Both the position numbers and the translations under genes were made by a program. The notes under the pieces are model-generated. The model saw only the letters and a list, made by a program, of their open reading frames with translations. It was not told the origin of the DNA and searched no databases. A stretch of 56,767 nt of DNA from Triparma columacea (taxonomy: Eukaryota > Sar > Bolidophyceae > Parmales > Triparmaceae), in NCBI GenBank assembly GCA_030267965.1, contig BRYA01000286.1:732-57498 (forward strand), given 5' to 3'. Each line of letters opens with the position of its first letter. Position 1 is the stretch's first letter. Shown piece by piece: positions 1 to 56,767 of this stretch.

Positions 1-3000
1 CTCCATAAATCTCGTCAAAGTGACTTTCAATCCCTGGTGCTCCCTCAATTGCAATCTCCTCAAACTTTTCAATGATCTGCTGCCTCTTGAAGGCATCAAC
101 TTCTATCGGCACATCACTGCTTACTTTAGCCTTCCCACCTCCTACCCCTATAATATCCCAACCATCAGCGCCTCCAACACTTGCTCTCCTAATACTTGCT
201 CTCAAAGCACCGGCTAGACCACCCTCAGCTTGAGCATCGACACTTGCTCTCCTAACACTCTCTATCCTTCTAGCATCTCCATCTGATGGAATGAAGTCTA
301 CAGGTACTGTTGCTTTAAAAACATCAGTAAACCACTCTGGCTGCTCCTCTTCCCATTTAGCCCAGTTTGACTCAATCCACTTTCTTAACTCGCCTTCAAT
401 TGAGACCCAATGATGCCTTGAGCTTCCAAATACCACAATCTTCATTGCATCATTTTCTCCTTCATGGAAGTATGCCATCGACATATCCTTTGACCTCTGT
501 GTACTCCAGAAGGTATGCCAGTACTTCCTCTCGATGTTCAATAAGAAGACAGCAAAACACAGGGTAGTTATAGGTATGAAATAATTCGCAATCAATGATG
601 CAATAGTAATAGCTCTCTTATCAACATGAGGTGAAGCTAAATATATTGACACTGGTAAGCTTCCCATTGTCAAAACAAGACCGAACAACCAATAGGCTCC
701 TCCTACTTCATTAGGATGTCTATAATGTACCATTGAAGTGAAGTCAACAATGATCTTTCCGATCACTCTACAAAGAATGCTAATCACAATCTCTGTGCTA
801 CCCCCTGATGGCATCCAATACCAGAAGTCTCCCCTTAATATCTTAACCAACATGTACAGCCCAAGGTCGGCTCCAATGTAAAGAAAGGCCCAACTTCCTC
901 CCATCAACCCAAGAAGAACTATTGTTGTACATCTTATTAGAAGCATTCCTGCAGTGTAAAGCAACATTGACACAAACACTACTGTTCTCTTGCTTGCTTT
1001 TGCAGGTATATATCCATAGAAGTCTGGTGCATACTCTCTCTTAGCAGGGTCTGTGTCCCAGTCATAACTTATTGTTGCAGAGGCAAAACCTGTTGTAATT
1101 GCTGACACTGCGACAGAAAGCCATGCTGAAGTTCCAACATCTTTGCCACTTGTTACTATAGCCATAAGTTGGATGATGACTCCAGGAATTGCCTCAGCAA
1201 ACATCTCAACCACTTTCATAAGTGTCATCTCCAGCATTGGTTCACCTGCAGTCCCAACCTCTTGCTTTGTTCCAGTTGCCACCCTGTAAGCATCAACTGC
1301 AGGCTTGTACCCAAGCAAGATTGGAGTCCACTCCTTTAAAACCCTCTCCATCCCCAACTTACTATTCTGTCCCCAAACAACAAACATCTGAAGCCCAATT
1401 GAAACTACCAAACTTGCAAAAGATGCCTTAAAGTACCCATAATCCCCATCACTCCAAAACATGTATGTCACATACACATCAGTCAGCAAATCTGCCATAC
1501 TTGTAATAGCCCCAACAGTTACTCTCAGCTTCAACCCCCAAGGAACTTCCTCCAAAAGCCTGTAGCTGATTGTCTCAAGCATAGGTCTGAACCATTCATA
1601 CTCCTCATCAAGTTCCTGTAGAGCAGGGAAATTCAAGATGAAGGCATCAATAGCAGCAACTGGCTGAGTATTGATTGCCAAACTCCTTGCTAGAGACTCT
1701 CCAATCTCCTTTCCTTCCTTCTCTCCCAGTTCTGCAGCCTTACCCTCTACCTTCCTCAACTTACTCAGCTTGCTCTTGACAACAGCGCCAAGCATTGGTG
1801 TGACAAACGAGTACTTCTCTGCAGCCTGTCTCAGAACATAGTCTTTCCAAATGAATAGCCTCACTGCTTCCTCCTTTGCCATTCCCTTTTTCCTAAAACT
1901 TGATGCAACCAACAAATGCTCACCCAACAACTGCCCTTGTTGTTTAGGATCTAAACCTGCATAGTCTTGTGTAGTATCATTCACAGCATGTGAAGCAATC
2001 AGTGCGCCTCCATTGTCCAACCCAAAACTTGCTCTCCTAATACTTGCTCTAAAAGCACCTGTGAGACCCCCTTCAGCTTCAGCATCAACACTTGCTCTCC
2101 TAACACTCTCTCTTCTTCTAGCATCTCCATCTGCTGGAATAAAATGTTCTGGTACTGTTACTTTACTCACATCATTAAACCATTCTGGCTGCTCCTCTTC
2201 CCATTTTGCCCAGTTTGACTCAATCCAATTTCTTAACTCGCCTTCAATTGTGACCCATTGATTTCTTGAGCATCCAAAGACCTCAATCTTTATTTCATCA
2301 TTTTCCCCTTCAAGGAAATATGCCATAGAAAAGTCCTTTGATTTCTGCGTGCTCCAGAAGGTGTGCCAGTACTTCTTCTCAATGTTGAAAAAAAAGAATG
2401 CACTGCATAGGGTAGATATTGGTATGAAATTCTTCGCCATTGTCCATGCAATATCAATTGTCTTCTCATCTACATAAGGTGAAGCTATAAAGATTGACAC
2501 TGGTAAGCTTGCCATGGTCAACAAAAGACCAAACAACCAATAGGCCCCGCCAACTTCATTAGGATGTCTAAACTGCACCATTGAAGTGAAGTCTACAATG
2601 ATCTTTACCACCACTCTGCTAAAAATACTACTTACAATCTCTAAGTTGCCCCCCACTGGTATCCAATACCAGAAGTCTCCTCTCATTGTCTTAACCAACA
2701 AGTACAGGCCAAGGTCAGCACCAATGTAGAGAAAGGCCCAACTACCTCCAATCAACCCAAGAAGGACTATTGTTGTACACCTTATGAGAAGCATCCCTGC
2801 TGACAAGAGCAACATAGACAAAAACACTACTGTTCTCTTGCTTGCTTTTGCAGGTATATACCCATAGAAGTTCGGTGCCTTTTCTCTCAAGCCAGGGTCT
2901 GTGTCCCAGTCATAACTAATTGTTGCAGTGGCAAATCCTGTTGTAACTGCTGACATTGCAAGTGAAAGCCATGCTGAAGTTCCAACATCTTTGTCACTGG

Positions 3001-6000
3001 TTGCTATAGCCATAAATTGGATAATCACTCCAGGAATTGCCTCTGCAAACATCTCTATACATTTCATGAATGTCATCTCATACACTGGGCTAAGTCGAGC
3101 GCCAGCCTCTTGGTTTGCTCCAGTTGCCACCCTGTAGGCATCAACTGCAGGCTTGTACCCAAACAAGATTGGAATCCACTCCCGCACCACCCTTGTCATC
3201 CCCAACTTATTGTTCTGAAACCAAACAACAAGCATCTGAATGCCAATTGACGCTACCAAACTTGCCAAAGAAGCATTGAAGTACCCCCTCTGTTTTCTAT
3301 CATTCCCAAACTTGTACGTCACATACACATCAGTCAGTAAGTCAAGCATACTTGTTGCTGCTCCTACAAACACCCTTGCCTTCAAACCCCACCCAACTTC
3401 CCCCACCAACTTGTAACTGATTGTCTCCAGCATGGGCCTGAGCCAACTATACTCCAATTCAAGCTCCTGTACTGCTGGGAACTGGTGAGCCCACTCGTCC
3501 ACACCATGCCCTGCTGTTAATGTCGAGGCTAATGTCAATGCCAGACTGCTGCCAATGTCCCTCCCATCCTTCTCTTCCAAACAATCCGCTTTTCCTTCAA
3601 CCGTGGCAGCCGGTCGAAGTTTGTTCTCAATAACTGCACACAGTAACGGCTCCATGAAGCCGTACCTCTCAACCATCTCCTTCAGAGCCCTGTTAGCTTT
3701 GATGTATACCATCACAACATCCTTTTTTGGCACCTTCTCCCTTTCCCTCACTCTCAACATCAGCTCCTCTGCTATAGTCTTGCCCTCCTCTTTTGTAATC
3801 TCTGAACTGCTAAGCAAGTTGTTGAAGTAGAAGGTCGCGTCTGCTACTCTTCCTAAATGTTTTTCAACAACTTTTATTGTTGCTTTCTTACCCAGATTTC
3901 CAACATCAAGGTTTGTTACCATCTCAACCTTGGTCTCCTTGTCTCCAACCTTGGTAAATCTCATTGTTGTTGCTTCAGTAGCCTTGTGTGTTACAGATAA
4001 TAGTGCACCCTTCTCTCCTTCTTGGTGATTGGTGTTGTGTCTTTGTAGAATTGTCTCTGCAACAGGTTCAACAGTCAAGATAAATGTGTCCTCCTCTGGT
4101 CTTAATAGCTTAAAGTTGGACAAGTAATGATGGGCAAAGTGGTGCTCACTCTCAAGCTTCTCCCTTGTCCTCACAGTCATTTCAAAGTTGTAAGTCATTG
4201 TCTCGACTTTGCGCTTAATGCCTCTGCTCTTGTTTGACAAAGCCCGGCTATCAACGTTCCAAAAATAAGCAACCACCTCTTCTAGGGTTGTTCTTATGGT
4301 AACAGTGGTCTTACCCCATCCCTTCCCTCCCTCTACTGCTTTGGTCACAGAATTAGCAAAGGAAAGACTGCCAGTCTTACTTGCGCCCTCTACATCCTCC
4401 AAAGCATCGTCTAATCCTTTTATGCTTGTAACTGTGAGTCTTTGCAAACTTGCTGCTACCTGCTGTCTCTTGAGGATATCAATTTCTTTGCTCTTGTCAA
4501 ACTTCTTTCGCAGTGCTGAAGCTGATGTTAGAAGCCCTGCACCAAGCCCATTCATGATAGCAGTGGGTATTTGACTGTGGAGATTCACATGTGATTGCAG
4601 AGTTACTTTAGTCTGTGGAACTTGGCCCTTACGCTTCAATTCCTCAAACACCCAAAAGGTATGTACAGAAGCTACAATGTTACCAGGCTTGACAGGATGC
4701 GTCTTCTGTAAGTCCTCTGTGCTCTTTACATCAATCCACACTATGTCTTTGCCCTCTACAGTCACCTTTTGCCAGGTGACTTTAGTTCTGAATTCACGCA
4801 AAGCAAATCCAGGAATGCCGAGATTCCTAGTTGTGAAATAGTACAGAGTGTGACTGTTGGCCTTCTTCACTGTCATTTCAACTATCCCGTACTTTCTAAG
4901 ATTATTCATATTTTCACGGCTGTTAAGAGTCATAATCGCATGTGCTGCGCACTCTTCTACACTAGCATCCACCACAGTAATTGCCACACCGCTCCCAAGA
5001 CTCTCACCATCAACATGAACTCCCTTCATCTCAATCTTTTCGTCAGGACTTTTGAGAGCATATGTTCTCACACTTTCTTTGCACTTCATGTATAAATCCT
5101 TCCCCTTACTGATTGCATCCTCCTCCTCCTCTGTATAATCTTGAGGCTCATTCTTGATGATGTTAGCAAGAGAGACCAGTGCAGCTTTATCTATTTCTTC
5201 GTCCTGTTTGAAGGAGTCCCTGAGAGCTGCTATTGTGCTTAGTGCTTGTGGAATTGTTCTATCGACAACTTTTACTGGAATATGCCCCCCTGCATCCATA
5301 AATTGGGTCAATGTAAGTTTACATTGGTGAACACCATTATGATCCTTAATGTTCTTGGCATTGAGAATTCCACTTGTTGTAGCTTTCACAAGCTTTCCTA
5401 GATTTCCCCCATAGTCTACCTGCTCTTTAGCTGGGACAAAGGCTGCAGACATCGTGTTGTCATGCTGTACTTTTTGCCATACATATCTCATCACAAACTC
5501 TCTTTTGTGAAGAGGGAAGCGAAGTTTCTTGACTGTTGCAAACAGCTTCTCATTTACCCTTCCCTTGCCACCCTTCCTCATCTCCAGCCTTGCAGGGTCC
5601 CCTTTCTTTGTGCTCTTAAGCATCCTCTCCCTGCTGCAGAACTCAAAGAACCAAGCAGCTGCTTCCTCAGCTGAGCAGTCAGCAACACACTCTGCTCTTC
5701 CAAAAGCGAGTGTCTTTTTTCCTTTCTCCTGCTGCTTGTACTTGTTCTGCATCTTCACTCCCTCATAAGGTGACTTGAGAGGCTTCCACCCTCCTTCATC
5801 CTCCCCACCAAAGAGCTCCTCCAACTCCCCAAACACCCTCTTTTGGTCCTCCTCCAACTCAACGCCCTCCCTCATCCTCTCCACCAAGGCCCCCCTGACC
5901 TCAGCATCAACTTTCTTCCCGTTCCTCTTGAACTTCTTCTGCAACCTGTTGGCCTCAACAAGCTGATTCTTTGCAAGGTAGTCAATAGCATTGTCCATCA

Positions 6001-7453
6001 GTGTCTTTTGAAGGCCTTTGAAATGCAGATCAACTGTCTGAACACGTGTCACCCTACAGACATTTGGAGCAATCTCATTGAAGAAGTAGACACCTGTAGT
6101 CTCTGCTAGCACAAACCCTTCCTTACTGAAGTCCTTGAAGCCTCCTCCTGGGTACTCTGTCAGCGGCACAAAAGCCAACATGTATGAAGTCCGGCCATTC
6201 TCAAGTTTGACCTCCTTCCACACAAACCAATTCTCGAAGAGTCGATTGGTGGTGGCAGGGGCCTTCTTGCCTGCATGATAATGCGTGCTTCTAGTCCCAT
6301 CGACATCCTTCCTGATTGTCCTTGGCAAGTTCCCTTCTTTTTGGTAGTGTTTTAACGACTTCTCAAATGTGTCAAGCAGAAATTGCTCTGCCAAAACACC
6401 CTTTGCTGACTTGTCCACAGTGACCCCAAAGGCTGCCCACACATTGTCCTCCTCTCTCCACAGGAACTTGTCTATGCCCTCCTTCAGTGTCCCCTTGACT
6501 CTTTTTCCCTTTGTGTGAAGTTCCTTCTCCAGCTTCCCAACCCCCTCCAACATTTCCTCCTCCTCTCTTGTCAGAGGCGGTGCCCTTGGCATGACCTCCT
6601 CCACAAAGTGTCTTTTCCTCCTCTCATCAATGACAGCAGGCTGTCTGAACTCATCCATTACATCATTGAGAATTCCCTTCAATGAGGTATAGGCAGACTT
6701 GGTGTCGCTTTTCCCGTCACTTTTGAAACTAGATCCACTCTTGAAAATAGGGCGCACACTCTTCTTTGTGCTAATGCCAACTTCCGATTTTGTCTCTGTT
6801 AGGGTTACTCTCTCCTCTGCCTTAAGAGTTCCCACCATGGTGACTGCAGTTTGCCCAAACTCAAAGTCAGTGAAGCTGAGCTGCCCCTTAATGACACCTC
6901 GGTGGACAGTCTTGGTCTTTATTGACGCTAGAATCTCGACAAGCTTTGCAGTTGCCTCATCAGAAAGTTCATCCTCATCAAGGGGTGCCAATTCCATAAT
7001 GTTAGTCGATTCGCTGGAAGAGATGACACTGATGTCTAGTAGAAATTCGACAAACTTATTCCCGCTGCCGTTGTGCTGCCAGTAGACAAGTCTGCGAATG
7101 ACTCCTTCCTTTTCGTCATACTCCTGGAGGGTCTTCCTTCGGAACTTGCCCTGCTCACAATCGGTGAGGAGAAAGTCAATGATCTTGTCTCGCTCGTCGT
7201 GGAAGACATCAGCGATCTTAATAACCTTTACATCGATGCCGGTAGAGTTGTCTATGAGGCCTTCAATGGCTCCTCGGTCATCCAGAAACTTCACAAGTTT
7301 ACCTTGTTCGGGGCCAAGGGCTGCATAATCGATATCTACGGGACCGCGTATTGCGGAGGGTGTGTGATTGGGGCCTGAGGGGGGCTCGGAGGCATAGTTG
7401 GTCTCGCCGGCGTCATTCACGACTCCCGCATATGCTTCAACCTCGCCCTCCAT
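1..7453 (-). CDS. Giant START-domain / multi-pass membrane protein (3' end outside window)
   Basis: One reading frame stays open for 2,484 codons from the ATG at 7453 to the left edge, with no stop and no intron. Approximate layout by residue: an N-terminal region of unknown fold (1-320); four START/SRPBCC-like segments (about 325-500, 580-765, 810-985 and 1045-1225), recognisable by an ayFWxxxSR-type helix motif and paired W/Y-rich strands; then two tandem copies of a roughly 618-residue multi-pass membrane module (about 1205-1830 and 1830 to the edge). Both copies contain FYGYIPAKASKRTVVF, a GGSWAFLYIGADLGLY helix and RGDFWYW, and each ends in an RRASV-type basic tail. START domains bind lipids or sterols, so a lipid-sensing or transfer role at a membrane is inferred. 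No enzyme motif is seen. Codon use favours A/T third positions more than AP1G1 does. No in-frame ATG was found just upstream, but the start is not proven. Confidence 0.85.
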   Translation of the reverse strand, partial: MEGEVEAYAGVVNDAGETNYASEPPSGPNHTPSAIRGPVDIDYAALGPEQGKLVKFLDDRGAIEGLIDNSTGIDVKVIKIADVFHDERDKIIDFLLTDCEQGKFRRKTLQEYDEKEGVIRRLVYWQHNGSGNKFVEFLLDISVISSSESTNIMELAPLDEDELSDEATAKLVEILASIKTKTVHRGVIKGQLSFTDFEFGQTAVTMVGTLKAEERVTLTETKSEVGISTKKSVRPIFKSGSSFKSDGKSDTKSAYTSLKGILNDVMDEFRQPAVIDERRKRHFVEEVMPRAPPLTREEEEMLEGVGKLEKELHTKGKRVKGTLKEGIDKFLWREEDNVWAAFGVTVDKSAKGVLAEQFLLDTFEKSLKHYQKEGNLPRTIRKDVDGTRSTHYHAGKKAPATTNRLFENWFVWKEVKLENGRTSYMLAFVPLTEYPGGGFKDFSKEGFVLAETTGVYFFNEIAPNVCRVTRVQTVDLHFKGLQKTLMDNAIDYLAKNQLVEANRLQKKFKRNGKKVDAEVRGALVERMREGVELEEDQKRVFGELEELFGGEDEGGWKPLKSPYEGVKMQNKYKQQEKGKKTLAFGRAECVADCSAEEAAAWFFEFCSRERMLKSTKKGDPARLEMRKGGKGRVNEKLFATVKKLRFPLHKREFVMRYVWQKVQHDNTMSAAFVPAKEQVDYGGNLGKLVKATTSGILNAKNIKDHNGVHQCKLTLTQFMDAGGHIPVKVVDRTIPQALSTIAALRDSFKQDEEIDKAALVSLANIIKNEPQDYTEEEEDAISKGKDLYMKCKESVRTYALKSPDEKIEMKGVHVDGESLGSGVAITVVDASVEECAAHAIMTLNSRENMNNLRKYGIVEMTVKKANSHTLYYFTTRNLGIPGFALREFRTKVTWQKVTVEGKDIVWIDVKSTEDLQKTHPVKPGNIVASVHTFWVFEELKRKGQVPQTKVTLQSHVNLHSQIPTAIMNGLGAGLLTSASALRKKFDKSKEIDILKRQQVAASLQRLTVTSIKGLDDALEDVEGASKTGSLSFANSVTKAVEGGKGWGKTTVTIRTTLEEVVAYFWNVDSRALSNKSRGIKRKVETMTYNFEMTVRTREKLESEHHFAHHYLSNFKLLRPEEDTFILTVEPVAETILQRHNTNHQEGEKGALLSVTHKATEATTMRFTKVGDKETKVEMVTNLDVGNLGKKATIKVVEKHLGRVADATFYFNNLLSSSEITKEEGKTIAEELMLRVREREKVPKKDVVMVYIKANRALKEMVERYGFMEPLLCAVIENKLRPAATVEGKADCLEEKDGRDIGSSLALTLASTLTAGHGVDEWAHQFPAVQELELEYSWLRPMLETISYKLVGEVGWGLKARVFVGAATSMLDLLTDVYVTYKFGNDRKQRGYFNASLASLVASIGIQMLVVWFQNNKLGMTRVVREWIPILFGYKPAVDAYRVATGANQEAGARLSPVYEMTFMKCIEMFAEAIPGVIIQFMAIATSDKDVGTSAWLSLAMSAVTTGFATATISYDWDTDPGLREKAPNFYGYIPAKASKRTVVFLSMLLLSAGMLLIRCTTIVLLGLIGGSWAFLYIGADLGLYLLVKTMRGDFWYWIPVGGNLEIVSSIFSRVVVKIIVDFTSMVQFRHPNEVGGAYWLFGLLLTMASLPVSIFIASPYVDEKTIDIAWTMAKNFIPISTLCSAFFFFNIEKKYWHTFWSTQKSKDFSMAYFLEGENDEIKIEVFGCSRNQWVTIEGELRNWIESNWAKWEEEQPEWFNDVSKVTVPEHFIPADGDARRRESVRRASVDAEAEGGLTGAFRASIRRASFGLDNGGALIASHAVNDTTQDYAGLDPKQQGQLLGEHLLVASSFRKKGMAKEEAVRLFIWKDYVLRQAAEKYSFVTPMLGAVVKSKLSKLRKVEGKAAELGEKEGKEIGESLARSLAINTQPVAAIDAFILNFPALQELDEEYEWFRPMLETISYRLLEEVPWGLKLRVTVGAITSMADLLTDVYVTYMFWSDGDYGYFKASFASLVVSIGLQMFVVWGQNSKLGMERVLKEWTPILLGYKPAVDAYRVATGTKQEVGTAGEPMLEMTLMKVVEMFAEAIPGVIIQLMAIVTSGKDVGTSAWLSVAVSAITTGFASATISYDWDTDPAKREYAPDFYGYIPAKASKRTVVFVSMLLYTAGMLLIRCTTIVLLGLMGGSWAFLYIGADLGLYMLVKILRGDFWYWMPSGGSTEIVISILCRVIGKIIVDFTSMVHYRHPNEVGGAYWLFGLVLTMGSLPVSIYLASPHVDKRAITIASLIANYFIPITTLCFAVFLLNIERKYWHTFWSTQRSKDMSMAYFHEGENDAMKIVVFGSSRHHWVSIEGELRKWIESNWAKWEEEQPEWFTDVFKATVPVDFIPSDGDARRIESVRRASVDAQAEGGLAGALRASIRRASVGGADGWDIIGVGGGKAKVSSDVPIEVDAFKRQQIIEKFEEIAIEGAPGIESHFDEIYG

Positions 7454-8465
7454 GAAGATCTTGATGGGGTGCTGAAAATCATGCGTTCGCGATCGACGTG
7501 CGTTAAAAAATGAGGCGGAGCGGCGTTTTTTGGTGTGAGTAAAGATATCGTAAATTGGCATACTCGTATAGTGGTTCATTATTGCGCGTTTTTATCTTTT
7601 CCAAAATCACCCAATCTGTTCAAGTGCCCAACGCCAGTCCTCATCAGGAAGGCAAGTTGCAGGGTGGGGGCAGGCCTCATCATCACGATCAGGCCCACAT
7701 AACCCCTCGATATACCGCTCCGATCCAATGTAAAGCCTTTTCGTCCCTCTCTTCACATTCTCACCTTCCAAATGAGAACCAAATTGCTTGTGCTCACGAC
7801 GTTGGCCGGGAGTGGTGTGAGCTAATATTATGCTTCAGTCAACACTTAAAGCCGTCAAACTCTGTTTTCTGAGTGTTGTGTAGTATTGTCGATCTTTTTG
7901 TTGAAACGAATATGACAATGCGATGTAAATGAGGTTAATGTATTCAGAAATTGTTTTGAGGTGTTTCTTGAAAGTTTAATAATTCACCTTGAACTTCGTC
8001 TATGCCTCTATATCTTCGTGTTTCCAGTCCTACGATCGGCTTTTGTTCCCGGATTGCCATTTCAAGTACGCTATAACTTCCCAATAACAAAATTATATCT
8101 ATATGCTGCACCCTTCCTCCTTCTCAATCCCTCAAATCGACCCAAAGAGTCGCGCACGGACCCTATATACACAGCCTTCCTCTCAAACGTTGGCCAAGGC
8201 AACACAATTTGCCGCCCATCCTTCCCATCCTCACAACATAAAACCAGCCAGCAAGTTCGTAGCATCGACTCGCCCTTGGTACTGTCGCCTCACCCTATCC
8301 CTAATGCGCAAACGTTGCCCAGCATAATAGGATAGAACTGGACATTTTTTATAAAACAGAAACGCCTTTTCCGTACAATCACCAAGCAACCAACCTGATC
8401 CGTTGCAGCCTAAACTACACTTTTTCAAACCTTACCCTGCATACGCCTGGTCTCACGTCAATCAA
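7454..8465. other. Intergenic, no gene seen
   Basis: This 1.0-kb stretch lies upstream of the leftmost giant gene and downstream of the nucleotidyltransferase gene. Short open frames occur on both strands but none shows family motifs, a splice structure or coding-like composition. It must hold the promoter of the leftward gene; no specific element could be recognised. Confidence 0.5.
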
Positions 8466-9938
8466 CTAACTGGCACTCCCCCCCCTGTCCTTCGTGCCCT
8501 CTCTAATCTCTGTTGAGCTAACATCGCACCAGAACTCCTCCTTGGTCAGCCACCTGCTCAGCCCCATGTCATCCCGGTACTCATTCTCCGTGATTTCCCC
8601 CCTCGGGCACACCACGAAGCTCACCCCGCCTCTTCTCCACCCCTCCAGCACATCCTTCATTTCCTCTTCGCTCCCGTAATACTTTTTATCCACTACTCTC
8701 ACAAACGTGTCGCTCCCGACCACGAAAGTGATCCTCTCCGCCCCCAGCTCCTTCAGCGCCCTCACCTTCCCCGCGAACGTCGGTTCCGCCGTGCACATCA
8801 GCTTAATCCTCCCTTTCCTCTCTCCCCCCCTCTCATCAAGCAGCTTCCCAAACTCCTCAACCCTATACCCCAAGTCCTCCACCGCGACTGGGGGCTTGTC
8901 GACGTTTGTTAAACTTAGCTCGAAAACCGTCCCCCCCTTCCCCTCCCCCCCCGCCCCTGCCATCTCCAGATGTCCTACGTGCATTGGGTTGAAGCTCCCT
9001 GGCACCACGGTGACGTCCTTTCCTAGCCCCCCTTCCCCCAAGGCCGCCGGGTACGGCCAGAGCATCCCTATCCTTTCCTTTCCCCCCGCTACTAGCTTGT
9101 GGACCCTCCCGATCCCCTCAATCAAGCCAACCTCAAACGCCCCGGACTTGTCCTCTACCTCGTCCTTGATGCCCCTCATTACTTCAGTGACCTCCTTGAC
9201 CAGGTCGTCCACCTCCCTGCTCTGTTCCGCCCTATCCTCCCCTTTAAGCAGCCTCTCGAACCCAAGGGATTTGCCGGAGCCTGACACGCCGACGCAGACA
9301 ACCTTGTGAGAACGGCCGGGACGCTCGGAGGACTTGCTGTATATTACAGACGTCGCAATGCCGACGGGGGTGGAGGGGCTCATATAGGATTCTGGGTCGT
9401 TGTGGTGGTGTGGGGTGGGGTTGGAAGTTATAAGGCATTCCAAGTGGGTAAGGGTGTGAGTAGGGGTGTGGGTTGGGGTGTGGGAAGGGGCATGGGGTGT
9501 ATGGTAGAGGTGTAGGGAGTGTTTGCGTACTGTTGTTGGCTACATCACAACACATACACTTCTAAAGTCATCCCCCACGGACCCCAAAGGAAGACATCAA
9601 GTGCGGGATCAAGTGCGGGATCAAGTCTCACCTCTTGAACTCATTTCCATACCCTCCCATGCCGCATTTTTTACGCCCTTTTTAGTTGTTACCTTTCCAT
9701 CGTCATCTTGATACCTTTGACTGCTCTGAAAACTATAAGGAACATGAATTTTATTGAGCCATTCCGATGCTCCTCCTTCTGAGATTGCTGTATTACAATA
9801 ACCAAGGCCACCACCACCCATAAGGATGTAGGTTATAGACTGACGAGGGGATGTTGAGAACATACGAGTTGTTGATACGGCAGATATACGAAGGAGAGAG
9901 AGTAATCTCATGGACAAAAGTATGGGACAAAGTATCAT
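8466..9938 (-). CDS. CinA C-terminal domain fused to cytidylyltransferase-like (NMNAT-type) domain
   Basis: Two exons, 9938-9632 and 9391-8466, with a 240-nt GTGAGA...CCCAG intron; phase closes to 410 aa. Exon 1 starts MILCPILLSMRLLSLLRISAV and then has an STTRMFSTSPRQ stretch typical of a mitochondrial presequence (alternative ATG at 9911). A CinA-C glycine loop (MGGGGLGYCN) follows, and HVPYS matches the family. The intron join gives SYMSPSTPVGIATSV, the CinA 'GiaTt' strand. From about residue 236 the nucleotidyltransferase domain shows GSFNPMHVGH (nucleotide-binding HxGH), FVVGSDTF and SSTEIR near residue 395. Proteins with this domain pair resemble the yeast POF1-like group and may process nicotinamide nucleotides; substrate and location are inference. 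The central CinA helices look shorter than usual. Confidence 0.8.
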
Positions 9939-10494
9939 GGAGTCCGAATGGAGGCCTTTGTCAGTGAAGGTCTTTCTCAGATCTTCCCGACGGTTTTTTC
10001 TGATTTCTTTTTCACTTCCAGCTGCCCCGTGATTATGGGAAGCAGTATCCCACAAAAGAACCAAAACCGTCTGAGGTCAAGGTATTTTAGCAGACAAAAT
10101 TTGGTTTCCTCAAGGAAAAGGCGACTTGGAGATGTATCTAGCCTTCGGTCGCACTACTCCTTTTGATCGATGATCGTTGGTTTATTAAGTGTCCGTAAAA
10201 CCTCCAAAACAAATTCAATCAAAAATATCCACTCTTCTTTCTTCAACCCATCAAACTGTGGGTTCCTCGGGTTCCTCTGGTACCCTTTTTCATATCTTTC
10301 TCTCTCACTCTAAAATGTGAGTATCGTCATGTGACTTACTAGCAACGCAAACAAATATTACTTATACCCCCGTATGCCCCCTTTTAACTCAATTTTACTT
10401 TCATAACAAATGTTTTTTAATAACCTAATTCTTTCCCTGTCGGGAACTCCTTGACACTCCTCCTTTCTTTCACTCTCAGACACTCTACGATATC
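9939..10494. other. Divergent intergenic spacer
   Basis: A 556-bp spacer lies between two divergently transcribed genes. The minus-strand frame stays open upstream of the nucleotidyltransferase start as far as about 10064, so a longer N terminus cannot be excluded. The right half is pyrimidine-rich and AT-richer. No RNA gene is seen. Confidence 0.5.
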
Positions 10495-11681
10495 ATGAAA
10501 CGCCAAATTCCACTGCTTTTATGCCTTGCTCTATTGCCCCAAGATGTCATAGGGCACGGGCGCCTGGTTATGCCGGCGCCGCGGGAGGGCAACGTTGAGG
10601 ACCCCGATCAGCCCATAAACTTCAACGGAGATGATGAGCCAGAGTCCAACAGGTTTCCAGTTAACAACCCGTCAGCTCACCCTGAGGGGCAGTCGTTCGT
10701 CTGCCGAGTTCCCAACGATCAGAAAAGCGACGTTCCCCTTACAATCACCGCCGGCGACAGTCTCGAAGTGAAGTGGAAGTTCACCGCCGATCACCCGGGG
10801 GACGGGGGCCTCTTCATATCTTATGACACAGACTTCACAGACACGCAGGACATGCGTTTCTTCAAGATCGCCAATTTCCCCCAGCAGCGCCGAGACAACG
10901 AGAAGCTCCTTTCTGTGAAGCTCCCCTCCTGGCTCCCCCCCGGGCCCGCCATCCTTCGTTGGGACTGGTACGCAACTCACAACGCTCCTTGGACGGAGTT
11001 CTATGCCAACTGCGTTGACATTAAAATAGCCTCAACCTCCACCGTCTCCCCCGGCGATATTCCCAGCTATAAGATGGTGGTCGGGGGGTCCTCCCCTAAT
11101 AGCTACTCTGAGGTGAGACTGGTTGATGATGGGTGTTGATTGAGACGAAAATCTAATAACTCAATTCGTCACCCCCCCCCCCCTACTCAGTACGACTGCC
11201 CCACCTGTTGGTGCTTTGACTGCTCCGCTGAAGACTGGACCCAATTGGGTATCAACGGCCCCCCCTGCGTTGGTGGGGTTGAGGGCAATTGCTGCGACGT
11301 GAGTAAGTACAACCCGGTGGACTACGAAGCGGAGAGCGGGGGGGGGTTCGAGACTTGCAGGGACAAGGGTAACAGCGGGCCTGCTCCCTGGCTTGATGGG
11401 GGGAACGAAGGGGGCGACCAGGAGGAGGGAGGGGGGGNNNNNNNNNNNNNNNNNNNNNNNNNNNNNNNNNNNNNNNNNNNAATGAACTGAAGATTCCCCT
11501 ACTAGTCGGTGGGGCATTCATCGCGGGCGCAGTATTCGCGGGCGTGGTAATCCTGTGCGTCATGGGGAAGTGCTGCGTAGGAGGATGGTGCTGTGAAGGA
11601 TCGAACAAGGGACCCAAGAGGCACGGGGGGGGACCCAGGAAGCACGGGGGGGTACGGATGATGGGACCGGGGAGAGTTTAG
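10495..11681 (+). CDS. LPMO-like secreted protein with C-terminal membrane anchor (assembly gap inside)
   Basis: Exons 10495-11112 and 11191-11681, with an intron GTGAGA...CTACTCAG. Residues 1-20 form a signal peptide, and cleavage would expose His21 in HGRLVMPAPREG, the N-terminal copper-brace histidine of lytic polysaccharide monooxygenases. ADHPGDGGLFISYD offers a second histidine, and LRWDWYATHNAPWTEFYANC resembles the conserved C-terminal core strand with an aromatic axial residue. Exon 2 adds a Cys-rich segment (CPTCWCFDC, CCD), then an acidic Gly-rich linker broken by 43 Ns. After the gap a different nominal frame reads a hydrophobic helix (IPLLVGGAFIAGAVFAGVVI) and a Cys/Lys/Gly-rich tail ending at TAG 11681, so the gap length must be wrong modulo 3. 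Oxidative cleavage of a wall polysaccharide is known for the family; the LPMO class and substrate are undetermined. Confidence 0.75.
11438..11480. other. Assembly gap (43 N)
   Basis: The run of N follows a G7 tract inside the linker of the LPMO-like gene. The frames before and after the gap agree only if the true length is not 43. Confidence 0.98.
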
Positions 11682-11745
11682 GGCTTGTTCGAGGGGAGGG
11701 CGAGGCCTTTAAAATCATGAACCGATTTAAGACATTCCTTCTTGT

Positions 11746-12668
11746 TCAAAACTTGGTCTTAGTCCTTACCAGCAGCTCCTTTGTCTTCTCGCTGTTCGGC
11801 AGTACGTTGACCTTGTATGCGAGCGCCCTGTACGCGTCGTAATGTTCGCATGCGTGCCCGCTATCCGTCTGTCCCCTCGCTACCAATTGCCTCGCTAGGT
11901 TCCTGTACGTCATCGTGTCGGGGTGGTGCGTCCTGCCCTGGATGCCTGGGCCAAGCTGGATGGCTATCCGGTTGTGCTTTACAGCGTCACGGGTGTTGCC
12001 GAGGATGTCGAAGATTTTGGCAATGTTACGGTGGGCCATGGCGTTCGAGGAGTCAAGGGTTATCACGCGCTCGCACATCTCCTGGGCCTTGGTGAACTTT
12101 CCCTTCTTGCAGAGGACGGCGGCGAGGTTGTTCATAGCGGTGGTGTGCTTCCTGTTTATGCTTATGGCCTCCTGGAGCTGGAGTTCAGCCTGGTCATAAC
12201 GACCTTGCTTATAGAGGGCGAGACCATAGTCGTTCCGAGCGTTAGCGGACCCTGGGTTGTAGTTTACTGCTAATTTGTGGTGTTTTATTTCTGGACAGGT
12301 GGAGGGGGGGAAAAGAGGGGGGTGGATGAGAGGGCACTAGGAAGAGGAGGAGAATAGTGTAGCTTTGGCCTTGACGTCGACAATCATAACTAAACTCGCT
12401 GCTGTCTTCGCTAGCTGCCTTGCTTACCGTTCCTAGTGTCGTTAATCTCCCCGTAAAGTGGCGCAACGTGGTGGTGGTACCTCGCATTCCCAGGGTTCTG
12501 TTTCATCTTCGTCTTCCAGTACTCCTTCGCTTCCACCCTCCTCCCAATGTCCTGCCAGGATAAGTTACGAGCAAAGGGGGGGAGATTGGGATCATTCATG
12601 GGGTTGTACTTCGAGATGTCGGAGATTGTGGGGTGCTTGGCAAGGAGACGGGATTTGGAAGCGTCCAT
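11746..12668 (-). CDS. Tetratricopeptide-repeat protein
   Basis: Exons 12668-12428 and 12290-11746, joined in phase 1 by a GTAAGC...CTGTCCAG intron, give 261 aa. The N terminus (MDASKSRLLAKHPTISDIS...) is followed by an aromatic/basic segment around WQDIGRRVEAKEYW. At least three TPR helix pairs follow, with signatures such as ARNDYGLALYKQGRYDQAE, AMNNLAAVLCKKGKFTKAQ and AHRNIAKIFDILGNTRDAV. TPRs are protein-binding scaffolds. The compact protein with a charged C-terminal tail could be a ciliary, trafficking or assembly factor, but nothing in the sequence decides this. It runs convergently toward the LPMO-like gene and is head-to-head with the actin-bundling gene. The start is the first ATG in frame; the open frame upstream has only a GTG. 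Confidence 0.85.
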
Positions 12669-13033
12669 TTTGGGGTTGATGGAGAGTGACGGGAGGGTAC
12701 TTTTTGAAATTGTCACGGCGGGTAGTGTAGCGGCTGGCGACTGAAGTAGAAGGTGTTGTTTGTTTGCTTGTTCTCAATGTGTGTCTGGAGAGGGGGTGGA
12801 GAGGGGGGGAAGCAGAGGGAGATTGGAGCGTAAATCAAGGGTTTATTGTATATATTGTTACAGGAGTGCGAGGGGCTTTGTTTATTTTGTGCGAGATCCG
12901 TTTGCTTCAGAAGAAATTGTTGTGGTTTTGTCAACAGCTCCCTCTGGTTGCTTGGCCTTCTCCGACGCTTGGCCTTCTCCGGACTCTTGGCCTTCTTCCC
13001 TGGCACAAAAAAGCCACACACAAAGCAAACAAT
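12669..13033. other. Divergent intergenic spacer
   Basis: A 365-bp head-to-head spacer separates the TPR gene and the actin-bundling gene. It contains a GA-rich stretch near 12785-12830 and a short direct repeat of a TGGCCTTCTCCG-type unit at about 12952-12992. It is probably a bidirectional promoter, by position only. Confidence 0.45.
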
Positions 13034-14808
13034 ATGTCTGGATTTGACGCTAAAAGTGACATGGAGAAGGTATGACTCGTGCTCTTGACCTTAACATTTA
13101 CAACTTTGCCTTCCAGATGTCTCAGAGTATCCAAGAACTGAAGGTCCCGAAAAAGATCCTTCGTGAGAACCGTCCAAGGAATTTAACCCTTTTAAGATAT
13201 ATTTTGGGTGTAAATATGGTATCTCCGTTGCGTACCTTTCACCTGCTTTCTATACCATCTCATCAACGATATTAATCGAATTAGTATATATGGAATATTC
13301 TACATCCCTCACAACAGTTTTCGCTGCTGAACGTATTTCAGAATGAATCTCTCTCTGCCAAATTCATAGCTACGCTTGCCGTTCTGATGCATCCGTCTCT
13401 TCTCTTTATTTACCTCTCTACTCGCTCGATTCGCACTCTCTCACCCTCCTTCACTTGCTTCCACCACAGCTCTCCCATGTGAACAACCTTGTCTATAAGG
13501 AGCAGGCTATCTGGTTCCTCAACGCCTTCTGGGTGACCGGTCCCAAATTCGGTTCCAACCCTACAGCCTCCGAGGAGGTTTGGACCTTCCACAAGACGTG
13601 CGTCGAGCTAGACAGGGATAAAAAGGAGGAAGGAAACGAGCTCAACGAGTTTGACGCGCACAGACTCATCGAAAAGTGCGACTCCGCGCTGACGGTCCAG
13701 GAGATGAGGCGCGTCCTGAAGGAGATCGACGTCGACTTCAACAAGATGGTCTCCCTAACAGAGTTCATGATCTACAAGTTCGGGGTAGACTGGCATGAGC
13801 TCGTCAACGCCCCCCAGGGATGCGACATGGGGGCCATCAACCAAGCTCAGGCTGGGCTCGACAACGCAAACAAGATGCTCCAGCAGGCCATCGACGCCGC
13901 GAACAAGGCAAAGGACGATCACGCCGCCAGCCAGCTGGCGGAGGAGAAAAGCAAGGAGGAAGAGATCAACTCAGCTAAGGCCGCGGAGGAAAGCAAGAAG
14001 GCGGAGGTGGTACTGGCGGAGGCGAAGGAACAGGCGGAGGGTGCCCTGGCAGAGTTGACTGCGCAGGAGGAAGCGTTCAAGAAGAAGTGCGACGACCTTG
14101 AAGCTAAGGGAAGGTGAGATAGATTGGGGGAGTTAGGAAGATATCGAAGAGGAAGAGCGATGATGTTTTGCGGTGTGGCGATGATGTTTTGCGGTGTGGC
14201 GATGATGTTTTGCGGTGTGGCGATGATGATTTGCGATGTATTACAGTACAGGAGGTACATTTATGGCGGTCACCTGCAGCTCTAGTTCCAACCCCCTTCC
14301 TTCGGTCGTCTCTTTGCTCGCTCCACCCCTCCCGCCCCGCAGTGACGACACTCTAGGCGTTGTCAAGAGGAACAAGGCCAAGGCCGAGCTAGCCATGGCA
14401 AAGGCGGAGGACCCAATGCCTCTTCGAATGGCTAAGATCCACCAAGAGGCTGCCGTGAGGAAGGTCACAAAGGCTACCGTCAAGGCTGGGGCCGCAACCG
14501 CAGCTGCGGAGACCGCCGCGAAGCTCGCCATTGCCGCAAGGAAGGAAGCCGAGAGGGCTGCTATCGAGGCTAGCGCTGCTGCGAAGGCTGCGGAGGAGGC
14601 CATCCCCGTCGCCCAGGCCGCGTTCGCGGAGGCGGAGGCGATCCTTGATGACGTCAAGAAGAACAACAGCGGGAGCGGGGAGGGCAACATCTGGTACATC
14701 GATAGGGAACTTGAGGAGGCAAAAAGGTTCTTGCCAAAGAGTAAATTCGCGGCCGCCCAGGCTGCCGCGGCGGCTGCCAAGGAGGCTGCCAAGAGCCCGA
14801 TGAAGTAA
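13034..14808 (+). CDS. Calcium-regulated 34-kDa-type actin-bundling protein
   Basis: Proposed exons: 13034-13069, 13117-13218 (end uncertain), 13470-14113 and 14343-14808; phase closes to 415 aa. Exon 3 carries QAIWFLNAFW, an ELNEFDAHRLIEKC helix and an EF-hand-like EIDVDFNKMVSLTEFMIYKF segment, and exon 4 ends with GNIWYIDRELEEAKRF. This order matches the Dictyostelium ABP34 family, which bundles F-actin and is inhibited by calcium. Between them lies a long Ala/Lys/Glu-rich helix (about residues 190-390), probably a coiled coil and longer than in the Dictyostelium protein. The exon 2 donor is the weak point: the in-phase choice is GTATCT after 13218, while a better-looking GTGAGA near 13160 breaks phase. 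Confidence 0.75.
14157..14240. repeat. 21-bp intronic tandem repeat
   Basis: Three exact units of gcgatgatgttttgcggtgtg plus a degenerate fourth lie in intron 3 of the actin-bundling gene. The unit is a multiple of three, so the array reads open, but exon joining skips it. Confidence 0.85.
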
Positions 14809-15005
14809 ATTTGATGAAGGGGGTTTGTGTGGGTGGGTGGGGGCGGGAAGAATTAGGCGCGTAACATTGCTGCCGTCCCTTTCATTGGAGGCGGACCGGT
14901 TCGAACGAGGGGAGCTTCATTTATAGATTCGCGCGTTTGCAGGTAAAAGTTTACCCTTATACAATTGGAATAAAAAAACAGAGAAGGTTTTGATCAACGG
15001 GCGAT

Positions 15006-15646
15006 CTAATCGGAGTCCTCCGCCTTGTCCTTCTTGCTCTTCTTCTCCTTCTTCTCTTTCTTCTCCTTCTTCTCTTTCTTCTCCTTCTTCTCCTTCTTCT
15101 CCCTCTTCTCCTTCTTCTCCTTCTTTCTCTTCTTCCTCGCCTCCTTCTCTCCTGCATCAACAGCACGCTTGCCATGAATCTTTTCGAGATCATCCCGAGA
15201 TCTTTCTCCGAGCTTGGCTTCTCGCATACCATTTTTCACCATCCTTGTTGGAGAGGTCGTAACCTTCTTGCGCTTCTTTGACTTTACAGGGTTCCCAACT
15301 GCGACTAGAGAACCCAGCACGTCGTTCAAGGCGCCACCATCGTTACTACCAGACCATCCCTGGTGACCCATATCACCACCCCCACCGATAGCTTCGCCAT
15401 CTCTCCGCTTTGATACCTTAATTGCCGTCGTTATTCCCCCTCCATCCTTCCCCAAACCGGTATCGGGCTTCCACCCCATCTGTGGTGAGAGAGTGCATAC
15501 GCATTAGATTTTTTCCCCTGCCCCCTTCCCCTTGCCCTGCCCACCGCCCTTCTCACCTTAATCATTTGCTTCCAGGCAAACGAGCCCTCCTTGGGAAGGC
15601 TGTTAGTGGATGGCTTACCAACTGCAGTAGGAGGAGGCTTAGCCAT
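15006..15646 (-). CDS. G-patch protein with Lys/Glu-rich tail
   Basis: Exons 15646-15557 and 15479-15006, phase 0 with a GTGAGA...CACAG intron, give 187 aa. The join produces FAWKQMIK followed by MGWKPDTGLGKDGGGITTAI, a G-patch with its hhxxxGaxxGxGlGxxxxG pattern. The C-terminal 45 residues are runs of KKEKKEK with a final acidic tip. G-patch proteins activate DEAH-box RNA helicases, and short ones with KKE tails (PINX1/Gno1/Tma23 type) are nucleolar ribosome-assembly factors, so a nucleolar role is likely but inferred. The CTT-rich coding tract was checked as a low-complexity artefact, but it continues a conserved domain in frame. Confidence 0.85.
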
Positions 15647-16638
15647 TATTTAGTAAATGAACGGTGGGGTAAAAATGAGAGGATATGTGAACGGACCACA
15701 GAAAAGAAAAGAGTGAAAATTAACTGTGGAAAGTGGCGTGCGTCTAGGATGCACAAGATGCCTTATAAGTGTTCTTATTGTCCGAAGTGAAGGACTTTAG
15801 ATAGGACTGTATCGCTTTGGATTGTCCCTCAGAGTTTTTTGGTTCGGCCAAAAATCGGAAAAAAATTAAAATGTCTATTTTATACCTACAAAATATATAT
15901 TGTTACCAATGATCAAATTAGTAAACTATTGTGTTATATGTGATATATATTAAACTTTTTTTGACATCTCAAGAATATAATTTTATTAATGTCTCAAATG
16001 TAACTTAATATATGCAATGAAGTTAATAATATTGTATTTTGAATGTTTCTGTACATTAACATTAGCTAAATAAATATTTGAAATTTCTCAGGTGTAAAAT
16101 ATTCTGTTGTATGACTTTTTATACATTTTAAAATCGATTTAGGTAATTGTATACTGACATAAAGATATTGAGATATCAATAAAGAATTTAGAAGACTTTT
16201 GAAACATGTTGCGATTTGATTTTGATTTGTGATTTTGACGATACTTTATCGCTCGACTCCGGTGCTATCCGTCGCTTCCGGTGTTATCCGTCGCTTCCGG
16301 TGCCATTTTCGTTGATCCCCACCCTGGCTTTTCCTGCTTGTTTGATGTGCAATTTCAACGACAAGCACCGTGCATCTGGTTATGATTACTAAGTTTGCAT
16401 CAACCCTGCCCATGACTACATCCCCAACTCTCTCACGCCGTCCTTCAGCTCGTCCTTTCATTGGACTTGCGATTGCAGCGCGCTGTTTTAATAATAATAA
16501 TCAAGCCACATGTCATGTCAAACCTACTACACCGATTTTACATGTCATCTAAAATACATTGGTGCGAGCCGTCCTCTCCACATCTTCACTAGAAAGGACC
16601 TTCCCACTGTACTTCCAGTGAGACTTCACCCGCCCCCT
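15647..16638. other. Intergenic with AT-rich island
   Basis: A stretch of about 990 bp without a gene. About 15850-16215 is strikingly AT-rich (near one quarter G+C by eye), unlike everything around it, with stops in all frames. At 16255-16305 a short direct repeat (ttccggtg-tatccgtcgc type) occurs. No tRNA, rRNA or organellar gene could be recognised in it. Confidence 0.6.
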
Positions 16639-18048
16639 CTACTCTCCTCCCATGTCCTCCCCCCCATTGTCACCCAGCCCTGCGCTCTTGACCAAGTCCT
16701 CAAAGGTCTCCTCCTTCTCCTTTCCCTCTTCCCTGTTCAACACCTCTTTCGCCTCAAGCCTGTTGCTCGCTATTACAGTCCTCCCGCTGTCCATAGCAGT
16801 GTCGTCGCCCTCATTGTCATTCTTCCCGCCGCTCTTGTCCAGAGAGCTACCTTTCCACCTTTCTTCTTTCACCTCATTGCCGCTCATCGTATCCTCTTCC
16901 AACCCCTCAAGAGATGGCAGACTCCCAGGTACGCTGACTGTGCTCATCAAGCTCTCCCTCCTGCTCTCGCTCTCGTTCTTGTTCCTCTCATTGATTCTCA
17001 GCAGCCCCCCATTCTCACCCTTCCCTTCCTCCCCCCTACTGCTTTTCGGGCTTGCGTTGTCCAACTTTAACGTAGCGACATCCTCTACTTTAGGGCTCTT
17101 GCTAAGCATCTCGGCCTTCATTTTTTCGCTACCCTGGCTCTGCAAGCTCCTGAGGCTCCCACCCATGAGCATATCGACCCGCTTGTTGAGTGGGCTGTTT
17201 TTAGTGCTCTCCATCCTTTCCCTTTGGTCCATGGTCTTCATCTTGTCGTTGTCCCCAACCTTGATGACATCACTGACAATAAGCGCCTGAGTTATCAGAG
17301 CAATCTGCTGCTGCAAGGTGTCCACCATGAGCCTGCACTCCTGGACGCCCTCGTTGGTAGCCTTGATGCACTTGTTGAGCTCCTCCTGCTCAGCTTTTAA
17401 GTCCCTCCTCTTCTTCGTCTCGAGGTTGGAAACTTCAACCTTGTACTTTTCCATGATGATCTCCTCCATTAACTTTCTCTCCTCTGCGTACTTCCCTACG
17501 ACTTCCTCAAAGTCGTCTCTCTTAAGTATATGGAGCTCAACAAAGTTCTTCGCTCTGACATTGCACGTTCTCGTGGTGTTCAAAATGAGTGCAATCTCCC
17601 CAAAATAGTCACCCTCGTATAGCTCTTTCACTACCTTCTCAGTCTTGACGAGGTTGGAGAGATTAGGACTATCTCTTCCTTCTCCGGTCTTTCCTGAGCT
17701 GTCCACCGCATCGTCTGCGACCTTCGCGTTGCCGCCCTTCCCTTTGCCGTCCTTTCTCGTGGCAGCTTTCATGACCCCCCCCGCAAAGTTGCTGAGCTTC
17801 CTCATCCCACGAGCATACGTTTTCTTTTTCTCCTCATCGTCCCCAGAGTTCCTCCCTTCACTCATTTCCACCTCCCCAGGCAAAACGCTTACAATCTTGT
17901 TCGTAGAGAATCCTTTCTGCAACGGGAAAGCCACCCTGGGCTCCACTCTCCCTACCCTGCTTGGAACCCTCAGTGTCTTCTCCAGCCGTGTGTCTGATCC
18001 TGTGTCTGATCCCTGCGCACCCTCCTTATTCGTCCCTCCCTCTTCAGA

Positions 18049-18081
<33 letters not shown>

Positions 18082-21000
18082 CTCACGTTTCCTCAGGGCA
18101 GCCCGCTCTCTCAAGATCCTCAAGTCGGACTCTGCGGGGATGGCATCTATGCTGTGCTTGCGGGTTTCGATGACGCTCCTCTCCCTCTTGCTGAACCTAT
18201 AACGGGGGAGGAGAGAAGGAAGTTAGGAAGAAGGAGTGCGGAAGAGAGAATGTAAGGTCAGACGCGTTGGATTTCAACGCTTGGAAAGGCGATCGAGCAA
18301 TAAAGCAGACGTGTCTGATTCCAGCCCCTTGCGCCGAGCCTCACTTCGATCGTCGCCTTGCTCACCTTGGGCTCAATTCAGAATCCTTCTTACTGCTTTC
18401 CCTACTCAGCGGCCCCGTCTCCATGGTCCTCGCGCTGTACGTCTTGTTTTCAACCAAAAGTCCCATTTCGCTTCTCTCAGGCCTGGTCCATCCTTTTTTG
18501 ATTTTCTTCTTCTTCTGCTCCTCTGCCATTTTGGCAGACATCGCGTGCAAGCTTTCCGCCATTGCTCCGACTATGCTGCTCCTCCTCCTCCCCGTAAGTT
18601 TCGGCCCCTCATCCTCCCTCGCTAAGCTCTTCCGAATAGCTTTGGATGCGAACACAACACTGTCTTCCTTTTTCCTTCCACCGTCGGCCGGTGCATCCTC
18701 AGAAATCGATTTCAGAGCCACAGCAGAATTCTTCGACGTCGGCATGGCGACGAAGTCGTTGACTGTCACCTCGCACACGCCCCTGCTAATCAGGTACATC
18801 TCCTCCCCCGGAACCCCCTTGTGCACTATGTAGTCGTTGGGGAGGAATACCTGCGTAACCAGGATCGTCACCAGCCTCTGGACGACTTCCGGGCTGCACT
18901 GCCGGAGGAAGGGAACGGAGAGGATGAGGTTGGTCCTCAGGTACAGGTAGACCTCGCTCTCGAGCTGCTTGCTCAGCTCAGGGATGAAGCTGTGCACCCG
19001 CCCGTCGAGGCTCCGGTACTCCTTCCAGATGTGGTCGTAGTACATGATGATTCTGTGCTTGAGCTGCTGCGGAAGTGAGAGGTGGTTCATACTCTCGAAG
19101 AGGTACTCCATCTGAAATGAGCGGAGAGTGGAGGGTGGCGAGGGTTGCGTTAATTAATTTTATGTCACGAGGTGCGTGGTGTTGTAGGTTCGCGACGCAT
19201 CCACAATCCTCACCTTCCTCTGGTACGCCGTGCTGTTAGCTGAGAAGTTAGCTATGTACATGGAAACGTTACCGAAGATAACAGCCAGCACAATGCTTCC
19301 TACTAGGATAAGTCCGCTGCAGTAAAACTTCTCTTCGACGCTGATGGGATCTATATGTTCGCCCTGGATGAGTAGCATGGAGTTGTAGAAGGCCGTCGCG
19401 TACCGGGCGTCGTTAGAGCTGCTGTTGGTGGTGCAGCTCTGCGTCGGCAGCCCCTCCTCGAAGGTATTGCCGTCATACACTCCGGTCCTAATGAGCTCCG
19501 TGTACTCGGCGAGGTCGTATTGTTCGCAGTCCGCCCGCGAGAACCACACGTCTTCCATGACGGGGAAGAACATGCACGTCATGTAGTGGACTACAGTGAT
19601 AATGCCAAGGAGGAGCGAGAAAAGGCGGAGGATGTTGGAGTTGCGAGAGTACTGGAACCACCACACGACCTCGGGCCTAATTTTGGCCATTTTTACGAGC
19701 CTCATTATTCTCATGATCTTAAGAAGTCTGAGTAGGCGGGGGAGCTGCGGCGGCGAGCGGGTTCGAGTCGGAGCGACGGTAGGGGTGTATGCGTTAGTCT
19801 TTCCATTTCTTCGAGTGTTGCAAACAAAACCTGCCGAGCCATAGAGGAGCGGATCGCGTGGCACTTCGGCCACGTCCTCACCTTGAACCCTTTGAGCAAC
19901 GACGTAGCCGACGCGGTGTTAGAGCCCTCACCGCCCGTCGACAAGTCGTCTTCACTGCTCGCGGCCTGGATGATGAGGTCGAATGGGACGGAGGCGGCGA
20001 GGTCTAGAAGGAACCACGACTTCAGGTAAGTAATCGCAATCACCTTCCTGTCGAGTACGAGCTTCTTTTGAGCAGATATTATTGCCACATTGAAGGTCAT
20101 TACCAGGTCAACCATGAAGAGAATATCAGTGGTTAGGTCGAAGCTGGGATGGTTTGATGGTAGCGAAGGGTTTCGGATAAAGTGAGTGTCAGAGGAGGGC
20201 CCTCCCTTTGTTGCTCCCCACCGCCGTCCCTTCCCTTCCTTTCTCGTCCTCTCACCTCCACCACGAGCTTCCCGTTTTATGTATCACCCTGAAAGACACC
20301 GTGTACGGTATGTACACCGCCTGGAATAGCACGAGCACGAGGATCATGATTTCCCACAGTCTCCTGAAGGTGCTGTGCGGGTGCATTGGCCTTTTCAGCC
20401 GGTGATTTAATTGCTTGGACTCCTTCTCAGCCATGGCCTTCATGGCCTGCTCCATCTCGTCCGGGTCGACTTCGACGGAGAGCCTGCGGAGGTTGAAGTG
20501 GGCGACCATCGCGTTGTGCTGGCTGGACTTTTCCTTGATGTTCGTCCTGAGCTCCCTTTTCTTCTTGCTCATCAGCATCTCCCTTTTCCGATGCGAGGCT
20601 TGAGGCTTTACCTGCGCCTCGTTCGTGTACTTGGTGATAAGGAGCGACAGGGACTCCCAGTGGTTGGCCCCACCCCTTTGACCACCGTCTTTCTTTTGGT
20701 CGGGGCCGGCGTTCTTGAGCTTCGTTATCACATCGTGAATCTTGTCAGCGAATTCATCAAACGACACAACACCGTCGCCGTTCTTGTCCACGTCAGTCAC
20801 CATCTGCACGAAAGGGGGTGGGCGGGTGGTAAAGGGGGTGGGCGGGTGAGGTTAGAGGAACTACTGCCTGTGCCTGCCCGCTGGTATCCGGCATGTTACT
20901 AGCACCGCCACAGCTCTGCCGCTTATGCTTCGTTTGTCATCGTGTCATCGTGCCATCGTCCCCCCCCCCCCCCTCACCTCATTCAGTTCCTGCTCGCTCA

Positions 21001-21287
21001 AGTTGGTTTGGAAGAGTGTGTCCATGACGTGCTTGAGCTCCTCCGCGGTAACGCTACCGTCACCATCGGTGTCGAAGAGCTGGAAGGCGTCACGCATCAG
21101 CTTGCGCTCCTTCTCGGAGATGTGGCGTTCAGACGTTTCGGGACTCTTCGGTGTCAGACCATCAACCTAAGTAAGAGGTAGGGGAGGGGGGTTGGGTTAG
21201 GGTGAGGAGTGGGGAAGACGAAATATATAACTCAGTGGGGCCGGGGTGCCAGAGGGGGGTCGGACAACAAACTTTCATGGCTTTCAT
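16639..21287 (-). CDS. EF-hand, EAG-like channel with C-linker and interrupted cyclic-nucleotide-binding domain
   Basis: Exons 21166-20978, 20803-20256, 20143-19882, 19744-19214, 19111-18366 and 18196-16639 keep phase at every join. A tiny first exon 21287-21273 (MKAMK) is tentative because its donor is GTTTGT. From residue 1 at 21166 the parts are: two EF-hands (DTDGDGSVTAEE, DVDKNGDGVVSFDE); S1 near 225-245 (MILVLVLFQAVYI); S2/S3; S4 (LPRLLRLLKIMRIMRLVKM) with a basic residue every third position; S5; a pore loop ARYATAFYNSMLLIQGEHID; S6; a C-linker; and a CNBD that starts FLPNDYIVHKGVPGEEMYLI. The CNBD resumes about 300 residues later with YFGEIALILNTTRTCNVRA, the phosphate-binding cassette. 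The filter is QGE-type, not GYG. It is a plasma- or endomembrane cation channel sensing calcium, voltage and possibly cyclic nucleotide; ion selectivity is unknown. Confidence 0.88.
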
Positions 21288-21913
21288 GTGTGAACTGGCT
21301 CTCGGAACTTTAGTTGACACTTGCCTTTAGATTGTCTATAGTCATGTTGATATATTAGAGTGTCTCACGAGGGGTTAGGATATACAAATTAAGATATATA
21401 CCGAGTTGGCTATTTTATTTGACTCGTGTGTGTTGCGTAAAATGGGGTAGGACAGGGTCAGGTCGTTAGTAGGGGTGGTGGGTTGAGGTTGATTTTACAG
21501 CCTCCTGAAGCGTGGGAGCAGCGAAAATTACCGCCCTAGATGGAAATGATGGACCGGGGACGACAATTCAGGGGGCCAACCGCGGTTAGATGATGTGTGG
21601 AGGAAGGTTTGGAATTTAAGAAGGTAAGAATGCTCTACTATGGCTGGCACAAAACGACCTTGTTGCAAATGGTGAAACTCAACCGGCGGTCCAGTCAGAT
21701 CTTTTTTGGTGCAGTTTGGCCAAACGTCTCCCTTTGCGTCCCCTCTGCAAATCCTAAACCGCGTCAACAATTAATCTTCCCGAAGGCGTGCGCGGAGGGC
21801 GGACAAGAGAGCTGAGCGCGGCAAAAGACGTAATTAAAATTAATTGGCCATTAAAAAAGCAAAGACATGAACTGGTTTGAAAAATACAAAACAAAGCATC
21901 GGCTCAAGAAATA
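21288..21913. other. Intergenic, no gene seen
   Basis: About 630 bp upstream of the channel gene and downstream of the small membrane-protein gene. Short frames on both strands lack motifs. No RNA gene is recognised. Confidence 0.5.
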
Positions 21914-22450
21914 TCATCTCCACACTCCACCACCTCTCCCTCTAACATTCTCGATCCTCCCAACTCCAGTCTTCAGTGCCCACTCCTCCCTCTCCCCCCT
22001 GTCCCTGCTATTCCTCAATGCCTCTAGTAGTGTATCTCTCATGACTTCATCCTCTAGATCCTCATTTGTACCTCCACCTCCCCTCAAATAAGAACCGTTA
22101 GAGTTAGAGTTAGATTTTGAATTGGCGTTGTGGTGAGTGTCACCATTTGAGGCCTTTTCATGTTTCTCATGATGTTTCTCATTTTCACCCCTCCCCCTTT
22201 TCCTCCCACCGACTCCGAAGTTCTTCAAACCCCTTTCGTTATTTCCCTTCCTTTCTCTATCTTGCCTATTGTTCACACTTGCCACTTCCTTCCCCTTCAT
22301 AACCCCTCCTCCTTCTACCTCATTATCCTCCCTGTCCATAACCCCAAACTCTTTCCCAAACTCTACAAACGTGAGCTTATAATGCATCCCCAAGAAAACT
22401 AAAGCCATCAAGAGGATTACAGAGCGAAATATGGGACGACGAAACCTCAT
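21914..22450 (-). CDS. Hypothetical single-pass membrane protein
   Basis: A 178-codon frame begins MRFRRPIFRSVILLMALVFL: a basic N terminus, then a hydrophobic helix (about residues 8-26), which suggests a type II signal anchor. The rest is strongly charged and disordered: a Lys/Arg/Glu-rich middle, an EKHHEKHEK segment, an Asn/Ser repeat (NSKSNSNSNGS) and an acidic helix near the end (EDLEDEVMRDTLLEALRNS). The frame is open further upstream, but only a TTG precedes, so the ATG at 22450 is chosen. No family is recognised. It is head-to-head with the gene at 22738, with a 287-bp spacer. Confidence 0.6.
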   Translation of the reverse strand: MRFRRPIFRSVILLMALVFLGMHYKLTFVEFGKEFGVMDREDNEVEGGGVMKGKEVASVNNRQDRERKGNNERGLKNFGVGGRKRGRGENEKHHEKHEKASNGDTHHNANSKSNSNSNGSYLRGGGGTNEDLEDEVMRDTLLEALRNSRDRGEREEWALKTGVGRIENVRGRGGGVWR

Positions 22451-22737
22451 TTCGTGGGGAGGACAGATTTTAATCTGATGATGGAGTTTGTAATCCCCGG
22501 TGTCCAAGGGGGTGGGGGAGGGGAGATTAGATGTTGAAAGGAGAGGGGAGTAGGAGAAGGAGGAGAAGGAGAAGAAGGAGGGAGAGGGTGGGTTGAGGAG
22601 GTTAGAGGAAGTTTCGAGGAAGTTAGAGAAAGAAGTTATAACATTCAAGAGAGTCGGAAAGGAAGGAAAAGAATCCAGAATCCAGAATCCAGATCCGCGA
22701 AGAAGGAGGAAAAGATCACACAGACTTCAGTTTCACC

Positions 22738-24972
22738 ATGGTGCTTGGTTTATCAGGTGCTACAACGTCTGGATTACCATCCCTTGGCGGTGCTCTTGGG
22801 TACGTTTTCCCCCTCCCACTCGTTACTTTACACGCAAAGCTTGGTAGAGGCTGAGAAACCCCTCCCCCAAACACTCGGGGGGTTGTGAGGGTTTAGGTTC
22901 ATCATTTTTAACTGCTAACAAAACATAAGACGCATGCACAACGAAATACACCCATCAAATACGACCCAAACACCCCGATCAACACCTCAAACACCGGCGT
23001 TTCTAAACCTTTCCTATTACACGGTGCCCTTGATTTTGTAACAGCTTACCCCACCCCCTTTCTTCCCTCCCCTCCCCCCCCACCTACAGCCTCCCCAACC
23101 ACCACCCGGCCCATAAGCCCCAGAGGATATCATTGTACGCTAAGAAACCGAAAGCAAACAAACAGGATGGAGACGGGGTTAAACCACACCCACCAGAGGG
23201 GAGGAGCAAAAGGAAGAATGTGAGGGGTGGGGTAGGGTGGGGGAAGGGGGGGGGGGGGGGGGGGGGGGGGGANNNNNNNNNNNNNNNNNNNNNNNNNNNN
23301 NNNNNNNNNNNNNNNNNNNNNNNNNNNNNNNNNNNNNNNNNNNNNNNNNNNNNNNNNNNNNNNNNNNNNNNNNNNNNNNNNNNNNNNNNNNNNNNNNNNN
23401 NNNNNNNNNNNNNNNNNNNNNNNNNNNNNNNNNNNNNNNNNNNNNNNNNNNNNNNNNNNNNNNNNNNNNNNNNNNNNNNNNNNNNNNNNNNNNNNNNNNN
23501 NNNNNNNNNNNNNNNNNNNNNNNNNNNNNNNNNNNNNNNNNNNNNNNNNNNNNNNNNNNNNNNNNNNNNNNNNNNNNNNNNNNNNNNNNNNNNNNNNNNN
23601 NNNNNNNNNNNNNNNNNNNNNNNNNNNNNNNNNNNNNNNNNNNNNNNNNNNNNNNNNNNNNNNNNNNNNNNNNNNNNNNNNNNNNNNNNNNNNNNNNNNN
23701 NNNNNNNNNNNNNNNNNNNNNNNNNNNNNNNNNNNNNNNNNNNNNNNNNNNNNNNNNNNNNNNNNNNNNNNNNNNNNNNNNNNNNNNNNNNNNNNNNNNN
23801 NNNNNNNNNNNNNNNNNNNNNNNNNNNNNNNNNNNNNNNNNNNNNNNNNNNNNNNNNNNNNNNNNNNNNNNNNNNNNNNNNNNNNNNNNNNNNNNNNNNN
23901 NNNNNNNNNNNNNNNNNNNNNNNNNNNNNNNNNNNNNNNNNNNNNNNNNNNNNNNNNNNNNNNNNNNNNNNNNNNNNNNNNNNNNNNNNNNNNNNNNNNN
24001 NNNNNNNNNNNNNNNNNNNNNNNNNNNNNNNNNNNNNNNNNNNNNNNNNNNNNNNNNNNNNNNNNNNNNNNNNNNNNNNNNNNNNNNNNNNNNNNNNNNN
24101 NNNNNNNNNNNNNNNNNNNNNNNNNNNNNNNNNNNNNNNNNNNNNNNNNNNNNNNNNNNNNNNNNNNNNNNNNNNNNNNNNNGGAGGAGGGGGAGGGGGC
24201 GGACAAGGTCGACAAGCAGGACTCCATGATGTCCTTCATGAACTCGCAGGGTACGGGGAGGGGGGGAACGGGGAGACAGCAGGGGGGGAGGAGCGCGAGC
24301 CCGACCAACGCGGGGGGGGAGGGGGAGGGGACGGTGGTTAAGAAGACGAGGTACATGGACTTCCTTAGCATGAGGCTTACGCTGAGGAAGGACGGGGGGG
24401 GGAAACTTGAAATGGCCATGACCAAACTCAGCGACGACGGGTTCGACGCGGGGGATTGGGTCATTGGGGAGGTGAGCAGGAGACGAAGGGAGCAGCTCGT
24501 GGACCCGTTTTTGCTAAAGCTCACCTTCCCTTATCTTTCATCCCCTTCCGCTCCTCCCGCTACCCTGCCCTCTCAGGTTCCTTCAACTTACACGCCTGGA
24601 AGTGAGTTGGTCCGTAACGGCGCCGTGTCCTTCGCTGAGTTCGAGTCCGTCCACGCTACCTTGGAGGCCGAGAAAGCCCTGGCCTCTAAGATATCAAGGG
24701 AGGCCGCTAAGAAGGCCAGCCAGGTTAGGCAGACGTTGGAGGCGTTTGAGGGGTTGTACGCGAGCATCGATAAGAGCAGGGAGATGGGGTGGTCTAAGTG
24801 GAAGAGGAAGTGGAAGCACGCTTACAGGGACGTTAGGAGGGAGCTTATTTACGAAGTGTACGTCAACCAGGTAGAAAAAATGTACCCCGGGTGGATGGCG
24901 GAAACTTACGGGAAGGAGTTCACGGGACAGTTCCACATTAAGAACGGGGTGTGGGACTTGAAGAGACTGTAG
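22738..24972 (+). CDS. Unrecognised protein, interrupted by assembly gap
   Basis: Exon 1 (22738-22799) encodes MVLGLSGATTSGLPSLGGAL, and after a GTACGT...CTACAG intron exon 2 starts at 23090 and continues LPNHHPAHKPQRISLYAKK in phase. A run of 26 G (23246-23271) and then 910 Ns follow. Coding resumes at 24183 (frame read back from ADKVDKQDSMMSF) to a TAG at 24972. A 105-nt intron at 24472-24576 (GTGAGC...CCCTCTCAG) is proposed; it is a multiple of three without a stop, so retention would not break the frame. The C-terminal part has an Ala/Glu/Lys helix and a Trp-rich segment (EMGWSKWKRKWKHAY). The N terminus could be an organelle-targeting leader, but this is weak. That both sides of the gap are one gene is inferred from strand and spacing. 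Confidence 0.55.
23273..24182. other. Assembly gap (910 N)
   Basis: The run of N starts one base after a 26-base G homopolymer and probably reflects a sequencing stop at poly-G. Confidence 0.98.
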
Positions 24973-25209
24973 TGGAGGCGCTTTGAGGGGCTGTATGCGA
25001 GCATTGATAAGAGCAGGGAGATGGGGTGGTCTAAGTGGAAGAGGAAGTGGAAGCACGCTTACAGGGACGTTAGGAGGGAGCTTATTTACGAAGTCTACGT
25101 CAACCAGGTAGAAAAAATGTACCCCGGGTGGATGGCGGAAACTTACGGGAAGGAGTTCACGGGACAGTTCCACATTAAGAACGGGGTATGGGACTTGAAG
25201 AGACTGTGA
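24737..25209 (+). repeat. Tandem duplication of the 3' coding end
   Basis: The segment 24737-24972 is repeated at once as 24973-25209. The copies differ by one inserted C near the start and five substitutions; all five are synonymous in the gene's frame. After the TAG ending copy 1, the same frame reads copy 2 to a TGA, so only one stop codon separates the two modules. It could be a real duplication or an artefact joining two alleles. Confidence 0.9.
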
Positions 25210-25392
25210 GTTGGTTCGAAGTGGTGAGAGAGTGGAGAGGGGGGAAAAGAAGGGGGGGGTGGGGGGGACGAACGAAAGAAAACAATGAAAAAGAACACAA
25301 GGAGGTTTTCATTTCAGCTCTCTAAAGCTATAAATAAAGCGCATCCCCTTGACGCATCCCCTCAACCCCAACTAGCTCTCTCGGCGGGCGTG

Positions 25393-26091
25393 CTAAGAAT
25401 TGTTGGCTTGCTTGGCCTTTGCTTCTCTGGCCTCATCTCTTTTCTCAATGTTCCAAGTCCAGTTGTCCCTTCTGATGGGCCTCTTCTTTCCACCGTTGGC
25501 TGCCCAGTGGATACCCTGGACTCCTAGGCCGGCGACTGTGAAGGCACCGACGATGATTATAAGACCTGGTGCTGATTGCCTGTTGTTATGAGGTGTGGTG
25601 GGAAGAGGTGTAAGAGGTGGTGGGGTGGGGTGTATAATATCGCCAAATATCTCCAAATGTGGGCAAAGTAGACGAATTTGGTTGATTGTTTTGTCGTGAT
25701 GGAGTCGTTAGTAGCTCTAAAACAGCTAAAACAGCTCAAATGCTCCTAAACAAGCCTCACAAAGTGAGAGGAGATTGACAGATTCCCACGGCCATATATT
25801 GTATCCTCTATTTTAGCATTTATAGACATTTATAGAGATGTATATGGCCGTATATGGCCGTATATCTACATACATACACATATATCCACACACATAGTAG
25901 ATATATGCTTTCAAAAAGTCCTAAGGCTAAACAAAGGCAACGAGAAGCTGTTCCAACACATGACCCAGTATTTGCCTCTAAATACACTAAATACACGCAA
26001 ATACCACACACACACAAACACACATATACACACACACGTATATACCCACATACACACACTAAATACAGCACATCCACACTTACCAAGGCAT
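25393..26091 (-). CDS. NDUFA1: NADH dehydrogenase (ubiquinone) 1 alpha subunit 1, MWFE-type
   Basis: Exon 1 is only 8 nt (26091-26084, ATG CCT TG), followed by a GTAAGT donor, a 504-nt intron and exon 2 (25579-25393). The join is in phase and gives a 64-residue protein starting MPWQSAPGLIIIVGAF. This matches the MWFE pattern: M-x-x-x-x-PGL, one transmembrane helix, IH, NGGK, a later W and an ERD/EKRD motif (here NWTWNIEKRDEARE). MWFE is a supernumerary subunit of mitochondrial complex I in the inner-membrane arm, needed for assembly. Exon 2 alone has no ATG, which supports the split start. The intron carries CA/TA microsatellite. Confidence 0.85.
25842..26060. repeat. TA/CA-rich microsatellite in NDUFA1 intron
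   Basis: It begins with three tatatggccg-type units, followed by irregular ata/cata and cacaca repeats to about 26060. It lies wholly inside the proposed NDUFA1 intron. Confidence 0.8.
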
Positions 26092-26834
26092 GGGGCCTGA
26101 GCTGCGGTTTGGGCCCAGACCTGATCTGAACTTTGGCCAAACCCTTTTGTCAAAGTAACAAACTTCAATGTACGTTAAAACACGCATTTTATACATATCC
26201 CACAAACATACACACAAAAGCAACAGATTATGACGTCGTTAATCCCAAACCAGGCCTAATCTTGAAAAATATCATTTCGATCTCCGTAATGAATCCACAC
26301 TGTTGCATCATTTAATACGACCATTTTAGCATCAAATTTACTTACAATACAATCAATGGATTAACACACTATACTTAACCAACAACGAATGAAAATTACG
26401 TCAAAATTACACCAAAAACGCGAAATATATCACAATGTGTCGAGAATCCTGCGGAAGACACTCCCCAAAGGTGTGATGATGCCCCCTTGTCCTAGGCGAC
26501 GCCGCTGCTTCGGGGGGGTTGATACTAAAGGGGCGACGCCTCAGAAAGAGCGGCAAAAATCAATGTCAGGCAATGGCCAAGGCAGCCACATGTTGACAAA
26601 TGACACAACACGACACAACACGACAGAACAACCCACACACAACACCACACAATAACCCACGACACCACACAATATCCCACAACACCCCACAACAACCCAC
26701 TACATACCCCTTCATAACACTCTCCAGCCAACTAACTAACCCCCCCCCCCCCCACCCCCCCACCCTCCCACCTCCCCCTCCCTCAGCTCCCATCTTTACT
26801 CCCCCCCCTTCACCCCCTAAACCCCCTTCCTAAA
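26092..26834. other. Divergent spacer with low-complexity CA repeats
   Basis: A 743-bp spacer between NDUFA1 (leftward) and AP1G1 (rightward). At 26600-26700 degenerate acaacacgacac/ccacaacacc repeats occur, followed by C-rich tracts up to the AP1G1 start. No gene is seen. Confidence 0.55.
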
Positions 26835-29489
26835 ATGTCTATTAAGCTCCGAGACCTAATTCGCTCTGTGCGGTCCTGCAAGACGGCCTCCGAGGAGCGC
26901 TCCGTCATCTCCCGTGAGTCCGCCATGATCAGAACTGCAATCAGGGAGGAAAACGACCAATTCAGGCACCGCAACGTCGCCAAGCTGCTCTTCATGCACA
27001 TGCTCGGTTACCCGACTCACTTCGGTCAGCTCGAGTGCCTGAAGCTCATCGCTAGCCCTCACTTCCCTGAGAAGAGGATCGGGTACCTCGGCCTCATGCT
27101 CCTCCTGAGCGAGGAGGCTGACGTGCTCATGCTCGCCACCAACAGCCTCAAGAACGACCTCGGTCACAGCAACCAGTACATCGTAGGTCTCGCCCTCTGC
27201 ACCATCGGCAACCTCTCAACCCCTGACATGTCCAGGGACCTCTGCACCTCCGTAGACAAGCACCTACGCTCCGGGTCACCGTACATCAGGAAGAAGGCGG
27301 CTCTGGCAATGTGCAGGTGCCTCGAGAAGTGCCCCGACATGATCGAGGACTTCACCGAGCGCATCATCGGCCTAGTCAAGGACAGGACACACGGCGTCCT
27401 CATCACCAGCACGCAACTCATGTGCAAGGTCATCGAAATCGACCCACAAGCGGGGAGGGCGGCATTCACCAGGCTTGTACCGAGCCTTGTGAGGCTCCTA
27501 CGCAACCTCCTGAGCATGGGGTACTCCCCTGAGCACGACGTAAGCGGTATCTCCGACCCCTTCCTCCAAGTATCTCTCCTCCGCCTCCTCAGACTCCTGG
27601 GTAAGGGTAACGAGGAGGCGTCAGAGGGCATGAACGACATCCTCGCCCAGGTCGCGACCAACACCGAGACCGCGAAGAACGCTGGAAACGCCATACTCTA
27701 CGAATGCGTCAACACCATCATGGAGGTTGAGAGCGAGGACGGACTTAGGGTACTGGCGATTAACATACTCGGGAGGTTCCTACTTAACAGGGACAACAAC
27801 ATAAGATACGTCGCCCTAAACACCCTCGGGAAGGTCGTGCTCCAGGACTCCGCGGCTGTGCAAAGGCACAGAGCAACCATTGTCGACTGCTTGAAGGACC
27901 CTGACATATCCATCAGAACGAGGGCGTTAGACCTTATTTTCAAACTCGTTAACAGCTCAAACGTAGAAGCGCTAACGGCGGAGCTGCTGAATTACCTGGT
28001 GGTTGCGCAGGGGGAGAACAAAGCGGACATATGCACGAAGACTTTGAAGGTTGTCGAGAACTTCTCACCTAATGATAGGTGGAGGGTTGATACCTTGATT
28101 ACCCTTTTGACTATATCCGGGAAAGACTGTAAGGACAGTGTCCTAGCCGCATCCATCGTTTACATATCGAGCAGCTCCGACGACCTTAAGGCGTACGCTA
28201 CGCACAAATTAGCCAAGGCCATGAGGGACGACGACGGCACGCAGGAGGGTCTCTTGATTGTGGCGGTTTGGTGTATCGGGGAGTTCGGGGAAATGCTCCT
28301 CCAACCATACGCGCATGAATCCGTGAGTTTCCAGCCGTTGGACGCTATGAGTATAGTAGACAGCCTGGTGGTGGTCACGAAGATGGTCAGGTGCACGCAG
28401 GCGGTTAAAAGGAGAGCGTTGACTACATTCGCTAAACTCACACAACGACTCGGACACACGGGGGACGCCGTTATCACCAAGCTGAAGATGCTCGTTAAGA
28501 AACACAGCACGAGCATGGACTTGGAGCTCCAGGTTAGGGCTTGCGAATTCTCAAACTTGATCGAGGGGAAGGCGGGACAAGGGGCACTGGCGAGGATGCC
28601 GGTGGTTGACCCGAAATTGAGACAGAGGAAGAACTTAACGAGGAAGGATAGCTTGGACATCGAGGGTATCGCAAGGGCGTCAACGCCACAGCAGGGTGGA
28701 GGAGTTGGTGGGGAGATTGATAATGGGGGAGGTGGAGGTGGAGGTGGTGGGGGTGATTTACTCGACCTAGACGACATATTCGGTGGAGGTGGAACAGTCT
28801 CAGGGGGGGGTTATCAAGTGCAGCAGCAGCAGGCTACGGTCGTACAGCAGACACAAGGGGGAGGACAAGAACAGAAGAAGAACGAAGACATTGACCTACT
28901 TAGTGATATATTCGCAGCACCCCCTGCTCCCGCTGGTACTAACAACGGGCAAACGAACGTGCTAGACATGTTCGGTGGTTCAGGTGGCGCCGTACAACCT
29001 CCCGTGGTACCAACGACACAGGGGGGTAACATCGTTGATATGTTCGCACCACAACCTACGCAGGGTGCCTTGAATACAGGTGTCGTAAGCGACTTGATAG
29101 GAGGACAGAACGGTGTCGGGGAGTCGGGGAAAGACGTAATTACGGCGTACTCTAAGGATGCTCTTACGATCAGCTTTGAATGCAGGAAAATGCCGGGCAA
29201 GGGGGAAGCTGAGGTTACCGCTGTGTTCAGGAACGGGGGGGGGAACGATATGACGGGGTTGAACTTTCAGGTCGCCGTACCTAAGTATATACAAATGGAG
29301 ATGCTACCACCGTCGAGTACGACTGTAAAGACGGGGGGGGGAGGGAAGGAGGTTACGCAGAAGATTAAGGTTAGGAATGGGATGGTGGGACAGAAGAAGA
29401 TTATGATGAAATTGAAGATTGGGTATGTGGTTGGGGGGAAGAGGATTGAAGATATGGCTACTGCTAATAACTTTCCACAGGGGTATTAA
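26835..29489 (+). CDS. AP1G1: AP-1 complex subunit gamma
   Basis: An intronless 884-residue frame starts MSIKLRDLIRSVRSCKTASEE, the standard gamma-adaptin N terminus. Residues 1-575 form the adaptin HEAT-repeat trunk (for example HFPEKRIGYLGLMLLL and NDLGHSNQYIVGLALCTIG). A flexible Gly/Gln hinge (about 590-760) carries LLDLDDIF (641) and IDLLSDIF (685), which fit clathrin-box or accessory-binding signals. From about 764 the gamma-ear begins with LTISFECRKM and the frame ends in NNFPQGY. AP-1 recruits clathrin to the trans-Golgi network and endosomes with beta, mu and sigma subunits. Length is close to animal and plant orthologues. Its G/C-rich codon use contrasts with the leftmost giant gene. 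Confidence 0.97.
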   Translation: MSIKLRDLIRSVRSCKTASEERSVISRESAMIRTAIREENDQFRHRNVAKLLFMHMLGYPTHFGQLECLKLIASPHFPEKRIGYLGLMLLLSEEADVLMLATNSLKNDLGHSNQYIVGLALCTIGNLSTPDMSRDLCTSVDKHLRSGSPYIRKKAALAMCRCLEKCPDMIEDFTERIIGLVKDRTHGVLITSTQLMCKVIEIDPQAGRAAFTRLVPSLVRLLRNLLSMGYSPEHDVSGISDPFLQVSLLRLLRLLGKGNEEASEGMNDILAQVATNTETAKNAGNAILYECVNTIMEVESEDGLRVLAINILGRFLLNRDNNIRYVALNTLGKVVLQDSAAVQRHRATIVDCLKDPDISIRTRALDLIFKLVNSSNVEALTAELLNYLVVAQGENKADICTKTLKVVENFSPNDRWRVDTLITLLTISGKDCKDSVLAASIVYISSSSDDLKAYATHKLAKAMRDDDGTQEGLLIVAVWCIGEFGEMLLQPYAHESVSFQPLDAMSIVDSLVVVTKMVRCTQAVKRRALTTFAKLTQRLGHTGDAVITKLKMLVKKHSTSMDLELQVRACEFSNLIEGKAGQGALARMPVVDPKLRQRKNLTRKDSLDIEGIARASTPQQGGGVGGEIDNGGGGGGGGGGDLLDLDDIFGGGGTVSGGGYQVQQQQATVVQQTQGGGQEQKKNEDIDLLSDIFAAPPAPAGTNNGQTNVLDMFGGSGGAVQPPVVPTTQGGNIVDMFAPQPTQGALNTGVVSDLIGGQNGVGESGKDVITAYSKDALTISFECRKMPGKGEAEVTAVFRNGGGNDMTGLNFQVAVPKYIQMEMLPPSSTTVKTGGGGKEVTQKIKVRNGMVGQKKIMMKLKIGYVVGGKRIEDMATANNFPQGY

Positions 29490-30560
29490 GTTACTGAGGG
29501 GGGGAAGATTAACAACTGACTGAGGAGAGGGGTAGGGTGGGGTGATGGGGGGAGAGAGGGTTTGGGGGGGTTACGTAGGGAGGGGAAGGTACTAAAGGAC
29601 TTGGTTTTTGGGGAACAACATTTATTTGTGTTATTTTCCCTTAGATATAGATATTTACTTCGTTTTTTACATACAGGTATTAGCGACACATAGCAGCTTG
29701 GTCTTGGGTTTTTCCTTTACCAGGTTGTTGTGGGTGTGTATATTCATACATGAAACAGTTTATCCCTTCAGTCAAGGATTGGCATGAAGAGAGACCGTCT
29801 CTTTACCCGTTTTTGCTCTGCCTCCTCGATCTCACACGAAATTACAAAGGAAGCACCCGAAAAGGACTTCCGGGCGGGGTAAGCGTTGGTAGGTCGGGTT
29901 TTCTGTGGTGGTGTCAGGCAAGGGTTTCGTGCGATTGGCCTTTTTAGGGATATACTGGAGGTTGGAAAACTCGAGAAGAATAGAGGGACGGAGGTGGGAG
30001 AGTCGTGAGACTGGAGATGGTGGGCCATGGGATTTGGAGGCTAAGAGAACTGGGGGAGGGGGCAAAGAAAGGGGTGAGTGCTGGTTTAGTGAAATTGCCA
30101 ACTCGGTGTCAAGAGAGAATAGGGGATCGGGGGCACGTTGCGGAGAATTGGAAGAACTGGAGGGTGAAGGGTGGGCAATCCTCCCCCCAAATGTGGTAGA
30201 ATGAGGTGGGAAGTGTTTGATAGTCCATAATTTGCAAAAGAATATACAGGCGTCGGGATTCCCCTGATTCTATGAGATCATATTTTTGAAAGATTGACGC
30301 GGCAAAAAGGGCTACGAATATCGGCTTCGAGGGAAATCATACGTTAATTTTATGAGAATGTAGCTTGCGAAGCGAAACTTACCGATTTATCAATAAAAAT
30401 GGAGTGGATTCTTTGAGCTAGAAAAGAAGCTTCAGAGGTGGAGGGAGAGAATGTCTTAGGCAGCAGCTCTTTGCCGCCAAGTCCAAATCTTTTTATTCTC
30501 ATGTTAGTTGTTTTGCTTTCATTCTTCATCTTACCCCTCCCCCCCCATCCCCCCCCCTCC
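29490..30560. other. Convergent intergenic region, no gene supported
   Basis: About 1.07 kb between the 3' ends of AP1G1 and GALE. It holds weak open frames on both strands, the longest 99 codons on the plus strand. A GDRGHVAENW-type stretch near 30120-30160 faintly recalls a zinc knuckle but lacks the cysteines. Nothing else is recognised. Confidence 0.5.
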
Positions 30561-32643
30561 CTACTGTTGTATCTCCTCTCCCAGTTCAGTATAACCTTCC
30601 GGGTTTTCACTTTGCCATTTCCACGTGCTTTCACAGCATTCCCTCATCCCTCTTTCCGCTTTCCACCCTAGCATAATCTCCGCTTTCCCCGGGTCACAAT
30701 AAACCTCCGCAACATCTCCCTCTCTCCTTCCCTCCACCTTATACTTAATCTCCCTCCCGCTCGCCACCCTCATCCCATCAACGAGTTCGAGTACGCTTGT
30801 CCCTTTCCCGGTCCCTAAATTAACCGCTTCACACCCTTCCCATCCCTCCATCAATTTACTAACAGCAGCAACATGACCAAGGGCGAGGTCGACGACGTGG
30901 ATGTAATCACGTACACCGGTACCGTCACGGGTGGGGTAATCGGAACCGAATATTGACAGCGAGGGGAGGGATCCGATTGCTACCTTTGATACGTACGGCA
31001 TTAAGTTGTTAGGGAGACCTATATATAGGGAAAGGTAAGAGAGAATTGAAGTCGGAGTGTGTGTTGGGTGTGTGTGTATTTCTCTTGTTAGTACCTTAAT
31101 AATAACCCTCCCCCTCCTTCTCCCCCCCCCCTCCCCCTTCTTACCTTTAGGGTCTTCACCAATCCTGCCACTATCATGTGCCCCGATCGGGTTAAAGTAC
31201 CTCAACATAAGCGCATTAACCCTCCCCTCCTCCCCCTTACACACGTCCTTAATAATCTCCTCAACAAAGTATTTATTACGACCGTATACACTACTAACAT
31301 CCCCAACATTACTCGTCTCTTTAACCGGTAGTTCCTCCGGGTCGCCGTAAACAGTAGCACTGCTTGAGAAAACGAGGTTGGGGACGGAGTGGTGGAGCAT
31401 GCACTTTAAGAGGTTTATTGAACCGGATACGTTCACGTCGTAGTATTGGAGGGGGATTAGGGAGGACTCTCCTACTGCTTTTAGACCCGCGAAATGGATT
31501 ACTATGGGAGGAGAAGGGGGGGGGGGTTGGGGGGGGGAAGAAGGGGGGGAGGGGGAGGGGGATTCTCTTACCTGTGGATATATCTGGGAACTCTTTGAAG
31601 ATTGAGGAGACCTAAGGGAGGTTAGGTTGGGTTGGAGGGGGTTAGGGAGAGGGATTTGAAGGGTTAGTGTGTGGTTGTTGATGATGTGGTGTTTGTTGGC
31701 GTGGTTGTTGTCAGCGTTGTTGGTGTACTTTGAGGGTTAAAATTGTATGTCCCTCCATGATCTTTACAGTCAATACATCAATAGTGTATATGTCTTGTGA
31801 AACAAGTCCCTTTCTCCTCACTCTCTCCCTCTCCTCTCCTCTCCTCTCCTCTCTCCCTCCCATCCTCACTCTCTCCCTCTGTTCCTAACCCCCCTTCCTT
31901 CTTTCCTCCTCTCTCACCTGTTCCTCACTCCTAACATCAGTTCTTCTAAATACAAGTTCTCCAATAGTACCTCCAATAGTAGTATCTCCTTTTCCTTTTG
32001 CTTTAACTGCATCCTCTACCGCTAATTCCTTAGCTCTGTTACGAATGTGTGCGTGTGTGTAGGAGGAGAGGGGGGAATAGCGGATATCGAGTGTGATTGA
32101 AGATGTGTGTTAGGTGACTCTTTCACAGGAAGGTACAGTGTGAAGTAATAACAGCTTCTTGTTGTCATGTGTTTGTTCCTCAGTATGGTCGTTTGGCAGC
32201 CATTTCTCAAACTGGCGTTATATCATTGCGCGTGTCTCCGAAATGCACGTCGCATATCATAGGGTTGTAGTGATTGTGGTATATTTACATCCTTGGAACA
32301 AACAACATTCAACATCTCCAACAACTTTGTGATACCTCTCCCTATCTCCTTCCTTATCTCCTTCTCTCCTTCCTTACCTGTTACAGCTTTCAACTTTACT
32401 ATTACTAAGATTATCAGCAATAACTACATTTATACCTCTCTTTAATAACTCTAATGCTGTATGTGAACCTATATAACCTGATCCACCAGTAAGGAGTACA
32501 CGTGGAGATGAAGATGGTTTTAGAGGAGGAGGAGTTGAAGAAGAAGGTTTTGAAGAAGGTATTGAGAGAGATAAACTTGGAAGGAGGAAACCGAAGAGGA
32601 GAAGGAGGACAAATATGGATTCAAGGAAAGATAGAAGGACCAT
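30561..32643 (-). CDS. GALE: UDP-glucose 4-epimerase with N-terminal hydrophobic segment
   Basis: Five exons: 32643-32378, 32035-31918, 31611-31572, 31501-31145 and 31018-30561; all junctions are in phase and give 412 aa. Residues 1-27 form a hydrophobic signal or signal anchor, followed by a Ser/Pro spacer. TGGSGYIG (52-59) is the NAD-binding Rossmann loop; [21 protein letters not shown] (about 187-194) and VYGRNK with Tyr214/Lys218 give the SDR catalytic set; [25 protein letters not shown] and NLGTGKG are GALE-specific. It interconverts UDP-glucose and UDP-galactose. GALE is usually cytosolic, so the hydrophobic leader suggests an endomembrane form supplying UDP-Gal for glycan synthesis, which is inference. 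A third, 40-nt exon is unusually small. Confidence 0.92.
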
Positions 32644-32878
32644 ATTGTAGTGTAGATGTATACTAATTGTATACAAATCGTATGTGTAGGTATTTGACTT
32701 CAAATGCGCAATAGAGCCTGTTTAAAGGAGGGATTTATGATATTGATGTCATTGAAGGCAGAAATCCAAGAATCCAGAAAATCCGCCAAAATCCGAGTCC
32801 ACATCCCTCTTCAAACAAAGCCTCTCCCACCCATCCTTTCGCTTTGTTTTGTCAATTTACCCTGTCGTTGGTGAAACC

Positions 32879-33661
32879 ATGTCCCCTTCAAAGTCCCGTA
32901 ATACTCCCTACATGTCATCTTCCTCCATCGCGATATCCGAGAGTTCACCCACCCCCGAGCCTTTGTTCGTTTTATTAGCACTATTCTTCCTAACGATATT
33001 CGCATCAATGGTAACGCACGATCTCACACACCCATCATCTACATCAACACCATCCGGTTGGAGTTATATAGGCAGTTCAAATGGTGTTGAGCTTTACAAT
33101 AAGGTTGTATTTGTAAACGACAAAACACTGCTGGGGGTTAAAGGGACAGCGACGGTTGAAGTACCGATTAAATCAATACTATCAACATTCTTCGACATCT
33201 CACGTTCAACATCGTGGATCCAGGATCTCTATTCAGTAACCGAGACTAATTACAACAAGAGGTCATTATCTGGGCGTCTTCGGCAGAGGTACAGGGTTGC
33301 TGGTGGTCTAGTTGTCAAGGATAGGGAGTTTGTTATCGACAGAACCGTCAAAATATCAAAACGTACACGTACCGTACTCGTTGATTACAAGTCCGTCCCT
33401 CTCGGTACTTCGGAGGATTTAAAGATTTGTAAAAACTGCGTAAGAGCTAGAACGCCTGGTACGAAGTGGTCTTTCAAGAGTGTTGAGGGAGAGGGTAAGA
33501 CTTCGGTCTCTGTAGAAGCAGTGGTAGACCCTGGTGGTGGTTTACCGAAGGTACTTGTTGATTTGATACAGAGGAAATGGCCGAGGAATAGCATTGTTAG
33601 ACTCGCTAAGGAGGCTAAGAGTAAGAAGATAAAGGGAGGAGGGAGATGGGAGGATTGGTAG
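32879..33661 (+). CDS. START-domain protein with N-terminal membrane segment
   Basis: The single exon encodes 260 aa. Start ATG 32879 is chosen because the upstream in-frame codon is TTG. After a Ser-rich N terminus a hydrophobic helix (about 29-45, LFVLLALFFLTIFA) precedes a START lipid-binding fold (about 60-255): GVELYNKVV, a long amphipathic stretch FFDISRSTSWIQDLY, RQRYRVAGG and the C-terminal DPGGGLPKVLVDLIQRKWP helix. The family binds sterols, phospholipids or ceramides in an internal cavity; the ligand here is unknown. It is head-to-head with GALE (235-bp spacer) and tail-to-tail with the bestrophin gene (90 bp). Confidence 0.85.
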   Translation: MSPSKSRNTPYMSSSSIAISESSPTPEPLFVLLALFFLTIFASMVTHDLTHPSSTSTPSGWSYIGSSNGVELYNKVVFVNDKTLLGVKGTATVEVPIKSILSTFFDISRSTSWIQDLYSVTETNYNKRSLSGRLRQRYRVAGGLVVKDREFVIDRTVKISKRTRTVLVDYKSVPLGTSEDLKICKNCVRARTPGTKWSFKSVEGEGKTSVSVEAVVDPGGGLPKVLVDLIQRKWPRNSIVRLAKEAKSKKIKGGGRWEDW

Positions 33662-33751
33662 AATGAAGGTGGACAAAACGAATAGATGGGGGGGGGTGAA
33701 ATTATCGTAGAAAATAAATAGGGTCACATTTTAAATGCGTTCAGCACAAAA

Positions 33752-35428
33752 CTAACATCTATCTAGCAAAGGTTCATGACCCGAGTCACCACCCCCATTC
33801 TTCACGACCCTTTTAACCCCCCTCATATTCGCTTTCTTATTAGCGTTCTTGTTAACGATGCTCCTGCGTAGTACAGGAGTCCCTATAATATCCTCAACCG
33901 CCCCCCTCCTCCCTTCCCCCCCCCCCTCGTTACCGAGCGCCCCGACCCTGCTGTTCTCGAACTTGTAAAACTCCACCGGCACATTCCTGAGACACTCCCC
34001 CTGAACGGTCGTCAGACCATCCCCCCCTTCCTCTTCCTTCTCTCCCTCAACTCTCTCGCCCGCTTCATGGTCTCCGTAGTACCCGTATATAGAAGCGAGG
34101 CGTAGGTTACGGTTGAAGAAACTGACGACCTCGTAATCGTCATCGTCAGCACCTAAAGGGTTCGTGTACACTTGACCAACACGAAGGGCTAACAAGGGGA
34201 AGAGAGGAGAGAAAAGCGGGGGGGGGACGTCAAAAAAACACATTTTTGGAAGGGAAGAACAACCCCCCACCTCCCACAACCGCAGTTTCTCTCACCTCCT
34301 ACGTAAACGAGTGTCTCCAAACATGTGAAGAGTGGGAAGTAGAAGTACGGTTCCTGCTTGTCCATCGAGTTCTGCTGCGCGAGAATGGTTAGCGCCACCT
34401 GCGAGTACGTTAATATGGTAACCAGCTGTGATAGTAGGACAGGGAATGGTAGGTAGACCTCGAAGAGAACGCCGGCGCACTGACGACGGCATTGGACTAT
34501 GGAATCTAAGACGGTTACTAGGACGGAACGATCGGCACGAGGGTCGAGAGAGTTTATGCGGTTGAATGACTCGACGGCTATCTTTTGAGACCATAATAGG
34601 GGGAGGAAGCTGTGACAGGGGGTGATTCGCGTCTGTTTAGAGGGGCGGTTTGAAAATAAGCCAGCCATGAAGCTCTCACCTTATCTCAGACAAGTAAGGG
34701 AAGCGCTCGAACTTCCTCTCCATCTCCTCGATCTCCTTCTCCGTCAACAGCCCAAGCTTCTTCATGCTAACGAACGGATCAGGGTATGTCATCCTGAACT
34801 TGGCAGAGATGCCGTGGAAGACTGTGAAGATTGTCGCTAGTATAAACCGGAAACAGGCACGCCGCTCGGAAGATCCGGAGGGGGAGGAGTCACCGAGGAC
34901 GGAACCGAGGATGAAGAAGGTGTTGTCGGGCCATGGGAGCTTGAAGAATATTGACTTTGCGCGGGTGTAGATCTGCAAGGGCGATTGATCGAGAGGAGAT
35001 GTGAGTGCCTCGCTCCTTCCCCCTCTTACTACTCTCGCTCACCTGCTGGTAGTAGAAAACGAGCATAAAGCTCAACAGCGTCCTTGTGCTCGCCTGGTAC
35101 GTCCTCATGAACTGTATCAAATTGTCAATTCCCTCCTCCTTATCTCCATCCTTATCCACAATGAACCTTATCAGGAAGTCCAACATGTACCATATGATTA
35201 TCACGATGGACATCTCACGCCACATTACCTTCGCAACGGAACCACGCCACCTGAAGACCACAGTGCGACACCAGGAAACTGCAGAGAACTGGTGCAGGGG
35301 GGGAGGGGGGGAGTGTGGGTGTGGTGAGGGGAAAGCATTCTGCCGACACGGGGGATACAAACACGGGATCATCGTAAGGTTAGACCACTCACCTTGATGG
35401 GAAGCTCCGCGCTGTACGGGACAGTCAT
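33752..35428 (-). CDS. Bestrophin-family anion channel
   Basis: Five exons: 35428-35393, 35288-35043, 34972-34680, 34609-34296 and 34188-33752; phases close to 441 aa. It starts MTVPYSAELPIK. FRWRGSVAKVMWREM is the first amphipathic segment before TM1, LVFYYQQ lies in the second conserved block, KLPWPDNTFF matches the bestrophin 'IPWPD' motif, and the neck region follows. NPLGADDDDYE (about 306-315) is the acidic calcium clasp typical of bestrophins. Bestrophins are pentameric Cl-/HCO3- channels; algal ones act in thylakoid or plasma membranes, but no clear targeting peptide is seen here. The C-terminal 100 residues are polar and not conserved. The second exon's acceptor was chosen from three AGs because only this one keeps phase. 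Confidence 0.92.
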
Positions 35429-35852
35429 TGCTTGCTATTGAGAGTAACAGTACAGCAGTTGCACCTGGAGTATTTTTCAATCAGTCGATGCTACGATTTA
35501 TTTATACGTCAATTGTCGTCTAGAATATTTGAATATGCCAAAACTTAGCGTTTGATACAAAAGATGTTGATTCAGGCAATTCTATCACAAATGAAAAATG
35601 AAAGCCTTCAATTTTCTTTTTGCTGCAAGAAGATCCATTAATTAAAAGTGAGTTAGAACACGTTTTCTGCTTTGATTAATGCGTCCGGATCTGAACCGAA
35701 CCTCGTTCACATCCGGCCTCCGAGTACCTACTTCGTATCGGCTATTTCAGCTCCACCACATATCGTCGTACGGTCGTTCGGTCAAGGCTTCACCGTGCTT
35801 TCTCACACAACTCACGCCATTTCGACCCTCCTAATTCCCCCCACCTTAGATA
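35429..35852. other. Divergent intergenic spacer
   Basis: A 424-bp head-to-head spacer between the bestrophin and cathepsin B-like genes. The left half is AT-rich. No RNA gene or distinct element is recognised. Confidence 0.45.
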
Positions 35853-37092
35853 ATGAAGTTCACCATTCTCTCCATCCTCTCAGCTACCGCTCTCGCCCGC
35901 GAGAACTCAGCTGGCTTCCTTAACCGTCTTGGCGTGCCAGATCATGAGAACACCTTTGCCATCTTGAAGGCCCGCGCTGATGACGTCAACGATGATCTCT
36001 TCGTTCACGCCGAGGTCTTCACTGGAGAGAAAGCCTCAATCCCTGACACCTTCGACTCTGTTGAGAACTGGCCCGAGGTAAGAATGAGAACGAGGAAGGA
36101 AGGAACGATGAGCAAGACCTAACCCCTGCATGACACGTCGTGTCGCTCCTCCACAGTGCTCCAAGGTTATCGGGACAATCAGGGACCAGTCCAACTGCGG
36201 GTGCTGCTGGGCTTTCGGAGCTGCCTCCGCTGCCTCCGATCGCGCCTGCATCTCTTCCAACGCTACCATAGCCGTCCCCTTCTCCGCCCAGGACACCTGC
36301 TTCAACGCCCAGAGGTCCGGATGCAACGGCGGGCAGCTGGATACGCCCTGGGAGTTCTTCAAGAACGAGGGCGTCGTCACTGGAACCCAGAACCTCGTGG
36401 ACACTGCCGACACCCCCTCTGACCCATTCTTCGGAGCCAACCTTTGCTCCGCCTTCTCGCTCCCCCACTGCCACCACCACGGGCCCGAGGGACACGGGGG
36501 CGACCCCTACCCCTCGGAGGGAGACGCTGGCTGCGAGTCTCAATCCACCCCCCGTGGGCCTACCTCCTGTGACGATGGTGCCAGTGATGAGCACGGTGAC
36601 TTCAAGTCAGACAAGGTGAGAAATGAAACAATGTCAGCTTTGGCTTGTGTGCGCATAGCGATGGCAAGAGAAAGGGGAAGAGCTTCCGGAATTAATTCTC
36701 ACCCGATATTCCATTTTGCGTCATCGCAGTACTCCTTCAAGGGAACGGTTGAGTTCTACCCCAACGACGTCGCCACCATTCAGAACGCCATTATGACCGG
36801 TGGCCCCGTCGAGACCGCCTTCACCGTCTACGCAGACTTCGAGGACTACACCGGTGGAGTTTACCAGCACACCACTAATCAGTCTGTCGGCGGACACGCC
36901 GTCAGGATTGTTGGTTGGGGAACTGACGAGGAGAGCGGCCTAGACTATTGGAAGGTCGCCAACAGCTGGAACCCCTACTGGGGAGAGGAGGGGTACTTCC
37001 GCATTATCCGCGGCACCAACGAGGGAGGAATCGAGAGCCAGTGCGTCGCCTCCTCGGCGGACAGTGTCTGGGACAAGAAGTCCGCCCTTTGA
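35853..37092 (+). CDS. Cathepsin B-like cysteine protease (papain family C1A)
   Basis: Exons 35853-36077, 36157-36615 and 36730-37092 are all phase 0 and give 348 aa. A signal peptide (MKFTILSILSATALA) and a short cathepsin B-type propeptide precede the mature enzyme. Oxyanion Gln86 and nucleophile Cys92 lie in DQSNCGCCWAF, where the usual CGSCW serine is replaced by Cys91. His284 lies in GGHAVRIVGWG and Asn306 in VANSW. LPHCHHHGPEGHGGDPYP corresponds to the cathepsin B occluding loop, whose paired histidines give exopeptidase activity. It is expected in lysosomes/vacuoles or secreted. It is head-to-head with the bestrophin gene. Confidence 0.93.
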
Positions 37093-37395
37093 AGCGGCAG
37101 CAAACAGCTAAGTGGCAGCGAGCGGCGATGAAAAAGAGGGATAGCATAGCAAGCGGACGGATACCAAGTAAACGGACGTGTTTTTGCTCTGCATAAATTG
37201 CTTCTATATTTTACACCCCCCAGTTATAATCAGTTGTGCACAATGTTACGACACCTCGTGCTCCCCCCCCCCCCCCCCCTCCTAATACCCCTAATACGAG
37301 TCATACCTTACATAGCGAAGCGGATAGCAAACGGGTTGATGGGGTGAGTGAGATCGGATGATGCTTTTGTTGTTGGCTGCATTAAGTTCAGAGAC
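37093..37395. other. Convergent intergenic region with C17 tract
   Basis: About 300 bp between the 3' ends of the protease gene and the giant ectodomain gene, with a C homopolymer at 37263-37279. No gene is seen. Confidence 0.6.
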
Positions 37396-40300
37396 TCACC
37401 AGCACTGGAACAACCAGCAGTCACCGAAGCACGCAAGACAGTCCTTATCTCCGACGTAGCAAGAGCCCGAGTCGTCTAGTGAAGTGAAGGGGTTAGGGGG
37501 GGGCCAAAAATTGTGTAAAGGATAATTCTTCTTACCTGGGCAGTCCCCGTAATAGACCGCGCTTTTCTTGTCGCATATGGCTCCGCAATAAAAATTATCG
37601 GGGTTATAACAGTGGCTGTAGAGTGGCGAACGAAGCAAAATATGGTTAGAATTGATTTCTTATTGCACAACAGAGCTTTCGTTCTCACCTGTCCCACAAG
37701 CAATCTGGCAAACTGAAGATCGTGTCCCAGAAGTCGTAGAAAGCGTCAAGTTTCTCCCACAGGTCAAACTATATAAATGAAAGATGGGGAGATGGGGAGT
37801 TAGTCAATAAGGAATTTTGAGTCAGTGAATACAATGTCGGGGGGACGCAGTCACGATAACGACGGGTTTTCAGCTAGCCGCTGCGCTACGCTGCGCTCGC
37901 CTCCCCACCCACGCTCGCTCGCCTCCCCACCCACGCTCGCTCGCCTCCCCACCCACGCTCGCTCGCTCGCCTCTTCACCCACACCCACACCCACTCACCT
38001 CCGCCAGCTCTTTCAAGTTCATGGTCTCGATGTCCAAGTGCTGCTTGACGCCGTAGAACTTGAACTTCAACCTTAAGATGGGCCTCCCTCCAGTGGCGAG
38101 GGTGAGGAAGTTCAAGTTCTTGAACTCAATCCCGTCCATCTCAAAGAACGGTTTGTCGAAGGAGAGCCCGGAGTCCTTCTCCTTGACCTTCCTGTCGGAT
38201 TCGCTCAGCATACTAGGGTCGACGAGGCCGTCAGGCAGGATCTCCTCCAAAAGCTTTCTTCTGCTCATCTCCTCCGCAGCCTCAAGTCCCTCCTCGACCT
38301 CGAACTTGAAGTCCATCTTCTGCAAGTCGGAGTCCCAGAGGAACGCCATAACGATGGAGCAGTCGATTCCAAAGATCTCCAGTCCAGTGCTGAAGGCGAA
38401 CCCAGGATCATATTTCTTCCCGAACATCTCAATCTCCCCGCTGCTTAGCTGGAAGAACGTGTCGTACAGGCCCCACGTAGCCGGGATGTCGCGAGGGTCG
38501 AATTGCCAGATCTTGCCGTCTTCCTCCTCCAGAATGTCGTCAACGTACCATATTGCCAGGTCCCTCATGCTGAACACCAGTCCAAACCCGTCATTCCCTG
38601 TTCCCCTCAAGCCTCCGTACAACAAGGCGTCCTTACTAGGCAAACCTAAATCCGTGATTCCCGCCCTGCCGGTCAGGAACACAATTACCGGTCCAATCTC
38701 GAGCTTCGCAGCAAGTCCAATGTTGCACGCCATGCTTCCAAGGTCAGGCTTGCCCGAAGTGATTCCGATGCTCACTCCAGCCTCCAACAGCACAAGCCCG
38801 TCTATTCCGAAGGCGTTCTCCCACCTTGTCCTAACCCTTCCTTCCAAAGTTGCCTCCTCTGTGCCCTTAATTCTCACCCAGACATCGATCCAAATCCTCG
38901 GGTTGTTCTCCAGCGTTAAGACAACCTGACCGTGCACCTCGAGCTCAGGCGGCTTCCCGTTGTACACTTCAATCCTCACAGTGTTGCTGTTAGTCGGGGA
39001 GGAAATGAGGCGAAGAAGGGAGGAGTTAGCTGAGGTCGCACGCTTCGCTCCTCCCGTTGGGCAGTTTTCCTCTCTTGTCACTCCAATCTCTCCATCACTT
39101 CACTGTCCCCCGTCGCCCCGCTCCCCCCCTTACCCCCCCCCACCCTCCACCAAACTTACCACCACAAAACTCCCTCGTAGATACTGAACTGATTCGCCTC
39201 AATCCAGGCCGTCACCGCCCATTTGTTAGCGTCCAATATGGGTACGTGAATACCGGCCTGGAAAAGTGGACTGTAACCTGAGATTTCGCTGTACTCATTC
39301 ACGTAATTGAGCATGCTCAATCCCTTGTCCAGTGAACCCATCTCCCTGACGTTTATGTTGACAACCATTTGCACTCCCTTCCTGAAGCTCATATCACCGT
39401 CGTACTTGTCAAACGTGCTGTACGTGAAGTCCCAGAGCGTGTTCTTGAGCCACCCGGGCATCCTGAACTCCGAAAGCCACTCCCTCTCCCCCCCCGGAGT
39501 AACCCCCGTGGCAGCCTCACTCTCTGAACACATGACTTTCCACACTTCGAAATCAACAACCCCTCCAGTCCAGCTATTCGCGTCCATTCCCATCTTCTGC
39601 TTTTTAAACTCGATCACAGCCTCCTGGGTCGCTTCGTCGAATCTCCCGGCAAAGTACTCCTCACTCCCAAGATCTACAAATCCTACGTCTTCAAGAAGCT
39701 GCTGCATGAAGGTCACATTCTTCCCAGAATCGCCGAAATTCAACTCTACCCTCGGAACCGTCGTTCCACTCCCGCACGTCTGATCTCCAAGTCTCCTAAC
39801 TTCCTCCAAGTACCTCCTTCCCCCCTCCCCAACCTCGTCCTTCCCTAGAATCTCATTCACGGCAAGCGACGGTGGCTTGTTGATCTCGTAGAAGAACTGC
39901 ACGCGAATATACATCAGGTTAGTATACGAACCCTCAGAGTCCCTCACGAACGCAGCCGCCAGCCTCCCTGCGAAGGTGAAACCGATGATTCCTGTGCCGC
40001 GGAACTTGCAGCTATCTACAACAAACCAGTCCGTGGTGTTCTGAACGAAGTTAAAGTCGACGCCCAGGTTGGCAACCGCGAGCCATTCTAAACCAAAAGG
40101 TTCGTACCATATGCCATACATGTTGGCGGCGATCTTGAGAGGGGAGCCCTCCGCGATGAGTAGGATCTCGTCTCTATTGGAGGGTCTGAAGATGATGGTG
40201 GTCTTGGCGAAGAGCCACGGCCACGCTGACCTCGCAGAGTTGAACTTCGCCCCCACGAGCCAGTCAACAATTGTGACAAGACCATTCCCAAACACAATGT

Positions 40301-43300
40301 TCGCGCCATCGTTCCTCACGGAAATTTCCATGGGTGGTATGCTCTTGTAGTTGTGGAAAATGCCCACCCAGAACTCAATGTCCAGCTCACTTCTCGCCCC
40401 AACAAAGGCGCCGATCATGGTGTTGAGCATCTTGCTGTCTTCCGGCGAAACAGCGTCGTCGAGCGTTCTGTTGTAGTTCAAAAGGTTCATCTTGAACGTT
40501 ATGCCCTTCCTTATTCCCTTGCCCAGAATGTCAAAGCCGCTAGCGTATTGCCTCTTCTCCACAGTCGACAACGAAAACCAGATGTCGGAGCTCGTCTGCG
40601 TCTCCTCCAAATACTTCCCAGCCTGCGTATTATTTATCTCATCCTTGGTACCCGTCGCCGACCCCAAAAGGTAGTTGAAGAAGACGTTGGCACCCTGCAG
40701 CCTAGCCACCAAAACCACCTCGTTACCGCCGTCCGCCACCTCCGCGGAGACCTTCACGCTCAAGGTTGCATTGTAATGGAACGTGGTGTGCAGGAACATG
40801 AAGATCCTCGTCTCATTCCAGTTCAAATCGGATGTCGTGGAGACGTCCATAGTGGCGGCGTTGACCGTCATGAAGTCTAAGCCGAAGGGGTGCACCCAGG
40901 GTTCTCTGGTAGCCCCGTGGAGGTCGATCATGTAGCGTGACGAGTTTGACCCAGGGACCGACCCCGCGCTCCCTTCAATCTCTGTCGCCTTGCCGCTCAC
41001 CTCAAAGGCGAGGGTGCTGCCGTCGAATAAGTCGACTCGGAAGTCGCACTCGACGAGGATCATATGGAGAGTGAGGGAGTCCGGGTCTATCATTTGCATC
41101 GACAGCTTCGCGCTCCCCGTCGACACCCCCCCGTCCGGCTTGTTGGTGCACGTGGTCTTTCCGGCATCACCCGGGTTGCGGCCTGCGACTGGCCCCCCCT
41201 TGGTCGTGCACACGGTGATCTGGTCGCTAATCTTCGTTGTGTCGGTTGTGTACCCGTACGCGTTCCTCGGAGGCTCCGCCCTCGTTGTGCACACAGTGTC
41301 CTTGTACTCGCTCCCTTCCACTGCAACTTCCTCGCACGAAGTTTTAGTGCCCGGCATGGCGTAGTAGTCCGTGTTGACCATTAGCGTGAGCTCGGTTGGG
41401 TGCCTCGCGCTCCTCGTGTCTGGCATAACCAGCTCTAGGTCCAAGTACATCTCGTGAACCTGCAATCAGCGAAGCGATGGGTGAATCGAATCGCGAAGGG
41501 TTAAGGGTCAGTATTAGGGACGTGAAGGGGCATCGCGAGGAGGAACGCGCAACAACTCATTATTCTGGAGCTATTCCATTCCCTCCGCTCCTCGTCGCCT
41601 CTCCTCTCCCCTAGCATCTTGCCCCCTAGCCGCACTCACCTTGTTGTCCAAAAGTCTCCAAACCTGGACGATGTTGCTGTCAGGGCCGGCCATGATCTTG
41701 ATCCTGACCCTCGAGCCACTCATCTTGTCAGCTGGATCCCTGTACATGTTGCACTCCTGGCTATAGCTCCCGATACTCAAAGTGGTGGTGTAGTTCTCAT
41801 GCGTGCCACCCCTTCCGTCAATGTGAGTGTAGTTCAAATCTTTCCACTCCACCTCTCCAGTCTTGTTGTTCACCATGCGCCTGTCCACGTCGAGCATGAT
41901 TCCGTGCTTTCCATCTTCCGCCATCAGGAAGTTGTTGGCCGCCTCTGTACCGTTCTCTCCTATGAAGATGTCCATCATGACCCTCTGAATGGTGAAGACA
42001 GGGATATCGTAGAGCATCCAACAGAACTAAGACGAGAGATTTGTTGCGAAGTGGCAACCGAAGAGAGGTTTGAGAGGTATTCGGTTAGTTGCGAAAAATA
42101 ATATAATGTAATACTCAACCCTATCCAAGGTTTGCTGCGCTCGCCAACCCCTCGCGCCTCCCCCCCTCGCCCCTTACCTGCTCCATATCCCTGCTCGACG
42201 TGCCCTTGAAGTAGGCCCTCATGGTCTCCCCCTTTGCCGTTCCCCTTGGGTCAAAGGTGATGTCGAATATGCCCTCCATGGACATGTACTCAGTCACGCC
42301 GTCCTCCAACTTCAACTTGAAGTCCAACTTGGCCTTTGGGTCAACGGTGATGAGGTTGTTGTTGAAGGGCCAGAACTCCTTCACCGACACGGAGGAGAAG
42401 TTAGCCTGGGAGTATTTCTGGTCCAGAGAGCCCTCGCTGTACATGCCGGAGATGTCAGTGAGGAGAGGATGCGAGTGATTCTCGTAAAACTTCAGCTGCA
42501 TCCTTGCATCAAGGCCGAACTCCTGAGGCGAGAAGTCATAGACGGTGAAGACGGGTCCCCACAAGGACATCCTCTCCTGAACGGTAAAGTTCTTGGTCAT
42601 GAGGGCTAACTTATCAACCTCGATATCACCCTCCTCCTCGGTCTCCTCATTGTCACTGAAGTATATGTGGATCTCAGGATTCGCGAGGTACAAATCGATG
42701 CCCATGGGGTTCCAGTAGAAGGACTGCGAGAGCTTGGACTTGGCATTCGCAGTCCAGTCGTCGTCGATGGAAACTGTGCCGTTAACTACTTCAAGGTCAA
42801 AGTCTCCTTCGACCGTCGTTATAATGGGGGCCTCTAGGTTCGGAAGTTGAACAGAGATTGTCGTACCGAGCTGAATTTGGAATTCCATGTCCCTCTCCGC
42901 GTTAGGGATCATGAGGCCTCGGCAGTAGAACTCGAACCCGAGGATCTGCACTCCGGGGAACACGTCGAGATTCTTGCCCTCGATCCACAGGTACAACGTA
43001 GGGTAAGTGTCCTCCTTCTTTTCCCTGTCTGCAGTGTAATCCACCGAGAACCTTAGCTTAAACTTTACCCTCATATCACACTCCGTCCCACACTCCTCGT
43101 CCTTCTCCACCGTGGTTGCCTCAGGCTCGAGGCTCGACATGGTTGACACAAGGGAGCTGTTCTCGTCAATGCGACCGGTAGCCTGAAGGTTGAACCCACG
43201 GTGAACCTGGTAACGGCCGGAGTCAGCAAAATTGGAGAACGTGATGTCAACGTCGTCGAGGTGCATGTGGAAGACGGGGTTGAGCTGCGCGACGGCATCG

Positions 43301-46300
43301 GGATTGGCAGATTCGTTGTAAAGTCCTTGAAAGACGGTCTCGAGGTTGTGAATCGAAATGTTCGACGCCCTCACGAAGGACATCTGCCCGTCGTTGAGGG
43401 CAACGTACTCCGCCGCCATCTCCCCGTAGGTGAAGGTGGACGTGAAGTACCCTATGGTCTCGAACCTGTACGGTTGGGGGGTGGGGGGAGGAGCAAAGCG
43501 ACGACCGAAGGGTATTAGCAAATGAAATGTCTAAAATCGTTTAACATCCGCTCGCCACACTCACCTCGTTATGATGAGCTCGGGGGCACTGATGATGCAA
43601 AGTACTCGGCCTCTCTCCATCTGCAGCACCTCCTGCCCTAGAGGGTGGAAAGGCAAGACGGACCGTCCGGTCAACTGGAGAATGTTGGAGTCCGTGTCGT
43701 ACTTGCCTCCCAGCTTGAGCTTGATTGTTTCGTTTGCGCCCGCTAAGAAGGAGTCAGTGATTATCATGCAGGTGTTGATCTCAAAGGCCCAGGAAGCGTT
43801 CTTGTTGCTCTCCATGTGGACCTTCAACATCCCGTCTTCGATGACGAACTTGTTGCCCAACTTCGTGTTGTTGAGCCTGAACTCCCCGTCGAACGACCAC
43901 GTCGAGTTGAGGTCGGTGGCAAGCAGTAGCTTCCAGGAGGTGTCGAGGGAGGCATTCTTGAGCTGAGGAAGAAGAGGGCTCACAGGCTCGAACACTGCGT
44001 CACTCTTCAACGTCCCTTCGAGGCCGGCGGTTGCTATATTCGTCTTGCTGTTGTACGTCAGTTCGACCTGGGAAGTAGCGTCGACACTAAAGTTGAGGGC
44101 GGGGAAGTTCGGAAGGAAGTCATCGATTCGATAAGTCTGTATGCCTCCGATGACCGCGTAGTAGTAGTCGAGGTCTTCCGTGAAGGTCGTCTTAATGTAG
44201 TGCGAGATGAGGACGTTCTCCGAATAGCGGACGTCAGCATCACCGTCCATCCTGGCCTTGACAACGGTGAAGTTGGAATTGGGCTGCGTCTCGTTCCTTC
44301 GCATGTCGATGTAAGCCAGCGCGCCGGTCACGTTGACAATAGACGTATTCGAGGGAGGGGGGAAGAGGATCTGCCAAGGGTTGTAGATGTCCCTCATGAG
44401 GTACGCCGTCACTCTGAGCGACGTCTGGGCCTTGGTGAAGTTCGTCTGCCCGAGGGCCTTCCACCTCTGGTCAAACATCCTAAAGATACTGCTCGAGATG
44501 ACCTTCAGGTCGCTGTTACTCGCGCGATCGACCAGGAGCTCAAACTCCTCAACCAAGATAGGACCGATGTAGAAGTTCTTGGCAGCGAGCATAAAGCGGA
44601 TATCCGTGTTGTTCCATCGAGGGTTTGTGAGGGATGTCTCAATCTGAGACATGAGCGGGCGGGGGGATAGCGAGAGGGAGAGGCGGGAGGAAGGATTAGC
44701 AAAAAGAAACATCGGATTCAAACCCACTTACGTTGCAACTCACCTCACAAATGATGTCAACCTCGGTAGGCTTGATGTTCAGCATGTCGAGGATTGAAAC
44801 GAGCTCCCAAACGAACTCGATATCGACCCGCACGCGGAACTTTAGGCTGTCCTTCTTGGAATCGACCTCAATCTTGGACTGGGTCGAGACCTCCAATCGC
44901 TCGGGGTCCGTCTCGTTCTTGATGGTTACGTTGTTGAGGGCGTCAGGCATGAGGTGCTTCGTCTCGGCCTCGTCTAGGCTGAGGATGGAGGAAACGGCTT
45001 CGACAATGTTGCTAAAGTTCGCAGCAATGCTGAACTTGTAATCCCCAGTAAGGCCGTCAACGTCGCCCGACGTCATGGCCCAGATCTCCGAGCTCGTGTT
45101 GTTCACGTAGACCGAGCCAGCACACTGCCTCCACATTGCCTTCCCTGCTTCCCAGTCAGTCACGTTCTTGTACTTGCCCGTGCCAGTCCTCGCCTCGAGC
45201 GTGACCTTGATGAAGCAGGAAGGGTGAATTTCTATGTTGGGCGTAACCCACAGCGAATCCGTCAGCCTCGTCGAAACGGTGAGGGCCGTGTTCTGGTCTT
45301 TTCCAAAGCTGTGACGAACAAAGCGGTTAGAGTAAGTAGAAATTAATTACGCAAGCTCAACTTGCCCTCAGCTTTCCCCTTTCACAATGGCTCGCTTCGC
45401 TCCTCCTTACCTCCCCTGGCCCACGAGCAGCAGGCTTGTTTGGTTATTGCCGCCGTTGTTGGCGTTGCCCATGCTCTTTAAGTACCACTCAAGCTCGAAG
45501 ACGTAAAGGACCTTGGTGTTGAAGTCTTCGCCAACTACGAAGACGCGGTTTAGGAACACACTGGGTGCGAGCATGAGACCCTCACCAAGGAAGGTCACGT
45601 TTACGGCGATGGTCCTGTTGCCATCAGTCGGAAAGATCCCTAGGATCTCAATCCCGACCTCAGCAGTGCCGGCGCTGTCCCCAAAGACGTTCAGGCGCTG
45701 CATGAGGGAGGGCTTGGCGATAGCAGCGGCCTTGACCACCGTCCCGTCAATGCAGTCAATGTTATTCTCGTGACCTGTCACGTTTTGATCGAACCTTGAA
45801 GGGATGGCCTCGTGCCGCGTAGAGACAGCGTCTCTGCCAGTGGAAGGGGTCGTGCCTGGTCGGGCGGTGCCGCTGTCCTCCCTTCCACTCCCCCTCTCAG
45901 GAACGATGGGCGTGGGCTCGGGCCTCTTGTCCGGAACTAGCGGGATCAAACTGGCGCCTCCAGCGTGGTCCTCTTCACCGGGAAGGTTGAAGGTGGCGAA
46001 TCCTTCGTCACCTCTTCCTCTACCTCGCTCCGTGCTCTCGTCCCTAAGGACTCGAAGGACCCTACTTACGCCAGTAGAAAGGGGAGCGTCAAGGAAGTGT
46101 GAATAGTCGTGGAACCTGCGGGGGAAGCGGGGTGAGTAGTTAGTCGGTGCTGAGGCGTTGATGTGTTGTCTGAAGGCATCCAAAAACTCGCCCTTACCTA
46201 TCACTAGCGTGCACCCAGTTCCTCCTGTGAGTCTTGTGCGCCCTGTCTCTCCACTCTAGCCTCTCTTGCAACATTCTGCCCCTCCCACCATCGTCAGGTA

Positions 46301-49300
46301 CGAATATTTCAAAGCTCTCGTCTCCCCTTCTTGGAGGATCCGGAGTCGGCCTCGTGGGCAGCCTCGGCGGGGGCCTGGGTCTCTCCTCCGGCACCACGAC
46401 AGCGAGCCCCCTTCCGTCGTCAGTAGGCCTGACCTCGATCTCCGGAGGGGCCCTCGGGTCCCTCTTCTTCCTTGCGATCCTCTTGCTTGCCACGCACATG
46501 TCAAACCGAGCCTCCACCAACGTAGTGTCGTTAGCAGAGGGTATAGTGGAGTTACTCTTGGGCATGATGAGGTTCACGTCCCCGTCCAAAGGCCCGAGAG
46601 TCGCCCCGAGGATGAAGTAAGAGTCGCCCCCGTGCGGATCGAACATCCCTGTGACTTCAGCGAGAAGCACATTGGTGTCAACCTCATCTGTGAGCTGCAT
46701 CTGCCCGTTGGCGTTGTACGCAATGGGGTCAAAAGTCCAGTTCCCGTTCTCGTGCTCTGCGTAAACGTGCACCTTGCCCTTGGTCAGGGCAACCTGGGGG
46801 GTGACCATCCAGACCTCGGCGAGGTCCAATGTTGCGTCAACAGAAGTGAAGTTCCTATAAGGGTCGTAGTAGCCAACGTAGGTGCTGTTGACTTTCAGGG
46901 GTGAGGTGGAGTTGGAACTGAATTCGAAGATGCTTTTGCCAGACGCAGACATGTTGAACCTCGGATTGGGTTCAAGGTCGCTGAGCTTTGCAACGGCAAG
47001 CCACTGTACGTCGCGCATGCTGTACGAGTCAGTGAAGTCCAGCTTGTCCACCTTGGCTCCGAGGGAGAACATGTAGGCGGACTCGTTGGATCCGCGGTAG
47101 AGTTCCCTGGCGGCGAACTTCATTTCAACCTCTGTGTTCTCGGCTCCCATAAAGCTAGTAGGTGAAAGCTCAGACCTCACCCTGGCTTCGATGCGGAAGT
47201 ACTCTCCTTGGGTCGCAAGGTGAAGCTTTACCCGGGTGTCGACAGTCTTGTTCTCGACTTCGGTAATGTATGACAGGGTGTCGTTCTGCGAGTCGGTACA
47301 GTATTGGGTTGGGAAAATTTACATTATTACTTGACAAGTTGCCGCGTTTCTTTCTGATGCTCCTTCCTGGACCATCCCACCCCCTTCCCTTCTCACCTTC
47401 ACCGTAAGGGAACGATCGGCAATCTCCTTAACCTTGTACTGGCTCTCAACGTGCAGCATAAGATCGATGCTGTAGTAATCGGGCCTCCTGTAGTTCAGTT
47501 CTCCGTGGCCGTCGACACCACCGATTGCAAATTCTGGGGTGGCCCAAATTCTCAGCGTCTCAATGATAAAGGTAGTCTGCCCGAGATTCACGCTTCCCGT
47601 CAGCCCACCCTGGTTGAAGGTCATCCAGTCTGCCCTCTTGGGGGTGTAAGGTTCGATCAAATAGCCACTAAATGTGCTGAGAGTCGTGGCGTTAGGATTC
47701 TTGAGGGAGAACTTCGGAACCTTGAAGTACGTGTGGAGGGACATGATGGTTTTGTCGGTGAAATTCAGGTGCATATCGGAGTCAAAGTTGCAAGTCAAAA
47801 ACTGTGAATGATTGGGGAGAGAGGTTGCGACGGGGGAAGGGTTGCGTTAGTGAGTGGGTGCGTCGCGTCCCTGACGAATTGTTGCCACGTTACTGTGCTA
47901 TACGTGCCAAATTGCGCATCGCCTTCTCACCTGATCCTTCACATGTACGAAGAGATTTGCATCCTTGAGGACGTGGTTGCTGGACGTGACAACCTCGTCA
48001 ACGTGGCCGTCGAGCTTGAATTCAAACCTGGAAAAATTACCAGGCAAGAACCTGGCTGTTGTTGTGTTCCAATCAAAGGGAATGTGCGTCTCTATGTTGA
48101 AGTACACCCCCGTCATTAGGGGCCCCAGCTGGTTCGTCATTGTCATGACCGCCCTCATGGCAAATGTCAAACCCATATCCTCTGGAAAGGTCGAAAATGT
48201 AAAGTTCGCCAGGAAGAGGGACTCCACCTCGTCGTCGGATAGTTTCAGTGCGGCGGTTGATGTAGGTGCAGGTGCAGGCGCAGGCGCAGGCACACGTGAA
48301 GTTGGAGCAGTCGTTCTAGAAGGAGAAGGTGCAGCCATAGAAGGAGCAGTCGTGCGAGCGGGAGGGGTAGGAGTTGACGGCCTCCCTGGACTTGCAGTCG
48401 GAGCAACGGTAGTGGGCGTCCAAGTGTCGCCCCCCCTGTCGTCATCGGTACTATCATCGTCCTCAGGGTCCATTCCTGGGATCCAGTCTGCATCTTCGTC
48501 ATCATCTCCTCCCCTGCCAGGGAAAAAATCTATAATGCCGCTGCTCCCGCAGTCTCTACCGCGGGGACAAGGAGTCGGCGCAACCGTCGTTGCGACCCAC
48601 GTGTCACCACCTCTCCCCGGAGCCGAAGTTGGCGGGGTGCTGCCCCTTCCGGGAGTGCTACTTCCCCTCATCGACCTTGTCCGAACAGCGACTCGATCCT
48701 CCGCGGCGGCGTCGGCAAAGGGCGGCGGTTCGCCACCAGTATCCTCCGGGGGAGCAACCTCAGCAAGAGTGGACTTGAAGGAGGTTACCATGACGTTGTG
48801 CGCGGTGAACCTGAACGCCCTTAGGTCACCATACGCAAAGAAGTCGATAGGGATCCGACTCTCCGTGAGCCCAACCTTCAGACCGAGGATTCCAGAGACC
48901 CACACCCTGTCGATCTTGGGGAGCCATACGGTAGAACAATTCTACGGCGAGCAAATTGGGAGTCGCGGGAAAAGTAGAGTTAGTTTAAAAGTAAAGCAAG
49001 GTGGTAAAAAGCTTTTTGCTACTTGTCCATTCACTCACCTTCCAGCCCGTTGGAGACCCCGGGTCAGGCTGACGGAACTTGGCATTCGCGTCAGTATCGT
49101 CGTATCCGTTTCCGTGCCTCTTGACGCATGTAGTATTGACATAATCGATCTTGATGCGACCGTCCGTCAACGTCCACTGCCACTTGTCCTCCTCCTCCTC
49201 TCCAAAAGTCAAGACTGAGGGAGGCGGTTCGGCTCCAAAGGCGACCGTGTACATGTTGTCAGCCTCGGCGCCATTGAGGCCAAAGCAATGGTGCTTATAG

Positions 49301-52300
49301 CCGTTCGTTCTCCTCCAGTACACGAAATATCTGTCTAAATCGACGTCCCACGAGTTTGAAGTGGCAAGAAGCTCGACGTGCTCTATCCTCTCGTAGCCCT
49401 TGCTGATCCAGTAAGGCACGATGAGGAGGTTGGCATCCACAAGAACGTAGATGGCGGGAGTGCTGATTTTGGTCATAATGCAGAAGAGGTTGTCATCGGA
49501 GTACTTGTTGAAGATTCCGGGCCAGCGGGCGTCCTCATTCGAGGGTATGACCGTCGTCATATTCTGCAAGAACTTGGGCATTGGCTTCGTCCAGGTGTAA
49601 GCCCTATCGTTGTAGACAGGGGTATCGGGTTGAAGCGCGCCAATTACATAAGGCGTCGACTGCGTGGTCTGGAGGGTGACGTTGACTATGGCCTTGAAGA
49701 AAGGTGTCTCGGTAGTGTTGCGCGCAAAGACCGGCCAGTCATCGCAGAAGTCTGTGACGAGCAAAGGGAGAATCGCGATTAGGACGTTTGCGTTTGCGTT
49801 AGTTTGAAGCATTGTCTCAATTTGCCGTTAGCAATTCTTACCTCCCTCCCCATTCTCGTCGACTTCCACTTGGGTTGGATATCCTCCAATAGGAAGAGTT
49901 ATGACAATTCCTTCCCTATCCGTCTCGTTCCTCGTCCCATCCGTGTCAGGCGTCTCGATGGTCGTGACAACCTCGTCAATGTCCACCGTAGTGTTTCCTG
50001 TCTCGCCGATCTCTGCTCCCAGGTCAATTTGCTCATCTCCCGGGTTGAGTTTCTCCCTAATTTTCCAGAAGGGAACGTTGTCAGGGTCGCAATGCAGGTT
50101 CGCAGTGAAGCTGAACGTGACGTCGAGCTCGGGATTGCGGATGAAGCGAGTCGCGGTCCGGTTCACGAACAGGGCCTCGCCGGAAACCTCAAGCCAGGCT
50201 TTGGAAGCAAGTTCCCAGCCATAATGCTGGGGCGGAGTGCCAGCAGGAGGAACGCCAACGACGTAAGTAGCAACAAGCGAATTGTGCTTCACCTTGATGT
50301 CCTTGATGAATTTGGGGGCCCTGTAGCATGTGAGGCGGTAGATTTCAAAGAAGGAGGCTCCAACTTCTGGGATGGTGAAGGTCAAGGTTCCGTCAAATGC
50401 AACCGAAACTGTAACGTCAGAGTTCTGGTAGTCCCCACTTTTAGTTTTGTAGAGGGCGGTGGTTGGAAGGGATATCCTTCCGGTTCCCCGAGACTCCTCT
50501 AGAGCTGGGAGCGTCGCCTTCCCAGTGATGGTATACGACTCAATGACAAAAGGGTGAAGAGCAGACACCATGGAGGCCGCCGAGCTTGAGGCCGACGGAG
50601 TTTTCAGCATTGCAGCCGACTCTTTCTTAGACGTCCAGTACTTGAGGACACCCATCCCATTCTCAAACTTGACGGGAAAAGGGGAAAGGTCGAGACGGTT
50701 GAAGTCGACGTTTTCCCTGAGAGGGCCTCCGATCAAGTAGCTGCGGAGGCCGCATAGAGTGGAATCGAGGACCGGAGTGAACTTCGAAGGAATAAGGTCG
50801 ATCTCCGTCTTACTATGCCTGGAGGAGATGATCCCCGATTCAATGGAGAGGACGGGGATGCCAAAGAGCTCGTCCATGGTCGCCCTAACATTGGAGAGGG
50901 TGAGGTCAGGAGTGAGGTAGACCTCGTCGTCCTGAAGGATAGTGCGGATGAACACCTTGTCCATGGGACAGGGAAGTGTATCGAGAATAAGCTCAAGTTC
51001 ATGGTCAATTTCGTTGTTGCCTCCATTGACTCCTCCACCGCCTATATGGTGCAGCAGCGGCGAGGCGACGCGAGTCGGGGGAGAATTGAGGTCAGTATAA
51101 GATTTCCAATGTGAAACCCCAGGAGCTCCTTCCCCTTTCCTCACCTCCATCTTCTCCATTCCCCCCACCCCCTCCCCCACCGTCATCGCTTCCATTGAGG
51201 CCCAAGGGGTCGACGTCGGTCGTGTACTGTAGGCAAAGCACAACTCCAACGCACATAGAGACGAGAGCGAAGATCAATCTCAAGGTATAAATCTGCGAAC
51301 GAAATTGGGGTTGGATTCGGTGGCAAAAAGCGCGCCCATAATTTTCTCGTGCAACCTCACCTTGCTCTTTCTCGCATTGGACCACACATCTTCTGTCTTA
51401 TGTTTGACACTGGAAAAGTTGTCAACGATGGCGTCCTCTAGGTGGTTCGCGACTGTGAAAGTTCTATTGTTCCGTCTGCGAAAAGCGAGAAAGCCGTAGA
51501 CAGACGATTGTTTTAGACATTTTCTTCCATCATCCAAAGTGATTGCAAAGATTCGGCAACAGCCTCTCTTACCTTGCCTCGTCCCTCTTTTTCCTCCTCC
51601 TGTACTCCTTCTCTTTTCTCCTCTGGCGACGGATCCTCTTCCGCTCCTCTTCCGATAGCTTCTCGAGGTCAGTCATTTCAGTCTCTACCTCCTCATTGTC
51701 AGCCTCATCGTCCTTGTACCAGTAGCTACCTAGTGTAGGCCTCCTGAGTTTCCTGACAGCCGCTGTCATCCGCCTAAGCCTCTGCTTCCTGGAGTCCGGG
51801 TCTTGGTACGCTTCGGCCATGGGGTTGGTGGTAAAGTTTCCAACGTCATCCCCCAACGTTGTTGTTTTCCTCTCTTCGAGGCCGAGAGTGATGCTCCTCT
51901 CCTTCGTCGTGGCAAGAGCATCGCTGTCCTGATCCACAGAGTCCGAATCGAAGGAGTCGGAAGACATGGTCGACTTCCTGTTGGCTTGCTGCTTCTGCAA
52001 CTCGAGCAATTTCCTAGACTGTATCGATGCCATGGTACCCTTTCTACCCTTCGCCTTCTTTGTGCTGGGGGACGCCATCTTCTGGTGACCTGTGATATCG
52101 ACTGAGGGGCGAAACGTAACCTCGGAACTCTTTGTGTCAACGGAATCAAAGCTGGAGGCTCCATTGGTATCAAAGGACGCAGCAAATCCGGCCATTTTCT
52201 TCTTCTCCTTCTTCTTGTTCTTCAACGCGAAGGAAGAGGGGGCAGATGCACCGTCGCCGCTCAAAGACTCGAAGCTTCCGTTCGACGAAGACTTTGTAAT

Positions 52301-52682
52301 GCTGCTGAGCTCAGCGCCCAAGGTCCCCATGGAAGCCTGAGTTGCCAACGCTCTGGTAGCGTTACTGGCTTCTTCCAAGTCTTCAGTAATGTCATTAGTG
52401 TGGTCAGTCCAAGTCTGAGTGCATGAGAGAGAGGGAGGTAGAGTGGGGGGGGCGGCGGAAGTCAGGAAAACTAGACTGAAGAGAGAAGAGAACCCGGACA
52501 AGTTAGCAGTTACTTACCACGCGACCCTCTATAGTGTTCTCAAAGTAGTTCGTTTGGTAATTTGGGTCCCAGCGCTTCACCCAACCCTGCTCCTTCACTC
52601 TGCCTTTCAATCTCTGCCACAGTGAAGCACCCCTCTTCCTCGATCCATCAGAAGACTCATTATTGTTCGACTGAGAAGACAT
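37396..52682 (-). CDS. Giant type II membrane protein with about 4,000-residue ectodomain (19 exons)
   Basis: Exons: 52682-52518, 52414-51573, 51475-51361, 51292-51145, 51041-49842, 49751-49039, 48941-47931, 47801-47397, 47285-46198, 46115-45411, 45308-44744, 44643-43565, 43465-42178, 42026-41640, 41459-39160, 38986-37999, 37768-37689, 37615-37536 and 37475-37396. They sum to 13,239 nt with correct phase at all 18 joins (4,412 aa). Residues 34-57 look like a WW domain (W34, YF46-47, W57), followed by a basic, Ser-rich cytoplasmic part. One helix (about 377-397, LRLIFALVSMCVGVVLCL) spans the membrane. The rest is rich in N-x-S/T sites and beta-strand-like repeats, with recurrent [NHE]P-[MF]-G-[IL] motifs. 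It has a Pro/Thr/acidic linker (about 1100-1290), a peptidoglycan-binding-like segment near 3810-3880 and a Cys-rich tail. No enzyme is recognised; an adhesin or cell-covering role is speculative. Confidence 0.87.
37905..37978. repeat. 22-bp intronic tandem repeat
   Basis: Three near-exact units of cctccccacccacgctcgctcg and a degenerate fourth lie between exons 16 and 17 of the giant gene, next to the exon 16 donor. Confidence 0.8.
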
Positions 52683-53227
52683 AACGAGTGAGACGGAGAT
52701 AGCACAGGCAACTTGAACGCGAAGAAGCTCTCGGAGAGGCCTCGCGTCTCAAGCTGGTGGTCCTGGTAGTTGGGAAAATTTGGATCTTCGCCTTGTCTCG
52801 AGACGGGACAAACCGATTCTGGGATTTGGGATCTGGAACAGATTTGGGAGCAAGGAGGACAAAATTCTAATTTCTGTGCTTGTGAGTAGGCCATCGGGAC
52901 TCGCGAGTCCTTATCGTTTCATCTGGTTTCTAGTTTTTCTGTTGCAACTACGTGAAGTTGGGGTTGAGAGGTTGTTACATGCAATCTTGTTATTTTGCTT
53001 AATGCTGCGGGGTTTTTCTGTTAGGGTTGGGGCCTATTTTTGCGTTCACCGAGGGAATTTGGACCCTGGTTATGTTACATCGACCGCTGTTACTAACAGG
53101 GGTGGACATCATTTCGTTCTCCATTGTGAAACCATCGTGATGGTAGATTATTTGGCTCACACCTCACCCCATTTCTATCGTCACCGCAGATTAAGTTTCA
53201 CAAGATAAGGAAAAAGGTTTGACGAGG
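52683..53227. other. Divergent intergenic spacer
   Basis: A 545-bp head-to-head spacer between the giant ectodomain gene and the exon-repeat gene. Open frames within it show no motifs. It probably holds both promoters, by position only. Confidence 0.5.
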
Positions 53228-56200
53228 ATGAGTAACGCTCCAAAGAGTGAGCAGGGAGCAATCGGTCACGACAGCCCCACCGAACCCAAACACTCGGCCA
53301 TCTCGAGGCAGGTGCTTCAGAGGACTTCAACAAGCGGAGAAGGTGAGAAAGAGTGACTTGAGGACGATGACCTCGAGGAGGGGGGGGGGCTGGGCGAGAG
53401 GTTAGGGGGGGGGGTTGGGTCTGGGCGAGAGGTGGAGGGGGACGACTCGAAGTGGGACAAAATCTCGAGCCACCCAGCCCGAAAAAATATATCTCCATCC
53501 ACTTTAGCTCACTCAGCACTTCCTAACGCAGGACATACATCTAATCATAAAAGATCGGCGGGGGATGGGGGGGGAGTGGACTTCCATTCGGGGAAAGGCT
53601 CTGTCGAATTCCCTGACGGCAATGTCGATTTTGACAAAACCCCTCACACCACCAAGCCGACATTTCTCCCAAGTTCAGACACTGGTGTGGATCTAAAAGG
53701 TAAGCAAAGGGCAAGGCGTCGTTGTTGGTTGTGTCTGGGAGAAGGAGAGGGGGGGGGGAGGATGACTACTCCCCTTTCCTGAGAATGCACAATTTTATAG
53801 CTCACCAACGAAATCTCATCGACATCATTGTTCACCCCTGCAGAGATGAATGGGAGTGACGCACAGGTTTGGGCGCAGAGCAATGTAGAAGACCCCCCTA
53901 ATTATAAGGGAGACCCAACGCCGTCAGAGGGTGCGAAAGGGACGGAGATTTCAATTGAGAAAAAGGAGGAAGTTTCAAGGATGATTGTGCATGACAACAA
54001 CGCTGAAGGGGTTGAGCGAGGTGAGTTCGGGTAGTTTGGGCTGCTTTGGGGGAGATAGAAGAGAAGGAGAAGGAGAGGCTGCTTGCAGCACTCGTAGGGC
54101 AGTTGAGGCTCGTCAGGTTTCATCCAATGCTAACTACAACAGCCACTGTCATCTCGAAACGTACCGTCACGGATGTAACCACGCTTACCATCACAGCAGG
54201 GCCTCGAGGCGGTTATCGTACTCAAGTACTACCTCAAGAGGGATCTCTGACTGAAGGTAACGGAGTCTCACTGCCGTTGCAGGTCGCTAGTACAAGCGAA
54301 GGCATGAAATTAAACACGTCAAGTGAGGAGACTGCGCTCGACACTAAAGCCGAGGGACTTAAAAGAGGTGAGATAAGGGTAGATCGGGGTTCAAGGGGGG
54401 AGGTAGATGATAAGGGGGGTTTAGCGAGCGGAGTTTGTGTGACTGCAGAGGCTCGTCAAATATCTTTTAGTATATGTGCTAACCCCCATAACACTTAAAT
54501 CTTCACAATGAAACGCCCACGCTTACATTCACAGCGACGCCTCGAAAGGGCGCTCACTCTCTGGTAGGAGAGGATCCCCTTGATAAGATGGGGGGAATTT
54601 CGCTGCCATCACAGATTGAGAATTCAAGTGAGGATATGCAAGAGGTGAGAGAGATGAGGAGCGAAGTGACAGGCTGAAAACGTTAAGGATTGTGAGGGAG
54701 AACATACGCAGGAGTCCTCAATTCTTTATAAGATGCATCTCAAGCCTCACACACTGCCGCTGCGATTCTAACTCTTCTTCGTAAAACCCAATTCTTGCAC
54801 AACTGTCCACGCTTGTCACAGGTAAGAATGGGATAGGAGTAAAAACGATGTCGCACCTTGCAAGCCACGCCACGCCCATGCACGGAATGATTTTGTCTCT
54901 AAATATTATCTCGCCTCCCCTACGGTTGACGGTCTATTCCTAACTTACTAACGTCTTTGCTTTCGCGATTTGCTTCGCTCCTCACAGGAAAAGGACACAG
55001 AAAATGAATCCTGCGGAGGGAGAGAAGAGCGTGTGGAGGAGACTCATATACTTCAGGCTGACGCCCTGATGTCCGATAACTACCATCCGGTACCCGATCT
55101 AGGCCGTGAGAGGCAAGTCACTCCATCTTTGTCAATTGAAAGACCTCGTGGGGACGCTGAACGAGGTGAGTTCGTGTCAGGGGCTTGTTGAGTTGGAGAC
55201 CATTGATGTACTACATGGAAGTAAGGACGATATGCAGGAACACGCGTGGAAATCTTTTCATTTTGACTAACGAACACCATAATCGCCATTACCGCAGACT
55301 CTGAAAATGGTCATGAGGACGCCGGACGAGGTGAGTTGTGCATTGAGCGCCGGAAGAGAGAAAGGACATATTGAAACCCTAGAAGAGAGTCGGAGAGTTG
55401 TGGGAGAGTTGTGGGAGAGCGCGTTGAAACTTTGTAGTTTTTTACTCACTTTTGCAATGTGTTTGTGTTGTCCCCTTCACAGTCTCTAAATCTAAAAGCT
55501 CTCACGAGGACGCTGGACGAGACCAAGGTAAGTTCGTTTCAGGGGGTTGTAGGGGGGGAGACCCTTGATATGCTACACAGAAACGCGCGCCGGTCTGCGG
55601 CGACCGCATGGGATCCGTCCCCGGCGACCGTGTGGTTTCCGTCTGCGGCGACCGCATGGGGCACTTCTGCGGCGACCGCATGGGACCCTTCTGCGGCGAC
55701 CGCATGGGACCCTTCTGCGGCGACCGCGTGGGGCGCTTGATATGCTACACAGAAATGAGGAGCACGCATGGAAATCTTTTCATGTTGACTCACAAACACC
55801 ATGATCGCCATTACCGCAGACTCCAAAAACCGCCACGAGGACGTGGAACGAGGTGAGTTGTGCGTTGAGAGGCGGAAAAGAAAAACGCATTTTAAAACCT
55901 CTAGGGGAGAGCGGGAGAGTCGCGGGAGGGCGCGTTGAAACTTTGTAGTTTTTTCTCACTGCCTGCGTGCGGAACGCGCGGAGCCATTTGCGGAGGGCCT
56001 AGCCCTCGGCGCCAAGCTCGACGGGCGGCGGCCACGGCGCACGCGTGCGCACGCCGGTCTGCGGCGACCGCATGGGATCCGTCCCCGGCGACCACGTGGG
56101 TTCCGTCTGCGGCAAATTGGACGCTTCTGCGGCGACCGCATGAGGCATCGAGGGGCACACATGGAAATCCTTTTCATTTTGACTAACAAACGCCATAATC

Positions 56201-56767
56201 GCCATTACCGCAGACTCTGAAAATGGTCACGAAGACGCCGTCGGTCTGGTCGCAGACAGTAATAATGTTAGTGCCGTGCCGCCGTCCGCCGGCCATACGA
56301 CCGCCACTTCGACCGTACCAATGAATCCTGACAGCTTTGTAAACGTTGCAAAGACGGAGGAGGAAATCAAAAGATTAGCGAACCTCGTCAATGCTCAAGG
56401 GATAGAAATTGCTGAACACCTCATTGAGATAAAGAACCTCAAAGATATCAACGACAAGTTAATGAAGGAGAACGATGCGCTCAGGGCTGCTGCAGAAGAG
56501 ATGGGCACTGCAGCCCTTACAAAAGCTTTTTCTACAACAGACTCAGAGGACTACGAGCGAATTGTTACGGAAGATAACGGCAACGGGGGGCTCAATGAAG
56601 AAGAGAATATCGTACGCGACATGGACGACGACATCGAGATCGGGCATGTTGAGCCTGAGGGAAATGGAGAGAAGGGGCTGACTACATTCAGAGGCACTGC
56701 CCAGGACGGTGTGCCAAAAGAACACCCTAAAATCAAGAGCAAGAGCAACGACGAGATAGACATGGAA
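53228..56767 (+). CDS. Disordered protein encoded by repeated phase-1 exons (3' end outside window)
   Basis: Exons read in continuous phase: 53228-53342, 53532-53699, 53844-54020, 54197-54367, 54535-54644, 54988-55165, 55298-55330, 55483-55527, 55820-55852 and 56214-56767 (open at the edge). Most are flanked by phase-1 introns and can be skipped or duplicated without a frameshift. The product starts MSNAPKSEQGAIGHDSPTEP, is polar and acidic throughout, and repeats a (S/N)xHEDAGR-type peptide at exon ends. The last exon contains a heptad-like helix (TEEEIKRLANLVNAQGIEI... KDINDKLMKENDALR), probably a coiled coil. No family is recognised. Exons 4 and 5 share acceptor-side sequence, as do exons 7, 9 and 10. 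The acceptor of exon 4 is a CAGCAG pair, so a one-codon alternative is possible. Confidence 0.7.
55595..55738. repeat. 24-bp minisatellite, six units
   Basis: Six 24-bp units of the ctgcggcgaccgcatggga type lie in the intron between the 55483 and 55820 exons. The array reads open in several frames but lies between well-defined splice sites. Confidence 0.9.
56059..56147. repeat. Second, degenerate copy of the 24-bp minisatellite
   Basis: Starts with the same gccggtctgcggcgaccgca boundary as the first array and carries three to four partly decayed units. It lies in the next intron, which indicates that the array was duplicated together with the microexon unit. Confidence 0.8.

Follow-up and report, generated by a model that had tools for sequence, protein, structure and literature searches.

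A giant, predicted type II membrane protein of Triparma columacea with a beta-rich ectodomain and a conserved ten-cysteine tail

Does the long chain of coding segments on the minus strand at 37396..52682 of the window (the whole stretch of DNA analysed here, 56,767 nucleotides from contig BRYA01000286.1 of Triparma columacea) make up a single gene, and what kind of protein would such a gene encode? Giant surface proteins of unsolved fold occur in many protists, and to our knowledge few of them can be demonstrated from sequence as one gene with a conserved architecture. The initial annotation had joined 19 exons by hand into one continuous frame of 4,412 residues and proposed a type II surface protein, possibly of a new class. 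Here we reconstructed the gene computationally, compared it with its relatives and weighed what its ectodomain may do.

On its own, a splice-site and codon model predicted a protein of 4,408 aa in 18 exons, starting at ATG 52682 and ending at TGA 37396. The model was refined with a protein of Triparma retinervis, TrRE_jg763 (P0001), which moved the acceptor of exon 10 earlier and divided the last exon by a 60-base intron. The refined gene comprises 19 exons and 18 GT-AG introns on the minus strand and encodes 4,412 aa, with the ATG at 52682 and a single terminal stop (TGA 37396); the hand assembly was thereby reproduced to the residue, with zero stops inside the joined exons. The gene is also free of N (assembly gaps). 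Preliminary models had carried an extra 5' exon and a GC-AG intron, both false, and an acceptor of exon 10 that P0001 showed to be too late. The exons are given below, from the splice-site and codon model unless otherwise stated.

37396..52682, minus strand: whole gene, 19 exons, 4,412 aa (splice/codon model and P0001)
52518..52682, minus strand: exon 1 (ATG 52682), residues 1-55
51573..52414, minus strand: exon 2, residues 56-335, cytoplasmic
51361..51475, minus strand: exon 3, residues 336-374
51145..51292, minus strand: exon 4, residues 375-423, contains the predicted membrane helix
49842..51041, minus strand: exon 5, residues 424-823
49039..49751, minus strand: exon 6, residues 824-1061
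47931..48941, minus strand: exon 7, residues 1062-1398
47397..47801, minus strand: exon 8, residues 1399-1533
46198..47285, minus strand: exon 9, residues 1534-1895
45411..46115, minus strand: exon 10, residues 1896-2130 (acceptor set by P0001)
44744..45308, minus strand: exon 11, residues 2131-2319
43565..44643, minus strand: exon 12, residues 2320-2678
42178..43465, minus strand: exon 13, residues 2679-3108, second AlphaFold model (gene model)
41640..42026, minus strand: exon 14, residues 3109-3237
39160..41459, minus strand: exon 15, residues 3238-4003, first AlphaFold model (gene model)
37999..38986, minus strand: exon 16, residues 4004-4333
37689..37768, minus strand: exon 17, residues 4334-4359
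37536..37615, minus strand: exon 18, residues 4360-4386 (P0001-guided model)
37396..37475, minus strand: exon 19, residues 4387-4412 and stop TGA (P0001-guided model)

Elsewhere in the window, a papain-family cysteine protease (Peptidase_C1, 158 bits) lies on the plus strand at 36112-37092, tail to tail with the giant gene, and its end is separated from the stop of that gene by about 300 bases. A long open frame at 26736-29486 (plus strand) encodes an adaptin large subunit (Adaptin_N, 444 bits), and pieces of an ion channel with a cyclic nucleotide-binding domain (Ion_trans, cNMP_binding) occupy 16642-19918 on the minus strand. Runs of N, likely assembly gaps, are present at 23273-24182, adjoining a G-rich stretch, and at 11438-11480; these runs account for the false low-GC bin and for the long reading frames that are open in more than one frame there.

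The genome (37.85 Mb, 789 contigs) was searched with four parts of the window gene and two parts of C194, and three paralogues were found, namely the window gene and those on contigs C67 and C194, along with a weak match on contig C84 (E 0.035). C67 carries a 2,009-aa open frame corresponding approximately to residues 1,267-3,508 of the window protein and an 879-aa frame corresponding to about 3,525-4,375. C194, the third copy, is more distant, with 23.0% of 3,321 aligned residues identical, and its single 2,835-aa open frame begins near window residue 868 and continues through to the stop. Downstream of this third paralogue on C194 (L023, about 4512-5811), the following frame contains the residues DASGSMK, which we take to resemble a putative von Willebrand A metal site. 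Another relative with the layout of the window protein is P0004, a 3,689-aa transcriptome protein that its source lists as complete. Comparison of these sequences indicates that the exon chain is one gene, because long open frames in the paralogues C67 and C194 cover the greater part of the ectodomain and P0004 shares the layout. At 17 of the 18 splice junctions, one homologue or more could be aligned with no more than 2 gap columns in about 20. The exception is junction 2, at residue 335, and it favours the alternative that several separate genes, or wrongly joined ones, are represented; but most junctions are crossed by the long open frames of C67 and C194, on which ground we dismissed that alternative, and P0001 and P0003 show the same order from end to end, so that it is very improbable.

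P0001 is 91.9% identical to the window protein over 4,077 aligned residues and represents the same gene, although it is devoid of some segments (a basic cytoplasmic stretch and parts of exon 5) and terminates in QCWYDAY rather than QCW. These are likely to be differences between gene models. Since TrRE_jg763 stands in public databases, the giant protein, which to the initial annotation looked previously unrecognised, is not unseen; its record there is that of an uncharacterised protein. Searches of protein databases, which require shared 5-residue words and similar length and of which some scored the best 7,984 / 7,999 candidates, retrieved P0001-P0005 and the fragments P0006 and P0007. No relatives were found among viral contigs and prokaryote genomes with one 348-residue part of the family as query, or among phages with exon 15 as query. 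A description of the family was also missing from the best matches of the literature search, and the main text of PMC10328945 contains neither 'WW domain' nor 'peptidoglycan'. As no sequence relative was found outside the giant-protein family, the designation as a new class appears fair to that extent.

The N-terminal part of the protein contains the following features.

52403..52589, minus strand: WW-like module, residues 32-59, with intron 1 inside (Pfam WW and pattern)
51818..51859, minus strand: candidate short cytoplasmic motifs TLGD and NPM, residues 241-254
51230..51292, minus strand: residues 375-395, predicted membrane helix flanked by charges of +3 (N-side) and -4 (C-side)

The WW-like cytoplasmic module was borne out by a pattern, written after inspecting the sequences, that fits 5 of 6 N-termini. 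Its Pfam WW (PF00397) score of 18.3 bits is below the curated cut-off of 26.9, and the module is missing among the 150 WW profile matches scored across the genome. It is present in all three paralogues, in a diverged form in C67. WW domains were detected elsewhere at C449:28823-28903, C449:41513-41602 and C481:17430-17519, within open frames of 5,257, 3,696 and 2,508 aa, respectively; these could be further giant WW proteins of the same genome. Residues 375-395 form the sole strong hydrophobic helix, as the single-helix claim had it. The net charge of the 20 residues on each flank ranged from +2 to +7 before the helix and from -5 to +1 after it, and was higher on the N-side in all six sequences, which favours an N-inside orientation. 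Cysteines before the helix are zero in five of the six, C194 having 3. A single N-terminal helix with an inside-positive flank predicts the topology of a type II membrane protein.

The portion beyond the helix was reported to be rich in glycosylation sites, and we counted 63 N-linked sequons in the window protein, where 200 shuffles averaged 29.0 and reached 47 at most. Sequons also exceeded the shuffle mean in P0001 (62 vs 26.4), P0002 (42 vs 20.0) and P0003 (66 vs 29.9), and lay inside the shuffle range in P0004 (30 vs 24.7), P0005 (18 vs 16.7), C67 (28 vs 18.2) and C194 (28 vs 18.0). Between the window protein and P0003, 49 of 62 aligned sequons were retained, but only 62 of 136 other Asn. 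Thus, sequon excess and selective retention belong to the window gene's own subfamily (A), other members being weakly enriched. Cysteines 448, 520, 914, 979, 1797, 2017, 2162, 3110 and 3200 are conserved in all aligned sequences (6 or 8 each). The pattern of sequons and cysteines fits an outer, glycosylated ectodomain; placement at the plasma membrane and in an endomembrane lumen would look alike by these criteria, and the surface location is putative.

The helix and the beta part are common to all three paralogues, and the ectodomain of the window protein contains two linkers.

48135..48677, minus strand: Pro/Thr/Asp-rich linker, residues about 1150-1330, without counterpart in the C67 paralogue
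45790..46463, minus strand: Pro/Arg/Gly-rich linker, residues about 1808-2005, with intron 9 inside, without counterpart in C67

The peptide ECAFPPC or near variants of it recur in the Pro/Thr-rich linkers of P0002 and P0003 and were unseen in the window protein. Strongly amphipathic strand windows were 1.8-2.7 times as frequent as in shuffles in all six ectodomains. The corresponding ratio was 2.3 for YhdP, 2.85 for TamB and 1.9 for the Ig-like YeeJ; with YeeJ in the same range, amphipathicity failed as a discriminator between a trough and an Ig-like sandwich. Two AlphaFold models (exons 13 and 15), of low confidence with a mean pLDDT of 48, consisted mostly of beta strands by DSSP. Foldseek gave zero matches at E up to 0.001 for either of these models. 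The non-significant matches listed were mainly large antiparallel sheets (the ApoB-100 belt, LptD, ushers, porins); chains of VPS13 or ATG2 type were absent among the matches listed, which excludes neither. The turn motif W-x-x-P-F-G-L, defined after looking at the sequence, occurs in 7 copies against 0.93 in shuffles. Internal repeats were weak by profile comparison, the best probability being 58.6% over a short stretch. We predict from these models and strand patterns that the ectodomain meanders as amphipathic beta strands, W-x-x-P-F-G-L turns recurring along it.

At its far end the protein carries a short cysteine-rich region.

37396..37702, minus strand: ten-cysteine C-terminal tail, residues 4356-4411 (alignment)

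All ten cysteines are retained in 7 of 7 aligned sequences (C67 excluded); the window gene and C194 have the whole tail, and in C67 its beginning can be seen. Identity was computed on aligned residues only, since P0002 and P0005 start late and the C67 model ends early. For P0003, P0004 and C194 in turn, identity to the window protein stood as follows: cytoplasmic part, 15, 24 and 20%; membrane-proximal residues 431-1000, 53, 33 and 29%; residues 2001-3400, 51-54, 35-38 and 21%; residues 3891-4333, 69, 49 and 24%; tail, 71, 61 and 43%, the highest of all regions in each. A smooth gradient of conservation from membrane to tip disappeared once missing sequences were no longer scored as mismatches. 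Conservation of the ectodomain is almost flat to about residue 3400, and the rise toward the tip therefore rests on the last thousand residues, mainly the tail. Taken together, a layout of WW-like module, inside-positive helix, long beta-rich ectodomain and ten-cysteine tail appears to be shared by the family.

The initial annotation had stated that no enzyme or standard adhesion domain accounts for most of the protein. Pfam upheld this over the greater length, but revealed one domain that had been overlooked.

39531..39728, minus strand: peptidoglycan-binding-like domain (PF01471), residues 3815-3880 (Pfam)

This PG_binding_1 match in exon 15 scored 24.4 bits against a curated cut-off of 23, agreed with the PGBD fold, and was the sole PF01471 match found in this genome. 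The same domain in P0001 of T. retinervis scored 19.5 bits, below the cut-off; scans of full-length P0002-P0005 for PG_binding_1 gave nothing with an E of 0.1 or lower, and C67 and C194 yielded no match. Identity over the stretch was 41, 41 and 36% in P0003, P0004 and C67, no better than that of its neighbours. The domain is thus marginal and would be an addition to the giant protein, its peptidoglycan binding being putative; marginal and unexceptionally conserved as it is, it cannot be the core function of the family. Other domain searches gave little: across window pieces, fragments and full-length relatives, Pfam returned just PG_binding_1, the weak WW and others far below cut-offs, with no match to AsmA-like or bridge-like lipid transfer families; NCBIfam (7 pieces) returned only a SleB match, far below cut-off, across the PGBD stretch; PHROGs (4 pieces) returned zero matches; and solved structures searched by sequence with exons 13 and 15 gave no meaningful match.

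What the protein does can be proposed only tentatively. The reading that we prefer, and hold at somewhat less than even confidence, is that of a membrane-anchored beta stalk with a ten-cysteine head for surface contact. The N-terminus would lie inside the cell, the chain would cross the membrane once, and a beta-sheet stalk of about 3,900 residues would be held outward. The conserved ten-cysteine tip may bind other cell surfaces, those of bacterial prey or the alga's own covering, with the PGBD-like domain perhaps contributing to binding in the window gene's subfamily, and the WW-like module with the TLGD and NPM motifs might connect to cytoplasmic partners for anchoring or uptake. A stalk with a specific distal head fits, at the level of sequence, the flat ectodomain and the best-conserved tail. 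Passages of PMC10328945 describe the Parmales as the sister group of diatoms and as predicted phago-mixotrophs, with bacterivory predicted for Parmales and not for the diatoms compared, and bolidomonads as eating cyanobacteria. Bacterial surfaces are therefore a natural target, and the own covering is the alternative. That the protein is instead a structural component of the covering itself (organic layer or silica plates), with the PGBD-like domain a mere spacer or glycan anchor, strikes us as unlikely: Parmales do bear silica plates, as the abstract of PMC10328945 states, and the Pro/Thr-rich linkers and numerous glycosylation sites of subfamily A suit a wall protein, but P0004 comes from MMETSP, whose bolidomonads are naked flagellates according to that article (P0004 possibly, though not certainly, being one of them), and a cytoplasmic part with a WW-like module points to a role beyond that of a passive wall component.

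The stalk reading is weakened slightly by the almost flat conservation of the ectodomain, and further by the 3 cysteines before the helix of C194, by the sequon numbers of P0004, P0005, C67 and C194, and by the fact that amphipathic strands suit a stalk and a lipid trough alike. In the boldest rival reading, which we consider doubtful, the beta part is an amphipathic trough that conveys lipids along the lumenal or extracellular face of the membrane, working like bacterial TamB and YhdP or the eukaryotic bridge-like lipid transfer proteins; the helix would then be anchored in the donor membrane and the tip docked on the acceptor, a geometry that is just as doubtful. AsmA-like proteins consist of an N-terminal anchor, a very long amphipathic beta part and an end cap, and the giant protein has that layout. 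Its strand amphipathicity is within the range of YhdP and under that of TamB, the Foldseek matches listed point mostly to large antiparallel sheets, and the almost flat conservation of the ectodomain would suit a uniform conduit. Against this, the Ig-like YeeJ falls within the same amphipathicity range, none of the Foldseek matches is significant, and hhalign comparison of profiles with TamB and YhdP attained a best probability of 1.2%, with no relation to TamB, YhdP, TamA or YeeJ by profile comparison. Moreover, we know of no lipid-trough member with conserved cysteines and N-glycan sites along its rod. The fuller proposal, a giant outer-side lipid trough of Parmales independent of those of bacteria and VPS13, with the helix as anchor, the ten-cysteine tail as dock and a bacterial-type PGBD in one subfamily, is improbable.

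Whether as stalk with head or otherwise, the three paralogues, the near-identical T. retinervis protein and the transcriptome relative together define the gene, the topology it probably has, and the distal tail as its best-conserved part. For prey contact, the only PGBD-like domain found in the genome is a candidate open to direct test. Should the beta part prove to hold lipid, lipid bridges would gain a new place and a new origin.

PG_binding_1, familiar from SleC and SleB, is present here as a single copy within 4,412 residues and is marginal or absent in relatives. ApoB-100 is a secreted protein, whereas the giant protein has a membrane helix and no Vitellogenin_N match by Pfam, in P0001-P0005 or in the scanned open frames of C67 and C194; its beta belt matched the giant models with a high rmsd and was tied with unrelated barrels. 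The AsmA-like and bridge-like proteins (TamB, YhdP, VPS13, BLTP1) have a long amphipathic beta part in common with the giant protein. The membrane anchor of TamB, YhdP and BLTP1 stands at the N-terminus, as does that of the giant protein. In contrast to these systems, the giant protein carries glycosylation sites and conserved cysteines and is predicted to be placed on the outer side in a eukaryote.
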